DNA of 64,000 nucleotides from Rhodospirillaceae bacterium (GCA_902579545.1 CACHHO010000001.1:1-64000), one strand, 5' to 3'; positions 1-64,000 are shown, counted from the stretch's first letter. Numbers and translations are program-made. The notes: a model not told the origin generated them from the letters alone.

Positions 1-405
1 ATAGTGTTTACTTTTCAAAAAGAAGTAGGGAATAGAATTATTGCTAAACCAGGAAGCAAAGAATATTCTAGGCTTTCAGTAATAGTTCAATCTGTCTGCA
101 ATATATCCATAGTGCAAAAACTGCCTGCGTCAGTTTTTTTTCCCAAACCTAATGTTGATAGTAGCGTTTTAAAGTTTATACCAAAAAAAAATATTACCAT
201 AAACAATTTTGAAGCCTTGAAAGAAATAACAAAAAAGTCCTTTAATAAAAGAAGAAAAATGATCAAGAACTCACTAAAGGATATAAAAAATATATCTTAT
301 TATTTAAATAACATAGGTATTGAAGAAAATACAAGACCTGAAGATATATCTGTTCAATCATATTGTAGATTGACTAACCTTATTTTTAAAAATACTAAAG
401 AATAG
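1..405 (+). CDS. rsmA: 16S rRNA dimethyladenosine transferase, C-terminal part
   Basis: This is the last 134 codons of RsmA/KsgA, which dimethylates two adjacent adenines near the 3' end of 16S rRNA during small-subunit maturation. The 5' part lies outside the window. The visible protein carries the family stretch FQKEVGNRIIAKPGSKEYS followed by a PKPNVDSSV segment, which marks the junction of the methyltransferase core and the C-terminal RNA-binding domain. The frame is open at base 1, so the GTG at position 4 is internal and not a start. The 3' end overlaps the convergent gmk by about 11 bases. Confidence 0.93.
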   Translation: MVFTFQKEVGNRIIAKPGSKEYSRLSVIVQSVCNISIVQKLPASVFFPKPNVDSSVLKFIPKKNITINNFEALKEITKKSFNKRRKMIKNSLKDIKNISYYLNNIGIEENTRPEDISVQSYCRLTNLIFKNTKE

Positions 406-1030
406 ACTTTCTAACGAAGTTATTCAAACCAGTCTGCCTGTATCTTTTAAGTCTTTCTGCATCTAGTATGGCTCTTAATTTTTTTAAAGTTTGTGTTAGA
501 TCATCATTAATAATAACATAGTCATATTCAGCCCAATGCGTAATTTCTGATACTGCCTCAGACATTCTTTTTTTTACTTCTTTATTAGTATCTTGAGCTC
601 TATTTAAAAGTCTTTTCTCTAATTCCTTTGTTGAAGGAGGCAAAATAAAAACAGTAACAAGATATTTAGACTCTTTTTCTTTAATTTCCTGAGTTCCCTG
701 CCAGTCTATATCAAACAATATATCTTTTCCTGCTTGAAGTTTTTTCATAATAGGGCCTTTTGGTGTACCATATTTATTACCAAATACAGTTGCATGCTCT
801 AAAAACATATTTTGATTTATCATAGTATCAAAACGTTTTTCAGTAACAAAAATATAGTCTTCTTTATTTTTTTCTTTCTTTCTAGGTTTTCTAGTAGTTA
901 CTGATATAGATAGCTCTATATTTCTATCTTTTTCTATTAACTTTCTCGCTAATGTAGTCTTCCCTGCTCCTGAAGGAGATGATATGACCAACATTATTCC
1001 TGACCTTTTTATTTTATTATTTATTTTCAT
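395..1030 (-). CDS. gmk: Guanylate kinase
   Basis: Guanylate kinase phosphorylates GMP to GDP with ATP. The P-loop SPSGAGKT lies at residues 18-25, followed by the GMP-binding segment SVTTRKPR and the YGTPKG region. At 211 aa the length is normal. The start at 1030 overlaps the mltG stop by 14 bases. An internal ATG at 994 (residue 13) also follows an SD-like AGGTCAGGA, but alphaproteobacterial homologues commonly have a basic stretch before the MLVISSPSG segment, so the longer form is preferred. It is the last gene of the leftward run fabD-fabG-acpP-fabF-mltG-gmk. Confidence 0.95.
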   Translation of the reverse strand: MKINNKIKRSGIMLVISSPSGAGKTTLARKLIEKDRNIELSISVTTRKPRKKEKNKEDYIFVTEKRFDTMINQNMFLEHATVFGNKYGTPKGPIMKKLQAGKDILFDIDWQGTQEIKEKESKYLVTVFILPPSTKELEKRLLNRAQDTNKEVKKRMSEAVSEITHWAEYDYVIINDDLTQTLKKLRAILDAERLKRYRQTGLNNFVRKSIL

Positions 1031-1975
1031 TTTTTTCTGTAAGTTTTTTTCTCCAAATAATTACATTCTCCTGGTGTTGCTTTAAAGTAGCACTAAATCT
1101 ATGACCTTTCTTTCCATCTGCAACAAAATATAAATAGTTTGTTTCTATAGGATTCATTGCTGCATTTAATGCTATTTCTCCTGGATTGCATATTGGAGTT
1201 ATTGGTAAACCTTTTCTAGTATAAGTGTTCCATGCGTTATCATTTCTTAAATCAAATTTAAAAATCTTTCTTGTTTTCTCTTCAGAAAACAAATTCTTAG
1301 CATATAGAATTGTTGGATCAGATTGTAACTTCATATTTTTTTTTAGTCTATTATGAAATACACTAGACACTATAAATTTTTCTTCTGCCTTTATTGTTTC
1401 TGCCTCTATTATAGAAGCCAGCTTAATTAAGTCTAGTTTAGTTTTTAATATTTTTGATTGATTATGCCAAATCTTATTTACTACATTTTCCATCTTATTT
1501 TGCATTCTTTTAACTATTTTTTCTTTTTCTTCACCTCTTAAAAAAAAATAGGTATCAGGAAACACAGATCCTTCGTTAAGTAATCCATCCAGTTTTCCAA
1601 CTAGAAATTTATTCTTATTAATAATTTCAATGACCGTTTCAATAGTAGTACATTCAGGTATTACTATTTTTCTGTAGTAAAACTCTCCATTTTTTAGAAT
1701 ATCTATTACACTAGAAAGTGAAGTTTTACCGGAAAATAAGTATTCACCCGACTTTAATTTATTTTCCAATTTTATAACTTTAACAAAAATTTTAAAAAAG
1801 AAAGAACTTTTAATTACATTTTCTTTTTTTAATAGGTCAGCTATTTCATTAGTTGAATAGCCACTTTTAATGAATACAACTTTTTCTTCGCTAGCCTCAT
1901 TGCTTGAAACACTGAATATTAAAATTGGAGATATTAAAAAAAAAAAATTACAATAAGACTTTTATTTAATTTCAT
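1017..1975 (-). CDS. mltG: Endolytic murein transglycosylase MltG, frame disrupted near the N-terminus
   Basis: MltG is a membrane-anchored lytic transglycosylase that cuts nascent peptidoglycan. The YceG catalytic region is intact, with the LASIIEAET segment (catalytic Glu) and a following NRLKKNMKLQSDPT motif. The uninterrupted frame covers only 1017-1769, from a TTG that is clearly internal. Upstream, the same frame encodes the normal N-terminal LysM-like region (NEIADLLKKENVIKSS), with no ATG or GTG. A perfect ATGA overlap with the fabF stop places the true ATG at 1975, followed by a hydrophobic signal/anchor. The two parts are separated by a 12-base homopolymer (1936-1947): as written, the upstream frame meets TAA right after it, whereas 10 or 13 bases would join them. 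This is a sequencing or assembly error, a real mutation, or slippage. Confidence 0.85.
1936..1947. repeat. 12-base A/T homopolymer at the mltG frame break
   Basis: There are twelve A residues on the + strand (twelve T in the mltG sense strand), located in the codons for the hydrophobic N-terminal segment. The run puts the ATG at 1975 one base out of frame with the rest of mltG. Runs of this length are prone to replication and transcription slippage and also to sequencing error. Confidence 0.9.
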
Positions 1976-3234
1976 CTAGGTTTGCCTACTATTATTGAAG
2001 CATTAGTGCCTCCAAAACCAAAAGAGTTAGATAAAGCTGTTCGAATCTTTTTTTGTTTTGCCTCTTTGGCTACAAGGTCAATTTCTAAAGGATTTTTACA
2101 AGGATTTTCTAAATTCAAAGTAGGTGGTGCAATGTCATAATAGGTTGCTAGTATACTAAAAATAGCTTCTACAGCACCGGCTGCTCCTAAAAGATGTCCT
2201 ATGGATGATTTAGTAGAACTCATACTTATTTTGTCACTTTGATTTACAAAAAGCCTAGAAACTGATTCCAGTTCTATTTCATCTCCTAAGGGTGTAGAAG
2301 TTCCATGAGCATTAATATAATCAATTTCATCAATATTTATATTACCATTTGTTAATGCAGCTTGCATGCATCTAAATCCACCGTTTCCATCAGCAGCTGG
2401 TGCGGTTATATGGTATGCATCTCCTGTTAAACCATACCCTAAGACCTCCGCATATATCTTAGACCCTCTTTTTTTAGCGGTTTCATAGTTCTCTAGAACT
2501 ACTATGCCTGCTCCCTCTCCCATAACAAAGCCATCCCTTTGATTATCCCAAGGTCTTGAGGCCTTTTCTGGTGTATCATTAAAATTTGTGGATAGTGCCC
2601 TAGCTGCAGCAAAACCAGCAATACCTAACCTACAAACTGCTGCCTCAGATCCTCCTGCTATCATTATATCCGCTTCACCTGCTTTTATAATTCTTGTTGC
2701 GTCTCCTAAAGCGTGTGCTCCTGTCGAACAGGCCGTAACTACGGAGTGATTAGGACCTTTAAAGCCATATTTTATAGATATTTGACCTGAAGCTAAATTT
2801 ATTAAACAAGATGGAATAAAAAAAGGGCTCATTCTTTTTGGTCCTTTTAAACTAAGGGTTTCATTTGCCTTTGCTATTGATTGCAATCCTCCAATCCCAG
2901 AACCAATTAAAACTCCGGTCCTATTTGAACTCTCTTCATCTAAATCTTCAATTCCAGCGTCTTTTATAGCTTGACCTGCGGCAGCCACTGCAAATAATAT
3001 AAAATCATCAACCTTTCTTTGATCCTTAGGTTCCATATATTTATTAGCATCAAAGCCAAAATCTTTATCTAAGGTTGGAATTTGCCCTGCTATTTTTACG
3101 TTCAAATCTTCTGTATCAAAAGAATTAATTTTATTAATTCCGGACTTAGATTCTATCAGTTTTTTCCAGGTATCCGTAACATTAGCGGCCAAAGGCGAAA
3201 CCATGCCTATTCCAGTAACTACTACCCTAGTCAT
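1972..3234 (-). CDS. fabF: 3-oxoacyl-[acyl-carrier-protein] synthase II
   Basis: This condensing enzyme of type II fatty-acid synthesis elongates acyl-ACP with malonyl-ACP. The thiolase-fold active site is complete: Cys169 in VVTACSTGAH, His310 in NAHGTSTPLGD, and Lys342 and His347 in TKSSIGHLLGAAG. At 420 aa the length is typical of FabF. It starts 7 bases after the acpP stop, and its stop overlaps the mltG ATG as ATGA, which implies translational coupling in the fab operon. Confidence 0.97.
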   Translation of the reverse strand: MTRVVVTGIGMVSPLAANVTDTWKKLIESKSGINKINSFDTEDLNVKIAGQIPTLDKDFGFDANKYMEPKDQRKVDDFILFAVAAAGQAIKDAGIEDLDEESSNRTGVLIGSGIGGLQSIAKANETLSLKGPKRMSPFFIPSCLINLASGQISIKYGFKGPNHSVVTACSTGAHALGDATRIIKAGEADIMIAGGSEAAVCRLGIAGFAAARALSTNFNDTPEKASRPWDNQRDGFVMGEGAGIVVLENYETAKKRGSKIYAEVLGYGLTGDAYHITAPAADGNGGFRCMQAALTNGNINIDEIDYINAHGTSTPLGDEIELESVSRLFVNQSDKISMSSTKSSIGHLLGAAGAVEAIFSILATYYDIAPPTLNLENPCKNPLEIDLVAKEAKQKKIRTALSNSFGFGGTNASIIVGKPR

Positions 3235-3241
3235 ATTTTAC

Positions 3242-3475
3242 CTAGGCGTTTTCTTCTATATAATTAATAGCATCCTTAACGGTAATAATTTTTTCTGCTA
3301 TATCGTCAGGAATTTCACAACTAAACTCTTCTTCAAATGCCATAACTAATTCAACAGTATCCAAACTATCAGCACCCAAATCATCTATAAAAGAAGCAGT
3401 TTCTGTAACTTTTTCATCATCTACTCCCAAGTGTTCTACTACAATTTTTTTTACTCTTTCTGAAATATCACTCAT
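3242..3475 (-). CDS. acpP: Acyl carrier protein
   Basis: This is the acidic 77-aa four-helix carrier of fatty-acid synthesis. The 4'-phosphopantetheine attachment site is Ser37 in [12 protein letters not shown]. It lies between fabG and fabF as in most bacteria. It is distinct from the second, divergent ACP at 23109-23363 in the surface island, which has a WDSLNQI site. Confidence 0.97.
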
Positions 3476-3561
3476 ACTAATACCTTTCTTTTAGATATAA
3501 AATATCTATACTATTTTAAAAATTTTTCAAATACTTTATGTAAAAAAAAATAAAGTATTAT

Positions 3562-4296
3562 TTACATTAACATTCCTCCATTTACATGAAATGTCTGACC
3601 AGTAATATAACTAGACTTATCACTTGCTAAGAATTTAGTCAAATTAGATATATCTTCTGGCATACCGATTCTACGAGCAGGAATATTTTCTATAATTTTT
3701 TCTTCATTTTTTTCTATAATGTTTTTAGTCATCGCTGTATTTATAAAGCCTGGTGCTATACAATTTGCAGTAATGCCTCTGCTTGCTACTTCTAAAGCTA
3801 TAGATTTAGTCATAGCTTCAATTCCAGCTTTAGATGCTGCATAATTAGATTGTCCTATATTACCAGAAGAACCTATTACAGAAGAAATACTTATAATTCT
3901 TCCAAATCTATTTTTAATCATAAACTTTAAAATTTCTTTAGTTAAGAAAAATACACTATTTAAATTTAGATTAATTACATCCAACCATTCCTCCTTTTTC
4001 ATTCTTAATGCTAAATTATCTTTAGTAATTCCTGCATTATTTATTAAAATATCAATTTTATTATCAAATGAATTATTAATTTTATTGATTATATTTTCTA
4101 TATTATTTAAGTTACTAAAATCACATTCAACGTATTCTGCCTTTTCATTAAGACTTTCTGATAGCCTTTTTAGTTTTTCATTTCTTGTTCCAGTTAGTAA
4201 AATATTATTATTATTTGCATCAAAGGTTCTAACAATAGCTTCACCTATTCCTCCAGTTGCTCCAGTGATTAATATATTTTTATTTTCTATTTTCAT
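3562..4296 (-). CDS. fabG: 3-oxoacyl-[acyl-carrier-protein] reductase
   Basis: This NADPH-dependent SDR reduces 3-oxoacyl-ACP. The cofactor motif TGATGGIG is at residues 11-18, NNAG near 86-89, and the catalytic Ser139, Tyr152 and Lys156 appear in the ISISSV and SNYAASKAG segments. At 244 aa it has typical FabG length and ends in the conserved HVNGGMLM. Its ATG overlaps the fabD stop by 4 bases. The neighbours (fabD, acpP, fabF) identify it as the housekeeping FabG among the several SDRs here. Confidence 0.96.
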   Translation of the reverse strand: MKIENKNILITGATGGIGEAIVRTFDANNNNILLTGTRNEKLKRLSESLNEKAEYVECDFSNLNNIENIINKINNSFDNKIDILINNAGITKDNLALRMKKEEWLDVINLNLNSVFFLTKEILKFMIKNRFGRIISISSVIGSSGNIGQSNYAASKAGIEAMTKSIALEVASRGITANCIAPGFINTAMTKNIIEKNEEKIIENIPARRIGMPEDISNLTKFLASDKSSYITGQTFHVNGGMLM

Positions 4297-5237
4297 TTAT
4301 TTCTTTCAACATAATTTTCTATATTTTGAATTGTAGAAATAGAAATTGCTTCAAATTGATTGTCAGAATTCATTCTTTTAATCATATTTGTTAATGTGCT
4401 ACCATTTCCTAACTCTATAAATTGTTCTGTTCCTTTATGCAACATAAATTCAATACTCTCATACCACCTTACTGTAGAGAAAGTTTGCATAAATAATGAT
4501 TTCTTAAGATCATCTAAATCTAAATTTGGCTTAGCAGAGTAATTACAAACTATTGGCACAGAAGGACTTCTGAAATTAAGAGTTTTAAAAGATTTTTCAA
4601 GCTTTAATGCCGTCTCTTTCATATATCCGCAGTGAAAAGGAGCACTTACCATAAGCTTAACTCCTTTTATTTTATTTTTCTTAGTGTAATCTAAAACCAT
4701 ATCTATTGCTTCTGTATCTCCAGAAATTACTATTTGATTAATAGAGTTATAATTTGCTATCTCACAAATTAAGTTGCTGGGTACATTTTTTATTATTTCT
4801 TTAACTTGATGAATATCTATTCCAATGAGTGCAGCCATTGATCCTTTTCCTGGCTGTAAGGCACTTTGCATACTTTTACCCCTAATTTTAAGCAGTTTTG
4901 CTACTTCCATTAAATCTAAGCAGTCAGTTGCTACTAGAGATGTATATTCCCCTAATGAATGTCCAGCACAATATTTTACTTCCTTAAACTGTTCACCGTA
5001 TTCTTTTCGCAGAGTTTCTAATAAAGCAATTGATACCGTCATTATTGCTGGCTGAGCATTTTCAGTTAATGTAAGTTCTTCTAAAGGTCCTTCAAAAATA
5101 AGCTTAGATAGGTGTTGAGATAAACTATCATCAACAATTTCAAATATGTCTCTTGCTACACTAAAACTGTCAAAAAGTTCTTTTCCCATTCCTACTTTTT
5201 GAGAACCTTGCCCAGGAAAAACTAGTACTTTACTCAT
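4293..5237 (-). CDS. fabD: Malonyl-CoA:ACP transacylase
   Basis: FabD transfers malonyl from CoA to ACP. The N-terminal FPGQGSQ and the nucleophile elbow GHSLG (Ser94) are present, with the second catalytic residue in APFHCGYM. At 314 aa it has normal length. It is the first gene of the leftward fatty-acid operon and is divergent from rpsF across about 104 bases, so the operon promoter should lie in that gap. Confidence 0.96.
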   Translation of the reverse strand: MSKVLVFPGQGSQKVGMGKELFDSFSVARDIFEIVDDSLSQHLSKLIFEGPLEELTLTENAQPAIMTVSIALLETLRKEYGEQFKEVKYCAGHSLGEYTSLVATDCLDLMEVAKLLKIRGKSMQSALQPGKGSMAALIGIDIHQVKEIIKNVPSNLICEIANYNSINQIVISGDTEAIDMVLDYTKKNKIKGVKLMVSAPFHCGYMKETALKLEKSFKTLNFRSPSVPIVCNYSAKPNLDLDDLKKSLFMQTFSTVRWYESIEFMLHKGTEQFIELGNGSTLTNMIKRMNSDNQFEAISISTIQNIENYVERNK

Positions 5238-5285
5238 TTAAACCTTTTTAATTTATTAAATATACTATAAAATATAAAATAAAAC

Positions 5286-5313
5286 TTGCAAGTAACTCAA
5301 ATTTTACTATATT
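5286..5313 (+). promoter_or_regulatory. Possible sigma-70-type promoter of the rpsF operon
   Basis: TTGCAA (5286-5291) is followed after 16 bases by TATATT (5308-5313), about 29 bases before the rpsF ATG. The match is reasonable, but in DNA this AT-rich such matches arise by chance. The same divergent gap must also hold the fabD promoter. Confidence 0.3.
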
Positions 5314-5341
5314 TCAAGTTTTAATATTAAAATATTTAATT

Positions 5342-5725
5342 ATGCAATTATATGAAACTATATATATAGTCAAGCAAGATTTAGATAGTAAATTAATCAA
5401 AGACGTAGAAGATAAATATGATAATTTGTTAAAATTGAATAAAGCTACCATTGAATATAAAGAAAATTGGGGCTTAAGAAATTTAGCATACAAAATCCAA
5501 AATTATAAAAAAGGTTATTATTACATGGTGGTATTTAATTCAGACTTACATGCCTTAGAAGAACTGGAGAGAAATTTTAGAATTGATGAAAATGTAATAA
5601 GATTTTTAACCACAAAAATTTCTGAAGTTCCAAATGAACCGTCGCATATAATGAAAGCTAAAATAGAGAAAGAAAATACTGAAAATATGCTCCCTGAAGC
5701 TAATCTTGCAAGTAATGAGAGTTAA
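5342..5725 (+). CDS. rpsF: 30S ribosomal protein S6
   Basis: S6 is a small-subunit protein that binds the 16S central domain together with S18. It begins [14 protein letters not shown] and contains the family segment [20 protein letters not shown]. At 127 aa its length is normal, with an acidic C-terminal tail. No clear Shine-Dalgarno sequence precedes the ATG. It heads the operon rpsF-rpsR-rplI, the classic order. Confidence 0.96.
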
Positions 5726-5726
5726 A

Positions 5727-6011
5727 ATGAGAAATAGTCGAAGTCAAGATAATAATAGAAATAATAGAAATAATAATCAAAAGAAACAATTATTTACTAA
5801 GAAATTTAAAAGTTGTCCTTTCAGTGGGAAGCATTCTCCTAAAATTGATTATAAAAATGTCAAATTATTGGAAAGGTACATATCAGAAAAGGGGAAAATT
5901 ATTCCAAGCAGAATTAGTTTTGTATCAAGTTCTAAACAAAGACTCCTATCAAAAGCAATAAAAAAAGCTAGAACTTTGGCTTTAATTTCACACGTAGGAA
6001 AATCTAGATAA
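5727..6011 (+). CDS. rpsR: 30S ribosomal protein S18
   Basis: S18 is the partner of S6 in the small subunit. The core reads [19 protein letters not shown] with a C-terminal basic [12 protein letters not shown] place the start at the ATG at 5727, one base after the rpsF stop, giving MRNSRSQ and 94 aa. A longer reading from a TTG at 5706 would overlap rpsF and is unlikely. The asparagine-rich N-terminus reflects the AT-rich composition. Its stop overlaps the rplI start as TAATG. Confidence 0.94.
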
Positions 6012-6469
6012 TGGATATAATTTTATTAGAAAAAATATCTAAACTAGGAGATATAGGGGAGACAGTAAAGGTAAAAAGTGGATTTGCCAGGAATTACCTC
6101 TTTCCTAATAAAAAAGCAATAAGAGCTACTGAAGAAAATAAAAAAGTATATGAAGAAAAGAAAGAGGAATTAGAAAAAGCAAATCTAGAAAAAATAAAGA
6201 GTGCTAAAGAAAAAGTAGGGCTTTTGCCTAAAAAAGTTAAAATTTATAGAGAAGCCAGTGAGCAAGGTGCATTGTTTGGCTCTGTTACATCAAGAGATAT
6301 TGTTAAGGAATTTAATGATGATAATATTAATATATCTGCTAAAGATGTTATTTTAAAATCAAACATCAAAAATATAGGTGAATATGAAGTAGAAGTTGTT
6401 CTTCATCCAGAGGTAATATCTAAGATTAAAGTCTATGTAAGAAATATAGAAGAATCAGTTGCAAAATAA
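6011..6469 (+). CDS. rplI: 50S ribosomal protein L9
   Basis: L9 is a large-subunit protein at the base of the L1 stalk. The N-terminal domain shows the signature KLGDIGETVKVKSGFARNYL, followed by a long charged connecting helix (residues about 45-75) and the C-terminal RNA-binding domain. It is 152 aa, near the usual length. It ends the ribosomal operon; the 178-base gap that follows holds repeated DnaA boxes and then dnaB. Confidence 0.96.
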   Translation: MDIILLEKISKLGDIGETVKVKSGFARNYLFPNKKAIRATEENKKVYEEKKEELEKANLEKIKSAKEKVGLLPKKVKIYREASEQGALFGSVTSRDIVKEFNDDNINISAKDVILKSNIKNIGEYEVEVVLHPEVISKIKVYVRNIEESVAK

Positions 6470-6493
6470 TAAAAGATAATAGGTATATTAAAA

Positions 6494-6577
6494 CTTATTT
6501 TTAAGAAATTTAATTTATCCACAATTTTCAAGATAAAAAAAAGCTTATTTTTTAAGATAAATTTAGTTTTTCCACAA
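6494..6577 (+). promoter_or_regulatory. Two-copy direct repeat, each ending in a DnaA box, upstream of dnaB
   Basis: Two imperfect copies of a unit of about 30 bases begin at 6494 and 6544, exactly 50 bases apart. Both read CTTATTTTT(T)AAGA, then AATTTA, then a DnaA box: TTATCCACA (6515-6523, the exact consensus) and TTTTCCACA (6568-6576, which fits TTWTNCACA). The following 70 bases up to the dnaB ATG are almost pure A/T with a long T run. This is consistent with DnaA control of dnaB or with a small DnaA-binding or unwinding element. I do not claim it is the replication origin. Confidence 0.6.
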
Positions 6578-6647
6578 AGTTATTAAACCCGTTTTTTTTT
6601 TTTAAATTATAAGTTTATTTTAATTTTATTTTAATAAATAATTTAAT

Positions 6648-8141
6648 ATGGAAAAAATTGACAATCATAGTAAAATAGATATTCTAAATAACACTAGAAA
6701 CCCAGAAAATCAATTCCCACATGACAATGAAGCAGAAGAGATACTAATTGGAGCTTTAATAAGTCAAAATAGTTGCATTGAACTTATAGAAAATGGACTA
6801 TCAAATTATCATTTTTATGTGCCAATGCTAGGAAGAATTTTTAAAGCTGTTATAGAATTAACTAATAAAGATCAAATTGCAAACCCATTAACGCTAGATC
6901 ATTATTTTTCAGATGATGAAGCTTTTAATGAGATAGGAGGAAAAAAATACTTAAATAGTTTATGTGAGGGTAATTTAGGTTCAAGCATTGTAAAAGACTA
7001 TGCAAATTTAATTATAGAGTTATACAATAAAAGAGAACTTATTAAAATAGCACAAAATATTTTTACCAATTCTAAAAAGCTAGATTATGAAAAGAGTTCA
7101 ATAGATTTAATTGAAGATATCGAGTCTAAATTATTTGATCTTTCCGAGAATAGAAATTTAGAAAATAATAGGCTTATTCCTTTTTCAGACTCTATTAACC
7201 TCGCAATGACTACTGCTAATGAAGCACATAAAAATAAAGGAAAATTATCTGGAATATCCTCAGGATTTTTAGCGCTAGATAACCTATTAGGGGGTCTTCA
7301 TAGATCTGATCTAGTTATATTAGCAGGAAGACCATCAATGGGAAAAACAGCGTTAGCAACTAATATCGCATACAGTGCAGCCTCAAATAAAAATGACAAC
7401 AAAACAGTTGCATTCTTTTCTTTAGAAATGTCTGCTGAGCAGCTTGCTAATAGAATTTTAGCTGAGCAAGCGTTATTATCTTCAGATAAAATTAGACGAG
7501 GAAAACTCTCTAAAGATGACTTTATAAACTTATCAAAAGTAAGCAATGAAATTTCTAGTAATAGACTTTTTATAGATGACACACCTGCTTTAAATGTATC
7601 TACTTTAAGAACAAGGGCAAGGAGACTTAAAAGAAAGCTTAACGGAGAATTGGGATTAATTGTAGTAGACTATTTACAACTTATGAGAGGAAGCAAGAGA
7701 TATGAAAATAGAGTTCAAGAAATTTCAGAGATTACCCAAGGTTTAAAATCTGTTGCAAAAGAGTTAGATGTTCCTATCTTAGCATTATCACAACTGTCAA
7801 GAGCAGTTGAGCAAAGAGAAGATAAAAGACCTCATCTTGCAGACCTGAGGGAATCTGGAACTATAGAACAGGATGCTGATGTAGTTATGTTCATATACAG
7901 ACAAGAGTATTACGAGGAAAGATCAGAGCCTCAGTCCTCTGGAGCAGAAAACTCTGTAGCTTTTCAAGAAAGATATTTAAAATGGCATGAGAACCTTAAA
8001 AAATGCAAAAATTTAGCTGATGTAATTATTGCCAAACAAAGGCATGGTCCTATTGGTTCTTTGCAATTACATTTCGAAGCAAAGTTTACAAAATTTTCAA
8101 ATCTTACAGACGAAAAGAAGCAACCCAGAAACTTTAATTAA
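6648..8141 (+). CDS. dnaB: Replicative DNA helicase
   Basis: DnaB is the hexameric 5'-3' helicase of the replication fork. The N-terminal primase-interaction domain (about 20-125) begins with the family motif FPHDNEAEEILIGALI. The RecA-like domain has Walker A GRPSMGKT at 227-234 and Walker B LIVVDYLQLM, then ALSQLSRAVEQR and LADLRESGTIEQDAD. It is 497 aa with no intein. The upstream gap contains two DnaA boxes, an obvious candidate for coupling to replication initiation. Confidence 0.97.
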   Translation: MEKIDNHSKIDILNNTRNPENQFPHDNEAEEILIGALISQNSCIELIENGLSNYHFYVPMLGRIFKAVIELTNKDQIANPLTLDHYFSDDEAFNEIGGKKYLNSLCEGNLGSSIVKDYANLIIELYNKRELIKIAQNIFTNSKKLDYEKSSIDLIEDIESKLFDLSENRNLENNRLIPFSDSINLAMTTANEAHKNKGKLSGISSGFLALDNLLGGLHRSDLVILAGRPSMGKTALATNIAYSAASNKNDNKTVAFFSLEMSAEQLANRILAEQALLSSDKIRRGKLSKDDFINLSKVSNEISSNRLFIDDTPALNVSTLRTRARRLKRKLNGELGLIVVDYLQLMRGSKRYENRVQEISEITQGLKSVAKELDVPILALSQLSRAVEQREDKRPHLADLRESGTIEQDADVVMFIYRQEYYEERSEPQSSGAENSVAFQERYLKWHENLKKCKNLADVIIAKQRHGPIGSLQLHFEAKFTKFSNLTDEKKQPRNFN

Positions 8142-8143
8142 AA

Positions 8144-9229
8144 ATGAAATATGTTAATAAAGAATTTAATGCTATTTTAAATATAAATTCTGAAAATATA
8201 AAAAAAAACTATCTTACACTTAAAAAACTGGCTAAAGATGCAGAGGTCGCTTCATGTGTAAAAGCTAATGCTTATGGGCTTGGTATGATAGAAATATGTT
8301 CAATTTTAAAAAAAATGAAGTGTAAAAGTTTTTTTGTAGCTACAGTTGAAGAAGCCTTATTATTGAGAAATAAATTTAAAAGTATTAATATATATCTTTT
8401 GAATGGAATTAATAATATTAGTGATTGTAAAAAACTAGTCAAAAATAGAATTATAATTGTTATTAATAATACTTCACAATTTCTAATTTTAAAAGAAGCA
8501 TATAATTATTTTAATTTTAAAATCCTGTCAGGCATCCATTTAGATACGGGGATGAATAGACTTGGATGGAGTCAAGAGGACATTGATAAATATTATATGT
8601 TTTTAAAAAAATATTTAGACCTTAAATTGGTTATGACTCACATGATCTCCTCAGAAAAAAAATCTTCCTTAAATAGAAAGCAACTTGATAAATTCAATAA
8701 AATAAAAAAAAAATTTTCATTTAATAAAAATATAAAATTTAGCCTTTCTAATTCAAATGCTATTTTTTTAGGAAAAAATTACCATTTCAATTTAGTTAGA
8801 GCAGGAGGTTTTTTATATGGATTAGATCTCTCAAATAAAAATCAAAGTAAAACAGTTGTATCATTGCAAGCGAAGGTTATACAAATAAGTAAAGTTAACG
8901 CTGGTAAAAGTATAGGTTATGGTGCTGAATATATTGCAAAAAAAAATTTAAAAATAGCTACTCTTGCAATAGGATATGCAGATGGACTTCCAAGGAATTA
9001 TAAAGGATATGCTGTCTATAAAAGTAATAAAGTACCTTTTGTAGGAAGAATTTCTATGGATTTAAGTTGTATAGATGTAACCAAATTAAAAAAAATTAGC
9101 GTAAATGATTGGGTTGAAATTTTTGGAAGAAAATTATCTGTATCGCTTTTCTCTGACACCTGTAATACCATACCATATGAAACCACTTGTAGAATTGGAC
9201 CTAGAGTAAAAAGAATTTATAATATATAG
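8144..9229 (+). CDS. alr: Alanine racemase
   Basis: This PLP enzyme interconverts L- and D-alanine for peptidoglycan. The PLP-binding Lys40 lies in CVKANAYGLG. The second catalytic base Tyr is in SIGYGAEY, followed by the family motif GYADGLPRN and the C-terminal GRISMDLSCIDVT. At 361 aa its length is standard. It starts 2 bases after dnaB, and the dnaB-alr order is common in alphaproteobacteria. Confidence 0.95.
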   Translation: MKYVNKEFNAILNINSENIKKNYLTLKKLAKDAEVASCVKANAYGLGMIEICSILKKMKCKSFFVATVEEALLLRNKFKSINIYLLNGINNISDCKKLVKNRIIIVINNTSQFLILKEAYNYFNFKILSGIHLDTGMNRLGWSQEDIDKYYMFLKKYLDLKLVMTHMISSEKKSSLNRKQLDKFNKIKKKFSFNKNIKFSLSNSNAIFLGKNYHFNLVRAGGFLYGLDLSNKNQSKTVVSLQAKVIQISKVNAGKSIGYGAEYIAKKNLKIATLAIGYADGLPRNYKGYAVYKSNKVPFVGRISMDLSCIDVTKLKKISVNDWVEIFGRKLSVSLFSDTCNTIPYETTCRIGPRVKRIYNI

Positions 9230-9252
9230 TATAAAAAAAAGTTGAGGAAATA

Positions 9253-9936
9253 TTGAGTTTTATAAATAATCTTAATCATCTAGATATATTAATTTTAGTA
9301 ATTACTATTATTTCTATGATTTATGGATACATTAGGGGATTAGTTAAAGAGACTCTTTCAATTATATCTATTTTTTTCTCAGGATATATTTCCACCATTC
9401 TGTACCCAGATATTAGTCTTTTTATTAAAGAGTATATTGATATGGCTTTACTGGCCGATAGCATATCATTTGTTATTTTGTTTATTATAATTTATTCTAC
9501 AATAAATATTTTTAGTAACATCATAGTAGTAAGTTTATATAAAACACAATTAAAAATATTTGATAAGAATTTTGGTATTATATTTGGTTTTTTAAGATCC
9601 TTATTAATTTTTTCATTATTAAATATATTATTTAGTTGGGTTATATGGAAAAAAGATAGACCATATTGGTTAGAGAATTCTAAATCAATAATTTTAGTAA
9701 ATTATACTAGTAAAAAAATACTCGATTCATTACCAGAAAAAAACCTGAGGAAAATAAAAGAAATTTTTGGAATTTCTTTAAATTCTTCCATATATATTTT
9801 ACCCAAAAACCAAAATAACATAGAAAAATATAATGAGCCTATGATTGATAATAACTCTGGAGAAATTAATAAGGGTTATACTGATAATGACAATGATTCT
9901 TTAAATAAACTTTTTAATATAGAAAGTGATGAATAA
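9253..9936 (+). CDS. cvpA: CvpA family membrane protein
   Basis: This is an inner-membrane protein of the CvpA family (colicin V production; linked to envelope homeostasis). The N-terminus NHLDILILVITIISMIYGYIR matches the family, with four predicted membrane helices in the first 135 residues and a hydrophilic Asn/Asp-rich tail (about 190-227). The start is a TTG preceded by GAGGAAA. It lies directly upstream of purF, as in many proteobacteria. Confidence 0.88.
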   Translation: MSFINNLNHLDILILVITIISMIYGYIRGLVKETLSIISIFFSGYISTILYPDISLFIKEYIDMALLADSISFVILFIIIYSTINIFSNIIVVSLYKTQLKIFDKNFGIIFGFLRSLLIFSLLNILFSWVIWKKDRPYWLENSKSIILVNYTSKKILDSLPEKNLRKIKEIFGISLNSSIYILPKNQNNIEKYNEPMIDNNSGEINKGYTDNDNDSLNKLFNIESDE

Positions 9937-9941
9937 TTAAA

Positions 9942-11384
9942 ATGAACATAGACTTTGATGATAGAATAAGAGATAAGTGTGGTATTTTTGGTGTATTTGG
10001 ACATAAAGATGCATCCGCTTTAACTGCTTTAGGACTACATGCACTGCAACACAGAGGTCAAGAAAGTGCTGGAATAGTATCCTTTGATGGAAAAAATTTC
10101 AATAATCAATTATACTTAGGTTTAGTTGGAGATTATTTTACGAAAGAAAATGTTATTAAAAAGTTGCCTGGAGATTCAGCTTTAGGACATGTCAGATACT
10201 CTACTACGGGAAAAACTTTATTCAAAAATATTCAACCGCTATTCGCAGATCTTCTTGGAGGAGGGTTGGCCTGCGCTCATAATGGAAATCTTACTAACGG
10301 TATAGAGTTAAGAAAAAAATTAGTCAAGCAAGGAGCTATTTTTCAATCTACTTCTGATACAGAGGCCTTAATTCATCTAATTTCTAAAAGTAAAGAAAAA
10401 AGTATAGTAAAAAAAATTATAGATGCGTTATTTGATATTAAAGGAGCATACAGTTTTGGTTTGCTCACAAATAAAAAATTAATTGGTATAAGAGATCCAT
10501 TAGGTATTAGACCTCTAGTAATTGGATCTCTTGGAAACGCCGTTATAATTTCCTCAGAAACATGCGCTCTTGATATTATTGGAGCAAAATTTGAAAGAGA
10601 AGTTAAAAATGGGGAAATAGTGGTAATAGATAAAGATGGAATTAAAAGTTATAACCCTTACTCTAATATTACTGAAAGACCTTGTATATTTGAATATATA
10701 TACTTTGCAAGACCAGATAGTATTCTTGGAGGAAGAAATGTTTACGAATGTAGAAAAGAAATGGGTAAACAATTAGCAAAAGAGTGTCCCATTATAGGAG
10801 ATATTATTATTCCCGTTCCAGACTCTGGCGTACCTGCTGCCTTAGGCTATTCCGAAGAGTCTAATATTCCTTTTGATTTAGGAATAATAAGAAATCATTA
10901 TGTAGGCAGAACATTTATTGAACCAACTCAAAAAATTAGACAATTAGGAATAAAACTAAAGCATAATCCTAATAGAGAATTGATTAAAAATAAAAAAGTT
11001 ATTTTAATAGATGACTCAATTGTTAGGGGTACAACGGCAAAAAAAATAATTGAAATGGTAAGGGAGGCCAATGCCTCTGAGGTCCATATGAGAATATCAA
11101 GCCCTCCCATTAGATTCCCAGACTACTACGGGATAGACACCCCAAAAAAAGAAGAACTAATTGCATCCACACATAATATAGAAGAGATGCGAAAAGAGTT
11201 TAAGCTAGATTCCCTTCATTTTTTATCTGTACAAGGGCTTTATAAATCTATGGGATTTAAAGAAAGAAATGACAAATTTCCTCAGTTTACAGATCATTGC
11301 TTTACAGGCGATTATCCAACAGATCTACCAGATAGAGATGAAGGAGTTCTTTCATCTCAATTATCATTACTAAGCGACAATTAA
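9942..11384 (+). CDS. purF: Amidophosphoribosyltransferase
   Basis: PurF makes 5-phosphoribosylamine from PRPP and glutamine, the first step of purine synthesis. The catalytic Cys13 (DKCGIFGVFG) would be exposed by removal of a 12-residue propeptide. The PRPP loop is VILIDDSIVRGTT. The C-terminal DHCFTGDYPT resembles Fe-S-containing homologues, but the position of another ligand reads FPDYYGID (Asp instead of Cys) and the usual CxxC before CFTG is absent, so a [4Fe-4S] cluster is unlikely. It is 480 aa. Its 3' end overlaps the convergent der by 4 bases. Confidence 0.96.
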   Translation: MNIDFDDRIRDKCGIFGVFGHKDASALTALGLHALQHRGQESAGIVSFDGKNFNNQLYLGLVGDYFTKENVIKKLPGDSALGHVRYSTTGKTLFKNIQPLFADLLGGGLACAHNGNLTNGIELRKKLVKQGAIFQSTSDTEALIHLISKSKEKSIVKKIIDALFDIKGAYSFGLLTNKKLIGIRDPLGIRPLVIGSLGNAVIISSETCALDIIGAKFEREVKNGEIVVIDKDGIKSYNPYSNITERPCIFEYIYFARPDSILGGRNVYECRKEMGKQLAKECPIIGDIIIPVPDSGVPAALGYSEESNIPFDLGIIRNHYVGRTFIEPTQKIRQLGIKLKHNPNRELIKNKKVILIDDSIVRGTTAKKIIEMVREANASEVHMRISSPPIRFPDYYGIDTPKKEELIASTHNIEEMRKEFKLDSLHFLSVQGLYKSMGFKERNDKFPQFTDHCFTGDYPTDLPDRDEGVLSSQLSLLSDN

Positions 11385-12733
11385 CTTTTTTTTATATAAG
11401 GATTCTTAGAAGACAACAGATTAATTCTAATTGGAATACCTTCCAAACTATAATTGTCTCTAATTTTATTTACTATATATCTTTTGGCAGTTTTTGGTAC
11501 TTTTGAGTTTTTATTATGATAAATTGAAAAAGTTGGAGGCCTAATTTTATTCTGAGCTATGTATTTAAATTTTAATGATCCTGTATAATTTTGACTTGTA
11601 GAGTTTTTCCAAATATTGACAAACCATTTGTTCAAGTCAGCAGTTGTAATTTTTTTATTCCACTTTATGTATAATTCAATAATTTTGTCTAATATTTTTT
11701 CTCTATTTTTATTTTCAATAGAGGATAAAAAAAGAGCATTAACTCCTTTGACATCAAAAAAAATATTATTTAATTTACTTAATATTTCTTTTTCTTTTTT
11801 CTCTTTATTTTTAATAAGGTCCCATTTATTGAAAATTAGTAGAATAGATCTACCTTCTTTAATTATATAATTTGATAAGAAAATATCCTGGCTTGAAATA
11901 TTATTTTTTGCATCTATTACTAATATAACGCAATTAGCATATCTTATTTCTTTTCTAGAGAAATATGCTGAAGCTTTTTCTAATGTTTCATTTATTTTTT
12001 TCTTTCTTCTTAATCCTGCTGTATCTATAATTTCAAAATTATATTCTTTATAATTAGTTATAGATAAAATAGAGTCCCTTGTGGTTCCAGAAATAGGTGC
12101 AGTTACTACTCTATCAGAACCATATAATAGATTATATAAAGTAGACTTGCCTACATTGGGTTGACCTACTATTGAGATTCTAATATTTTTTAAGTTAACA
12201 GCTTTTTTAATATTAGTAGTAGTTTTTTTTTTTCTATTTTCTAATTTAGACTTAAGTGCTAAATATAAAACATTCAAAGAATTTTTATTCAATGCAGTAA
12301 TTTCAATATATTCACATCCAAATTCATTTAATTGATATAGAAAATCAGAAGCTTTTTTCAATTCAGACTTGTTTGCCAATAATATAATTTTTTTTCCACT
12401 CATTCTTAGCACATTCCAACATTCCTTATCTTCTGAAGTTAAATTTGTACTACTATCCACAACAAAAAATACTATATCTGCTAAAGCAACTTGGCTTTTT
12501 ATTTGTCCATTAAGTTTCATATTTAACTGGTCTTTTCTTGAGTTGAAACCAGCAGTATCTATAAGATTAAACTCTAAATCATTTATCTCGCATCTTATAG
12601 TTTGGTAATCCCTAGTTAACCCGAATTCATTTCCTGTGATTGCTTCCTTTTTCCCAAGTAAAGTGTTAAATAAGGTTGACTTGCCTACATTAGGTCGGCC
12701 TACTATAACAACATTTGATAATATTTTATTCAA
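11381..12733 (-). CDS. der: Ribosome-associated GTPase Der (EngA)
   Basis: Der is a double-domain GTPase needed for 50S ribosome assembly. Two P-loops are visible: GRPNVGKSTLFN near residue 12 and GQPNVGKSTLYN near residue 190, each followed by DTAG (G3) and NKxxL or NKWDL (G4). The C-terminal KH-like domain is present (YTGSLKFKYIAQ, then RPPTFSIY). It is 450 aa. The start overlaps the bamB stop by 8 bases, in the usual alphaproteobacterial TPR-bamB-der arrangement. Confidence 0.96.
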   Translation of the reverse strand: MNKILSNVVIVGRPNVGKSTLFNTLLGKKEAITGNEFGLTRDYQTIRCEINDLEFNLIDTAGFNSRKDQLNMKLNGQIKSQVALADIVFFVVDSSTNLTSEDKECWNVLRMSGKKIILLANKSELKKASDFLYQLNEFGCEYIEITALNKNSLNVLYLALKSKLENRKKKTTTNIKKAVNLKNIRISIVGQPNVGKSTLYNLLYGSDRVVTAPISGTTRDSILSITNYKEYNFEIIDTAGLRRKKKINETLEKASAYFSRKEIRYANCVILVIDAKNNISSQDIFLSNYIIKEGRSILLIFNKWDLIKNKEKKEKEILSKLNNIFFDVKGVNALFLSSIENKNREKILDKIIELYIKWNKKITTADLNKWFVNIWKNSTSQNYTGSLKFKYIAQNKIRPPTFSIYHNKNSKVPKTAKRYIVNKIRDNYSLEGIPIRINLLSSKNPYIKKS

Positions 12734-14045
12734 TTCTTACTATATCTCCGTTTTTAAGCATTAAATATAATTTTTCTTTCACTACAAAGGGACTAGACGA
12801 TGGCAAATAGGATAGTGTTTTTATTTTCTCTATACTTCCTAAAAAAGGGTCCATTATTAATATTTTTTTATCCCCTCCTACTATCATTAATTTATTATTA
12901 ATTAAAATTGGCGAGTACCAAATATCAAAATTATTTCCAGATAATTTTTCGTCTATCTGCATGCTCCATCTTGTTCCGCCACTAATTAAATCTAAACAAA
13001 ATATTTCCTTATTATTATTTATTAGAAATACACTATTTCCATTTACAGCTGGAGTATGTGACGAATAAAATTCCCTAGTCCAAACTCTGCTACCTGTTTT
13101 TTTATTTATTAATGTTACTTTACCAATAGCACTTGCCAATATTACGAAATTTTCCTTAATAACAGGTATCGCATCAATATCAGTAAAAGAATTTGTAGTT
13201 TCTTTTATTTCTATATCAATAAAAGTATTTCTCCAAATTTGTTTTCCATTAATTGAATTTAATCCAAAGTAATCTCCATTCGAGTAAGCTGCTATTACTA
13301 TATTATCATCTACAGCAACTTTAGGACTATTAAGTAAAGTTGTATTATTAAATATACCTTGGTGTTCCCACAATACAGTTCCTTCATCTATATCTATTAC
13401 CATCAGCTTATTACTTAGGGTTAAAGAAAATACCTTGTTATCAAAGATAGTAGGAGAAGACCTAATAGGGATATCAATGTCTTTAATCCAAATCTCGTTT
13501 CCATTTTCTAAACTTAGACAAATAATTTCGCCGTAAGGTGAGTTAACAAGTAACTTATTTTTATAGATAGCCAACCCTCCCCCAATGCTATGTCCTTTAT
13601 CTCCTTTTAAAGTAATATTCTTTTTCCAATTTGTTTTTTTATTTATTAAACTATATGAAATAATATTACTATCAGCATCTATAAAATAAATGTTATCATT
13701 ATAAATTACAGGCTGGCTCAATATTTTATTTCTACTAGACTCTCCTGCCCCAGAAGTTACTAACTTTATTTTAGAGAAGTTTGTATTAGATTTAAAGTTT
13801 AATGATTCATGAGTAGGTGAATTGTAAGTTTGCATCCAATTATTTTTTGAAATTAACTCCTCTAATTCTACCTTCGTTTGACTTACTTCAGGAACAGTTT
13901 CCTTTGATCCTTCTTTTAATATTGAGACTCTTTTTCCTGGTAATTTTATTTTTTTTTCTTCAAACCCTAAAAACTCTCTAGTTCCACAACTAGTAAATAG
14001 CAAAAGAAATTGAAAAAGAAATAAAAAATTAACTACTGTTTTCAT
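12726..14045 (-). CDS. bamB: Outer membrane assembly lipoprotein BamB (PQQ-like beta-propeller)
   Basis: This is a lipoprotein of the BAM complex that helps insert outer-membrane beta-barrels. It has a lipoprotein signal with lipobox FTSC and then repeated PQQ-like blades with WxxN/D segments (TNWKKNITL, GNEIWIKDIDI, GTVLWEHQG, GKQIWRNTF, GSRVWTREF, GTRWSMQI), about seven blades in all. I choose the ATG at 14045 (MKTVVNF) rather than one 15 bases upstream because it gives a proper signal peptide. It overlaps the TPR gene and is followed by der. Confidence 0.88.
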   Translation of the reverse strand: MKTVVNFLFLFQFLLLFTSCGTREFLGFEEKKIKLPGKRVSILKEGSKETVPEVSQTKVELEELISKNNWMQTYNSPTHESLNFKSNTNFSKIKLVTSGAGESSRNKILSQPVIYNDNIYFIDADSNIISYSLINKKTNWKKNITLKGDKGHSIGGGLAIYKNKLLVNSPYGEIICLSLENGNEIWIKDIDIPIRSSPTIFDNKVFSLTLSNKLMVIDIDEGTVLWEHQGIFNNTTLLNSPKVAVDDNIVIAAYSNGDYFGLNSINGKQIWRNTFIDIEIKETTNSFTDIDAIPVIKENFVILASAIGKVTLINKKTGSRVWTREFYSSHTPAVNGNSVFLINNNKEIFCLDLISGGTRWSMQIDEKLSGNNFDIWYSPILINNKLMIVGGDKKILIMDPFLGSIEKIKTLSYLPSSSPFVVKEKLYLMLKNGDIVRIE

Positions 14046-14685
14046 AATACAGATTAACATTATTAATCATTTCTATTGCTCTACTTCTAATTGAGCTTGA
14101 TGCTTGTTGATTATTAATTATTTTATTAAAATTTTTCAATGCAGTGCTATAGTCTTTTTTTTGAAAGTAATAGTGACCTCTTAATTCGTATGCTAACATT
14201 GCCCACATTCCTCCATAGGACAATAAGTTATTTATATTAGCATCAAAATTTTCTGTATTTCCTTTTTCTAGATATACTTGTGCATAATAAAAGTTAATAA
14301 TTCTTTTTAATCCATTAGATTTTACATTATTTTCTATTTTTATAAGTGTTTCTAAGGCAGAGTCTAATTCATTTTCTTCAAGATATAACTTGAAAATAAG
14401 CAAATTAGATAAATCTTTATAAGCTCCTTTATCTAATTTTTCTAATTTTATAAGTTCCTGCTTTGCCCTTTTTGGGTCTGTTTCAATTATTGATAAAATT
14501 TCTACGTAATACTCTGATAGTTTAGCTTTTTTATTATTTTTACTATTACTATATAATGAAAAACCTATAGCAACTATTAATAAAAAAGAGGTAATACCTA
14601 TAATTCTAAATTTAAACTTATTAAAAAAAGATTTTATCTTATCAAGATAAACCTCATTATCTATGTCTGAAAAAGGATCACTCAA
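14029..14685 (-). CDS. Membrane-anchored TPR protein of the YfgM type
   Basis: This 218-aa protein has a short cytoplasmic N-terminus, a single membrane helix (about residues 27-45, FRIIGITSFLLIVAIGFSL) and a tetratricopeptide-rich periplasmic part (YYAQVYLEKGN, LRGHYYFQKKDYSTALKNF). Proteins of this type lie upstream of bamB and der in many proteobacteria; E. coli YfgM is an ancillary SecYEG factor. The start is a TTG preceded by GAGGTAA. The operon is this gene, bamB, der. Its exact role here is inferred from position. Confidence 0.75.
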   Translation of the reverse strand: MSDPFSDIDNEVYLDKIKSFFNKFKFRIIGITSFLLIVAIGFSLYSNSKNNKKAKLSEYYVEILSIIETDPKRAKQELIKLEKLDKGAYKDLSNLLIFKLYLEENELDSALETLIKIENNVKSNGLKRIINFYYAQVYLEKGNTENFDANINNLLSYGGMWAMLAYELRGHYYFQKKDYSTALKNFNKIINNQQASSSIRSRAIEMINNVNLYYENSS

Positions 14686-14771
14686 AATAATTACCTCATT
14701 TTTTATTTGTTTATTAACTGCTATTTTTTTACAATATAATTTAAATAATACATTGAATTTATAAAAAAAAA

Positions 14772-15611
14772 ATGAAAATTTTAGTTAATAATGTAAATAT
14801 AAGCTATAATAAAGTAGGTAGTGGACCACCTCTATTACTATTACATGGCTACCCTCAAAATAAGTTAATGTGGAGAAAAATTATACCTTTGCTTTCAAAA
14901 CATTATACCGTAATTTCCTCTGATTTAAGAGGATATGGTGATAGTGATAAACCAATTTCTGAAAAGGTTAATTTATACAGTAAACGGGAAATGGCAAAGG
15001 ATCAAATTTTCTTGATGAAAAAGTTAGGTTTTGACAGTTTTTTTGCCATTGGCCATGATAGAGGAGCAAGAGTTTTTCACCGAGCAGCATTAGATTATTC
15101 TGATTCGATTAAAAAATTAGTATTAATAGATATTGTTCCCACAAATCATATTTATCAGAACTTAACTAAAGAAATTTCACAAAGCTTCTTCCATTGGTTT
15201 TTCTTAAGTCAAAAAAGTCCTTTTCCCGAAAAAATTATTTTAAATAATAAAAGTTTTTATATAAAGAGTATGCTAGGCCGACTTGGTTCAGTAAATAATT
15301 TCCTAAATAATGATATAATTGAAATCTATATTAAAAAGTTTTCAAAAAAATCAATATTTGCTTCTTGTGAAGATTATAGAGCAGGAGCAACTATAGACCT
15401 TAAACATCAGCTAATGGATAAAAATAAAATAGCATGCCCTACTCTTATATTATGGGGAGATAGTAGCCTTGTTGGAAAGAACTTTAAACCTTTAGAGGTT
15501 TGGAAGAGTTATTGCAAAATTTTAAAAGGATATGCTCTTAAAGGAGGCCATTATTTACCTGAAGAAAACCCAAAAGAAGTAGCATCAAAAATTAATAATT
15601 TTTTAATGTAG
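14772..15611 (+). CDS. Alpha/beta hydrolase, fluoroacetate/haloacetate dehalogenase type
   Basis: This 279-aa alpha/beta hydrolase carries the residue pattern of fluoroacetate dehalogenase. The nucleophile is Asp96 in GHDRGAR, with Arg97 and Arg100 (carboxylate binders). The acid Asp120 lies 24 residues later. His141-Trp142 lie 45 residues after the nucleophile, and a Tyr202 follows; in the characterised enzyme His-Trp-Tyr form the halide pocket. His260 closes the triad in GGHYLPEE. The oxyanion segment is HGYPQ. The gene stands alone, divergent from the TPR gene and convergent with an SDR. Epoxide hydrolases are relatives, but the His-Trp pair favours dehalogenase. Substrate is unproven. Confidence 0.75.
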   Translation: MKILVNNVNISYNKVGSGPPLLLLHGYPQNKLMWRKIIPLLSKHYTVISSDLRGYGDSDKPISEKVNLYSKREMAKDQIFLMKKLGFDSFFAIGHDRGARVFHRAALDYSDSIKKLVLIDIVPTNHIYQNLTKEISQSFFHWFFLSQKSPFPEKIILNNKSFYIKSMLGRLGSVNNFLNNDIIEIYIKKFSKKSIFASCEDYRAGATIDLKHQLMDKNKIACPTLILWGDSSLVGKNFKPLEVWKSYCKILKGYALKGGHYLPEENPKEVASKINNFLM

Positions 15612-15615
15612 TTTA

Positions 15616-16389
15616 TTACCCTCTACCAATATAAGGCATTTTATTTGCCATTATAGTCAAGTTTAAAATGTTTGTATCTAAAGGCAATTTTAATATATTA
15701 ATTATTGTTTCAGCTACATGTTTTACATCCATCGTAGCTTCTTTTAGCTTTTTACCATTAGGCTGTATTACCCCTTCCTTAAAACTTCTAGTAAGTTTTG
15801 TTTCAGCATTACCTATATCTATTTGACTGCAAACTATGTCATCATTTCTTCCATCTAAAGCTATGCTTTTTGTCAGACCTGTAACTGCGTGTTTAGAAGT
15901 AGTATATGCTACGCTTCCTGGTCTTGGAGTATAGGCAGATATAGAACCATTGTTTATTATTCTACCTCCCCTAGGTTTCTGTTTTTTCATCAATTTATAT
16001 GCAAACTTAGCACAAAGAAACATGCCATTAATATTAACATCAATTACTTTTTTCCAATCCTGAAAATTTATTTCATCAATGGTCTTAGTCTTTAACCCAA
16101 TTCCTGCATTGTTAAAAAGAACATCTAACCTTTTATACTTCTTATCTACCTCTAAAAATAATTTTTGCACTTCTGTTTCCACGGAAACATCACAACTAAA
16201 AATTTGACAAAAACCTTTATTTTTATTTTTTTCAGATTTCTTTTTAGTTTTAATCAGTTTATCTGTATTTCTGCCTACTAAAAATACATGCCATCCTTCT
16301 TTTAATAAAGCTAAAGCAACTGCTTCTCCTATACCTGAGCCAGCTCCTGTTACAATAGCTACCTTATTATTATTTATTTTTTTTTTCAA
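15616..16389 (-). CDS. Short-chain dehydrogenase/reductase
   Basis: This is a classical SDR: cofactor motif VTGAGSGIG, NNAGIG, the catalytic Ser in NNGSISAY, and Tyr/Lys in AYTTSKHAV. It may run from the TTG at 16389 (LKKKINNNKVAIV), overlapping the end of the Fe-S protein by 20 bases; an ATG at 16434 would add 15 atypical hydrophobic residues. It is the third gene of a leftward group after a flavoprotein and an Fe-S protein, so it may act on the same compound. The substrate cannot be told from sequence. Confidence 0.85.
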   Translation of the reverse strand: MKKKINNNKVAIVTGAGSGIGEAVALALLKEGWHVFLVGRNTDKLIKTKKKSEKNKNKGFCQIFSCDVSVETEVQKLFLEVDKKYKRLDVLFNNAGIGLKTKTIDEINFQDWKKVIDVNINGMFLCAKFAYKLMKKQKPRGGRIINNGSISAYTPRPGSVAYTTSKHAVTGLTKSIALDGRNDDIVCSQIDIGNAETKLTRSFKEGVIQPNGKKLKEATMDVKHVAETIINILKLPLDTNILNLTIMANKMPYIGRG

Positions 16390-17098
16390 TCTGATCACCA
16401 AAAGCAACCTTAAGAAGAGGCTTAATAACTTCATCTTTTAGATTAATACCCACTCCACACTTAATTTTTAAATTATTATACTCTTTTTTATATGTCTCTA
16501 ATCCTAGACTTTTTGCTTTTTCAATTATTGTTTCTTTTTCTTTTTCTGGAGTGAGTGGATCTAAATACAATCGTTGAAGTTTTAAAAAAGAAAATGGATT
16601 TCCATAAGTATAAGGATTATTATTAATTTCTTCTAAATTATTTTTTTTATGTAAAGGGCATCCATCTAAGCAGGCATAACATTCAATACATGATGTTAAA
16701 TTATGATATGAATGATCAGCCTCTACGTTTAAGTTATTTTTAATTGAAATATTATTATAACCTTGCATTTGCCTTGATATGCCATCTCTTTTGACTACAA
16801 AGTCCTTTATCTTAGGTAAAGTTGCAATAGGACTAATTTTATCACCATCCTTTACTCTAGCTCTACAAGCTAATCTAGGTTTATCATTTACATCTATTGT
16901 ACAAACTCCACAATTACGAGCTCTGCATCCATATCTAAAAGCTAAATCATCTATTTCATTTTCTTGAGCTTGTAATAATACGTCCAAAGCCATAGGTCTT
17001 TCGTCAAAATCTCTTTTAATATAGTTATATTCTACATATTTTTTCTTGTTATCTCTAAAGAGTTCCAACTTAAGTGTTATAAATTCATCTTTTTCCAT
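16370..17098 (-). CDS. SdhB/FrdB-like iron-sulfur protein lacking the third cluster
   Basis: This 242-aa electron-transfer subunit resembles succinate dehydrogenase/fumarate reductase iron-sulfur proteins. The N-terminal [2Fe-2S] ligands are Cys58, Cys63, Cys66 and Cys78 (C-x4-C-x2-C-x11-C). The second domain has one ferredoxin-type set, Cys137, Cys140, Cys143 and Cys147-Pro. The distant cysteine set that in SdhB completes the [4Fe-4S] and [3Fe-4S] clusters is absent; only one further Cys is visible. It starts 8 bases after the flavoprotein, and no membrane-anchor gene follows. The acceptor is unknown. Confidence 0.8.
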   Translation of the reverse strand: MEKDEFITLKLELFRDNKKKYVEYNYIKRDFDERPMALDVLLQAQENEIDDLAFRYGCRARNCGVCTIDVNDKPRLACRARVKDGDKISPIATLPKIKDFVVKRDGISRQMQGYNNISIKNNLNVEADHSYHNLTSCIECYACLDGCPLHKKNNLEEINNNPYTYGNPFSFLKLQRLYLDPLTPEKEKETIIEKAKSLGLETYKKEYNNLKIKCGVGINLKDEVIKPLLKVAFGDQIEKKNK

Positions 17099-17106
17099 AC
17101 GAATGC

Positions 17107-19086
17107 CTAATAAGTAATATTCTGACTTTCACCTGGCGCAGCAGCAGAGCTACCTGGCTCAATTTTAATTACTTTTTTGTTTTCGCCAAGGATTTTCTTA
17201 TATTTTTTTTCTATAATAGAATCTCTTATATTAAGTGGTAGATAACGTAATATCCTGGCTTTTAATAGTCTAGACTTTTCATTTATTTTATAAATAATTA
17301 ATCTTTTAAATTCAGTTCTAGTTCTGGGCAACTTTGTAACCTTAAAACCTAATCTACTATCAAAGTTTACTACAGTTGAATAAGGTTTTGAAAATATACT
17401 AGATGCTCTTCTGTCCAATCTAACATGCCCTCCAACACTTTTATCTCTCTTTAAAGAAGCTAGTGCTACAGATTTAGCTGTATAGATCATGTTTTTCAAT
17501 TCTATATAGTCTATAAATTGTTGGTTCCATTTTCTTTCTAAATTTATTTTTACATTTTTTACTTTTTTTTCTAATTTTTCTATATAAGTAATTATTTTCT
17601 TTAATTTTTTTTCAGACCTAGCTGGACCTATGTTATTCCAACACTCTTTTTGAAATTCTAATTTTAATTTATATATTTTTTCAACTCCATTACTTCCAAA
17701 TAAATTATCATAGTATTTTATACTTTCATCAAAATCTCTATCATCAAATGTTATTTTTTCCTTTTTAGCATAATCTGCTGCAGACTTTCCAGCTCTATAT
17801 CCAAAAACAGCTAATTCTGTGAGAGAAGTTGAACCTAACCTATTCGCTCCAAATAAACCTCCCATAGCTTGACCAGCAGCATATAAACCTTTTATTTCTT
17901 CTGGATTATTTATATCCTTGCTTGTTTTAAAAGCTTTTGCATATTCATCTACTCTTACACCGCCCATTGAATAATGAGCACCAGGCCTAATTTCCCAAGG
18001 CTCCTCTGCGTTACCAGCCTTCTTCCCTAATGCTTGTCTAGCATTATTATATGCTGAAGGCAGTGCACCTTTTAAATATTTCATAAAATATTCACCTGAT
18101 TTTGGTGCTAGTTTATTTGCTGTCATATCCAGATAGGCTCCTCCGTTAGGGCTTCCTCTACCATCCTCAACAGCTCTCATAATAGCTTCAGAGCATTCTG
18201 CTCTAGTCCTTAAATAAACACTGTCTAATATTATCTTATTATTATTATCTCTTAAAACACCTAAAAAACTTGCTGTAGCAGGTTCTCCAGCTAATAAACC
18301 CTCATATGAAGGAGGAGATGCAAGACAAAATGGTAAAAATTGGATTTGTTCCATATCCAGCAAATCAGCACCAGCTCTAATTGCTAAGGCATAGCTATCT
18401 CCTGTATTTCCTCTCATTGTATCAGTTTTAGGAAAAAATAAAGTTGACAATCCACCAGATGCTAATATTACAGTTTTTGATTTGATAATTAAAAGTTTAC
18501 CTCTACAAGCATCATATGCTAATCCACCAACCACAATGTTTTTGTTATCATTACTAAGTTTATTGTTATCACTTTTTATTATTTCTAAAAACCAACAGTC
18601 TTCTATGTATTTTACATTTTTATATTTAATAATAGTATCCCAAATATTATGGCCAAATGCCAAACCACTATTTTTATGGCCTACTGACCTTGATTTATTA
18701 TGTCCTCCCATAGCTATTGCTAAGGTCTTAGGTTTTTCAGTGTCTTTATTTATAGAAGGTCTCAATCCATTCATTCTTAAACGATCATAAGCTTCTTTAC
18801 TATCTTTAGCGAAAGCCGAAGTAATTTTTTCATCTGGCAAATCAGCTCCTGCAAGCTTAATATTTTCAGATAATACACTTTCAGTATCTTTAATATCACC
18901 AGATTCTCTTACTGTCATAACACCTTCACATATTTTAGTATCCGACGAGCTCATAGGATCTTTAGATATTACGATAACATTAAGACCTTCTTCCGCAACA
19001 GCCTGTACAGCCTGACTTCCTGTACCACCAGACCCTACTACTATCACATCACATTCAAGTATATCTATATTTGTTGTGTTTTTCAT
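17107..19086 (-). CDS. Fumarate reductase/succinate dehydrogenase-family flavoprotein of unknown substrate
   Basis: This 659-aa FAD enzyme has GSGGTG (18-23) for FAD, HYSMGG (His371) and GANRLGSTSL (Arg416), all family hallmarks. The segment equivalent to FHPT in succinate dehydrogenases reads QFLPF (249-253), so the dicarboxylate-binding His is replaced. The SHTxAAxGG-like segment carrying the covalent-FAD His is also missing (residues 46-60 read SSSDTKICEGVMTVR). It is encoded just ahead of the two-cluster Fe-S protein. It is probably a dehydrogenase or reductase acting on something other than succinate or fumarate, and probably soluble or peripheral. Confidence 0.8.
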   Translation of the reverse strand: MKNTTNIDILECDVIVVGSGGTGSQAVQAVAEEGLNVIVISKDPMSSSDTKICEGVMTVRESGDIKDTESVLSENIKLAGADLPDEKITSAFAKDSKEAYDRLRMNGLRPSINKDTEKPKTLAIAMGGHNKSRSVGHKNSGLAFGHNIWDTIIKYKNVKYIEDCWFLEIIKSDNNKLSNDNKNIVVGGLAYDACRGKLLIIKSKTVILASGGLSTLFFPKTDTMRGNTGDSYALAIRAGADLLDMEQIQFLPFCLASPPSYEGLLAGEPATASFLGVLRDNNNKIILDSVYLRTRAECSEAIMRAVEDGRGSPNGGAYLDMTANKLAPKSGEYFMKYLKGALPSAYNNARQALGKKAGNAEEPWEIRPGAHYSMGGVRVDEYAKAFKTSKDINNPEEIKGLYAAGQAMGGLFGANRLGSTSLTELAVFGYRAGKSAADYAKKEKITFDDRDFDESIKYYDNLFGSNGVEKIYKLKLEFQKECWNNIGPARSEKKLKKIITYIEKLEKKVKNVKINLERKWNQQFIDYIELKNMIYTAKSVALASLKRDKSVGGHVRLDRRASSIFSKPYSTVVNFDSRLGFKVTKLPRTRTEFKRLIIYKINEKSRLLKARILRYLPLNIRDSIIEKKYKKILGENKKVIKIEPGSSAAAPGESQNITY

Positions 19087-19158
19087 ATATAATTATAAAA
19101 TACATTATATTATTAATTTCAAAAACAACTTTTTTTAAATTAACTTTGAAAACTTATC

Positions 19159-20094
19159 ATGATTAACAAAAGAAACTTTATTAAAGCCTCACTTTTTTTT
19201 ACTATTATAGGAATAAGTAGTTTTAAAAACTTACTTTCAGAAAGTAACTCTGATTTCAGTAAATCTAAAATAAATAAAAAAATAATAGCTAAAACAGGAC
19301 AAAAAGTTCCTTCGGTAGGCATGGGTACTTGGCTCACTTTTGATGTTGGTCATAATACAAAAAAAATTTTAAAAAGAACAGAAGTTTTAAAAAAGTTTTT
19401 TGAATATGGAGGAGAATTAATTGACTCTTCCCCAATGTATGGTACCTCTGAAAGAGTAATTGGAAAGTGTTTAGAAAAAATTAACATGCCCTATAAACTT
19501 TTTTCTGCTACAAAAGTTTGGACACCTAATACTTGGCACGGGAAGCAGCAAATAAAAAACTCTTTTAATCTTTGGAAAGTTAATAAGTTTGATTTAATAC
19601 AAGTTCATAATTTAGTAAATTATGAGGACCATTTAGAAAATTTATATGAACTAAAAAGAAATAAAGATATTGATTATGTTGGTATTACTACTTCTCATGG
19701 ATGGAGGCATGAAAAAACTATAGATATTATGAAAAGATATGATTTAGATTTTGTTCAATTTACTTACAATATATTAGATGACGAAGCAGAAAAATATCTT
19801 TTAGATTTAGCATTTGAAAAAAATATATCAGTAATAGCAAATAGACCTTTTAAGGGGGGAAACCTTTTTAATTATACATCAAATAAGAAATTACCTAGTT
19901 GGGCAAAAGAAGAGGGGATTAATAATTGGGCATGTTTTTTTCTCAAATTTATTACTTCCCATCCATCAATTACTTGTGCCATACCCGCAACTACTAATGT
20001 AATACATATGGAGGAAAATATGAAATCCATGTATGGGTTCATTCCTGATAAGAAATTTAGGAAAAAAATGAAAAGCTATTTCAAAGAATTATAA
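19159..20094 (+). CDS. Aldo/keto reductase with N-terminal export-type signal
   Basis: This 311-aa protein has an N-terminal basic/hydrophobic segment (NKRNFIKASLFFTIIG) resembling a Tat-like leader but with only Lys-Arg, not Arg-Arg. The aldo/keto reductase TIM barrel follows: VPSVGMGTW, IDSSPMYGTSE (catalytic Asp and Tyr), ATKVW (Lys) and QVHN (His). Related exported homologues are annotated only as general oxidoreductases. It is divergent from the flavoprotein gene across 72 bases. The substrate is not predictable. Confidence 0.83.
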   Translation: MINKRNFIKASLFFTIIGISSFKNLLSESNSDFSKSKINKKIIAKTGQKVPSVGMGTWLTFDVGHNTKKILKRTEVLKKFFEYGGELIDSSPMYGTSERVIGKCLEKINMPYKLFSATKVWTPNTWHGKQQIKNSFNLWKVNKFDLIQVHNLVNYEDHLENLYELKRNKDIDYVGITTSHGWRHEKTIDIMKRYDLDFVQFTYNILDDEAEKYLLDLAFEKNISVIANRPFKGGNLFNYTSNKKLPSWAKEEGINNWACFFLKFITSHPSITCAIPATTNVIHMEENMKSMYGFIPDKKFRKKMKSYFKEL

Positions 20095-20149
20095 CTCATC
20101 AAAATTATATTTAAATTTAATTTAAATAATATAAAATCAAAGCTAATTT

Positions 20150-20605
20150 ATGATTATATTTTCTAAAAAAAATAACAATGAAGCTAGCGCAATAAAAGAG
20201 TTTAAAATAGGTCAAAAATATACTGAAGAGTGGACACCAACGTTAAATGATATAAAGAAATATGCTCAACTTTCTGGGGATTATAATCCTATTCATATAT
20301 ATAAAGAAAGTGCAGAAAAATTAGGTTATAAACTAAACATTGTTCACGGCAACCTAACTTGTTCCTTTATATCAAAAGTTGTGGGGATGAACTTTCCAGG
20401 TAAAAATAGTTTAATCATAGAACAAAATATTTCTTTTCCTAATTCAATTTATCCTGATGATACTATCAAGTTTGATTTTATAATTTTATCAGTAAATAAT
20501 GCCTTTAAAGTTCTTGAAATAAAAGTTAAAGGTATAAAAATTGATAGTAAATTTACTAATAGTATGAATACTGTCTTAAGAGGTAAGATAATATGCAAAG
20601 TTTAA
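20150..20605 (+). CDS. MaoC-like hotdog dehydratase/hydratase
   Basis: This 151-aa protein has a single hotdog domain with the hydratase-2 motif SGDYNPIHI (Asp44 and His49 catalytic) and a substrate-cleft segment VHGNLTCSFI. MaoC-type enzymes hydrate or dehydrate (3R)-hydroxyacyl/enoyl thioesters on CoA or ACP. It overlaps the following SDR by 13 bases and begins a rightward group with SDR, FkbH-like HAD, ACP and MBOAT, so an ACP-bound substrate is plausible. Confidence 0.85.
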   Translation: MIIFSKKNNNEASAIKEFKIGQKYTEEWTPTLNDIKKYAQLSGDYNPIHIYKESAEKLGYKLNIVHGNLTCSFISKVVGMNFPGKNSLIIEQNISFPNSIYPDDTIKFDFIILSVNNAFKVLEIKVKGIKIDSKFTNSMNTVLRGKIICKV

Positions 20606-21339
20606 AAGCGTCGCCTATTTTGATATTTGGAGCATCTGGCACTATTGGTAGTTATTCAGCTCAAATGCTGAAAAAAAATAATTTTCAAGTCCTACTTTCT
20701 AGTAGTAGAAAAAATAAGAAATTAAAAGATCTAAGTTATAGACTTAAATCAGACTATTTAGGATTCAACCTTACAAAAGACTTTGATGCTAATATGTTAA
20801 GAAAAAAAATTAAAAAATACACTTCTAGTTTAAGTGGCATAATAATATCAGTAGCCTTACCTTTTCCTAATAAGTTTTTACATAACACTGAGGATAATAT
20901 TCTAATACGACAATTAAAAATTCATGTTATAGCTTTAGATAAAATTATTAAATCATGCTTGCCTTTATTAGAAAAATCTAAGAAAGATTTTGTTCCTAGA
21001 ATAACATATATTTCTACTGAATATTTAATAGGGAGCCCACCTATAAAAATAGGACCCTATTTAGCAGCAAAAAGCGCTGCTACTACATATGCTAAAGTAT
21101 TAGCTAAAGAATTAATAAATAAAGGTATTAAAGTTTTTATAGTTTCTCCAGGCATGATTAAATCTAACTTGACAGCTGAACTTCCTGAAGAATATATGGA
21201 ACAAATAAAAAAGGACCTGCCAGGTAAAAGACTTACATCTGCAAATGAGATAGCTTTGACAATAAATGCTATTTATAAAGGTTATTTAGATGCCTCATAT
21301 GGAAATGAAATTCAAGTATCAAATGCAGAAAGAAGATAA
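20593..21339 (+). CDS. Short-chain dehydrogenase of the ACP/O-acylation cassette
   Basis: This 248-aa SDR has the cofactor motif FGASGTIGSYS and the catalytic Tyr-x-x-x-Lys in GPYLAAKSAATTYA, with Ser in YISTEY. The segment ISVALPFPN occupies the usual NNAG position and is divergent. It overlaps MaoC upstream and the FkbH-like gene downstream, so it is probably co-translated with them. Together with MaoC it could form or reduce a hydroxyacyl thioester. The actual substrate is inferred only from context. Confidence 0.82.
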   Translation: MQSLKASPILIFGASGTIGSYSAQMLKKNNFQVLLSSSRKNKKLKDLSYRLKSDYLGFNLTKDFDANMLRKKIKKYTSSLSGIIISVALPFPNKFLHNTEDNILIRQLKIHVIALDKIIKSCLPLLEKSKKDFVPRITYISTEYLIGSPPIKIGPYLAAKSAATTYAKVLAKELINKGIKVFIVSPGMIKSNLTAELPEEYMEQIKKDLPGKRLTSANEIALTINAIYKGYLDASYGNEIQVSNAERR

Positions 21340-23119
21340 AAACAAAGCTAAAAATGAACTAGCAGGCTACTTAAAAAGCTCAACTTATTTAGATTTAAAA
21401 CCTGAAATTGCAATGCAAATAGCAAAAAGATTAGTAAAAAATAAACAAATGTTGGATAACAAGTTAAGCAATATTAAGCTTTCAATATTATCTAACTTTA
21501 ATTTAGATTTTATTAAAGAATCTATAGAGTTCTGTTTATATCAAAGAGGACTAAATGCTACTATAATCACTTGTGACTATGGAACTATGATTACAGAATT
21601 AATTAATCCAAAAAGTCAAAATTATAACTTTCAACCTGAATATATTTTAATATGGCCAACATATAGAGACATAACTAAGTTTGATGAAGGACCAAGAAAA
21701 GAAGTTTCTTTTTGGTCTTCCTTATGGAAAATATCAAAAAAAAAAAATATTAAAATTTTTCAAGTGCTATTTGATAAACCTCCATTTTTACACATAAAAG
21801 ATTTAAACAATAAAAAAAATATAGATTTATGCACACATATTTCATACACAAATGCAGAACTACAAAAAAAATATAAAAATAATATTAGCTTTATATCCAT
21901 AGAAAAACTTCAAATTCATATCGGCTCTAAAGAATGGCATGATCAAAGAGTTTATAACTTATGCAAACAACCCTTTTCACTTAATGCCGTGCCTAGTATT
22001 TCTCATTTTCTATCCTCTAATATAGCAGGCATGTTGGGGAAGTATAAAAAAGTTTTGATATTAGACTTAGACAATACACTTTGGGGAGGGGAAATAGGTG
22101 ATTTAGGGGTAGATAATATTATTTTAAATAGAGAAACCAGCGAAGGAGAAAGTTATATTAATTTTCAAAAATATATCAAGGAACTTCATAGTGCTGGTGT
22201 AATTTTAGCAGTTTGTTCTAAAAATAATATGAGAACAGCAAAAGAAGCTTTTTCTAAACATCCAGAAATGATTTTGAAACTTGATGATATAGCCTGCTTT
22301 GTTGCCAATTTTAATGATAAAGCATCTAACATTACTTATATTAAAAAATTTCTTAATATAGACTTTGATTCATTTGTTTTCGTGGATGATAGCAGAATAG
22401 AATGTGAATGGGTAAAAAATAATATTCCGGATGTTAGTGTAGTTAATTTAAAGGGAGATCCTTCTTACTATATTAATGAATTGGATAGGCATGGTTTCTT
22501 TACAAAAGAAAAAATTACAAAAGAAGATAAAAATAGAATAAAGTCTTACAAAGCAATAAGAGAAATAGAAAAAATAAAGAAAAATAATATTAACCTTGAA
22601 GCGTTTTTAAAAAGCCTTAATCCTATTTTAATTTTAGAAAGTGTATCTTCCTTTACTATTGATAGGATTGAACAGCTAATATTAAAGACTAACCAGTTTA
22701 AATTAAACAACTCTATATATGATAAAAAATATATAAAAAATAATAAAAATAATATTTTAGCCTTTAGATTTAAAGATAAACTAAATGACTATGGCATAGT
22801 GGTAGTTTTAGTATATGAAACTTCTAAAGAAGTATTGTACATTAAGAATTGGGTTATGAGCTGTAGAGTTTTCCAAAGAAATATTGAATTTGCAATAATA
22901 CAATTAATAAAAAAAATAGCTAAAATACGATCATGTAAAAAAATTAAGTTAGAATTGGTTAAACTGAAGAAAAATAAAGTAGCAATGGAAGCATTAAAGA
23001 AAATGAATGCTAAGGAATCTAAAGTTTCCTCAATATATGATATAAATATAGATTCAAATCTAAAAAGCGATTTAATAAAAATTAAAAATATAAAAAAGGT
23101 TTTAGAAAATGGGAAATGA
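21323..23119 (+). CDS. FkbH-like HAD-superfamily protein
   Basis: This protein is about 598 aa. An N-terminal region (about 1-235) resembles the SGNH-like part of FkbH proteins. A HAD domain follows with DLDNTLWGG (motif I, at about 248-256 from this start), then VCSKNN and FVFVDDSRIECEWV, and a C-terminal acetyltransferase-like region. FkbH proteins in polyketide pathways use 1,3-bisphosphoglycerate to load a glyceryl unit on an ACP. An ACP is encoded directly downstream with overlap, fitting that role. The start may instead be 21290; no good SD separates the two. Confidence 0.85.
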   Translation: MQKEDKNKAKNELAGYLKSSTYLDLKPEIAMQIAKRLVKNKQMLDNKLSNIKLSILSNFNLDFIKESIEFCLYQRGLNATIITCDYGTMITELINPKSQNYNFQPEYILIWPTYRDITKFDEGPRKEVSFWSSLWKISKKKNIKIFQVLFDKPPFLHIKDLNNKKNIDLCTHISYTNAELQKKYKNNISFISIEKLQIHIGSKEWHDQRVYNLCKQPFSLNAVPSISHFLSSNIAGMLGKYKKVLILDLDNTLWGGEIGDLGVDNIILNRETSEGESYINFQKYIKELHSAGVILAVCSKNNMRTAKEAFSKHPEMILKLDDIACFVANFNDKASNITYIKKFLNIDFDSFVFVDDSRIECEWVKNNIPDVSVVNLKGDPSYYINELDRHGFFTKEKITKEDKNRIKSYKAIREIEKIKKNNINLEAFLKSLNPILILESVSSFTIDRIEQLILKTNQFKLNNSIYDKKYIKNNKNNILAFRFKDKLNDYGIVVVLVYETSKEVLYIKNWVMSCRVFQRNIEFAIIQLIKKIAKIRSCKKIKLELVKLKKNKVAMEALKKMNAKESKVSSIYDINIDSNLKSDLIKIKNIKKVLENGK

Positions 23120-23363
23120 AGAAAAAATTTTAAAAAAATTAGAAAAAATTTTTCAAATAATTTTTGATGACTATAGTTTGAGGCTTTCAAAAAATATGAC
23201 TGCTGAAGATATTGAGGAATGGGATAGTTTGAATCAAATAAAAATTATTTTAGCCTGCGAAAAAGAATTCTCGGTGAAGCTTAATGTAAGGGAAATAAAT
23301 AACTTTGCAAATATAGGAGAAATGGTAACACACCTTAGTAATTTGGAAGCTAACATTGAATAG
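23109..23363 (+). CDS. Dedicated acyl carrier protein
   Basis: This 84-aa carrier protein has its predicted phosphopantetheine Ser40 in EEWDSLNQIKI. The site reads WDSL rather than the ADSL of the housekeeping acpP at 3242-3475, as in carriers of FkbH-type and exopolysaccharide or polyketide systems. It overlaps the FkbH-like gene by 11 bases and precedes the MBOAT gene, so it probably receives a unit from FkbH and delivers it to the membrane enzyme, as DltC does for DltB. Confidence 0.88.
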   Translation: MGNEEKILKKLEKIFQIIFDDYSLRLSKNMTAEDIEEWDSLNQIKIILACEKEFSVKLNVREINNFANIGEMVTHLSNLEANIE

Positions 23364-23371
23364 GATTAGCC

Positions 23372-24835
23372 TTGTTATTTAGCAGTGAAATATTTTTATG
23401 TATATTCCTTCCTATTAGTTTAGCAGCTTTTTATATAATTAAAAAAACACAATATAAAATAGAATTATTAATTATTTCATTATTATCTTTGTTTTTTTAT
23501 GCCTGGAATGACCCCAAATGGTTACTTTTATTATTATCTTCAATAATATTAAACTATATATTTGGTCAGGTCATATTTAGAGAAAAACGAAAATTCTTTT
23601 TGGAAGTTGGAATATGCCTTAATTTGTTTATCATAGGGTGGTTTAAGTATAAATATTTTTTCCTAGGTTGGGCTTTCCCTGAAGAAAATAAAATAAATTA
23701 TTTAATACCACTAGCTATTTCATTTTTTACATTCCAACAGATTTCCTACTTAATTGATATTAAAGATAAAATTGTAAAACCACTTAAGTTTCTAGACCAC
23801 GTTTTTTATGTTAGTTTCTTTCCACAATTGATTGCTGGCCCTATAGTTTTAGCAAAAAATATAATTCCACAAATAGTACAAATAAAAAATAAAATTTTTT
23901 CTCTTAATTTGTTTATTCTGGGTACAGTAGTTTTTTTTATAGGTTTGTTTAAAAAGGTATATTTAGCGGATAATTTGGCACCATTTGTAGATTTAGGTTT
24001 TAGTCTAATAGATAATGGTTTAACTTTTCCTGAAGCTTGGGCAATAGTATCAGCCTTTGCGCTTCAATTATATTTTGATTTTTCAGGCTATTCAGAGATG
24101 GCAGTAGGTTTAGGACTTCTTTTTGGATTTAGGCTACCAGTAAACTTTAATGTACCTTTCAAATCCGTGTCAATGATAGAATTTTGGAAAAAATGGCATA
24201 TTTCTGTAACTAATTTTTTTATGCTTTATGTTTATTCTCCTTTATCACTTTATCTAAATAGACTAAAGATTGGTAAATTTTCTCAGAACTATCTTCTTAT
24301 GTTAATAATCCCAACACTATTTACTTTTTTTCTTTCTGGCTTATGGCATGGAGCAGACTGGAAATTTGTATATTTTGGCCTTATAAATGGCATAGCATTA
24401 ATAATTAATCATTTTTGGAAAATATTTAAACTTCCCAAACTTCCCAAATTATTTTCATGGTTTCTAACTATAATAGTGGTTTTAATATCTTTTGTTTTTT
24501 TTAGAGCAAATGATATTGATGAAGCCTTAAAGCTTTTATTTATAATGTTCAATCCTAGTTTGCTTTTTCTTCCTGATTGGTTCAGTAATTATTTTAATAT
24601 AGCTATAGGCATAAATTTTTCAGTACTTCCTTTTTTTCTAACTGGTACATTTTCATTAAAGTTTCTTGTTATTTTTTTGTTCTGTGCATACTTATCATTA
24701 GCGATTCCAAATGTAGCAGATAAAAATTTTAAATTAGCCTTTAGTTGGAAAAACTCTTTTTATTTAGCTGTAGTAATTTTATTTTCCTTATCAGGAATAA
24801 ATGAAGAAGTATCATTTATTTATTTTCAGTTTTAA
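23372..24835 (+). CDS. MBOAT-family membrane O-acyltransferase
   Basis: This is a 487-aa polytopic membrane protein of the AlgI/DltB type. The family region QLYFDFSGYSEMAVGLG, the motif FWKKWHISV (His276) and the catalytic-type SGLWHGADW (His326) are present, with about ten membrane helices. MBOAT proteins pass acyl groups across or at the membrane to a surface polymer. The TTG start is preceded by an AGGA. It follows the ACP by 8 bases. AlgI-like proteins work with an SGNH partner, and one is encoded downstream at 25635. Confidence 0.92.
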   Translation: MLFSSEIFLCIFLPISLAAFYIIKKTQYKIELLIISLLSLFFYAWNDPKWLLLLLSSIILNYIFGQVIFREKRKFFLEVGICLNLFIIGWFKYKYFFLGWAFPEENKINYLIPLAISFFTFQQISYLIDIKDKIVKPLKFLDHVFYVSFFPQLIAGPIVLAKNIIPQIVQIKNKIFSLNLFILGTVVFFIGLFKKVYLADNLAPFVDLGFSLIDNGLTFPEAWAIVSAFALQLYFDFSGYSEMAVGLGLLFGFRLPVNFNVPFKSVSMIEFWKKWHISVTNFFMLYVYSPLSLYLNRLKIGKFSQNYLLMLIIPTLFTFFLSGLWHGADWKFVYFGLINGIALIINHFWKIFKLPKLPKLFSWFLTIIVVLISFVFFRANDIDEALKLLFIMFNPSLLFLPDWFSNYFNIAIGINFSVLPFFLTGTFSLKFLVIFLFCAYLSLAIPNVADKNFKLAFSWKNSFYLAVVILFSLSGINEEVSFIYFQF

Positions 24836-24855
24836 AAATAAAATAATATATGACT

Positions 24856-25419
24856 TTATAATTTATTAATTTTTTCTTTATTGTAACCTACGATAACCAC
24901 ATCAATTCTTTTTCCATTAAATACTGCATCATTTATTTTTTTTCCTTCTACTTTAAATCCACATTTTTTAAAAACTCTTTCTGAAGCCTTATTGATCACG
25001 TAATAACCTGCTGTAACTTTTTCAAGCTTTAGTTTAATGGTAGCAAATTCAAGTACTTTAGTAACAGCAAGTGTAGCTATTCCTTGCCCCCAAAAACTCT
25101 TATTACCTATGAAAAATGATATCTCTCCTTTTTTATGATGCCATTTAATTTCACCTATCTTTATGTTACCTATGTGTATTTCATCAAAATATATACCAAA
25201 AAGAAAGTCAGAATTTGAAGAAAATTTATTTTTAACAAAATTTTTTATGTTTATAGTGTTCTGTTTTGAGAATCTTATATCAGTATATTTTATAACTTCT
25301 TCATCATTTAACCAACTAACATATTCTTTTGTTATGTCTTTTTCTGTCAAAATTTTTAAGTAACAATTCTTATTTATTGTTAGAACAATATTTTTTTTTT
25401 CACTAATTTCTATGATCAT
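24856..25419 (-). CDS. GNAT-family N-acetyltransferase (RimJ/RimL-like)
   Basis: This is a single GNAT domain of 188 aa from the ATG at 25419; a TTG at 25437 would add six residues. Visible features are YVSWLNDEEVIKYT near the N-terminus, the acetyl-CoA loop segment FWGQGIATLAVTKVL, and NKASERVFKKCGFKVEGK. This subgroup includes sugar-nucleotide amino-acetyltransferases as well as RimJ-like enzymes. It sits on the opposite strand inside the surface-modification island, so a role in making an N-acylated sugar is possible but unproven. Confidence 0.85.
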   Translation of the reverse strand: MIIEISEKKNIVLTINKNCYLKILTEKDITKEYVSWLNDEEVIKYTDIRFSKQNTINIKNFVKNKFSSNSDFLFGIYFDEIHIGNIKIGEIKWHHKKGEISFFIGNKSFWGQGIATLAVTKVLEFATIKLKLEKVTAGYYVINKASERVFKKCGFKVEGKKINDAVFNGKRIDVVIVGYNKEKINKL

Positions 25420-25634
25420 TTCCTTTAGGTAAACCAAATACTTTTGACATTATTATAATAATCCCCGTTTTTTTATAAAGATTATCAACATAATAAGTTA
25501 TATATTAATTTTTAAACTAAAGATATTTATTAATTTGTAATATATTATACCTCAATTTATATACTATAATATTGGCTTTATGATATTAGCTTCTATAATA
25601 TAACTATTTTAAAATATTATTTCTATTTACAAAT

Positions 25635-26669
25635 ATGAGAAAAATAAAAAATAAAAAAGCTATTACGTTTTTATTGTTTAAAATACCATTTTGTATCCTT
25701 ATGGTAATAATATTCTTTGAGTTAATTTCTTATTCAATCAGGGATTATAGAGCTATAAGGCATGGCTTAGATAGGAAAGTAGCTAAGATAGAAAGTTTAA
25801 ATTATATACATAGTCTGGATTTTATATTATTTGGTGATAGTGTTACAAAAGATATAGCAGATAAGTATAATTTAATACCTCAAAATTTAAAAGCTTTAAA
25901 CCTTACTACTAACAAAGCTAGTGGTTTAATAGGGTCTTATTTACTTTATAAGAAATTATTAGAAAAAAGTGAACCTCCGAATAAACTAATTATAAGTTCT
26001 ACTCCTGGATTCTTAACTTATTTTCCACAACATAAAACAAAAGAACTATATTTAAATTCAGTATTTAATAGTAAAAAAGATAAAAATGAAATAAGCAAAT
26101 ATTATAGTTCAAAAAAACAAAAGGTTTCTTATTATAAAATTCTTACAAAGTTTAAAAATAAATATAAACTGACAATATTTAATATTAATGAAAAAATTAT
26201 TTATCCTATTATAAATTTTCTTGGTTTCATTAATATAAATGATGCTATAACCTTTGGTAAAATAGAAGTTCCAAATATAGAATTGCTTAAAAGTTTAGAA
26301 AGTAATAAAAAAATTATTAACTATGAATTCTATGAAAGTTCAATTGATATAACTAAAGAATTTGAATTACTAATTAACAATTTCTTCAAACTATTAAATT
26401 CTAATAAAACTGAAATATATGTTATATGGGCACCCTTAAGAAGTAATTATTATGAAAGTTTATTAAAAACAGGAGATTTAATAATTCTAGAAAATTTTTT
26501 AAAAGAAAAAGCTAAAACTTATAATCTCAAATTAAATATTTTTGATATTTCTGATGCATATCCTTTTCCTCCTATTGCTTTTCGGGATGTCGATCACCTT
26601 AAGCAAGGTTATTGGAAAGCATATTATTCTTATATTTTAAAAAAACATTTAAGTACTACTCACTACTGA
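25635..26669 (+). CDS. Membrane-anchored SGNH-hydrolase-like protein, likely MBOAT partner
   Basis: This 344-aa protein has one N-terminal membrane helix (about residues 10-33) and then an extracytoplasmic domain. SGNH block I is visible as FILFGDSV (Ser69), and block V as DVDHL with Asp318 and His321 near the C-terminus, the D-x-x-H arrangement of SGNH enzymes. AlgJ/AlgX, PatB and DltD, partners of MBOAT proteins, share this architecture. It lies downstream of the MBOAT gene, separated by the opposite-strand GNAT and a gap of about 200 bases. Its role as the final acyl-transfer enzyme is inferred. Confidence 0.65.
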   Translation: MRKIKNKKAITFLLFKIPFCILMVIIFFELISYSIRDYRAIRHGLDRKVAKIESLNYIHSLDFILFGDSVTKDIADKYNLIPQNLKALNLTTNKASGLIGSYLLYKKLLEKSEPPNKLIISSTPGFLTYFPQHKTKELYLNSVFNSKKDKNEISKYYSSKKQKVSYYKILTKFKNKYKLTIFNINEKIIYPIINFLGFININDAITFGKIEVPNIELLKSLESNKKIINYEFYESSIDITKEFELLINNFFKLLNSNKTEIYVIWAPLRSNYYESLLKTGDLIILENFLKEKAKTYNLKLNIFDISDAYPFPPIAFRDVDHLKQGYWKAYYSYILKKHLSTTHY

Positions 26670-26692
26670 TTATGTAGGTAATAGTTTTCATG

Positions 26693-28603
26693 CTATTCTA
26701 AAGTACAGAATTGAATTTCAAGTTTATTTTTCAGAAAAAGTTTTTCGTTCCATATTTTGTTTAAGATAGATTCTTCTCTTCCTGAAAAAATGGAGATGCT
26801 TTTGACACTATTAATTTTATTCACTATCTCATTTGGCATATCTTTCTGCCAGTTTTTTGAAAGGTTTACTAAAAATCCTTCTGTAGCACTTTTATTTTCT
26901 AATGGTAAATTCCTATAAGTAATTTTATTATTTTCATAATTATATTTTTTTACAGAAACTGGTATGGGCTTAAAAAATATACTTACTATTTGGTCTAAAA
27001 TACTTCTTTGATAAAATATCTTTATAATTTTTGTCTTATTTTGAATATCTTTCAAATTAATTTGAGAACCCCATCCTATAATTTTTTTTTCAGAGCAAAC
27101 TTGATTTAATTGTATTTTTTCTTTTCTTCTTTTATATAAAAAAAATATACTAGAGATTTTTTCAATATAATAATAGTTTTGGTATAAACTTAGGAAAGAA
27201 TGACTAAATGGGTCAAGATCGCTTTGCTGATAAACTAAGTTTAGTCTTCCTGAATCATCTAAGTAATTAGAGTTTTTGAGAGATATATAATTACTAGAAT
27301 TCATATAATTAGTTACTCCTGGAACTACATCAAAACTTTTTATTTTTGAATTTATAAAAGGAGTAATAAAATTGACAAATAATGTATACTTTTGAGTAGG
27401 TATTTCTTTATTATAAAAATTATACTCTGCATTAAGATATTTTGATTTTGTACTACTGGCGTTACTTAGTAATACGTCCTTTAATCCTTCCCACTGCATA
27501 ATAACTCTATTAAACTTACCCTCAAACATTGTTTTAGTAGATGGCCACAATAAAAATGAAAGTAATATGCCTACAATTACAATATAAATTAAACTCTCTG
27601 GTTTATGCTTTAAAATTAGTATTTTATTATTAATACTATTTGTATTAGTTGAAAAGTATAGGAATATAAATATTGGAAATGTAATAAGTGCCCTTATCAT
27701 ATGTTCTCCATCTTGCCTTAAAAAACCAGTTTTTATTAAAATTAAAAAAAATAAGGAATATAAAGTAGTCATAATCCAATTAATAATATAAAGCTTACTT
27801 TTACTATTTTCTGTAAGACTTATTTTATATAAACTATAAATAATTGATGCTAAAAATAGAAAATATAAGATTATATTTCCTTCTTCTGCAAAAATTTGGC
27901 TATATGCATTAGATATTTTAAATATTGATGTAAAGTAAAGGGTCAAATCTTTTATATTATGATTAGCCAGATAACTTACAATAATAATAGATAATAATAA
28001 TATAATGCTATATGAAAAATTATTTTTCTTTGACCTTAATTCAAGAAAAAATAACATTAATATATTAATTAGAACTATAATAGTATAACTACCTTTTGAT
28101 AAAGCAACAAAAGCAGAAAAAAACAAATAAGAAAATAAAAATAATGAATACTTTTTTTTTATTACTTCATATAGAATTGGTATTATAAATAGATAAAGTA
28201 ATGACCTAGCATCAGTTGATAAAGATAAGGCACTTATTATAAAAAAAAAAATTATAAATTTTAAAAGAGGATTTATATCAGTTTTATTTATAATTTTAAA
28301 TAAGGCAAAAACTAATAATATGGAAACTATTACTTGTATAGTTAACACGTAAATATAAGTTTCTGGATGAAATACAGAATAATTTAGAATAGACCAAGGT
28401 CCAGCTGTTATTAGTATATCTGTTCCATATTTAAGTCCTTTATAAAAAGCTTCATGCAAATACCATAAGAATGAATAATCACCATCAAGCTGTAAATCCT
28501 TAAACCTCCAAAAAGGCCATAAGAAAACTGCTAAAAGAGTTAGACCTATTTCAAATAAATATGAAGTTTTTACTTTATTTGTGTAAAAATTAAAAAACTT
28601 CAT
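26693..28603 (-). CDS. Large polytopic membrane protein of unknown function
   Basis: This 636-aa protein has about ten to twelve hydrophobic helices in the first 350 residues and a long C-terminal extramembrane part (about 365-636). I recognise no family motif. A charged segment near the first periplasmic loop (QLDGDYSFLWYLHEAFYKG) and FLRQDGEHMIRA later recall the overall plan of GT-C glycosyltransferases or polysaccharide-processing membrane proteins, but that is weak. It is the last gene of the leftward operon with the C-methyltransferase, epimerase and GT2-methyltransferase fusion, so a role in surface-glycan assembly is likely. Confidence 0.6.
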   Translation of the reverse strand: MKFFNFYTNKVKTSYLFEIGLTLLAVFLWPFWRFKDLQLDGDYSFLWYLHEAFYKGLKYGTDILITAGPWSILNYSVFHPETYIYVLTIQVIVSILLVFALFKIINKTDINPLLKFIIFFFIISALSLSTDARSLLYLFIIPILYEVIKKKYSLFLFSYLFFSAFVALSKGSYTIIVLINILMLFFLELRSKKNNFSYSIILLLSIIIVSYLANHNIKDLTLYFTSIFKISNAYSQIFAEEGNIILYFLFLASIIYSLYKISLTENSKSKLYIINWIMTTLYSLFFLILIKTGFLRQDGEHMIRALITFPIFIFLYFSTNTNSINNKILILKHKPESLIYIVIVGILLSFLLWPSTKTMFEGKFNRVIMQWEGLKDVLLSNASSTKSKYLNAEYNFYNKEIPTQKYTLFVNFITPFINSKIKSFDVVPGVTNYMNSSNYISLKNSNYLDDSGRLNLVYQQSDLDPFSHSFLSLYQNYYYIEKISSIFFLYKRRKEKIQLNQVCSEKKIIGWGSQINLKDIQNKTKIIKIFYQRSILDQIVSIFFKPIPVSVKKYNYENNKITYRNLPLENKSATEGFLVNLSKNWQKDMPNEIVNKINSVKSISIFSGREESILNKIWNEKLFLKNKLEIQFCTLE

Positions 28604-28613
28604 AAAATTTAAT

Positions 28614-30098
28614 TTAACCTTTTTTATTTCCTGATTTTTCTCCTACCAATATTACATAGGTAAAAAGATCTTTTATACTAAATGACCATTCTTTAGGTAT
28701 AAAACCATTTTTTTGTAGCAAATTAAAAGCTGCTTTTTTGTTTTTTATTTTATTAGGTTCTTCTGGGTGTAATTTATTATTATTTTTTAATATATATTTC
28801 ATAAAAAAATGTATTATATGCAATGCTATTACGCTTAAACCAAATACAGGAGGCCAAAACAAAATAATTTTACCCCCTTTTTTTGTTACTCTATTAAATT
28901 CTATCAATATTTTTTCAATTTCTTCTTTAGAAAAATGCTCCATTACTCCTAAATTATAAATACCATCTACTTCATTATCTTTAAATGGTAGCTTAAAAAT
29001 ACTTGCTTTTTTAATTTCAACATTTTTATTATGGTTTTTTTTATAAACTTCTAAAGCTTGTCTAGATATATCCACTGCTTTTATTTTCATTTTATTTACA
29101 ATATTAGTATCCACTTCTCCACTTCCACAGCCAGCATGAATTAATGTACTTCCCGGTAAAAAATATTTATTTATATATCGATCAAGGTTAGGTCTAATTA
29201 AATATTTCCTATAAATATTAGCAATCATATCGTAAAAATGAGAGCTATGCTCTTCAGATTTTTTTTTATTTTTAAGTGACCAATATTTATCCCATTCAAT
29301 TTCTGAGTTTTTTCTATTATTTAAATATTTTTCTTTATTAGTTACTTTTATGCTTTTAGATAAGAAAATAGTTTTTAGAAAAAAACTAAATAAAAAAAAT
29401 AGGCTAGAAAATATATCCTTAATTTTCATTTTTGAAGACCCATATGTCCTAGCTGGTAATGCTATAGCTTTTTCGGTTATTGAAAAGTTATTTTTCCACA
29501 ATAAATACATACTTTCCCAAAAGAAGGAATACGAAACAGATTTTATTTTTTTAAAAACTTCAATATCAATTTTATGTATATTATACAATCTATAAGCGCC
29601 TGTTGAATCATATGGTGTGCCTAAAAAAAGGTATATAAGAAAACGAGCAACTTTTGTGAGTAGTTTTCTATGAATAGCCCACGTTTCTAACCCTTCCTTT
29701 TTTTTAAACCTATTTGTAGTAACTATATCAAATTCTTTTCCTAGCTTTAATATATCTGGGATAAGTTTTGGATCATGTGAAAAATCGCAATCCAAAGTTA
29801 ATACTTTTTTATATTTATTTTTATAACCATATTTAATTCCTTCGATATGTGCAGAACCTACTCCTAGTTTACCTCTCCTGCTGATCAAATTTATTCTTTT
29901 TGACCTTTTTGTCATGTCTGCAACTATTTTACCTGTACCATCAGGAGAATTATCGTCTACTACTAAAATATCACAGTCTATGGGAAGAGAACTTATAGAG
30001 TTAACCATTCTTGTGATATTATTTTTTTCATTATATGTTGCTAGCATAACTAATAAATCATGCCTTGCCCTAATTTTTTTTTTATTATTTATTTTCAT
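28614..30098 (-). CDS. Fusion of Dpm1-like GT2 glycosyltransferase and SAM-dependent methyltransferase
   Basis: Residues about 13-235 form a GT2 domain of the dolichol/polyprenyl-phosphate mannose synthase type: LATYNEKNN, VVDDNSPDGTG (46-56) and TLDCDFSHDP (101-110). A hydrophobic patch at 232-247 could anchor it. Residues about 290-494 are a class I methyltransferase with motif I HAGCGSGEVD (321-330), AVDIS, and LGVMEHFS. It overlaps the epimerase gene by 14 bases. It may charge a polyprenyl phosphate with a sugar that is also methylated, or methylate a neighbouring sugar; both are inferences. Confidence 0.85.
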   Translation of the reverse strand: MKINNKKKIRARHDLLVMLATYNEKNNITRMVNSISSLPIDCDILVVDDNSPDGTGKIVADMTKRSKRINLISRRGKLGVGSAHIEGIKYGYKNKYKKVLTLDCDFSHDPKLIPDILKLGKEFDIVTTNRFKKKEGLETWAIHRKLLTKVARFLIYLFLGTPYDSTGAYRLYNIHKIDIEVFKKIKSVSYSFFWESMYLLWKNNFSITEKAIALPARTYGSSKMKIKDIFSSLFFLFSFFLKTIFLSKSIKVTNKEKYLNNRKNSEIEWDKYWSLKNKKKSEEHSSHFYDMIANIYRKYLIRPNLDRYINKYFLPGSTLIHAGCGSGEVDTNIVNKMKIKAVDISRQALEVYKKNHNKNVEIKKASIFKLPFKDNEVDGIYNLGVMEHFSKEEIEKILIEFNRVTKKGGKIILFWPPVFGLSVIALHIIHFFMKYILKNNNKLHPEEPNKIKNKKAAFNLLQKNGFIPKEWSFSIKDLFTYVILVGEKSGNKKG

Positions 30099-31044
30099 TA
30101 ATTTCTATTCTCATCAACTCATTAATCATATCATAAAATGAAACCTTAGGCTTCCAGCCAGTAAATTTTTTTATTCTACTAATGTCACCTACTCTAGGTA
30201 CAGCTGCAGAGGTTTTATCCTTAAATTTTTTATCTAATCTTACATACTTTTTATAATCTAATCCTTGGGACTTAAATGCTATTTCAATATAATCACGAGT
30301 AGTATGGCCTTTTCCACTTGCTATTATATAATCATTAGGAACATCAGAACTTAAACACAAGAACATTGCTTCAACGACATCTGTGACATAACTCCAATCA
30401 ACAATTGATTCTAAGCTTCCTATTTTTATATTATTTAATTTGCCTTTAATAATATTCTTTATACCTAAACTTATTTTTTTTGAAAAAAAAAGACTATTTC
30501 TTCTAGTAGACTCATGGTTATATAAAATTCCTGACATACAAAATAGGTTATGATTATTTTTATAGTAATTTGCTATCTCCATACCTAATGCTTTGGATTG
30601 TCCATAAATATTTAAAGGATTTATTGGGTGTTCTTCATTTTGTGGATATTTCTTTGGATTGCCAAATATGTGAGAAGAAGATGCATAAAATACTTTACAC
30701 TTAGGAACATAATTTAATACAGCATCCAAAACATTTAGAAAACCTTCAACATTAACTTTATAACTCAATTCATAAAGATCTCTAGTTGGTAATATATTAT
30801 TATTTTGTGATGAATTATGAAATGCAGCCAGGTAGTAAATTTGTGATGGGTCTATTCTTTTAATAAACCTATTTATGTCTTCTCTTGATTGTAAATTATA
30901 TTTATTTTTAATAGTTTTAGAATCTACTAATAATTGATTTTTTGAAAAGCCTGTAACCTGGTATCCTTTCTTTCTCAATAAATTACTCAAATAGTATCCA
31001 TCTTGTCCTGTGTGACCAAATATAAGTGCTCGCTGTTTAGTCAT
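30085..31044 (-). CDS. NAD-dependent sugar epimerase/dehydratase, GDP-mannose 4,6-dehydratase-like
   Basis: This 319-aa extended SDR has the cofactor motif GHTGQDGYYL typical of GDP-mannose 4,6-dehydratases, then YYLAAFHNSS, the catalytic Ser in YASSSHIFG, and Tyr-x-x-x-Lys in IYGQSKALG. True dehydratases usually have more residues and a Glu after the SSS segment, so the reaction could be dehydration, epimerisation or 4-reduction. It overlaps the C-methyltransferase by 8 bases, matching pathways that make branched or methylated deoxysugars. Confidence 0.85.
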   Translation of the reverse strand: MTKQRALIFGHTGQDGYYLSNLLRKKGYQVTGFSKNQLLVDSKTIKNKYNLQSREDINRFIKRIDPSQIYYLAAFHNSSQNNNILPTRDLYELSYKVNVEGFLNVLDAVLNYVPKCKVFYASSSHIFGNPKKYPQNEEHPINPLNIYGQSKALGMEIANYYKNNHNLFCMSGILYNHESTRRNSLFFSKKISLGIKNIIKGKLNNIKIGSLESIVDWSYVTDVVEAMFLCLSSDVPNDYIIASGKGHTTRDYIEIAFKSQGLDYKKYVRLDKKFKDKTSAAVPRVGDISRIKKFTGWKPKVSFYDMINELMRIEINENK

Positions 31045-32278
31045 TTAAAAAAATCTCAAATTTTGGTAAAGGAAAGATTAAAGCTCCTCCTTTTCTTAAA
31101 AATTCAGCTTCTCTAATAATAAATTCTTTTTTAAAGTGCCACGGCAAAACTAAATAATAATCGGGTTTTTTATTTCTTGAAATTTCTTCACTATTTATTG
31201 GTATTTTAGTTCCAGGAGTAAAGCACCCTAATTTTCTAGGGTTTCTTTCTGCAGCCATCTCTATTTGCGAAGAGTTAAAATAACAATATTGTAATAAAAC
31301 ATTTCCTTTTGTAGAAGCACCATAAATATGTATTCTTTTTCCCTTTTCAGTTTCTTTATCAATAAAACTTTTTAATTTATTCATCTCACTATTACAACTT
31401 TTCATAAAGTTATGATATGTCACAGATTCTGTTAAAGATAATTTTTTTTCCTTTTCTATTAATGAAGAAACTTTATTTGCGTTTATTTTAATTGAAGACC
31501 TTTTATTACATACATATAATCTGTGGCTACCACCATTAGAATCATTTAAATCTGCATCAAAAATAACAAATTCATGTTTTGCAAGTAAACTTTTCAAAAC
31601 TGTTATTGAATAATATTCTAGATGCTCATGACATATGGTATCATAAGAATTTGCCTGAATCATTGATCCTAAGTCTGATTGCTCTAAAACCCATATACCT
31701 TCTTTGTCTAATATATTTTTTACAGATTCAACAAAGTTATCTGGTTTTTCTAAGTCATATAAAACTGCTATTGATGTAACCACTTTAAATTTATTATTTT
31801 TAGTGTAAGGCTTTAATACTTCTGCATTAAAGAAAGAAGGTATCTTTATTATATCTTCTTCATAATATTCACCAAATTGCTTGGATGAAGGGTCTACGCC
31901 AAATCTATTAAGTTTTTTATTTTTATAAGCATTAAGTAGTGTTCCATCGTTACTAGCAATATCTAGTACATAATCTCCATCATTAAGATTGACTTTGCTT
32001 TCTACAGATTTAACTATTGATGCTAAATGATTACGCATAGTTGAGTTTATTCCAGACCTGTAACCATAATTATCATGATAAAGTAAATCTTGTGATACTG
32101 AATGCTTAAGCTGAACTAAACCACAATCTGAACACTTTACTAATATTAAAGAAAACCTTTCTACTTCCTCGTTAATATCTTTTGGAAAAACACCAGAAAG
32201 AGCTTGTTTTCCTAAATTTACTACTTCTTCTAAATTATTTGAATTACATATTCTACATGCATTAATAGTATTGATCAT
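31037..32278 (-). CDS. Sugar C-methyltransferase (NovU/TylCIII-type)
   Basis: This 413-aa protein has the three-part layout of nucleotide-sugar C-methyltransferases. An N-terminal zinc-binding domain has CRIC (near 9-12) and CSDCG (near 53-57). The SAM-binding core has DIASNDGTLL. A C-terminal domain has IYGASTKGNVLLQY. The characterised relatives C3- or C5-methylate 4-keto-6-deoxy sugars, which fits the dehydratase-like gene just downstream. It heads the four-gene leftward operon; the promoter should lie in the 232-base gap 32279-32510. Confidence 0.85.
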   Translation of the reverse strand: MINTINACRICNSNNLEEVVNLGKQALSGVFPKDINEEVERFSLILVKCSDCGLVQLKHSVSQDLLYHDNYGYRSGINSTMRNHLASIVKSVESKVNLNDGDYVLDIASNDGTLLNAYKNKKLNRFGVDPSSKQFGEYYEEDIIKIPSFFNAEVLKPYTKNNKFKVVTSIAVLYDLEKPDNFVESVKNILDKEGIWVLEQSDLGSMIQANSYDTICHEHLEYYSITVLKSLLAKHEFVIFDADLNDSNGGSHRLYVCNKRSSIKINANKVSSLIEKEKKLSLTESVTYHNFMKSCNSEMNKLKSFIDKETEKGKRIHIYGASTKGNVLLQYCYFNSSQIEMAAERNPRKLGCFTPGTKIPINSEEISRNKKPDYYLVLPWHFKKEFIIREAEFLRKGGALIFPLPKFEIFLND

Positions 32279-32510
32279 TGTTAGCCTCTATGTTCAGCAC
32301 ATACACAAAAAATGTAATTAAAATAAAACTTTTAATATACATTATTACCTTAAAATATTTTTTTTTGAAATTTTGTCATTTTAAAATATTGAGAATACCA
32401 CAAAAAATTTATACCTACTAAGGTTTTTATAGATTTATGAAGCTTCTATAATTTTTTTATTAATTTATAAAAAAAAACTACATTTGATTATGCAAGATGA
32501 TTAATAGTTT
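32279..32510. other. AT-rich intergenic gap ahead of the glycan operon
   Basis: No open frame or RNA gene was recognised. The gap contains a duplicated TTAAAATATT-type segment (near 32352 and 32381) and a small palindromic stretch around 32437 (TATAGA ... TCTATA). It must hold the promoter of the leftward glycan operon and the end of acuI, but no individual site can be assigned with confidence. Confidence 0.4.
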
Positions 32511-33497
32511 TTACGAATTAACATCTATTACTATCCTTCCATAGGATTTTCCTTCAATCATATTTTTAGATGCAATCATTACATCTTGAATAGGAATTAC
32601 TGACGTCATTTTTTCAAGGTGCTCTAAATTAAGATCAGTTGATAATCTCTCCCATGCTTCAATTCTGTCTTTTAAAGGGCAGTATACACTATCTATACCT
32701 ACTAAACTTACGCCCCTAAGTATGAAGGGCATTACAGTTGCAGGTAGATCAAACCCCTGTGCAAGACCACATGCTACAACAATTCCTTTATATTTTGTAG
32801 CTGCACAAACATTTGCTAATGTATAACTACCTACTGAATCTATTGCTCCTGCCCAGCATTCCTTTGCTAATGGTCTTCCTTTTTGTGATAACTCCTTCCT
32901 GTCAATAATTCTTTTAGCCCCTAATAATTTCAAATAATTACTGTGTTCCGGTCTACCTGAGGAAGCAACTACATGATACCCTAACTTTGTCAATAGAGTT
33001 ATTGCTACACTTCCTACTCCACCTGTTGCACCTGTAACTAAAATTTCTCCATCCTCTGGAGTTACACCATTTTTTTCTAGTGCTAAAACACAAAGCATAG
33101 CAGTATAGCCTGCTGTACCGATAGCCATTGCTTGTTTTAGGCTCAATTTTTCCGGTAATTTTACTAACCAGTCTCCCTTAACTTTTGCTTTTTGAGACAT
33201 ACCTCCCCAGTACTTTTCTCCAACCCCATAGCCATTTAATACTACTTTATCTCCTACTTTAAATTTCTCATTTAAGCTTTCCTCAATCTCTCCTGAAAAA
33301 TCTATTCCTGGCACCATAGGATAATCTTTTATAATTGGAGACAATGATGTTAATGCTAATGAATCTTTATAATTAAGTGTTGAATATTTTATATTAACTA
33401 AAGTATCTCCTTCAGGTAAATCAGAAAGTTTTATAGTTTCTACATTTCCAGTAGCCTTTTGATCTTCTTTTTTATTAAGAACTAAAGCATTAAACAT
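32511..33497 (-). CDS. acuI: Acrylyl-CoA reductase AcuI-type oxidoreductase
   Basis: This 328-aa zinc-free medium-chain reductase matches AcuI/YhdH: LNYKDSLALT, VPGIDFSGEIEES, the cofactor motif VTGATGGVGSVAI and the GIDSVYCPL segment. AcuI reduces acryloyl-CoA to propionyl-CoA, which detoxifies acrylate from DMSP cleavage and serves 3-hydroxypropionate metabolism in marine alphaproteobacteria. No DMSP lyase or dimethylsulfoniopropionate gene is adjacent. An AAAAGGAG lies just upstream of the ATG. It is separated from the next leftward gene by a degraded frame. Confidence 0.88.
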   Translation of the reverse strand: MFNALVLNKKEDQKATGNVETIKLSDLPEGDTLVNIKYSTLNYKDSLALTSLSPIIKDYPMVPGIDFSGEIEESLNEKFKVGDKVVLNGYGVGEKYWGGMSQKAKVKGDWLVKLPEKLSLKQAMAIGTAGYTAMLCVLALEKNGVTPEDGEILVTGATGGVGSVAITLLTKLGYHVVASSGRPEHSNYLKLLGAKRIIDRKELSQKGRPLAKECWAGAIDSVGSYTLANVCAATKYKGIVVACGLAQGFDLPATVMPFILRGVSLVGIDSVYCPLKDRIEAWERLSTDLNLEHLEKMTSVIPIQDVMIASKNMIEGKSYGRIVIDVNS

Positions 33498-33531
33498 TTT
33501 TTCTCCTTTTAATTATATACGACTGTTAATT

Positions 33532-33875
33532 TTATTCAAAATTATAATAAACTACTTTCAAATCATACTCTTCTATTACAATGCCTCTGTTTCCAAATCT
33601 TTTATTAATTGATCTTTTTTTCAGTTCTTTAAGTTTCTTCAAAATAGACAAGCATTTTTTAAATGCCTTTTAGTCCTCATATTCAAATAAATGACCTAGT
33701 CTGTTTCTTCACTCTTTATTCCATATTCTTGTAGTAACAATTCTAAGTAAACCCTTTTCTTTTAATTTCTTAATATACTTTTTTTTATTTTATCCCATCT
33801 AAATAATTTTAATTCTAATTCTTTTTCAGATAAAATATCTTGAGTAGTGAAGTTAATTAATTTTGATTTTTTCAT
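33532..33875 (-). pseudogene. Degraded small gene (one frameshift, two stops)
   Basis: Starting from an ATG one base after the DUF5665 stop, the minus strand encodes MKKSKLINFTTQDIL and continues to FRWDKIKK, then breaks at an 8-base homopolymer (33779-33786). In the next frame it reads on as KYIKKLKEKGLLRIVTTRIW, crosses an in-frame TGA, gives RLGHLFEYED, crosses TAA, and ends FGNRGIVIEEYDLKVVYYNFE. About 114 residues are recoverable. The HLFEYED segment weakly recalls NIPSNAP-like ferredoxin-fold proteins, but the family is uncertain. It explains the otherwise gene-free 380 bases. Confidence 0.7.
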
Positions 33876-33876
33876 T

Positions 33877-34143
33877 TTATCTTTCAAAATCCTCAATCTC
33901 TTTGATTAATTCGGATACTAACTCACCTAAAATAGGTATAAACTCTATTTGTGATAAAGTATAGGTAAATAAAGAAACCAATATAGTGGCACCTAATACC
34001 CAACCAAAACCGGAAACTAAACCTCTGAATAAGCTTACCAAAAAAATTTTCCGGAATGAACTATTTATATTAAAGAAATTATGCCTGCTAAATTCTTGAA
34101 TTGTCTTTTCCAGCTTTTTAATTGAATCGTTTTTGTTTTTCAT
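33877..34143 (-). CDS. Small membrane protein, DUF5665-like
   Basis: This 88-aa protein has an N-terminal polar, helical part, then one long hydrophobic span (about residues 38-65, containing GLVSGFGWVLGATIL), and an acidic C-terminus (ELIKEIEDFE). The layout and the G-rich membrane segment preceded by SLFRG match DUF5665 proteins common in bacteria. Its function is unknown. It sits immediately upstream of the degraded gene and downstream of the cysteine-rich mini-protein. Confidence 0.7.
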   Translation of the reverse strand: MKNKNDSIKKLEKTIQEFSRHNFFNINSSFRKIFLVSLFRGLVSGFGWVLGATILVSLFTYTLSQIEFIPILGELVSELIKEIEDFER

Positions 34144-34302
34144 ATTATGTTAGAGTGGCACTTCTATTTGTATTTATTTTGTACATTAGCCTAAACTTTT
34201 AAACATATACTTATTTTCAAAACAATAGCAAGCAGATCACTTTGGATAAAATATCTAAAAAGCTTATTTGTACTTATTATATCTTTGAGCAGGAAGCTCC
34301 TT

Positions 34303-34455
34303 TTAATCCGTGCAACAGTTATCTGAGTCACCACAACATCCGTTACTGCAACAACTTTTACTGCACTCTCCAGAATTGCAATTATCACTACAACAGCCCT
34401 CTGCACAACAAGTATGTTTGCAACAAGTCTCTAAATTATCCATCTGTTCAGTCAT
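34303..34455 (-). CDS. Cysteine-rich metallothionein-like mini-protein (50 aa, 14 Cys)
   Basis: This short gene encodes 50 residues, 14 of them cysteine, in positions 11-48. Six are CC doublets, and the cysteines recur about every five residues (CCKHT, CCAEG, CCSDN, CNSGE, CSKS, CCSNG, CC). It contains one His (14), many Ser/Gly/Asn/Asp and no hydrophobic core. An AGGGAG stands a few bases before the ATG, and composition constraint is obvious against the AT-rich background. It probably binds metal ions (zinc, copper) or forms a disulfide-rich peptide. A rhodanese lies just upstream on the same strand. Known metallothionein families are not recognised. Confidence 0.75.
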   Translation of the reverse strand: MTEQMDNLETCCKHTCCAEGCCSDNCNSGECSKSCCSNGCCGDSDNCCTD

Positions 34456-34528
34456 TATAAACTCCCTTTAAATATATATATTCTAATGATAACTGTTTCA
34501 CACTGTAAAATCAATCATACTAATTCAA

Positions 34529-34927
34529 TTATTCAACTTTTTCTATAGTGCCATTGTGTTTTTTCCAGAGACTAAACCCACCCTCAAGATTCAATACAGG
34601 CTTTAATCCCATTTCAATCGAAATTTTTCCTGCTAAAGCAGACCTCCATCCACTAGCACAGTAAAATATATATGTTTTATCTAGATTAAATATATCTTTA
34701 TGATAAGGACTATCAGGATCTATCCAAAATTCTAGCATACCTCTTGGACAAGAAAATGAGCCAGGAATTTTTCCCTCTCTTTTTAATTCTCTATAATCTC
34801 TTACATCAATAAAAATATAATTATTATCATTTAACTTAGTTTGAGCTTTTTTAATAGATATGGTATCTACTAGCTTGTTTGCTTCATCTACTAACATTTT
34901 AGCGCTTTTAGTTATTTCTTGAAACAT
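34529..34927 (-). CDS. Rhodanese-like sulfurtransferase
   Basis: This 132-aa single rhodanese domain has FIDVRDYRELKREGKIPGS and the active-site loop YCASGWRSALAG, with the persulfide-forming Cys at about 90. It lacks a signal peptide, so it is cytoplasmic. An AAAAGGAAG precedes the ATG. It lies 73 bases upstream of the cysteine-rich mini-protein on the same strand, hinting at a link to thiol or metal chemistry, but that is only positional. Confidence 0.9.
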   Translation of the reverse strand: MFQEITKSAKMLVDEANKLVDTISIKKAQTKLNDNNYIFIDVRDYRELKREGKIPGSFSCPRGMLEFWIDPDSPYHKDIFNLDKTYIFYCASGWRSALAGKISIEMGLKPVLNLEGGFSLWKKHNGTIEKVE

Positions 34928-35006
34928 AGAAACTTCCTTTTGAATTTATACTGTAAGTTCATAATAATATATCCTTTATGAATATTTAAAATCCTAAATA
35001 AATTTT

Positions 35007-35501
35007 TTACTTTATATTACATTTATTTTTTGCATGAAAAGAGTCTTTAATATAACTTATGGCATATATGCATTCTATTCCTATATATTCTTTATATTTA
35101 CCTTCTGCATCTATGTAAGTATTAGTACCAATTCCTGCTTGTTGCTGTGATCCTGTTCTACTTCCTCTCGTCCAAAATTTTTCATATTCTTGATCTTCAA
35201 ACTCACAAAAATATAATATATCTGTGATTATTTTATTTTTATTATCTAATAGTCCTGAACCTTGACACCTTCCTCTTCCATAGTTTCCCTCACTATCACT
35301 CCATGTACCTTTAGTTTTAAAGTTTATTAACTCACCTTTTTTTCCGAGTATCATTTTTTCCTGTTCTATATATCCTCTAAAATCGAAAGAAAAAGAGTTT
35401 GAATTAGAAATATTATTTATAAAAAATAATAAAATAATAAATACAATATGTTTTGAATAACTAATTTTTTTTATGCTCATATTAATCATTTTGTTTATCA
35501 C
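35007..35501 (-). CDS. Secreted protein of unknown function, paralogue A
   Basis: This 164-aa protein has an N-terminal signal-like hydrophobic segment (about residues 17-32). The mature part carries GTWSDSEGNYGRGRCQG and ends with YIGIECIYAISY and CNIK. The next gene encodes a protein with the same pattern (GTWTNNFGNYGRSKCMG, FIGMKCNYAIKY, KCKIT), so the two arose by duplication. The four conserved Cys suggest disulfides in the periplasm or outside. No family is recognised. An internal ATG eight residues in (MSIKK) is an alternative start. Confidence 0.65.
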   Translation of the reverse strand: MINKMINMSIKKISYSKHIVFIILLFFINNISNSNSFSFDFRGYIEQEKMILGKKGELINFKTKGTWSDSEGNYGRGRCQGSGLLDNKNKIITDILYFCEFEDQEYEKFWTRGSRTGSQQQAGIGTNTYIDAEGKYKEYIGIECIYAISYIKDSFHAKNKCNIK

Positions 35502-35573
35502 GTATATTATATTTATAAAGACCTTAATATTATAGATTTAGTATCGATATAAATTTTATAAAAAATAAATATT

Positions 35574-36125
35574 TCATTGGTCTTTTAATTCATTTGCTAC
35601 TTCTTTTAATATCTTTTCCATTTTTTCAGTGATTTTACACTTACTTTTACTGAAATTAATTTCATCCATATATTTTATTGCATAATTACACTTCATTCCT
35701 ATGAATAACTTTCTATTGGGTAAGGTTGTATCTACGATTTCATATGTACCCACTCCACTGTCTAATGGACCTGATCTTTTATATAAAGACCATGTTTTGT
35801 ATTGACTTTTATCTATGCTTTCACACATATTATTTAGTTCCATATTATTATTGGAGAGGAAACGAACTACCCCCATACATTTACTTCTTCCATAATTTCC
35901 AAAGTTATTAGTCCAAGTTCCTTCACTACTAAAACTTGAAAATTTTCCTTCTTTGTATAAATAAAAAGATTTTATTGTAGTTTTACTTGATCCTGTGATG
36001 TTAAGTTCTTTTCTAGAATCATTACATTTCAAATTTGAGACAAAAATAAAACATAATATTATTAATAAGTTTTTTATTTTTTTATTCCCATTCAGTATAA
36101 ATTTTATAAAAAATAAGCATTTCAT
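35574..36125 (-). CDS. Secreted protein of unknown function, paralogue B
   Basis: This is a 183-aa homologue of the neighbouring secreted protein, with a signal-like N-terminus (LLIILCFIFVSNLKC), the shared GTWTNNFGNYGRSKCMG block, a shared GVGTY near the middle and FIGMKCNYAIKY before a Cys-Lys rich end. The C-terminal tail is longer and charged. The segment VSNLKC could be a lipobox-like cleavage site, although it is weak. Its ATG overlaps the stop of the NTF2-like gene as ATGA, so the two are probably co-expressed. Confidence 0.65.
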   Translation of the reverse strand: MKCLFFIKFILNGNKKIKNLLIILCFIFVSNLKCNDSRKELNITGSSKTTIKSFYLYKEGKFSSFSSEGTWTNNFGNYGRSKCMGVVRFLSNNNMELNNMCESIDKSQYKTWSLYKRSGPLDSGVGTYEIVDTTLPNRKLFIGMKCNYAIKYMDEINFSKSKCKITEKMEKILKEVANELKDQ

Positions 36126-36613
36126 TTATTTTCAGCATTACTGTTACTTTCATAAAAGTTTCTTAAGTTAAGATCATCTTCTAAAGAACGTTTAAACCAC
36201 TTCAAGAAAACTTTTTGCATTTTTTCTGGTTTAACGCCTAATTGTACCATCGCAATTCCTCCATTAACTGATTCACTATACTCGACAATAGAGTTAAATT
36301 TAAAACGAAAGAAACTAATTCCTGATACTACTACTTTTTTCCCTAAATATTCAGGAATTTTAGATGTAAATGTAAACATATATTTAGCATACCCTATATC
36401 TTCTCTAAAAATATGATCACTCATTTCCCAGAAAAAATTTTTTGCATCTCTATGAAAATAGTTATTAAGCATTAATTTTATATTTTTTTTCCCTTTAAAG
36501 GATCCATATATATAGTCATGATAAACGCCATTATCCGCAAAAAGGTTAGAAAGACTTTCTCCATCATTATTGCAGACACTCTGAGTTAATTCATGTGTTA
36601 CTTTTTCAAACAT
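36122..36613 (-). CDS. SnoaL/NTF2-like protein
   Basis: This 163-aa protein has a predicted cone-shaped alpha+beta fold of the SnoaL/NTF2 type. It begins with a helix LTQSVCNNDGESLSNLFADNGVYHDYIYG, the usual pattern for limonene-epoxide-hydrolase/ketosteroid-isomerase-like ligand pockets, followed by MLNNYFHRD and strands. No catalytic set can be assigned. It is followed by the secreted paralogue B with a 4-base overlap. Confidence 0.65.
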   Translation of the reverse strand: MFEKVTHELTQSVCNNDGESLSNLFADNGVYHDYIYGSFKGKKNIKLMLNNYFHRDAKNFFWEMSDHIFREDIGYAKYMFTFTSKIPEYLGKKVVVSGISFFRFKFNSIVEYSESVNGGIAMVQLGVKPEKMQKVFLKWFKRSLEDDLNLRNFYESNSNAENK

Positions 36614-36667
36614 TTTTTTTCTAATACAAATTGATAATTAAATTTACTAATAATTATTGTCATTAAT

Positions 36668-38230
36668 TTACTCCCACTCAATTGTTGCAGGAGGTTTTGA
36701 TGTTATATCATATAAAACTCTATTAATACCTTTCACTTCATTTACTATTCTACCTGAAATATATTTTAAGAAATTATGATTAAAGTTATAAACCTCAGCC
36801 GTCATACCGTCTTTTGAAGTGATAGCTCTAACTGACAAAGTAAATTCATATGATCTACTGTCTCCCATAACTCCAACACTTTTAACTGGGAGCAAGACAC
36901 AAAAAGCCTGCCATATTTTATTATATAAATTGTGCTTTTTTAGTTCTTCTATAAAAATAAAGTCTGCCTTCTTCAAGATATTTATCTTTTTATTAGAAAT
37001 TACTCCAGGTATTCTAATTGCTAAACCTGGGCCAGGAAAAGGATGGCGTCTTACAATATTATCCGGTAGCCTTAATTCTTTTCCTAATTGCCTTACTTCA
37101 TCTTTAAATAATTCTCTTAGTGGCTCTATCAATTTCAAATTTAACTTTTTCGGTAGGCCTCCTACATTATGATGAGATTTAATTAATTTAGACTTTGATC
37201 CCTCAATATGTTTTGACTCTATAACATCAGGGTATAGTGTGCCTTGTGCCAAATATTTAGCATTTTTAATTTTTTTTGCTTCCTTTTCAAAAACTCTTAT
37301 AAACTCTTTACCAATTATTTTACGTTTTTTTTCTGGCTCAGTTATTCCTTTTAATCTAGAAAAAAATTCTTTTTTTGCATTTACATATATTATTTTAGCA
37401 TTAGTATATTTTTTAAAATCATTCATTACTTCCTTTTCTTCATCTTTTCTAAGCAAGCCGTGATTAACAAAAATACAAGTTAATTTTCTACCAACTGCCT
37501 TATTAATCAAAGCTGCAACTACAGAAGAGTCCACACCTCCAGATAAGCCACAAATTACTTCATCATTCTTCACTTGTTTTTTTATTTGGTTAATTTTTTC
37601 ATCTAAATAATTTTTTATTTTCCAATTAGGTTTAATTTTTGATATTTTTAAAACAAAATTCTTTATAATTGTTCTTCCTTTTAAAGTATGAATTACCTCA
37701 GGATGGAACTGTATTCCGAATATTTTTTTTTCTTTACTAGATATAGCTGAAATATTATTATCTTTGGTGTAAGCTAATATTTCAAATCCTTTTGGTAGCT
37801 TTTCTACTTGGTCTCCATGACTCATCCAAACTTGACTTTTGTTGCCTATTTTAAGAGAAGAGCCAAAGATAGCGCTGTTTTTAAGAATTTTTATATTTGC
37901 TTTTCCAAATTCTCTTGTATTAGTTTCTTTAACTTTTCCTTTTAATTGCTGACAAATTATTTGCATTCCGTAACAAATACCTAGAATAGGAATATTTAGT
38001 TTGTATATATCTTCACTTACTTTTGGAGATGAATTAACAAAAGCTGAAGATGGGCCCCCTGAAAAGATTAAAGCTTTTGGGGAATATTTTTTTACTTCAA
38101 ACATAAGGTTCTTATAACTTACTATTTCACAATAAACTCCTAACTCTCTTATCCTTCTTAAAATAAGTTGTGTAGTTTGACTTCCAAAATCTACTACCAA
38201 AACGGGAATGTTCTTTTCATTATTTTTCAT
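36668..38230 (-). CDS. guaA: GMP synthase (glutamine-hydrolysing)
   Basis: GuaA converts XMP to GMP. The amidotransferase domain has GGPSSAF, the nucleophile in GICYGMQ and the catalytic His in FHPEV. The ATP-pyrophosphatase domain has GLSGGVDSSVVAAL. The dimerisation domain ends with KPPATIEWE. At 520 aa it is complete. It belongs to the leftward guaB-rsmB-guaA set with small gaps. Confidence 0.97.
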   Translation of the reverse strand: MKNNEKNIPVLVVDFGSQTTQLILRRIRELGVYCEIVSYKNLMFEVKKYSPKALIFSGGPSSAFVNSSPKVSEDIYKLNIPILGICYGMQIICQQLKGKVKETNTREFGKANIKILKNSAIFGSSLKIGNKSQVWMSHGDQVEKLPKGFEILAYTKDNNISAISSKEKKIFGIQFHPEVIHTLKGRTIIKNFVLKISKIKPNWKIKNYLDEKINQIKKQVKNDEVICGLSGGVDSSVVAALINKAVGRKLTCIFVNHGLLRKDEEKEVMNDFKKYTNAKIIYVNAKKEFFSRLKGITEPEKKRKIIGKEFIRVFEKEAKKIKNAKYLAQGTLYPDVIESKHIEGSKSKLIKSHHNVGGLPKKLNLKLIEPLRELFKDEVRQLGKELRLPDNIVRRHPFPGPGLAIRIPGVISNKKINILKKADFIFIEELKKHNLYNKIWQAFCVLLPVKSVGVMGDSRSYEFTLSVRAITSKDGMTAEVYNFNHNFLKYISGRIVNEVKGINRVLYDITSKPPATIEWE

Positions 38231-38300
38231 ATTATTTGCTATAATTATCCTTCTCTTATTTTAATCTATTAGTATAATCTAAAAAAAAAAATTGTAAGCA

Positions 38301-39575
38301 TTATGTAGCAAAGGAATTATCAAAATTATATTCTTTTTTTAAAATACCAATAAAAAAACCATCAGTATAATACATATCTGGTGTTAATGTAAAAGTATTA
38401 GTATTATTTCCACAAGTTTCTTGACTAAGAATTTTATTCACTCTATTTTTGATATCAATTAATTTAAAATTATTTTTATTTTCTAAAAACTTTAGGATTA
38501 GTAACTTATTCTCTTTGTCAATTAGAGAACAAGTAATATAAGCTATTTCTCCATTGATCTTACATAAATGAGAGGCCTTAATTAAAATAGTTAATTGACT
38601 TTTGATAAAAGAGTCTAATTGTTTTTTTGTTAGCCTTATTATATTTTCAGGAAATCTTCGCCAAACACCAGTTCCTGAACAGGGTACGTCACAAATTATA
38701 AGATCAAAATAATTTTTATAGTTACTTAAATTTTGAACTATTTTCAATTTATTTAACTTTAATTCTTTTTTTCTTTTTTTTAGCACATTTAATCTGCTTT
38801 TTGATATGTCATATGCATATAAATCTATGATATCTCCATAAGTATTATTTAAAAATACAGTTTTAGTGCCTTTTCCAGCACACATATCTAACACCTTAAT
38901 TTTTTTATTTATATCAATAATCTGAGTTATTATTTGAGAACCTTCATCTTGAACCTCAAAAAAATTCTTTTTAATTTTTTTTAATTCATTTTCTGGAATT
39001 CTTTTGTTAATTGTTATACCAAAAGGAGAAATTGTTGTTTTTCTGCTTGTAAAACTTAAATCGTCTAATTTCTTTTTAACCCTATCTCTATTAATAACGC
39101 TTCTGTTAACTGCAATATCAAACTTAGGTTCTTTTAAAATAGCCGAATATATATTATTGAGTTTATCTTCATTAAAGTTTACTTCTGTTTCTAACCAATT
39201 TGGAAATTTAGGTTGAATTTCCTCATTTATACTTGATGCTATTTCAAATATTAATCTATCCTCCTTTTTTTCATTAAGACTATACTTTCCTATAAAATAC
39301 TCTTCATATGAACCTTTCTTGTATTTATTGAAAACATTAAGTAAAGTTATATTTCGTATGCTTTTAGGTATAAGATTTTCTTCACAAACTTTTAATAGGC
39401 CATGATATTTTTTTAAAGTATTAAATGTTAGATTGTATATATATTTCTTATCTTTAGATCCTATATATCTATTTTTTTTAATATAATTACTTATTATTAT
39501 TTTAGTTTTTTTTTTAGAAGATACGATTTTACTAACTAAAAAAATAGTGGCCTCTACCAAAGCTCCTTTTTTCAT
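38301..39575 (-). CDS. RsmB-like 16S rRNA (cytosine-5) methyltransferase
   Basis: This 424-aa RsmB/NOP-family enzyme has an N-terminal NusB-like RNA-binding region (about 1-130), then the SAM core with motif I DMCAGKGTKT, the PCSGTGVWRRFPE loop (catalytic Cys) and the second Cys in YITCSL. Such enzymes make m5C in 16S rRNA. It abuts guaB (1-base gap) and precedes guaA, as in many alphaproteobacteria. Assignment to RsmB specifically rather than another NOP-type member is not certain. Confidence 0.85.
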   Translation of the reverse strand: MKKGALVEATIFLVSKIVSSKKKTKIIISNYIKKNRYIGSKDKKYIYNLTFNTLKKYHGLLKVCEENLIPKSIRNITLLNVFNKYKKGSYEEYFIGKYSLNEKKEDRLIFEIASSINEEIQPKFPNWLETEVNFNEDKLNNIYSAILKEPKFDIAVNRSVINRDRVKKKLDDLSFTSRKTTISPFGITINKRIPENELKKIKKNFFEVQDEGSQIITQIIDINKKIKVLDMCAGKGTKTVFLNNTYGDIIDLYAYDISKSRLNVLKKRKKELKLNKLKIVQNLSNYKNYFDLIICDVPCSGTGVWRRFPENIIRLTKKQLDSFIKSQLTILIKASHLCKINGEIAYITCSLIDKENKLLILKFLENKNNFKLIDIKNRVNKILSQETCGNNTNTFTLTPDMYYTDGFFIGILKKEYNFDNSFAT

Positions 39576-41039
39576 TTATCTTTCTGTTTTATAATTAGGT
39601 GCCTCTTTAGTAACGGCTATATCATGAATATGGCTTTCTTTAACACCGGCTACTGTTATTTTTTGAAATTTACAGTTTGTTTTCATTTTTTGAATGCTTC
39701 CATTACCTGTATAACCCATCGCTGCTCTAAGTCCACCAACGAGTTGGAATATAATCTCTGAACTAGGACCTTTAAAAGGAACCCTTCCTTCCACTCCTTC
39801 AGGAACGAATTTCAATCGATCTTGTACATCTTGCTGAAAGTATCTATCAGAAGAACCTTTTTCCATTGCAGCTAAAGAGCCCATACCTCTATATGATTTA
39901 TATGACCTTCCCTGATATAAAAAAACATCACCAGGTGACTCTTGAGTGCCCGCTAACAATGAGCCTATCATTATAGAATCTGCACCGGCACCAATGGCCT
40001 TAGCCAAATCCCCAGAGTACCTTATTCCTCCATCAGCAATAAGCGGTATCTTAAAATTTTTTATTGCTTCATAAACTTCCGTAATAGCACTAAATTGAGG
40101 AACACCAACTCCTGCAATAATTCTAGTAGTACATATGGAACCTGGCCCAATACCAATTTTAATTCCATCTACTTTTTGCTTTGCAAGCATCTTTGCGGCT
40201 TCTTTAGTAGCAATATTTCCTGCAATAACCTGTATATTATTTTTTACTATTTTTTTTAAATCTTTAATAGTATCTATAACTCTTTTTGAATGTCCATGTG
40301 CTGTATCTAATACAATAGCATCTGCTCCGGCATTATAAATACTTTTTGCCCTTTCTAGTCCATCATACCCTACTCCTATTGCAGCTGCTACTCTAAGTCT
40401 TCCTATATTATCCTTAGTAGCTAATGGAAACTTATGAGACTTTTCTATGTCCGTAACAGTAATAAGTCCAACGCATTTCTTACTTTTATCAATCACAATA
40501 AGTTTTTCTATTTTATTGTTATGTAACATTTCCAGTGCTTTTTTTTGTTTTATACCCTCCTCAGCAGTTATCAGGTTAGATTTAGTCATTAAATCTCTTA
40601 TTGGTTGTGACATATTTTTAGCAAATCTAACATCTCTATTAGTAATAATTCCTACTACTTTATTTTTTTTGTCTACTACTGGGAAGCCAGATATATTATA
40701 TTTTTTTTTTAACCTAAATAGTTCTTTTAAATTAGAGTCTGCACTAATCGTAATTGGATCAACAACCATTCCTGATTCATATTTCTTAACTTTTACTATC
40801 TCCTCAACTTGCTGTGAAATAGTATTATTTTTATGTAAAACACCTATTCCTCCTCCTTGAGCTATTGCAATCGCTAACTTAGCTTCAGTTACAGTGTCCA
40901 TTGCAGCTGAAACTAATGGAATATTTATTGATATATCTCTAGAAAATTTTGTCTTTGTATTTACATCTCTAGGTAAGATTGAGGAGTAACCTGGTCTAAT
41001 TAAGACGTCATCAAATGTTAGTGCTTGTTCTAATTTCAT
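39576..41039 (-). CDS. guaB: Inosine-5'-monophosphate dehydrogenase
   Basis: GuaB oxidises IMP to XMP. The catalytic Cys lies in GPGSICTTR, with the flap and IMP-binding segments [18 protein letters not shown] and EGRVPFKGP. Two CBS domains are inserted between about residues 90 and 205, including [18 protein letters not shown] and [16 protein letters not shown]. It is 487 aa, of normal length. It forms a purine operon with rsmB-like and guaA. Confidence 0.97.
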
Positions 41040-41074
41040 TTTATTACCTATTGGTATATTAATATTATTTAATC

Positions 41075-41689
41075 TTAGTGTAAATTATTAAAACCTAATG
41101 CTACCAAATAAATTTCTTTTGACTCTGTTCTACTAGATGAAGGCTTGAAAGCTTTAGTTTTTTTAAAAATTCTACTTAGGTCATTCTTAAAATTTTTTTC
41201 TATTGAATTTCTCATTATCTTGCAAACAAAAGTTCCATTAGTTTTTAAAAATTTAATTGCGAAATTTAATGCTAAATAACAAATCTTTTCTGATTTTGCA
41301 ATGTCAGTATATCTGTGTCCAGATGAATTAGCCGCCATATCTGATAATACTACATCATATGAATTTTGTTCTATGAACTTATTTTTAGAATTAACTAAAT
41401 TTTCTATATCATCATTAATAAAAATACAATTTTTTATTGGTAACATAGTTAGTTTATCAACAGCTGTTATTGTATTATTACTTAATTTTGATACAACCTG
41501 TGTCCATCCACCAGGACTTGCGCCTAAATCAGCTACTTTACTATATTTTTTTATTATTTTGAATTTTTCATTTATTTCTAATAATTTGTAAGCAGCTCTA
41601 GATCTATAACCTTCATACTTAGAAAGTTTTATAAATCTATCATTCTTATTTCGTTTAATCCAATAATTTTGACTTTCTGTTTTCTTCAT
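41075..41689 (-). CDS. rlmE: 23S rRNA 2'-O-methyltransferase
   Basis: RlmE (FtsJ/RrmJ) methylates U2552 in 23S rRNA. SAM motif I is LGASPGGWTQVV and the catalytic tetrad includes Lys in SRAAYKL, Asp in DMAANSSGH, Lys in VCKIMRNS and a C-terminal Glu in SRTESKEIYLVA. It is 204 aa. It starts one base from maf. Confidence 0.94.
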   Translation of the reverse strand: MKKTESQNYWIKRNKNDRFIKLSKYEGYRSRAAYKLLEINEKFKIIKKYSKVADLGASPGGWTQVVSKLSNNTITAVDKLTMLPIKNCIFINDDIENLVNSKNKFIEQNSYDVVLSDMAANSSGHRYTDIAKSEKICYLALNFAIKFLKTNGTFVCKIMRNSIEKNFKNDLSRIFKKTKAFKPSSSRTESKEIYLVALGFNNLH

Positions 41690-42271
41690 TTAATTAAAAA
41701 AATTATTTACTTTCAAAACATGATATACTTTTTCCATAGGTAGCCCTACAACATTGGTGTAAGACCCAGATATATATGAAACAAATGACGAAGCATAGCC
41801 TTGTATTGCATAAGATCCTGCTTTATTCTTCCATTCATTAGTTTTCAAATAAATATTTATGTCAAACTCATCTAATAACTTAAACTTAACCTTTGTTTTA
41901 GTTAAATAAAAGTGAGTTTCGTTTTTATTATTTATGCTTGTTACACCTGTATAAACTGTGTGTCGCCTTCCAGATAATTTTTTTAAATTATTATAAGCCA
42001 CTTGATGGTCTGTAGTTTTAAAGAAAAAACTTTTCCTAGCATATACAATAGTATCAAAAGCCAGCACTAAACTATTTTTATATTTTTTTTTTGCTTCTAT
42101 AGCTTTTTTAAAAGATAGTCTCTTTACTAGTATGTCTGGCTTATCACAATTTAAAGCTCCTTCATTTATATTAGGTTCATAAACTAAAAAATTAACATTA
42201 AATTTTTTTATTAATTCGGCTCTAGGTTTTGAAGAAGTTGCTAATACAAGTTTTTTGTTAAATTTTTTCAA
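41690..42271 (-). CDS. maf: Maf-like nucleotide pyrophosphatase
   Basis: This 193-aa Maf/YceF-family protein hydrolyses modified or non-canonical nucleoside triphosphates. The P-loop-like N-terminus LATSSKPRAELIKKF matches the family, together with LAFDTIVYA (catalytic Asp), SGRRHTVYTGV and the C-terminal AGSYAIQGYASSFV. It abuts infA by 1 base. A string of infA-maf-rlmE in this region is typical of the group. Confidence 0.92.
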   Translation of the reverse strand: MKKFNKKLVLATSSKPRAELIKKFNVNFLVYEPNINEGALNCDKPDILVKRLSFKKAIEAKKKYKNSLVLAFDTIVYARKSFFFKTTDHQVAYNNLKKLSGRRHTVYTGVTSINNKNETHFYLTKTKVKFKLLDEFDINIYLKTNEWKNKAGSYAIQGYASSFVSYISGSYTNVVGLPMEKVYHVLKVNNFFN

Positions 42272-42272
42272 A

Positions 42273-42491
42273 TTATTTATGTCGAAATATTATTCTTCCT
42301 TTAGTTAAATCATAAGTTGACATTTCAACTGTTACTTTATCCCCTGCTAATATTCTAATTCTATGCTTTCTCATTCTTCCTGCAGTATGTGCTAAAATTT
42401 CGTGTTCATTGTCTAATTTTACTTTAAACATTGCATTAGGTAATATTTCTAATACCACTCCTTCGTATTCTAAAACGTCTTCTTTTGCCAT
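42273..42491 (-). CDS. infA: Translation initiation factor IF-1
   Basis: IF-1 occupies the A site during initiation. The 72-aa OB-fold protein begins [19 protein letters not shown] and contains [19 protein letters not shown] and [10 protein letters not shown], nearly family consensus. An AAAAAGGA precedes the ATG. Confidence 0.98.
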
Positions 42492-42541
42492 TTTAATCCT
42501 TTTTAAGTAACATGCTAGTTAATATTGATTTGGTCAAGTGT

Positions 42542-43021
42542 TTATATTTTTAAAGATATTATACTTATAAGTGTAAATAGTCTTCTGGCTGTGTCCATAT
42601 CAACCTGGATAAATTCTTCTAAAAGACAAATTAAGCTTTCAGCTCCTTCATCATGTATTGTTCTTCTACCTACGTCTATTGCTTCGATCTTTTTTAAAGG
42701 AGCTGTCTTTATTGCTTCTACATAATTATCACAAACAATTTGGTAATCTCTTAAAGTTCTCCTTATTCGGCTTATTGAAAGTTTTATCTCTTCAGACTTT
42801 GAGTTATATATATCAAAAACTTTTAAAATTAGTTTCCATTCAACCAATTTAATCTCTAACTTGTAAGGCCCTGTGTCTTTAAGTTTGGCTAACTTAAAGC
42901 TTCCATTATTTAATAAATCAAATACTGCAGATTTTCTTTCTTGTTCCAGCTCAGGATTCCAAGTGATGTGGTTAGCTACATCAACATTTGCTTCAGATAT
43001 ATAATAAAGATTTTTTGACAA
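42542..43021 (-). CDS. UPF0262 family protein
   Basis: This conserved 159-aa protein is restricted to alphaproteobacteria and is found next to hisD in most of them. It begins MSKNLYYISEANVD and contains RRTIHDEGAESLI and MDTARRLFTLI, characteristic of UPF0262. Its function is unknown. It is 2 bases downstream of hisD on the same strand, so the two are probably co-transcribed. Confidence 0.9.
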   Translation of the reverse strand: MSKNLYYISEANVDVANHITWNPELEQERKSAVFDLLNNGSFKLAKLKDTGPYKLEIKLVEWKLILKVFDIYNSKSEEIKLSISRIRRTLRDYQIVCDNYVEAIKTAPLKKIEAIDVGRRTIHDEGAESLICLLEEFIQVDMDTARRLFTLISIISLKI

Positions 43022-43023
43022 TT

Positions 43024-44322
43024 TTATTCCTTGGAAAATCTTATTGAAGCTGACTTAACATGTGCTTCTAAACCTTCACTTTCACCTAATATTTTTATTG
43101 GTTCAATAACTTTTTTTAAGCCACCTCTATTAGCTTCTATATATGAAGTTCTCTTTAAAAAATCTAAAACTGACAAACCTGACTCAAATCTGGCGTTTCC
43201 TGAAGTAGGCAAAACATGGCTAGGACCAGCTACATAATCTCCTAAAGCTTCTGGTGAGTAATTTCCTACGAACATAGCGCCTGCATTTGTAATTTTTTTT
43301 AATAAAGATTTTTTATTTTTTGACATAATTTGTAAATGCTCTGGTGCAATATAATTTGCAATTAAATGAGAGTATTTAATATCATTTATTAAAATAGCTA
43401 AACCATTATTTTTAATACTTTTAATAGCAATATTTTTTCTAGATATTTTTTTCAAAAAATATTTTATATAAAAATCTACATTTTTAATTAATTTATTATC
43501 ATCTGTAACTAAAATAGCCCTGGCTTCTTCATCATGCTCTGCTTGAGAAAGTAAATCTATTGCTATCCACTTTGCATTAGAATGTTTATCTGCAATAATT
43601 AATATTTCAGAAGGACCAGCAATAGAATCAATCCCTACATGTCCATAAACTTGTTTTTTTGCTTCAGCGACAAATGAGTTTCCAGGGCCAGCTATTTTAT
43701 CAACTTTCTTTATACTCTCAGTTCCAAATGCTAGAGCAGCAACTGCTTGCACTCCGCCTATTTTATATACTTCATTGACCCCTGCAACATGAGCTGCTAC
43801 CAAAATCTCAGGACTGATTTTATTATTATTTGCCGGTGTAGTTATTACAACTCTTTTTACTCCAGCAATTTTAGCAGGAATCGCATTCATTAATACAGAA
43901 GAAGGATAAATTGCTTTGCCTCCTGGAACGTATAAGCCACAAGAAGAAATTGCAGACCAAATACAACCCATTTTTATACCTATATTATCTTTAAAATATA
44001 TACTTTTAGGTAAAATTTTTGTTTGATATTTTTTTATTCTGTTAGCGGCCAAATGTATCGAATTTATATACTCTTTACTGCAATCTTTTAAAGCTGTTTT
44101 GAATTCTTCACTAGTTACTAGAAAATTATTTGCTTTATCTAAACAAAAACCATCAAATTTTTTAGTATATTTTTTTAAGGCTTTATCTCCATTTTTCCTT
44201 ACATCATTTATTATTTGCTCTACTAATTTTACTTTTTTTTTATTTTCAATGTTATCTTTAGAAACATAAGATTTTAATATGCTTAGATAATTATTTTGAT
44301 TACAACTAATATTTTTTAACAT
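43024..44322 (-). CDS. hisD: Histidinol dehydrogenase
   Basis: HisD performs the last two oxidations of histidine synthesis. It carries the family signature GIDSIAGPSEILIIAD, the catalytic HDEEARA segment in SQAEHDEEARA, and GPSHVLPTSGNARFESGL. It is 432 aa, normal length. It overlaps hisG by 17 bases and is followed by UPF0262. Confidence 0.97.
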   Translation of the reverse strand: MLKNISCNQNNYLSILKSYVSKDNIENKKKVKLVEQIINDVRKNGDKALKKYTKKFDGFCLDKANNFLVTSEEFKTALKDCSKEYINSIHLAANRIKKYQTKILPKSIYFKDNIGIKMGCIWSAISSCGLYVPGGKAIYPSSVLMNAIPAKIAGVKRVVITTPANNNKISPEILVAAHVAGVNEVYKIGGVQAVAALAFGTESIKKVDKIAGPGNSFVAEAKKQVYGHVGIDSIAGPSEILIIADKHSNAKWIAIDLLSQAEHDEEARAILVTDDNKLIKNVDFYIKYFLKKISRKNIAIKSIKNNGLAILINDIKYSHLIANYIAPEHLQIMSKNKKSLLKKITNAGAMFVGNYSPEALGDYVAGPSHVLPTSGNARFESGLSVLDFLKRTSYIEANRGGLKKVIEPIKILGESEGLEAHVKSASIRFSKE

Positions 44323-44989
44323 ACAAAACCTTTCTAAAATTAGTTATGATATTGTTTATTTTATTTGGATAAGTCTTTGCAATGTTTCTATTGACTATTA
44401 GGTAAGACGTAATGTCCATAATTTTTTCAACTTCAGTTAAATCATTTTCAATGAGAGTTTTTCCGGTAGAAACCAAATCTACTATCCTTTTACTCAATCC
44501 AAGCTTGGGTGCAATTTCTAGGGCACCATTTAATTTTAAGCACTCAGCCTGCACACCTCTTTCAGCAAAATGTTTCTTAGTAATTTTAGGATATTTTGTG
44601 GCAACCTTTAAATGGCTCCAAGACTTAGGGTCATCTTTTAGTGCCATTTTAGTTGGCTCTGCAACAGATAATCTACATTTCCCAATGCCAAGATTTACTG
44701 GCGCATATATCTCTTCAAATTCAAATTCTTTGATTACATCTAATCCGACTATTCCCATATGCGCACCACCAAAAGCAACAAAATTTGCAACATCAAAACT
44801 TCGTACTTTTATAAAGTTAATAAGTTCGCTATTACTAGAAAACATGATTTTTCTAGAATTATCATTAAAAAAATCTTTTTCAGGTATTACTTTTATTTTT
44901 TTTAATATAGGTGTTAATTCTTTTAAAATTCTTCCCTTCGGAACAGCGATGATTATTTTTTTTATTGTTTTTTTTAATAATTTAGCCAT
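44306..44989 (-). CDS. hisG: ATP phosphoribosyltransferase, short form
   Basis: HisG starts histidine synthesis by joining ATP and PRPP. It begins with AVPKGRILKELTPIL and carries the PRPP-binding VDLVSTGKTLIENDL. At 227 aa it is the short form (HisGS), which lacks the C-terminal regulatory domain and needs HisZ as a partner. No hisZ is adjacent, so it should be encoded elsewhere. It overlaps DUF2948 by 8 bases and hisD by 17. Confidence 0.95.
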   Translation of the reverse strand: MAKLLKKTIKKIIIAVPKGRILKELTPILKKIKVIPEKDFFNDNSRKIMFSSNSELINFIKVRSFDVANFVAFGGAHMGIVGLDVIKEFEFEEIYAPVNLGIGKCRLSVAEPTKMALKDDPKSWSHLKVATKYPKITKKHFAERGVQAECLKLNGALEIAPKLGLSKRIVDLVSTGKTLIENDLTEVEKIMDITSYLIVNRNIAKTYPNKINNIITNFRKVLYVKKY

Positions 44990-45416
44990 TTTGAAAATGA
45001 TTAGGAGTAATTGCTGGAGAAATTGGTTTGCCTATATCCTCTAAAGTACAACTCCATTTTTTTACATTAAGGTTTATAATATCCTCATCATTAAGCAATA
45101 ATAGAATATTATTGTCAACATTACTTATTGATAAAAGGTTTTTTATTTTATTTATTTGATTTATTTTTTTAGCTTCAATTCCCATAACACCATTTACAAC
45201 TAGTATGCATAGCACTTGTAATAGCATATGATCCTTTCCTTCTGATGCTTCCCATGTAAATCTTTCTAAGGCCATTGCAAATTGTTTTTTTCTTTTATCA
45301 TATTTTATTTCAGAAGGTAAAACTATTGCCTCATATAAACATTGACTAAATATTTGTAAATCACCATCATCTTCCGCACGTAATTTAATAGGTTTCCATT
45401 TAAATTCAATGTTCAC
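44982..45416 (-). CDS. DUF2948 family protein
   Basis: This 144-aa alphaproteobacterial protein carries the family pattern KLRAEDDGDLQIFSQCLYEAI, KKQFAMALERFTWEA and a C-terminal CTLEDIGKPISPAITPNHF. Its function is unknown. It links murA upstream (ends are adjacent) to hisG downstream by overlap, as in many relatives. Confidence 0.88.
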   Translation of the reverse strand: MNIEFKWKPIKLRAEDDGDLQIFSQCLYEAIVLPSEIKYDKRKKQFAMALERFTWEASEGKDHMLLQVLCILVVNGVMGIEAKKINQINKIKNLLSISNVDNNILLLLNDEDIINLNVKKWSCTLEDIGKPISPAITPNHFQNG

Positions 45417-46673
45417 TTATTTTCCTCTTTTTATATTTACACCGCAGCTAGAAAGTTTATAGTCTAAATTTTCATAGCCTCTATCTAGATGATATATTCT
45501 ATTAATTTTTGTTCTTCCTTTAGCTTTAAGTGCGGCTAAAATAAGAGATACTGATGCTCTTAAGTCTGTAGCCATAACCTCAGCTCCAAATAAATTTCTA
45601 TTACCTAAAATTATAGCTTTACTTCCCTTAATTTCAATGTTTGCTCCTAACCTATTTAATTCGGGTACATGCATAAAACGATTTTCAAAAATATTCTCTT
45701 CTATTTCTGAAATTCCGTTCGAAAAACAAGCTAGTGTCATCAATTGTGCTTGGAGATCCGTTGGAAATCCTGGGTATTCTTCAGTTTTAATTTTAATAGG
45801 ATCTAGCTTTACATTATTTTCAATAAATATTTCTTCTTTATTTATACTGTAGTTTAATCCCATTTTGTCCATAACTCTCATAAAACTATTAATATAATTA
45901 AAGTTTACTTTTTTTATTGTTAATTTGCTGTTAGTTATAGCTGCAGCTATTATGTAGGTACAAGCCTCAATGCGATCTGATATTACTTCATGAGATGCTG
46001 ATAATAAATTTGTGACACCTTGAATATGAATTTTATTTGACCCCATACCTTCAATATTTGCTCCCATAGCATTCAAACAATTGCACAAATCAATTACTTC
46101 TGGTTCTTTTGCAGCATTTTCAATCAATGTTTCACCTTTTGCTAAAACAGCAGCCATAATAGCATTTTCAGTTGCTCCAACTGATATTTTTGAAAACGCT
46201 ATTTTTTCTCCTACTAGACCTTTAATTTTTCTTTTTGCTCTCACATAACCATCAGAAATGCTTATATTTGCTCCTAATTTTTTCATAGCATAAAGATGCA
46301 TGTCTACTGGCCTTGTTCCTATTGCACAGCCACCTGGCAAAGATACTTCTGCATATCCTTCTCTTGCTAATAATGGACCCAAAACCAAAAAAGACGCTCT
46401 CATCTTTCTAACCAAATCATAATCTGCTTTACAAGAAGAAATTTTTTTTGTTTCTAAAAGATAAGTATTATGTTTATTTTTTACTTTTGATCCTAGACTA
46501 CCTATTAAACTTATCATGGATTCTACATCTAACAATTTTGGTATATTTTTTAAGCATAGTACCTTATCTGTAAGAAGTGCACTTGCTAAAATGGGTAATG
46601 CCGAATTTTTTGCTCCTGAAATCTCTATTAATCCTTTTAGCTTGCAATTACCTACTATAGAAATAAAATTCAT
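45417..46673 (-). CDS. murA: UDP-N-acetylglucosamine 1-carboxyvinyltransferase
   Basis: MurA transfers enolpyruvyl to UDP-GlcNAc, the first step of peptidoglycan synthesis. The reactive Cys is in LPGGCAIGTRPVDMH. Other blocks are GAKNSALPILASALLT, ISVGATENAIMAAVLA and FPTDLQAQLMTLA, with a Asp in MATDLRASVSLILAAL. It is 418 aa. The fosfomycin-target Cys is present. It abuts DUF2948 and dcd with gaps of 0-2 bases. Confidence 0.97.
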   Translation of the reverse strand: MNFISIVGNCKLKGLIEISGAKNSALPILASALLTDKVLCLKNIPKLLDVESMISLIGSLGSKVKNKHNTYLLETKKISSCKADYDLVRKMRASFLVLGPLLAREGYAEVSLPGGCAIGTRPVDMHLYAMKKLGANISISDGYVRAKRKIKGLVGEKIAFSKISVGATENAIMAAVLAKGETLIENAAKEPEVIDLCNCLNAMGANIEGMGSNKIHIQGVTNLLSASHEVISDRIEACTYIIAAAITNSKLTIKKVNFNYINSFMRVMDKMGLNYSINKEEIFIENNVKLDPIKIKTEEYPGFPTDLQAQLMTLACFSNGISEIEENIFENRFMHVPELNRLGANIEIKGSKAIILGNRNLFGAEVMATDLRASVSLILAALKAKGRTKINRIYHLDRGYENLDYKLSSCGVNIKRGK

Positions 46674-46675
46674 AA

Positions 46676-47230
46676 TTAAATTTTAGGAAGAGTTACGCCT
46701 TTTTGTTTCATATATTTTCCTTTTTTATCAGCATAAGAAAACTTTGGCGCTTCTTTTCCCTGTAAAAATAAAAATTGACAGGCTCCTTCATTAGCATAAA
46801 TTTTTGCAGGTAAAGGACTTGTATTAGAAAACTCTAAAGTAACATGTCCTTCCCACTCTGGTTCTAAAGGAGTTACATTGACAATTATACCACATCTAGC
46901 ATAAGTAGATTTACCTAAACATATTACTAAAATATTTCTTGGTATTTTAAAATACTCAACTGTTCTTGCAAGAGCAAAACTATTAGGAGGAATAATACAG
47001 GTATCAGATTTTTTTTCTACAAAGCCCTCTAAACTAAAATTTTTTGGATCAACAATAGAATTGTTCACATTAGTAAATATTTTAAATTCATCTGCAACTC
47101 TTGCATCATACCCATAACTGGAAAGGCCGTATGATATCTTTCCACTTCTAACCTGAGAACTTTCAAACGGCTCTATAATTTTATTTTTTTTTACTTGCTC
47201 TGCGATCCAATTGTCTGACATTAGAGTCAT
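46676..47230 (-). CDS. dcd: dCTP deaminase
   Basis: Dcd deaminates dCTP to dUTP for thymidylate synthesis. The family core [29 protein letters not shown] is recognisable (split here: [10 protein letters not shown] and [12 protein letters not shown] with the catalytic Glu), and the C-terminus [20 protein letters not shown] is typical. It is 184 aa. The ATG at 47230 overlaps the stop of the small basic protein as ATGA. Confidence 0.95.
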
Positions 47231-47352
47231 TTAATTTTCCTTCCCTTTATTTGTCTATTTTTTTCTTTTTGTACTTTTCTGCGTAATAAGTTTTTTCTCA
47301 TTTCCTCCTCTAGTAACTTTTTTCTATCTTCATTTTTTTTTTTTTTTTTCAT
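47227..47352 (-). CDS. Tiny basic protein (41 aa), translationally coupled to dcd
   Basis: This ORF of 41 residues is too short for standard ORF calling. It begins [18 protein letters not shown] and ends with [18 protein letters not shown]. The frame is open across a 17-base A run in the coding strand directly after the ATG (47333-47349), and the stop overlaps dcd's ATG as ATGA. Its charged-helix pattern resembles small Arg/Lys-rich proteins seen in other alphaproteobacteria (LRANLxRRKxQ type), known only as uncharacterised. The reading depends on the exact homopolymer length. Confidence 0.55.
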
Positions 47353-47437
47353 ACGCAAATATATCATTTAAATCATTGTTTAAAAATATTTAAAAATAGT
47401 TATGCTAATTTTTTAATTTTAGTCTATAAGATAAATT

Positions 47438-48106
47438 ATGTGGTGTAGAGGAAAAACAATAGGAATTTTAAATATAATACTATCTCATATAGATAGCACT
47501 TTTTCAGATCATGGCATATTTAGAATTTTTTGGAGGTCTTGGGGCAACCTGCCTGGAGATATGTTTAGATGCAATCAACCTTATCCATATCAAATAAGGC
47601 AAGATATAAGAAAACATAAGATCAAGAGCATTATCAATTTACGAGGTAAAAGACATTGCTCATCTTATTATTTAGAAAAAAACTTCTGTAATATTAATAA
47701 AGTTAAACTATATGACTTCCCGATATCCTCAAGAGATATCCCTGATAAAAAAAAATTATTGGAATTTAACAAACTGGTTAATGAAGTAGAATATCCATGT
47801 ATTATTCATTGCAAATCTGGAGCTGATAGAGCTGGATTAGCAGCGGCTTTGTATTTAATATACAAACATAATTACACAATAAAAGAAGCTTTAAAGCAAT
47901 TAAGCTTTAAACATCTTCACATTAAATATGCCAAAACAGGGATCTTAGATTATTTTTTTTTAGAACTAATAAAAAAAGGTGTAAATAATAAGAAAGACCT
48001 ATTACATTGGATAAACAATAAGTATGATAAAGAAGCCTTAAAAAATAACTTTAAATCAAGTAATTTTTTCAATTTTATTACTAACACTATAATAAAAAGA
48101 GAGTAA
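47438..48106 (+). CDS. Dual-specificity/tyrosine phosphatase-like protein
   Basis: This 222-aa protein has the cysteine phosphatase loop HCKSGADRAGLAAALYL (HCxxGxxR) preceded by IINLRGK and DFPISSRDIPDKKKL, the pattern of the PTPLA/DSP-like group of bacterial tyrosine phosphatases. The N-terminal segment GDMFRCNQPYPYQIRQDIR is also typical. No signal peptide is evident, so it probably acts in the cytoplasm on a phosphoprotein, phosphoinositide-like or lipid phosphate. It is convergent with the ABC transporter and starts a new rightward run. Confidence 0.85.
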   Translation: MWCRGKTIGILNIILSHIDSTFSDHGIFRIFWRSWGNLPGDMFRCNQPYPYQIRQDIRKHKIKSIINLRGKRHCSSYYLEKNFCNINKVKLYDFPISSRDIPDKKKLLEFNKLVNEVEYPCIIHCKSGADRAGLAAALYLIYKHNYTIKEALKQLSFKHLHIKYAKTGILDYFFLELIKKGVNNKKDLLHWINNKYDKEALKNNFKSSNFFNFITNTIIKRE

Positions 48107-48109
48107 TTA

Positions 48110-49882
48110 CTAAGAGTAAGCAGTTAAAAAATGACTTTTGTAAGCGCTGTTGGACTTTAATAGTTTTTTGTGCGTTCCGTCTCCAACTATCTTTCCTCCA
48201 TGAAAAAATAATATTCTTTTTGCATACAAGATAGTACTCATTCTGTGTGCTATTGTAATAGTAGTAATATTTCTAGAAAAATTTAATAAAGATCTATTTA
48301 CATAGACCTCAGATTTATTGTCTAGGGCACTAGTTGCCTCATCTAATAATAAAACTTTTGGCTTTTTAATAAATGCTCTTGCTATTGAGATTTTTTGTCT
48401 TTGCCCTCCTGATAAATTTAATCCTCTATCTCCTACTGTCGTATCATAAGATTTTTTAAATTTAATTATAAAATTATGAGCATTTGCCATCTTACAGGCT
48501 AGAATAATTTCTGCCTTAGTTGCAGATTTATTGGCTATAGATATATTTTTTATTATAGATGTGTCAAATAAAATTACATCTTGAGAAACTAATGCAATTT
48601 GAGATCTAAGACTTTTAATGTCAAAATATTTCATATTTTTATCATCCAAAAATATACTTCCTTTTGATGGGTCAAATAATCTTGGTATCATATTTATGAA
48701 TGTAGACTTACCAGATCCATTTGCTCCAACTATAACTACATCTTCTTTTTCTCTAATAATACAGTTTATATTTTTTAAAATTAACTCATCTTTTTTATAA
48801 AAAAAGTTCACACCGCTAAATTTAATTTTACCTCTGAAATCTAATAGCATTTTTGGATTTTTTATCTCTGTAATTTGATTTTTTTTATTTAATACATCCT
48901 CTAATCTAAGAAGAGATGCTGCTCCTTCTTGTAGTATTGCATTTAAGGTCCCTAGTGCTCTTGCAGGTTGAACTGCTATTAATAATGCACTTATAAAACC
49001 TGTAAAAGAACCAAAGTCAGAATCATTATTTAAAATTCTTAAGCCTGCTAAAACTAAAACTATAGATATAGCTATACCTCCAATAATCTCTAAAGTTGGC
49101 TCGATTTTAGATCTAGTTTTTATTATACTAATATTACTATCAAATATTTCTTCAAACTTATTTTTAGCTTTTTGTTTTTGCAACTTTTCTAAATTGTATG
49201 TTTTTATAACTCTTACAGCAGAAAAACTTTCGTTTAAAAAAGCGCTTGCAGAAGAAACTTTTTTTTGTAAGTTCAGAGAAATTACCCTAGTTCTTTTTCC
49301 TATTTCTATTATTGGCTTGATACAAAAAGGATAAACAAATATTACACAAATAGTTAAAACCCAATCTAAGTAAAACATGCTTATAATCAAACCAATTAAA
49401 GTTAATGAATCCCTAACTAGATTATTTAAAGTTCTTATTATTGACTCTTTTAGTATGTTCAGATCATTTATGAACCTCGATTGCAAAGAACCAGCATTTT
49501 GCTCATTAAATATTGTAGTATCAAAATTTAGAATTTTATCATAAAGATTTAATTGTATATCTTTGATTATTCCATTTGCAATTTTACCTACATATATAGT
49601 TTGATAATATTGAGCTAGTCCTTTAGTTGAGGTGAGAAATAAAATAAATATTGGTATAAGGAATATTTTGCTTTTTTCATTTCCTTCTATTGTATCAAAA
49701 GCAAAATCTATTACTAATGGATACATGGAAGTGGCGATAGCTAAAATAACCATAAAGATATTAGCTATAATAAATTTTTTTCTCTGCTTATTTCCCCACT
49801 TTTTAAGCAACTTAATATAAAGGAAAAAAGTCGATAGCTTATATGCTTTTTTATTATTAATTCTTTTTTGATTTTTTAACAT
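48110..49882 (-). CDS. MsbA-type ABC exporter (permease plus ATPase)
   Basis: This 590-aa half-transporter has six membrane helices in residues about 40-320, the ATPase Walker A IVGANGSGKSTFIN, signature LSGGQRQKISIARA and Walker B KVLLLDEATSALD. Sequence class and length fit lipid A/lipid exporters of the MsbA group, homodimeric, with ATP at the cytoplasmic side. The substrate could also be another lipid or peptide. It is divergent from gcrA by only 26 bases. Confidence 0.9.
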   Translation of the reverse strand: MLKNQKRINNKKAYKLSTFFLYIKLLKKWGNKQRKKFIIANIFMVILAIATSMYPLVIDFAFDTIEGNEKSKIFLIPIFILFLTSTKGLAQYYQTIYVGKIANGIIKDIQLNLYDKILNFDTTIFNEQNAGSLQSRFINDLNILKESIIRTLNNLVRDSLTLIGLIISMFYLDWVLTICVIFVYPFCIKPIIEIGKRTRVISLNLQKKVSSASAFLNESFSAVRVIKTYNLEKLQKQKAKNKFEEIFDSNISIIKTRSKIEPTLEIIGGIAISIVLVLAGLRILNNDSDFGSFTGFISALLIAVQPARALGTLNAILQEGAASLLRLEDVLNKKNQITEIKNPKMLLDFRGKIKFSGVNFFYKKDELILKNINCIIREKEDVVIVGANGSGKSTFINMIPRLFDPSKGSIFLDDKNMKYFDIKSLRSQIALVSQDVILFDTSIIKNISIANKSATKAEIILACKMANAHNFIIKFKKSYDTTVGDRGLNLSGGQRQKISIARAFIKKPKVLLLDEATSALDNKSEVYVNRSLLNFSRNITTITIAHRMSTILYAKRILFFHGGKIVGDGTHKKLLKSNSAYKSHFLTAYS

Positions 49883-49908
49883 TACTGTAATATATTATAA
49901 ACTTTTAA

Positions 49909-50304
49909 ATGAGTAAAAAAAACATGAAAAATTATTGGACTAAATCAAAAGTAGATAAATTAACGAAATTATGGGAAAAGGGAACCTCAGCTAGAGATAT
50001 AGCTAATAAACTAGGTACTGTAAGCAGAAATGCAGTGATTGGAAAAGCAAATAGACTAGGTTTATCCAAGAAAACCATAGCAGGAAATAAAAAAATAAAA
50101 AGTGAGATCAATATTTCTTTACTTGTCCCTAATATGAGTGGATGTAAGTGGCCTATTGGTCATCCTGGCGACCCTGACTTCTACTTTTGTGGCAAACCTA
50201 CTCTTCCTGGTAAACCTTACTGTGGCGAACATTGCGTAATTGCCTACAGGAGAAAAGATAATTCACAAAAAATAAAAAAATTTTTTAAATTAAATACTGA
50301 ATGA
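49909..50304 (+). CDS. gcrA: GcrA cell-cycle regulator
   Basis: GcrA is an alphaproteobacterial sigma-70 co-regulator acting at promoters methylated at GANTC by CcrM. The N-terminal helix-turn-helix reads WTKSKVDKLTKLW and SRNAVIGKANRLGL, and the C-terminal sigma-binding domain has CKWPIGHPGDPDFYFCGKP and YCGEHCVIAYR. At 131 aa it is shorter than the Caulobacter protein because the linker is short. The gene ends one base from the convergent PopZ-like gene. Confidence 0.95.
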   Translation: MSKKNMKNYWTKSKVDKLTKLWEKGTSARDIANKLGTVSRNAVIGKANRLGLSKKTIAGNKKIKSEINISLLVPNMSGCKWPIGHPGDPDFYFCGKPTLPGKPYCGEHCVIAYRRKDNSQKIKKFFKLNTE

Positions 50305-50748
50305 TTAATTTCTAGCATTTTTGGATAATTTATCTAGAGCCTCATTAATAACTTCTTTTGCAATAGTAGCTAAATTTTGATCTAACCACTCTCTTACCAT
50401 CTCCCTGGTAGCATTTGTAACAGACTTATATATAATTTCTTTAGTATCGTCAGTATCAAAAACATCAGAAAACCTCATTAGTTCAGCTCTAACCGCAAGT
50501 GCTACATCATCACTTATTAAACCTGATAAATCTAAATCTAATTCCTTATTATCTGAATTAGTTACTTCTTTCTTAAGATTTTTTTTATATTTATTTTCTA
50601 ATTCTAGAGAAACATCATCCAATTTAGATTTCTCTTTAATAGAATTATTATTTTCTTTTTGACTGTCATTATCAATGGATACACTCTCAGCTTCTTCAAC
50701 AAGCGTTTTTATTGATTTTCTTATGTCTTCTGGACTTCTATTATTCAT
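50305..50748 (-). CDS. PopZ-like (DUF2497) polar organising protein
   Basis: This 147-aa protein has an acidic, disordered middle (residues 20-70) and the C-terminal DUF2497/PopZ helix set: VREWLDQNLATIAKEVINEALDK. PopZ forms polar condensates that anchor the chromosome and recruit cell-cycle proteins. The N-terminal SPEDIRKSIKTLVEEAE segment is the usual first helix. It lies tail to tail with gcrA, so two alphaproteobacterial cell-cycle genes are neighbours. Confidence 0.82.
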   Translation of the reverse strand: MNNRSPEDIRKSIKTLVEEAESVSIDNDSQKENNNSIKEKSKLDDVSLELENKYKKNLKKEVTNSDNKELDLDLSGLISDDVALAVRAELMRFSDVFDTDDTKEIIYKSVTNATREMVREWLDQNLATIAKEVINEALDKLSKNARN

Positions 50749-50802
50749 AATTTAATATAACATAAATGTTAAATATCAAAAAATTATTTTTTTATTTGCT
50801 TT

Positions 50803-51000
50803 TTATGGCTTTAACATTATCCAGTTTTTTGTTAACTCTCCATAGAAAATAGAATAGTAAGTATTTATTTCGAAATCTTCTAAAAAAGCATTATTACTTT
50901 GTTCTTCTTCATTACTTTGTTTTTCTTCTTTTGAAATATATATTTTTTTTTGTTTTCTATTATTTTCAATATTTATATTATTTATTATATTTAAATACAT
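50803..51000 (-). CDS. Possible small hypothetical protein
   Basis: This 65-aa frame is rich in Asn/Lys/Glu, with a short internal repeat (EEKQSN then EEEQSN). There is no clear Shine-Dalgarno before the ATG and no recognised domain. It occupies the gap between the PopZ-like gene and the next rightward gene, and it might simply be non-coding AT-rich DNA. Confidence 0.25.
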   Translation of the reverse strand: MYLNIINNINIENNRKQKKIYISKEEKQSNEEEQSNNAFLEDFEINTYYSIFYGELTKNWIMLKP

Positions 51001-51046
51001 GTATATTATAACGACTTAATAATTATATTTTTAGTTTGGAGGGAAA

Positions 51047-51346
51047 ATGAATAGATATGAAATTAGAGATTTAAAGAAAAGTAGAGATAAACAGATAAAT
51101 AATCTTTCAAAGTTATTAAAACTACTAGTTGCAGCTGAATGGGAAATGATCACAATAGCTAATGAAAAAAATGATAATGTCAGTTATAAAGCTGCAAAAA
51201 CAATATCTGAGGCATCAAAGAGTGTTCAATTATCAATTTCTCAACTAATTTTAACTGATTTTTCAAGTATAGAAAAAGTAAGAACAAACAAATCTAATCC
51301 TGAAAGTATTAGTTCTTTGAAAAAGGTAGTTTTAGGAAAAAAATAA
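51047..51346 (+). CDS. Small hypothetical protein
   Basis: This 99-aa mostly helical protein begins MNRYEIRDLKKSRDKQINNL and contains AAEWEMITIANEKNDNV. A strong GGAGG lies just ahead of its ATG, supporting expression. I recognise no family. It is followed with a 3-base gap by an SDR, so it could share the transcript SDR-epoxide hydrolase-def. Confidence 0.6.
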   Translation: MNRYEIRDLKKSRDKQINNLSKLLKLLVAAEWEMITIANEKNDNVSYKAAKTISEASKSVQLSISQLILTDFSSIEKVRTNKSNPESISSLKKVVLGKK

Positions 51347-51349
51347 TTA

Positions 51350-52051
51350 ATGAATGAAGAAAAAAAGAAATCAATAGCTCTAGTATTTGGAAATACAGGG
51401 GGAATTGGAAGAAGTATTTTTGAATCATTAGTAAGCAGTAAAAAATATTGTAAAGTTTTTGGTTTAAATAGAAGCTACACTCCATACATAGATGTTACTA
51501 ATGAAGATAATATAAAAGAATTAGCCTCTAACTTAATAGAAAAAGATTTAAGTATAGAATTATTATTTAATGCAACTGGCTATTTACATGATAATAGTTT
51601 TTCTCCTGAAAAGAAGATTCAAGATATTAATTTACATTATATGAGAAAATCCTTTGAGATAAATACGTATGCCAATGCATTATTGATTAAACATTTAGCA
51701 CCCCTTATGAAAAAAGAAAGCAAAAGCATTTTTGCTAGCTTATCTGCTAGAGTAGGAAGTATTTCCGATAATTTTTTAGGAGGGTGGTATAGCTATAGAG
51801 CATCAAAGGCAGCTTTAAACCAAATTATAAAGACTGCCTCTATAGAATTTAAAATAAAAAATAAAAATCTAATATTTGTTGCTATTCACCCAGGAACTGT
51901 TTATACAAAGTTATCTAAACCATTTGCAGGCAACAAAACTCTTATGTCCTGCGATGAAGCTGCAAAAAAAATACTTTCCGTTATAAATAATCTTACAATA
52001 GAAGATAGTGGTTATTTAATAGATTACAAAAACCAAAAAATACAATTTTAA
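51350..52051 (+). CDS. Short-chain dehydrogenase/reductase (C-factor type)
   Basis: This 233-aa SDR has the cofactor motif FGNTGGIGRSI, LFNATGYLHD in the NNAG position, the catalytic Ser in SARVGSI, and Tyr-x-x-x-Lys in YSYRASKAALN. It resembles the CsgA/C-factor-like SDR group, mostly uncharacterised. It is followed with a 1-base gap by an epoxide-hydrolase-like gene, so the pair may act on linked substrates. Confidence 0.85.
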   Translation: MNEEKKKSIALVFGNTGGIGRSIFESLVSSKKYCKVFGLNRSYTPYIDVTNEDNIKELASNLIEKDLSIELLFNATGYLHDNSFSPEKKIQDINLHYMRKSFEINTYANALLIKHLAPLMKKESKSIFASLSARVGSISDNFLGGWYSYRASKAALNQIIKTASIEFKIKNKNLIFVAIHPGTVYTKLSKPFAGNKTLMSCDEAAKKILSVINNLTIEDSGYLIDYKNQKIQF

Positions 52052-52052
52052 A

Positions 52053-53144
52053 ATGTTATATAATAAAGAAATTAGATCTAGAATAATAAAAAAAGTAAAT
52101 GGTATAGATATGAAGATTTTAGAAACTAAAGTAGAAAAAAAAGATAATAATACAATACTTTTACTCCATGGTTTTCCCGAAATATCATATAGTTTTAGAC
52201 ATTTGATGAGTTTACTTGCTAAGTCAGGTTATTATTGTGTTGCACCAGACCAAAGAGGGTATGGAGCTAGTAGTAAATTAACTACAGCAAGTTTAAATGA
52301 GTATAGCATTATAAACCTAACTAAAGACATATCATATTTGTTAAAAAAGCTATGTATAAAAAAAATTCATTTGATAGGTCATGACTTTGGAGCATACGTT
52401 AGTTCATATTTTACTCTTCTCCATCCTGATAATCTTTTAAGTTTAACTCTTATGAGTATGCCCTTTAGTGGACCAGTAAAAAAGAAAAATATTGATCAAT
52501 TAAAAAAATTAAATGTAAAACTAAGGCATTTAAAGGAAAAAAGAAAACATTATCAATGTTATTTTTCTAAAAAAAATGCTGCTATTAATATTTTAAATTG
52601 TAAACAAGGTTTAACTAATTTTTTTAGAGGCTACTTTTATTTTAAAAGCTATGATTATAAATTAAATAGGCCGTTTAAATTAAATTCCATTAGTGCAAAA
52701 GAAATGGCAAAAATGCCTGAATATTATATAATGAAATACCATTTAGGTATGGCACAAACTATAGAACGGTTTATGCCATCAAAAAATGAAATTAATAAAT
52801 GTAAATGGCTTACTAATAATGATCTTAGGGTATATGTAAATTATTTTAGAAAATATGGATTAGAAAACCCCTTATATTGGTATAAAGTAATGTTAAGCAA
52901 AAAGGAAAAAAATAAAATTATAAAATTAGAACTTCCTAAATATACAAATGTGCCCTCCATTTACCTTTCAGGTGAGGCAGACTGGGGAACTTTTCAAAAA
53001 CCAGGTGAAAAGGAGAAAATGGAGTCTATTTTTTTTAATAATTTTTTTGGAACTAAATTAATAAAAAAAGCTGGACATTGGGTACAGCAAGAACAACCTT
53101 TTATGACTTATAATACAATAATGAAATTTTATAAAAAAATTTAA
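52053..53144 (+). CDS. Epoxide hydrolase-like alpha/beta hydrolase
   Basis: This 363-aa hydrolase has the oxyanion motif HGFPE (39-43), DQRGYGAS, the nucleophile Asp111 in GHDFGAY and the catalytic His342 in AGHWVQQEQP, the classical soluble epoxide hydrolase pattern. The cap region (about 160-290) is long and Tyr-rich. It differs from the dehalogenase-type hydrolase at 14772 in lacking the Arg-rich nucleophile loop. It lies between an SDR and def. Confidence 0.82.
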   Translation: MLYNKEIRSRIIKKVNGIDMKILETKVEKKDNNTILLLHGFPEISYSFRHLMSLLAKSGYYCVAPDQRGYGASSKLTTASLNEYSIINLTKDISYLLKKLCIKKIHLIGHDFGAYVSSYFTLLHPDNLLSLTLMSMPFSGPVKKKNIDQLKKLNVKLRHLKEKRKHYQCYFSKKNAAINILNCKQGLTNFFRGYFYFKSYDYKLNRPFKLNSISAKEMAKMPEYYIMKYHLGMAQTIERFMPSKNEINKCKWLTNNDLRVYVNYFRKYGLENPLYWYKVMLSKKEKNKIIKLELPKYTNVPSIYLSGEADWGTFQKPGEKEKMESIFFNNFFGTKLIKKAGHWVQQEQPFMTYNTIMKFYKKI

Positions 53145-53154
53145 TGGTAGCATA

Positions 53155-53754
53155 ATGTCAGTACTTCAAATTCTAAAGATGGGACACCCTACTTTAAGAA
53201 AAAAAGCCTTAGTAGTTAAAAACTTTTCAGAGGTTTTGCCTATAGTAAAAAACATGCAAGATACATTAGAATATATAGGAGCGAGCGGACTTGCAGCACC
53301 TCAAGTAATGATAAGTAAAAGAATAATTGTATATAGAGTTAATAAAAATCGTATACCAAATGATGCTAATTTCAAAAAAAAACCTTGGACCTATATGATT
53401 AACCCTGAGATTATCCCACTAAGTAAAAAAAAGAAATTATATTGGGAAAGATGTTTATCTTTGCCAGGCTTACACGGAAAAGTGCCTAGGTTTGATAAAA
53501 TACGAGTAAAATACTATAACCTTAAAGGAAAATTAATTGAACACGAGGCAAGTTCTACTTGGGCAGCATTAATTCAACATGAATACGATCACTTAAACGG
53601 TATTTTATACCCTATGAGAATGAAAGATTTTAGTTATTTTGGTTATAATGATGAACCAGGAGATATAGCTCGTGATGCAATTAAAAATAAAAAGTCCATA
53701 GATCCTCTTTTTCTGGATTTAGTAAAAAGGTGGCCTCAAAAAATATTAGATTAA
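53155..53754 (+). CDS. def: Peptide deformylase
   Basis: Def removes N-formyl groups from new proteins. The three motifs are present: GASGLAAPQ (motif 1), ERCLSLPG (motif 2, with the metal Cys; Arg replaces the common Gly after Glu) and QHEYDHLNG (motif 3, metal His). At 199 aa it has a C-terminal extension. The ERCLS variant and extension suggest a secondary-type deformylase. Confidence 0.9.
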   Translation: MSVLQILKMGHPTLRKKALVVKNFSEVLPIVKNMQDTLEYIGASGLAAPQVMISKRIIVYRVNKNRIPNDANFKKKPWTYMINPEIIPLSKKKKLYWERCLSLPGLHGKVPRFDKIRVKYYNLKGKLIEHEASSTWAALIQHEYDHLNGILYPMRMKDFSYFGYNDEPGDIARDAIKNKKSIDPLFLDLVKRWPQKILD

Positions 53755-53809
53755 TTTTTTCTATATATGTCCGTTAATAATTATATAATGAAAATAAAAA
53801 AATTGTATT

Positions 53810-54214
53810 ATGGTTACTTTATCAGACGCAATATTAGCGATTAATCCAAAAGCAGAATTTGAATACGAAGATATTGATAATATCTTTTGGAGAAGAAAAA
53901 CTAAACCAATAAATAAAGAAGAGATTTTAAAAAAATATAGGGAATTAAAGGACTTAGAATTAGAACAAGTTGCATTAGCAAAAGCTAATGAACTTTCTCT
54001 ATTTGGTGAAATATTTAAATCTGCTAATAAAAATAAAGTTATCTTATACAAATACCGCCAAGCAATAGCTACTAGCAGTATAATTGTATCTTTAATTTTT
54101 GTTTTAACTAATAACTTTCACAAGGTAAGATATACCATTCTGACTGACCCTTATGGCACCGAATTTGTATATGATAGGTTTACTGGAAAGATTAAAAAAA
54201 AAATAAAATACTAA
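53810..54214 (+). CDS. Small membrane protein of unknown function (shares motif with next gene)
   Basis: This 134-aa protein has a charged, helical N-terminal half with a single membrane helix (about 88-108, SSIIVSLIFVLTNNF), then KVRYTILTDPYGTEFVYDRFTGKI. The same pattern (helix, then K-I/V-RYT-x2-T-x4-G-x3-x2-DRF) occurs in the next protein. The membrane orientation would place the RYT domain outside the cytoplasm. Function is unknown. It is the first of three consecutive small genes. Confidence 0.6.
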   Translation: MVTLSDAILAINPKAEFEYEDIDNIFWRRKTKPINKEEILKKYRELKDLELEQVALAKANELSLFGEIFKSANKNKVILYKYRQAIATSSIIVSLIFVLTNNFHKVRYTILTDPYGTEFVYDRFTGKIKKKIKY

Positions 54215-54225
54215 ATTAGAGTCAT

Positions 54226-54253
54226 ATTTTCCTCTGGTTTAGGAGAGGAAAAT
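54226..54253 (+). promoter_or_regulatory. Hairpin covering the ribosome-binding site and start codon
   Basis: A perfect 10-bp inverted repeat (ATTTTCCTCT, 54226-54235, and AGAGGAAAAT, 54244-54253) with an 8-base loop GGTTTAGG encloses the Shine-Dalgarno AGGAGAGGAA and the first two bases of the ATG at 54252. In mRNA this would hide both, as in translational attenuators and RNA thermometers. It has no U tract, so it is not a terminator. The stem has 4 GC and 6 AU pairs, so moderate stability is expected. Confidence 0.6.
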
Positions 54254-54458
54254 GCTAAAAATACAAAAAACGAAATTTTTTTCAAGTAACTTGGTAAAAA
54301 AACGAAATTTTTTTGTAAATTTGTTGATTTTATCATCTTTAGCATTTGTTTTTATAAAAAACTCAGATAAAATTCGTTACACCTATGTAACATCTGAACA
54401 AGGCGATGTATATATTTTAGATAGATTTGCTGCCTCTATAGAACTGGTTGAAAAGTAA
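54252..54458 (+). CDS. Small membrane protein of unknown function
   Basis: This 68-aa protein has one membrane helix (about 22-42, FFVNLLILSSLAFVFI) and an outer part KIRYTYVTSEQGDVYILDRF, matching the end of the preceding protein. Its SD and start codon lie inside the hairpin at 54226-54253. The stop overlaps the next ATG as TAATG, so it and the next gene are coupled. Confidence 0.65.
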   Translation: MLKIQKTKFFSSNLVKKRNFFVNLLILSSLAFVFIKNSDKIRYTYVTSEQGDVYILDRFAASIELVEK

Positions 54459-54751
54459 TGGCTGAAGTTATTTTTTTAGTAATAGTCGCTATTTGCATAA
54501 TTGCATTATTTGCTATTGAAGGAAATAGAGCTAAACAACTAGAAAAATTAGAGAGCAGAATTGAGTTTCTTCAAGATAGATTATTAGAACTTGCTACTAG
54601 AACTGATATACAAGATGCACTTTTAAAACTTAAGGCAAACGATCCTGATAGAAAACTAATTAAAGTTACTAATCAAGAAACAGGTAATGTAAAATTAAGA
54701 GTAGTTACAAGAGATGGCAAAGAAATAAAAGATATTAAAATTAATAGTTAG
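54458..54751 (+). CDS. Small membrane protein with coiled coil
   Basis: This 97-aa protein has an N-terminal membrane helix (about 3-21, VIFLVIVAICIIALFAIEG), then a charged coiled-coil-like segment (QLEKLESRIEFLQDRLLEL), and ends in a short beta-rich part (KLIKVTNQETGNVKLRVV). It is coupled to the preceding small gene. I recognise no family. A terminator hairpin follows at 54756. Confidence 0.6.
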   Translation: MAEVIFLVIVAICIIALFAIEGNRAKQLEKLESRIEFLQDRLLELATRTDIQDALLKLKANDPDRKLIKVTNQETGNVKLRVVTRDGKEIKDIKINS

Positions 54752-54755
54752 TTAT

Positions 54756-54779
54756 AATAATAGGCACTTGCCTATTATT
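54756..54779 (+). terminator. Intrinsic terminator after the small membrane protein group
   Basis: A perfect 10-bp stem (AATAATAGGC and GCCTATTATT) closes a 4-base loop ACTT, followed by T-rich sequence. It lies 5 bases after the stop of the third small gene and ahead of amtB, which has its own SD. The T tail is weak, so efficiency is uncertain. Confidence 0.6.
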
Positions 54780-54861
54780 TATACATTTTATCTTATACAT
54801 ATATATTGTATTTAACTACACTTCTGCTACCTTTTTTTTTTTAACTTTAAAGGAGCAAAAA

Positions 54862-56181
54862 TTGCTAAAATTAATTACATTATTTATAGGCTATGTCATG
54901 ACAGTAAACTTAGCCTTTGCAGATGGCCATGAGATAGCTGAAGTTGCTGTGGCTGATCCTGCAGAAATTACATTTGTTTTTAACACATTATTATTTTGTA
55001 TAGGTGGCTTTTTAGTTATGTGGATGGCTGCTGGTTTTACTATGCTAGAAGCTGGTTTAGTAAGAGGAAAAAATACAGTAGTAATTTGTATCAAAAATCT
55101 AGGGCTTTTCTCAATTGCTGGAGTTGCTTACTACTTAATTGGATATAATTTAATGTATGCTGGTGTAGATGGCGGGTATATAGGCTCATTAAGTATTTGG
55201 TCAAGTGGTGTAGGTAATCCTGATGATTTAGTTGGTCAAGGCTATTCACCAGCGTCCGACTGGTTTTTCCAAATGGTTTTTGTAGCAACTACTGCTTCTA
55301 TAGTCTCAGGAGCATTAGCAGAAAGAATATTAATATATCCTTTTTTCGCATTTATTTTGGTACTCACAGCTATTTTGTATCCTATTTCAGGTTCTTGGCA
55401 ATGGGGAGGCGGATGGCTCAGTGAAATGGGTTTTTCTGATTTTGCAGGCTCTACTATAGTTCACTCTGTTGGTGGATGGGCGGCTCTTGTAGGAGCATTA
55501 GTACTAGGAGCTAGAAAAGGCAAATTTAATGATGACGGTACTGCTAATGTAATGCCAGGATCATCAATTCCTATGGCTACTTTAGGAGTTTGGATACTTT
55601 GGTTAGGATGGTTTGGTTTTAATGGTGCTTCCCAACTTGCTTTAGGCTCATACGCAGATGCAGACGCGGTTGCAACTATTTTTGCTAATACTACTATGGC
55701 AGCAGCAGGAGGTGTATTAGCTCCTATGATTTTAAGCAGATTAATTTATGGAAAGACCGATATTGGAGCAACTTTGAACGGAGCTATTGCAGGTTTAGTA
55801 AGTATTACTGCGGAACCCTTAACGCCTTCGATTTTTCAAGCAATAATTATTGGTGGCATAGGTGGTATAATATGTATGTTCGGGATGAAACTATTAGATA
55901 AGCTTAAGATAGATGATGTTGTTGGTGCAATACCAGCTCACTTGTTTGCTGGCATATGGGGAACGCTTATTGTCCCATTCTCAAATGGTGATACTTCATA
56001 CGGAACTCAGATCGTAGGTATATTAGCTTTCGGTGTATTTACGGTAATAGGATCAACAATAGTATGGTTAATACTTAAATCCACTGTAGGCATCAGAGCA
56101 ACAGATGAAGATGAAGAGTATGGTCTTGACTATACTGAATCTGGATCGGTAGGGTTAGAATACGTCTCAAAAAAGAAATAA
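54862..56181 (+). CDS. amtB: Ammonium transporter AmtB
   Basis: This 439-aa AmtB/Mep/Rh channel conducts ammonium/ammonia across the inner membrane. An N-terminal signal (about 1-20, ending AFA) and eleven membrane helices are visible. The twin-His pore residues are His201 (STIVHSVGG) and His360 (IPAHLFAG). The start is TTG, with AAGGAG 6 bases upstream. The cytoplasmic tail is acidic. No glnK/glnB accompanies it, although AmtB is usually GlnK-gated. A strong hairpin follows its stop. Confidence 0.95.
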   Translation: MLKLITLFIGYVMTVNLAFADGHEIAEVAVADPAEITFVFNTLLFCIGGFLVMWMAAGFTMLEAGLVRGKNTVVICIKNLGLFSIAGVAYYLIGYNLMYAGVDGGYIGSLSIWSSGVGNPDDLVGQGYSPASDWFFQMVFVATTASIVSGALAERILIYPFFAFILVLTAILYPISGSWQWGGGWLSEMGFSDFAGSTIVHSVGGWAALVGALVLGARKGKFNDDGTANVMPGSSIPMATLGVWILWLGWFGFNGASQLALGSYADADAVATIFANTTMAAAGGVLAPMILSRLIYGKTDIGATLNGAIAGLVSITAEPLTPSIFQAIIIGGIGGIICMFGMKLLDKLKIDDVVGAIPAHLFAGIWGTLIVPFSNGDTSYGTQIVGILAFGVFTVIGSTIVWLILKSTVGIRATDEDEEYGLDYTESGSVGLEYVSKKK

Positions 56182-56194
56182 CCTTCCCTTAAAA

Positions 56195-56223
56195 GTAGCA
56201 AAGGAAAAATTTTCCTTTGCTAC
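56195..56223 (+). terminator. Strong hairpin terminator after amtB
   Basis: A perfect 14-bp inverted repeat (GTAGCAAAGGAAAA and its complement) with a single central base lies 14 bases after the amtB stop, followed by CTTCTATAATTTT. The near-uninterrupted stem would be very stable. A U tract is only partial, so it could also protect the 3' end of the message. Confidence 0.7.
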
Positions 56224-56259
56224 CTTCTATAATTTTAGATAGTATTACATCATATTATC

Positions 56260-56553
56260 ATGAATTCTTTAGTAATACTCATAAGTCAAGTAATAGAACT
56301 TTTTATATGGCTTCTTATAATACAGGCAATACTTAGCTGGCTTGTTGCATTTGGTATAGTAAATACTCAAAGTAATTTTGTTAATATGGTCGGAAATTTC
56401 CTCTACAAAATAACAGAACCCCTTCTAAAGCCTATAAGAAGGCTTCTACCAGAATTTGGGGGGGTAGATATATCACCAGTAATATTAATAATTTTATTAA
56501 TTTTCTTTAGGAATTTGCTATTTGAATACTCAGGCTTATTAAACTTTAGTTAG
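56260..56553 (+). CDS. YggT-family membrane protein
   Basis: This 97-aa protein has two membrane helices, the first near residues 8-30 ([15 protein letters not shown]) and the second near 73-92 ([14 protein letters not shown]), separated by the YggT signature segment [17 protein letters not shown]. YggT proteins are widely conserved and linked to membrane or ion homeostasis. It is convergent with argG and overlaps it by 4 bases. Confidence 0.88.
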
Positions 56554-57731
56554 GTTCTAAACCTTAATGACTTAAGCTTAATAAACCCCTCTGCATCTTT
56601 TTGATTATAAATATTATCTTCTTCAAAAGTTGATAATTCCTTGTTGTAAAGACTATATCTTGACTTTCTTCCTAGAATGCTAATTACACCTTGCCTTAAA
56701 AATAATTTTATATGACCCTCAACTTTTTCTTGGCTTATATCTATTAAGCTTTGCATCATTTTTCTTTCAGTACTAAACCATAAACCTTCATAAATAACTT
56801 TAGCATATTTAGGCATAATCTCATCTTTTAGAGAAATTGTAGGCCCATCCAAAGTCAAGCTTTCCATAGCTCTATGAGCTTCTAATAATATTGTACCACC
56901 TGGAGTCTCATATACACCTCTAGATTTCATCCCGACTGTTCTATTCTCAACTATATCCTTTCTTCCAATCCCATTTCTTCCTCCTATTAAATTCAATTCT
57001 CTTATCAATTGATAAGGAGATAGCTTTTTATTGTTTATTTTTACAAGGTCACCCTTGTAGAAACTTAATGTTATAATTTCTCCTTTAGAACTAGCCATAC
57101 TTGGTTCTTTTGTCATTCTAAACATTTTTTTGTCTGGCCCTTTCCATGGATCCTCTAATATTTTACCTTCATAAGATATATGTAATAAGTTAGCATCCAT
57201 AGAATACGGAGGATCCTTTTTCTTAGTCCCAGGAACAGGAATTTTATGCTTATACGCATAATTCAAAAGCTTTTCTCTAGAGTTTAAACTCCACTCTCTC
57301 CAGGGAGCTATAACTTTTATCTTGGGATTGTGAGCATAATATCCTAACTCAAACCTAATTTGATCGTTTCCTTTACCTGTTGCTCCATGAGAAACAAAAG
57401 TAGCATTATATTTTTTTGCTATTTCTATTTGCTTTTTTGCTATTAAAGGTCTTGCTATAGCTGTACCAAGTAAATAGTTTCCTTCATACACTGTATTCGC
57501 TCTAAACATAGGGAATATATATTCTTTAGCAAAAATATTTTTTAAGTCAGATACTATAACTTTTTTTGCACCCATTTTTTTAGCATTATTTTTTGCTTCT
57601 TTTAATTCATCTTGTTGTCCAACATCTGCAATAAATGCTATAACATCAAGTCGCTTCTCCATTTGCAACCACTTAAGTATTACTGAAGTATCTAGTCCTC
57701 CTGAATATGCTAAAACTACTTTTTTTCTCAT
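56550..57731 (-). CDS. argG: Argininosuccinate synthase
   Basis: ArgG condenses citrulline and aspartate with ATP. The P-loop is [16 protein letters not shown], with [17 protein letters not shown] and [11 protein letters not shown] also typical. I choose the ATG at 57731 ([14 protein letters not shown]-like AGGG), giving 393 aa; a frame 36 bases longer would run into the end of rlmN. It is in the same direction as rlmN, directly downstream. Confidence 0.95.
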
Positions 57732-57742
57732 TATTACCCTTT

Positions 57743-58801
57743 TTAAATCGAATTTAATTGTCCACATGCAGCAAGAACATCATTTCCTCTTGGTGTTCTT
57801 ACTGTAGCAACTATTTGACCTTTTTCCAAAATATATTTTTTAAATTCATTTATCTTTTTTGATGAAGAAACTTTATATTTTGAGCCTGGCCAAGGATTAA
57901 AAGGTATTAAATTGATTTTTGCTCTAAAAGGTTTTATTAACTTTATAAGTTCTTTGGCATCTACTAAAGAATCATTTACTCCATCTAGCATTATATATTC
58001 AAATGTAATTCTCTTATTTCTTCTTCTAACACTATAATCCTTTAAAGCGTTTAAAAGAATTTTAATAGGCCATTTTTTATTTATAGGGACTAAATCATTT
58101 CTAACGTCATCGAAAGCAGCATGTAAAGATACTGCTAGATTAACATCACTATCCTCCTTAAAGTTTAATATTTTTGGAACTACTCCGGAGGTAGATAATG
58201 TTATCTTTCTTTTTGAGAAAGCTAAACCTTTTTCATTTGTTAAAACACTTATCGATTTAAGAACGTTATCATAATTATAAAATGGTTCTCCCATCCCCAT
58301 AAAAACTATGTTGGTTACCTTTCTTTCATCACTATTTTTCCTCCAATCATCTAATTCATTTTTCACAAAAATTATTTGACCAATAATTTCTGACATAGCT
58401 AGATTTCTTAAATATTTCATAGTTCCTGTATGACAGAAAGAACAAGACAAGGTGCAGCCAACTTGCGAAGACACACAAACGGTTCCCCTGTTTTTTTCAG
58501 GTATATAAACAGTTTCAATTTCTTTTCCATCTCCCAATGAAAGCAACCATTTCTTTGTTCCATCTTTTGAATGTAAATACTTTTTAACTTTTAGCTTAGG
58601 TATTTCATATTTACATATGATTTTTCTTAGAAGATTATTGGAAATATTATTTATTTCTTTTAGATTTGATATTCCTTTTACATAAAGCCAATTCCATATT
58701 TGTTCTGCTCTAAATGTTTTTTCATCTATATTCAAAAAATAGGATTTAAGTTCATCTATAGAAAAATTATAAATATTATTTTTCAATTTAATTAACCACA
58801 A
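57743..58801 (-). CDS. rlmN: 23S rRNA/tRNA adenine C2-methyltransferase RlmN
   Basis: RlmN is a radical SAM enzyme making m2A2503 in 23S rRNA and m2A37 in tRNA. The cluster motif reads [11 protein letters not shown] (C-x3-C-x2-C), with the preceding QVGC and the [12 protein letters not shown], and the C-terminal reactive Cys in AACGQLNSI. It is 352 aa. It overlaps the IalB-like gene by 10 bases. Confidence 0.96.
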
Positions 58802-59307
58802 TAAGTACTAATTTTTTTTATTGCCTTATTAAAACCTTTTAATGAATAAGTATCTTTTGTATCAGTTCCTCTTTTAGATCTGCCATTTGCAATTAATATA
58901 TTTCCTTTAATCATTTCACTAATAATCTCTTTATCTGTTTTGGTATCAGATCCTGTCCATGCAGTCTGGCCAAAAGTACTTAATTTAAAAGTTTTTTTAT
59001 TATCAATTTCAATTAAGGCCTTGCTTTTATCAGGAAATGAATACCCAAAATCAATACCTATAATGTTTTTATTCACCTTTTTTTCACTATTTCTGTATAC
59101 AACAATTCTAACCCTACCTCGCATTGTATAATCTCCTTCTGATTTTTTTGGTTGAGCAATCATATAGCATAAAGTTTTTGATTTAGAATATATTATCCAC
59201 TCATCATATTTTCCTATTTTTTTTGTACCTGCCTCATTAGCAGTTATTTCATATCCAGAAAAAAAGAAAAATAAATTAAAAAATATTGCAACCTTAATTA
59301 ATTTCAT
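58792..59307 (-). CDS. IalB-like secreted protein
   Basis: This 171-aa protein has an N-terminal signal peptide (FFNLFFFFSGYEITANEA) and the invasion-associated-locus-B pattern: YDEWIIYSKSKTLCYMIAQPKKS, GRVRIVVYRN, IGIDFGYSF, TAWTGSDTKTDKEIISEMIKG and SLKGFNKAIKKI (here split). In alphaproteobacteria such proteins are periplasmic or outer-membrane and not necessarily linked to virulence. It lies upstream of rlmN. Confidence 0.8.
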   Translation of the reverse strand: MKLIKVAIFFNLFFFFSGYEITANEAGTKKIGKYDEWIIYSKSKTLCYMIAQPKKSEGDYTMRGRVRIVVYRNSEKKVNKNIIGIDFGYSFPDKSKALIEIDNKKTFKLSTFGQTAWTGSDTKTDKEIISEMIKGNILIANGRSKRGTDTKDTYSLKGFNKAIKKISTYCG

Positions 59308-59374
59308 ATTTACTCCTTTTAAGTAATCGGTAAAAATAGTTTTAATTTAAAAAATTACTAAGGTCTATAAGAAA

Positions 59375-60346
59375 ATGTATAGTATTGTTGTAAAAAAATA
59401 TGGTTCTCCTGATGTTCTTGAATATGTAGAAACCGTATCAAAGAAAATAACTAATAATTCTGTCCGAATAAAAGTTCATTCTGTTGGAGTTAATTTTGCT
59501 GACATATTAACAATAAAAGGAAGATATCAAGAAAGACCAAGACCTCCTTTTTCCCCTGGATTAGAAGTTTCAGGAGAGATTTTGGAAGTTGGAAATAGTG
59601 TATCTAATCATAAAATAGGGGACACAGTTATAGCCATTATGAAATTTGGAGGATATCAGTCTGAAGTAGTGGTCCCTGCTGAAAATACTTACAATTTGCC
59701 TAAAAGCATGCCATTAGACATTGCTGCCGGCTTTCCAGTTACTTATGGAACAGCATATAGTGCATTAGTTTCGAAAGCAAAAATTAAAAAAAACGAAATT
59801 TGCCTTGTGCTTGGTGCTACTGGAGGAGTAGGAGTTGCAACAATAGAAATAGCAAAAGCTTTAGGCTGTAAAGTAATCGCTTGTGGAGGTGATGATGATA
59901 AGTTAAAAGGTTGTATTAAAGTAGGTGCAAACCACGTAATAAATTATAAAAATAATATATTAAAAAATGAATTAAAAAGACTCAATATTAAGGAAGTTAA
60001 TGTTATTATTGATATGGTGGGAGGGCAAGTTTCTTTAAATGCAATTAAATCACTAAGCTGGAATGGAAGAATTATTATAGTCGGATTTGCTTCAGGTGTA
60101 ATTCCTGATATACCAGCTAATAGATTATTATTAAAAAATGCCTCAGCTGATGGATTATATTGGGGCGAACTTGCCTATAGAACACCCAATCAAATAAAAA
60201 AAGACTTTTTAGACTTATTTCATCTATATGAAAAAAAACTAATTTCACCGGTAAATCACAAAATATTTAGGCTCAAGGATGCTTCAGATGCCTTAAATTA
60301 TCTATTAGCAAGAAAAAACATTGGTAAGCTTATATTAAAAAGCTAG
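59375..60346 (+). CDS. Zeta-crystallin-type quinone oxidoreductase
   Basis: This 323-aa zinc-free medium-chain reductase has VNFADILTIKGRYQ, PPFSPGLEVSGEI and the cofactor motif LGATGGVGVATIEIAKALGC. Members reduce quinones or enals with NADPH. It is of the same superfamily as acuI at 32511 but clearly different in sequence. It is convergent with the CoA-transferase genes, ending 1 base from them. Confidence 0.87.
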   Translation: MYSIVVKKYGSPDVLEYVETVSKKITNNSVRIKVHSVGVNFADILTIKGRYQERPRPPFSPGLEVSGEILEVGNSVSNHKIGDTVIAIMKFGGYQSEVVVPAENTYNLPKSMPLDIAAGFPVTYGTAYSALVSKAKIKKNEICLVLGATGGVGVATIEIAKALGCKVIACGGDDDKLKGCIKVGANHVINYKNNILKNELKRLNIKEVNVIIDMVGGQVSLNAIKSLSWNGRIIIVGFASGVIPDIPANRLLLKNASADGLYWGELAYRTPNQIKKDFLDLFHLYEKKLISPVNHKIFRLKDASDALNYLLARKNIGKLILKS

Positions 60347-60347
60347 T

Positions 60348-60974
60348 TTAAAACAAAAGTTCAGTTTCTGTTTTATTTATTAGACTCTCTTTTGTAACAT
60401 TATCGGCTATTTCTTTTACTTTTACTCCTTGGTTTATTTCAAATACACCTAAATTGGTAATGATCAAATCAACAACTTTTTTTCCTGTTAAAGGTAAATC
60501 ACAATTATTAACTATCTTAGGACTACCATCTTTAGCATTATGATCCATCAATACCAAAACTTTTTTAACGCCTGCAACTAAATCCATTGCTCCCCCCATT
60601 CCTTTGACCATTTTCCCAGGTATCATCCAATTTGCTAAATCACCTTGTTTAGATACTTGCATTGCACCTAAAATTGATAGATCTATATGCCCTCCTCTTA
60701 TCATTGCAAAAGAATCAGCTGATGAAAAATAACTGGATTCTGGAAGAGAAGTAATAGTTTGTTTTCCTGCATTTATCAAGTCAGGATCTTGCATACCAGG
60801 TTTTGGGAATGGGCCCATACCTAACATGCCGTTTTCGCTTTGTAATGTAATATTTTTTTGTTTATCTATGTAATTTGCTACTAAGGTCGGCATTCCTATG
60901 CCTAAATTTACATAAAAACCATCCTTAAGCTCTAAAGCCGCTCTTTTACACATCTCTGCTCTATTCCAACTCAT
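60348..60974 (-). CDS. scoB: 3-oxoacid CoA-transferase, beta subunit
   Basis: This subunit of succinyl-CoA:3-ketoacid CoA-transferase contains the catalytic Glu in LQSENGMLGMGPFP, with VNLGIGMPTLV and GGAMDLVAG. It is 208 aa, normal length. Its start overlaps the alpha-subunit stop by 1 base. The enzyme activates acetoacetate by exchange with succinyl-CoA for ketone-body-type metabolism. Close relatives act on other 3-oxoacids, so naming is by family. Confidence 0.92.
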   Translation of the reverse strand: MSWNRAEMCKRAALELKDGFYVNLGIGMPTLVANYIDKQKNITLQSENGMLGMGPFPKPGMQDPDLINAGKQTITSLPESSYFSSADSFAMIRGGHIDLSILGAMQVSKQGDLANWMIPGKMVKGMGGAMDLVAGVKKVLVLMDHNAKDGSPKIVNNCDLPLTGKKVVDLIITNLGVFEINQGVKVKEIADNVTKESLINKTETELLF

Positions 60975-61687
60975 TAATCTTCACTTAATGTTAGGTTCTC
61001 TATGGCTTTACTATAGTTTAAACCTTTAATAATTCTTTTAACATATATTCCAGGTGTATGAATTTGGTCAGGATCTAATTCTCCTACTTCACAGATTTCT
61101 TCAACTTCTGCTACTGTATTTTTACCAGCTGTTGCCATAACTGGATTAAAGTTTCTGGCTGTTTTTCTGTAAATCAAATTACCAGCTTTATCTCCTTTCC
61201 ATGCCTTAACTAAAGAAAGATCAGATATTAGACCACTTTCTAAAATATATTCTTTACCTTTTATAGTTTTATGTTCTTTATTTTTAGATACCAATGTACC
61301 TACGCCGGTGGCAGTAAAAAATGCTGGTATACCTGCTCCTCCAGCTCTTATTCTTTCTGCCAAAGTACCTTGAGGATTAAATTCTAGCTCTATTTCTTTT
61401 GATAGGTACTGTTTTTCAAATAATTTGTTTTCCCCTACATAGGATGATATTGCTTTACTAATTTGTTTTGTCTCCAATAATAGACCTAAGCCATGTCCTT
61501 CTGTGCCTGCATTATTTGATATAACTGTAAGGTTCTTAACCCCACTGTCCCTTAATGATAATATTAAATTTTCTGGTAAACCACATAAGCCAAAGCCTCC
61601 TGACATTATTGTCATACCATCAAATAATAATCCTTCAAGTGCGTCTTCAGGAGAATTATAAAATTTTTTATAATCGTTATTTTTCAT
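60974..61687 (-). CDS. scoA: 3-oxoacid CoA-transferase, alpha subunit
   Basis: This 237-aa alpha subunit has MSGGFGLCGLPENLI at its N-terminus and the oxyanion/CoA-binding ISNNAGTEGHGLG and FFTATGVGTLV. The C-terminal IYVKRIIKGLNYSK is typical. It precedes scoB with a 1-base overlap and is divergent from the EamA gene at 61716. Confidence 0.92.
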   Translation of the reverse strand: MKNNDYKKFYNSPEDALEGLLFDGMTIMSGGFGLCGLPENLILSLRDSGVKNLTVISNNAGTEGHGLGLLLETKQISKAISSYVGENKLFEKQYLSKEIELEFNPQGTLAERIRAGGAGIPAFFTATGVGTLVSKNKEHKTIKGKEYILESGLISDLSLVKAWKGDKAGNLIYRKTARNFNPVMATAGKNTVAEVEEICEVGELDPDQIHTPGIYVKRIIKGLNYSKAIENLTLSED

Positions 61688-61715
61688 GTTATAAATAATA
61701 ATTTAAAATTTTAAA

Positions 61716-62606
61716 ATGTCATTAAGAATTAAATCAGCATTTTGGATGCTTTTTGCATGTGTAAACTTTGCCTTATTAAATACTTTGGTAAAGTATTTAT
61801 CTTCTGAATACAGTATTTCACAAATTATTTTTTTTAGATCCTTTTTTGCAATAATTTTTATTTTACCATGGCTTTTCAATAGTGGCTTTTCTAGCCTAAA
61901 AACAAAATCATTTAAATTACAAATTGGCAGATCTTTAGTAGCAGTTGCGGCAATGTATTTGTGGTTTTACTCGATATCTAATATACCTCTGGCCGAAGCG
62001 ACAGCAATAAATTTTACAGCACCTATATTTGGCGCAATATGCGCCATAATTTTTTTAGGAGAAAAAATTAAAAAAAGAAGATTTTTTGCTATAGTCTGTT
62101 CGATTATAGGTGCAATCATAATAATAAGACCTGGTTTTTTTGAATATAACGTATATATATTAACAGCTCTTATTTCTTCATTATTAATGGGTTTAGCAGC
62201 CGTATTTATAAAAAAATTATCAACACTTGATCACCCAAATTCTGTAGTCTTTTATATGCCTGTATTGCTGACAATATTCTCTTTTATTCCATGCTTAACA
62301 TATTGGCAACAACCTAGTATAATAGACTTTATTCTATTAGTCTCTACTGGTTTAGCAGCTACACTAGCACATCAAGGTATAACTAGAGCTTTTGCTGATT
62401 CTGAGGCATCTTATGTACTTATATTTGATTATCTAAGACTTCCTTTTTCAGCTCTGTTTGCATATTATATTTTCTTTGAAATTCCTTCAATTTGGGTTTT
62501 TATTGGTAGTTTTATAATATTTATATCTAGCCTTTATATTGTAAAAAGAGAAAAAATTGCAGGGAAAAAAGAAACAGCTCCATTGATTACAGCGAAAAGA
62601 ATATAA
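61716..62606 (+). CDS. EamA/DMT-family transporter
   Basis: This 296-aa protein has ten membrane helices arranged as two EamA repeats (about 1-135 and 145-280), with an IIFFRSFFAIIFILPWL first-repeat signature. Drug/metabolite superfamily members export or import small metabolites. It is followed after 1 base by a second EamA protein, probably co-transcribed. The substrate is unpredictable. Confidence 0.85.
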   Translation: MSLRIKSAFWMLFACVNFALLNTLVKYLSSEYSISQIIFFRSFFAIIFILPWLFNSGFSSLKTKSFKLQIGRSLVAVAAMYLWFYSISNIPLAEATAINFTAPIFGAICAIIFLGEKIKKRRFFAIVCSIIGAIIIIRPGFFEYNVYILTALISSLLMGLAAVFIKKLSTLDHPNSVVFYMPVLLTIFSFIPCLTYWQQPSIIDFILLVSTGLAATLAHQGITRAFADSEASYVLIFDYLRLPFSALFAYYIFFEIPSIWVFIGSFIIFISSLYIVKREKIAGKKETAPLITAKRI

Positions 62607-62607
62607 A

Positions 62608-63492
62608 ATGTTGATTTTGCAAAAAAATTTTCATGATAATAATAATATCAAAGGAATTTTTTTTATAATTTTAGCCGCTTTATTTTTTTCCTTAATGTCT
62701 GCTTTAGTAAAAATTACATTCAAGCATCATGACATTATAGAAATTATGTTTTTAAGATCTATTTTAGCTTTTACAATTTTAGCACTCTTAATAAATGTAA
62801 AAAAAGTTAAAATAGAAAAAAGATATTATAAATTTCATTTTTTGAGAAGTTTAGTCGGATTAAGTGCAATGTTTTGTACCTTTACTGCTCTGGAGTCAAT
62901 GCCTCTATCAAATGTTACTATAATTTCGTTTGCTAAAATATTCTTTATTATTCCTTTAGCATTTCTTTTTTTTCAAGAAAAAATTAATATAAAATTATTT
63001 TTATTAGTGATAACTGGCTTTTCTGGAGTAATAATAATAATTGGTTTTGATAAAACAAATTCAGTAAATTATATTTATTATATGTTTGCTTTATCAGGTG
63101 CTTTTTGTATTGCTTTAGTAAAAATATTAATAAAAAAGATTTCCTTACATGAAGGTAGTATTAATATTCAGTTTTGGTTTAGTTTATTCAGTTCTATTAT
63201 TTTATTATTTCCTTATTTATTTTTAGCAAATTTCCCCTCTGTTATTTCTCTTTTATTGATTTTATTTATTACAATATTCAGTTTACTGGCACAATTTTTT
63301 ACTATAGAAGGATTACGATTATCTTCCCCTACTATAGTAATGCCATTTGATTTTTTTCGTGTAATATTTGCATCAGTAATTGGTGTTATATTCTTTTTAG
63401 AAAATATTTCTATATCATTATTAATGGGGTCATTGATAATTTTTTTTTCTTGCTTGAAAATAATACAATTACAAAAAATTAAAAAACTTTAA
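62608..63492 (+). CDS. EamA/DMT-family transporter, tandem homologue
   Basis: This 294-aa ten-helix EamA protein is homologous to its neighbour (both start with a membrane helix then IIF/IMFLRSILAFTIL) but has diverged. It overlaps the DUF3429 gene by 14 bases at its end, on the opposite strand. It could form a heteromeric pair with the neighbour or act alone. No known substrate. Confidence 0.83.
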   Translation: MLILQKNFHDNNNIKGIFFIILAALFFSLMSALVKITFKHHDIIEIMFLRSILAFTILALLINVKKVKIEKRYYKFHFLRSLVGLSAMFCTFTALESMPLSNVTIISFAKIFFIIPLAFLFFQEKINIKLFLLVITGFSGVIIIIGFDKTNSVNYIYYMFALSGAFCIALVKILIKKISLHEGSINIQFWFSLFSSIILLFPYLFLANFPSVISLLLILFITIFSLLAQFFTIEGLRLSSPTIVMPFDFFRVIFASVIGVIFFLENISISLLMGSLIIFFSCLKIIQLQKIKKL

Positions 63493-63943
63493 TGAGAGCT
63501 AATAACAGAAAAAAAGTTACAATTACATTAAGTTTTACTCTCAGTAAATAAAACCATTTAGGAATAACTTTTTTTTTAAATAGAAAAACCTCAAATATCA
63601 AAAATAAATTAAAAAATAAAATTATTAAAATGATTTTTTTTATTATTAATAAATTAATAAAAAACTCTATAATCATAATAATAAAAACAGGTAAAATTGA
63701 TATTACTAGTCTAAATTTAGGCTGATTTTTTTCTTTTATAGTTATACCCCAATAAATAGCGCCTACAAATGTAAAAATTAAGTAAGTATAAAATATTAAT
63801 AAATCACTAAATTTTTGAAGGTTTTTTTCGTCTAAAAGCCATATAAGTAAGGTTAGTGCAATGAAGGGAATTACTCCTAAATAAGAAAGTAAAAAAAAAA
63901 TGGCTTCTTTATTCGATTTATTTTTTTTAATAATATTTTTCAA
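63479..63943 (-). CDS. DUF3429 membrane protein
   Basis: This 154-aa protein has four to five membrane helices, with LSYLGVIPFIALTLLIWL near the N-terminus and TFVGAIYWGITI, the DUF3429 pattern. The function is unknown. The start codon is TTG and its reading overlaps the end of the upstream leftward gene by 17 bases. Confidence 0.75.
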   Translation of the reverse strand: MKNIIKKNKSNKEAIFFLLSYLGVIPFIALTLLIWLLDEKNLQKFSDLLIFYTYLIFTFVGAIYWGITIKEKNQPKFRLVISILPVFIIMIIEFFINLLIIKKIILIILFFNLFLIFEVFLFKKKVIPKWFYLLRVKLNVIVTFFLLLALIKVF

Positions 63944-64000
63944 ATGAACTATCCATTAGTTTTGCTAACTTTAGATCTTTCTCTGAAATATCATTCAAAT
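63927..64000 (-). CDS. C-terminal fragment of a gene entering from the right edge
   Basis: The last 23 codons of a minus-strand frame are visible, reading NDISEKDLKLAKLMDSSFEKYY before a TAA. The rest lies beyond the window. Too little is present to name it. Its overlap with DUF3429 suggests an operon. Confidence 0.4.
   Translation of the reverse strand, partial: LNDISEKDLKLAKLMDSSFEKYY

Follow-up and report, generated by a model that had tools for sequence, protein, structure and literature searches.

A conserved six-gene cassette joining a putative FkbH-type loader and an acyl carrier protein to an MBOAT/SGNH acyltransferase pair in Alphaproteobacteria

Genes and motifs at the locus

The window, by which we mean the whole 64,000 nt stretch analyzed, comes from a Rhodospirillaceae bacterium (GCA_902579545.1 CACHHO010000001.1:1-64000). 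It carries six same-strand genes for a MaoC-type hydratase/dehydratase, an SDR reductase, an FkbH protein, a stand-alone acyl carrier protein (ACP), an MBOAT acyltransferase and an SGNH/DltD-like membrane-anchored protein (Table 1). A preliminary description of this DNA had listed six open reading frames and their signature motifs, and each was found in its place (SGDYNPIH, DLDNTLWGG, WDSLNQI, WHGADW, GDSV, and a D-x-x-H that reads DVDH). As it had also stated, the first five genes overlap or lie at most 8 bases apart: MaoC and SDR share 13 bases, SDR and FkbH 50, FkbH and ACP 11, and 8 bases separate ACP from MBOAT. Not listed in that description, a minus-strand GNAT acetyltransferase gene lies between MBOAT and SGNH, so that in the window the operon is broken before the SGNH gene. 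In five related loci (L007, L033, L034, L036 and L130) the MBOAT and SGNH genes are about 10 bases apart or overlap. Because the relatives have no gene at that position, the GNAT gene is apparently a later insertion, and we place it outside the cassette.

Table 1. Features of the cassette and the interrupting gene, in window coordinates.
Feature	Position	Strand	Basis
MaoC-type hot-dog hydratase/dehydratase	20150..20605	+	PF01575, 5.5e-16
SDR reductase, FabG/YmfI-like	20593..21339	+	PF13561, 5.8e-19
FkbH	21290..23119	+	TIGR01686, 6.6e-70, above curated cut-off
Stand-alone acyl carrier protein (ACP)	23109..23363	+	PF00550 (PP-binding), 1.2e-05
MBOAT acyltransferase, DltB/AlgI-like, TTG start	23372..24835	+	PF03062, 1.7e-17
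FIYFQF hexapeptide, MBOAT C-terminus, residues 482-487	24815..24832	+	Sequence
GNAT acetyltransferase, between MBOAT and SGNH genes	24856..25437	-	PF13302, 2.8e-20
SGNH/DltD-like membrane-anchored acyltransferase	25635..26669	+	Residues, AlphaFold model

The FkbH protein scored 235.8 bits against TIGR01686, for which the curated cut-off is 146.65. It has an N-terminal SGNH-like domain, a HAD domain (DLDNT) and a C-terminal GNAT-like domain with a Ser-Cys-Arg triplet (S524, C525, R526). Asp259, Asp261 and the triplet are kept in aligned relatives, and each of 120 FkbH proteins that we compared has the triplet. We dropped the cysteine of a CSKN motif (C309) as a universal acyl site, since it is not universal and C525 is. 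By sequence, it matched the solved structure of BF1531 (3slr, 2.4e-52); the predicted model likewise matched BF1531 (1.6e-26), as well as SGNH folds, GNAT acetyltransferases and HAD phosphatases. FkbH proteins charge carrier proteins with glyceryl derived from 1,3-bisphosphoglycerate (PMC4979870, PMC8949500, PMC7489565), and family membership points to the same loading role here. The phosphopantetheine site of the ACP is Ser40 (codon 23226-23228), which does not vary among eight ACPs encoded at FkbH loci. The suggestion that FkbH stands in for an adenylating enzyme was borne out insofar as no cassette gene contains an AMP-binding family.

The SGDYNPIH motif of the MaoC protein includes Asp44 and His49, and D44, N46, P47 and H49 are invariant in an alignment of five sequences. 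The SDR has a GASGTIG cofactor motif, with Tyr156 and Lys160 invariant in aligned relatives. Its best NCBIfam match was EF_P_mod_YmfI, followed by 3-oxoacyl-ACP reductase, both below cut-off.

The MBOAT scored 64.2 bits against PF03062 (cut-off 27) and is the single one detected in the window's genome, which is 68% complete. The catalytic His326 lies in a WHG motif (codon 24347-24349); both H326 and H276 are invariant in aligned relatives. Sequence comparison matched DltB structures (8.9e-25 and 1.1e-24), and the score against the DltB equivalog TIGR04091 (149.1 bits) was far under the cut-off of 375. The C-terminal FIYFQF, also missing from the preliminary description, fits the FXYXXF acyl-shuttle pattern, and Tyr484 is kept in aligned relatives. 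In PatA the tyrosine of this motif has been shown to carry the acyl group from the MBOAT to its SGNH partner, and the same is reported for DltX (PMC12148441). A strict C-terminal FXYXXF was present in 36 of 56 MBOATs adjacent to FkbH genes, several of the others being cut by contig ends or short DltB-like forms.

The SGNH-like protein matched no Pfam family, and searching its sequence against solved structures gave noise only. A hydrophobic stretch at about residues 9-32 corresponds to an N-terminal membrane helix. The candidate catalytic residues are Ser69 of the GDS motif and His321 of Asp318-x-x-His321. The GDS and His321 are invariant in five aligned sequences; the position three residues before the histidine reads D/D/N/D/E, so it is Asp in three of the five and Asn or Glu in two relatives. 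An AlphaFold model (mean pLDDT 71, with residues 160-233 below pLDDT 50) matched DltD best (E 3.8e-4, probability 0.99), with further matches to platelet-activating-factor acetylhydrolase, GDSL lipases and PatB. The residues and the modeled fold expected of an MBOAT/SGNH pair are thus present, consistent with the role first proposed for it, moving an acyl group across the membrane.

Conservation of the cassette and FkbH neighborhoods

We found the cassette, whole or partial, in six other alphaproteobacterial genomes, three of which have the complete set arranged as in the window. In L007, from the same genus, the six are contiguous, the SGNH gene starting about 10 bases past the MBOAT gene, and the flanking genes differ. 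L034 also has the full ordered set, as does L036, where a POT-family (PTR2) transporter gene (6891-8240, minus strand) sits between ACP and MBOAT. L037 runs from MaoC through SDR, FkbH and ACP to the contig end; L130 retains the end of FkbH followed by ACP, MBOAT and SGNH; and L033, on the same contig as L050, has FkbH, ACP, MBOAT and SGNH with MaoC and SDR not nearby. Nearly all catalytic motifs are invariant among these relatives, the exception being the Asp of the SGNH DxxH. That three other genomes repeat this gene order in full is beyond chance, and the six genes are one unit. Failure of the genes to co-occur elsewhere had been named beforehand as the first of several grounds for rejecting the original interpretation; we found that co-occurrence holds at the subfamily level and more loosely across phyla. 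The core of that interpretation passes this main test, and as a whole it is partly supported.

The distribution of the cassette is patchy between related genomes. Searching 385 alphaproteobacterial genomes with an SGNH-subfamily profile produced six matches; the five strong ones all lie within the cassette, and the sixth, which is weak, is next to another MBOAT. FkbH was present in 37 of the 385 genomes sampled. Within 5 kb of the 40 alphaproteobacterial FkbH loci, an ACP was found at 26, an MBOAT at 17 and a MaoC gene at 15. The 17 MBOAT neighbors compare with about 0.08 expected by chance, a figure derived from 188 MBOAT matches in the 385 genomes at an assumed 3 Mb per genome. Assuming four MBOATs in every 1.5 Mb genome gives a very conservative expectation of 1.3.

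When a single FkbH sequence was scanned against public genome contigs, no relatives were found. An alignment of six cassette FkbH proteins recovered 541 relatives, and we used the closest 80 of these, a sample biased toward relatives of the query. These 80 loci come from many phyla, and ACP, MBOAT, MaoC and SDR genes recur around them. In a Magnetobacteriaceae locus (L076), SDR, MaoC, FkbH, ACP and MBOAT follow one another, and a weak SGNH match comes next. FkbH-ACP-MBOAT sets with neither MaoC nor SDR nearby are common (L033, L017, L131 from Sinorhizobium meliloti, L132 from Rhodobacteraceae).

The set in S. meliloti 2011, a strain in standard laboratory use, places a relative of the core on the pSymB plasmid (622000-642000; within this segment, 9205-14405, minus strand). 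Alongside FkbH and ACP it includes an SGNH-like protein, and its MBOAT ends in FLYQGF; it has no MaoC or SDR and lies near genes resembling capsule export. FkbH matches occur in 40 Sinorhizobium plasmid records. In Clostridium-type loci (L065:893-7167 and L087:3747-11523) at least two SGNH/GDSL-like genes surround FkbH, ACP and MBOAT, which suggests several transferases per loader.

MaoC, SDR, FkbH and ACP lie within amino-sugar clusters with aminotransferase and GNAT genes at L081:3068-8705 and L013:2913-10112, so it seems that the loader can be swapped between N-acyl and O-acyl transfer. At L010:8883-11342 (minus strand) FkbH is part of an 819-residue protein whose start, by eye, resembles an AAC(3)-type N-acetyltransferase; it lies next to a MaoC-SDR fusion and to what look like genes for nonulosonic-acid synthesis. 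The FkbH proteins of L027, L035 and L044 are about as long. This arrangement suggests that the FkbH product may N-acylate sugars directly.

The transferred acyl group and its acceptor

FabF-type ketosynthase genes were absent within 5 kb of all 40 alphaproteobacterial FkbH loci and near 78 of 79 FkbH loci; FabH-like genes were near FkbH at three loci only. We rejected chain extension on this basis, since without a ketosynthase there is no local extension. Two alternative readings are affected. MaoC and FabG-like SDR proteins are the usual (R)-3-hydroxyacyl enzymes, and they could supply a group such as (R)-3-hydroxybutyryl from fatty-acid CoA or ACP intermediates, with FkbH in a side role. We consider this improbable, because the cassette itself contains no ketosynthase, related ones have almost none nearby, and FkbH, the most widely shared member, would be left purposeless. 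The genes might instead form a cytoplasmic operon for a polyketide-like secondary-metabolite starter unit, with the MBOAT present by chance; FkbH, ACP, dehydratase and ketoreductase are indeed typical polyketide parts. However, neither a ketosynthase nor a peptide synthetase is present, the MBOAT/SGNH pair is conserved with the set, and several related modules lie within surface-sugar clusters, so we give this reading very little credence. We are instead fairly confident that the MBOAT/SGNH pair acylates an acceptor outside the cytoplasm and is fed by the ACP, with FkbH as the loader.

In several lineages FkbH has beside it either neighboring MaoC and SDR genes or a single fused one. The fused MaoC-SDR protein adjoins FkbH in L010, L013, L027, L031 and L046, and such a fusion is expected if the two enzymes act in succession. 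Several other long MaoC matches were ruled out as fusions; these five were confirmed. The preliminary description had MaoC and SDR tailoring the thioester. That part stands in refined form: given FkbH as the sole loader and no ketosynthase, the simplest conversion would be glyceryl-ACP to lactyl-ACP. Since glyceryl thioesters are 3-hydroxyacyl thioesters that bear an additional hydroxyl at position 2, dehydration by a MaoC-type enzyme would give enol-pyruvyl and hence pyruvyl, which a ketoreductase would turn into lactyl. The loading module for bryostatin, with FkbH, a dehydratase, a ketoreductase and a carrier protein, is predicted to make lactyl-ACP from 1,3-bisphosphoglycerate in this way. 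A table in PMC7901079 gives FkbH loading as 1,3-bpg + ACP -> D-lactate-ACP. If the cassette performs the ACP-fed acylation described above, we moderately favor lactyl over glyceryl as the group transferred.

The main rival is that plain glyceryl is transferred by the MBOAT/SGNH pair, with MaoC and SDR minor or acting on another substrate. FkbH is an established glyceryl loader (PMC4979870, PMC8949500, PMC7489565), and glyceryl transfer must also be workable, because the sets in L033, whose SGNH and MBOAT belong to the same subfamily as those of the window, and on S. meliloti pSymB have no MaoC or SDR nearby, as is common among FkbH-ACP-MBOAT sets. Against this, the MaoC and SDR genes are closely linked to FkbH, overlapping in the window and fused to each other beside it in several lineages, and their active sites are intact. 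We therefore regard glyceryl as a serious but rather unlikely answer for this cassette.

O-antigen ligase genes (Wzy_C) lie directly beside the SGNH gene in L130 and directly beside the MaoC gene in L036, which makes an O-antigen-like polymer the likeliest acceptor. From gene neighborhood, we judge such an acceptor reasonably probable. In the window's genome, an O-antigen ligase is encoded elsewhere. A putative ligase lies beside the L007 cassette. Instead of an O-antigen-like glycan, the acceptor of the same transfer machinery might be peptidoglycan, a lipid or a small secreted molecule. Among relatives of the pair, the best understood modify peptidoglycan (PatA/PatB) or teichoic acid (DltB/DltD) (PMC12148441), and the window's flanking genes are not conserved. 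The ligase genes in L036 and L130 speak against another acceptor, and the patchy distribution suits a variable surface polymer better than peptidoglycan; we hold this alternative to be unlikely.

A sugar operon occupies 26693-32278 of the window on the minus strand. It encodes a 636-residue membrane protein, a fused GT2-methyltransferase, a GDP-mannose 4,6-dehydratase-like protein and an NDP-hexose C-methyltransferase-like protein. The earlier proposal that this neighboring operon makes the acceptor is not supported, since relatives do not share the neighborhood; because their neighbors differ, we also dropped the idea that the cassette is part of that operon.

A four-step pathway can be proposed. 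FkbH, going by its family, would take the activated C3 unit of 1,3-bisphosphoglycerate, strip the phosphate and load glyceryl on the ACP. MaoC would then dehydrate the 2,3-dihydroxypropionyl (glyceryl) thioester to enol-pyruvyl and thus pyruvyl-ACP, and the SDR would reduce the pyruvyl ketone to give lactyl-ACP, by the logic of the bryostatin loading module. Through His326, the MBOAT may move the acyl group from the ACP to its own C-terminal Tyr484 as an ester, much as PatA does with acetyl-CoA. At the outer membrane face, Ser69 of the SGNH protein would accept the group and pass it on to a surface glycan at its hydroxyls; the most likely glycan is O-antigen or an LPS or capsule polymer related to it. 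For the full sequence of steps, with lactyl as the group and some surface glycan as the acceptor, our confidence is about even; it combines deduced chemistry and a deduced acceptor with observed gene content, order, conservation and folds.

More tentatively still, the cassette may belong to a widespread class of surface acylation that uses 1,3-bisphosphoglycerate as activated donor. In this class FkbH and ACP, with or without conversion to lactyl by MaoC and SDR, would feed MBOAT/SGNH pairs in many phyla, and these would O-lactylate or O-glycerylate surface glycans; the loader would also serve N-acylation in amino-sugar clusters. If such a class exists, surface polymers from Alphaproteobacteria to Bacillota should carry lactyl or glyceryl esters. 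The cost of acylation would be a glycolytic acyl-phosphate rather than ATP or CoA.

Comparison with known acylation and loading systems

No published description of the cassette was found in the mostly open-access literature, where absence is no proof. Within the same literature, and with the same caution, the only paper that treats both FkbH and an MBOAT is a review of aeruginosins, which concerns unrelated steps. Papers on the gellan and sanxan genes name no FkbH-type glyceryl system.

The Dlt system for D-alanylation of teichoic acid (DltA, DltB, DltC, DltD, DltX) shares with the cassette an MBOAT and an SGNH partner and, as predicted here, a carrier-bound donor. As in Dlt, a dedicated ACP accompanies the MBOAT, and this is kept in relatives. 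However, Dlt relies on a DltA-type adenylating enzyme, whereas the loader here would be FkbH, and the shuttle hexapeptide that Dlt has on a separate DltX is on the MBOAT itself. The cassette also differs from Dlt in having MaoC and SDR and in its Gram-negative host.

O-acetylation of the PatA/PatB and AlgI types has the same two-protein layout of MBOAT and SGNH, with a C-terminal FXYXXF on the MBOAT (PMC12148441). PatA uses acetyl-CoA without a carrier (PMC12148441), whereas the cassette operon encodes an ACP and a putative dedicated loader. According to that 2025 paper, MBOAT/SGNH pathways outside Dlt have no carrier protein (PMC12148441), a statement to which the cassette would be an exception. 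It seems to work in the manner of both Dlt and PatA/PatB yet to belong to neither, having no adenylating enzyme or separate DltX and encoding a carrier protein, which PatA-type systems reportedly do without.

The glycerate-utilization modules for tetronates, methoxymalonyl-ACP and vioprolide also have FkbH and a carrier protein, and their C3 unit likewise comes from 1,3-bisphosphoglycerate. In contrast to them, the cassette has no ketosynthase, FabH-like or NRPS partner, and its output is a membrane acyltransferase pair. Loading of D-lactyl as in bryostatin uses PKS domains, where here separate proteins would feed an MBOAT. The cassette would thereby join three things known only apart: glyceryl loading by FkbH, carrier-fed membrane transfer as in Dlt, and the MBOAT shuttle motif of PatA.
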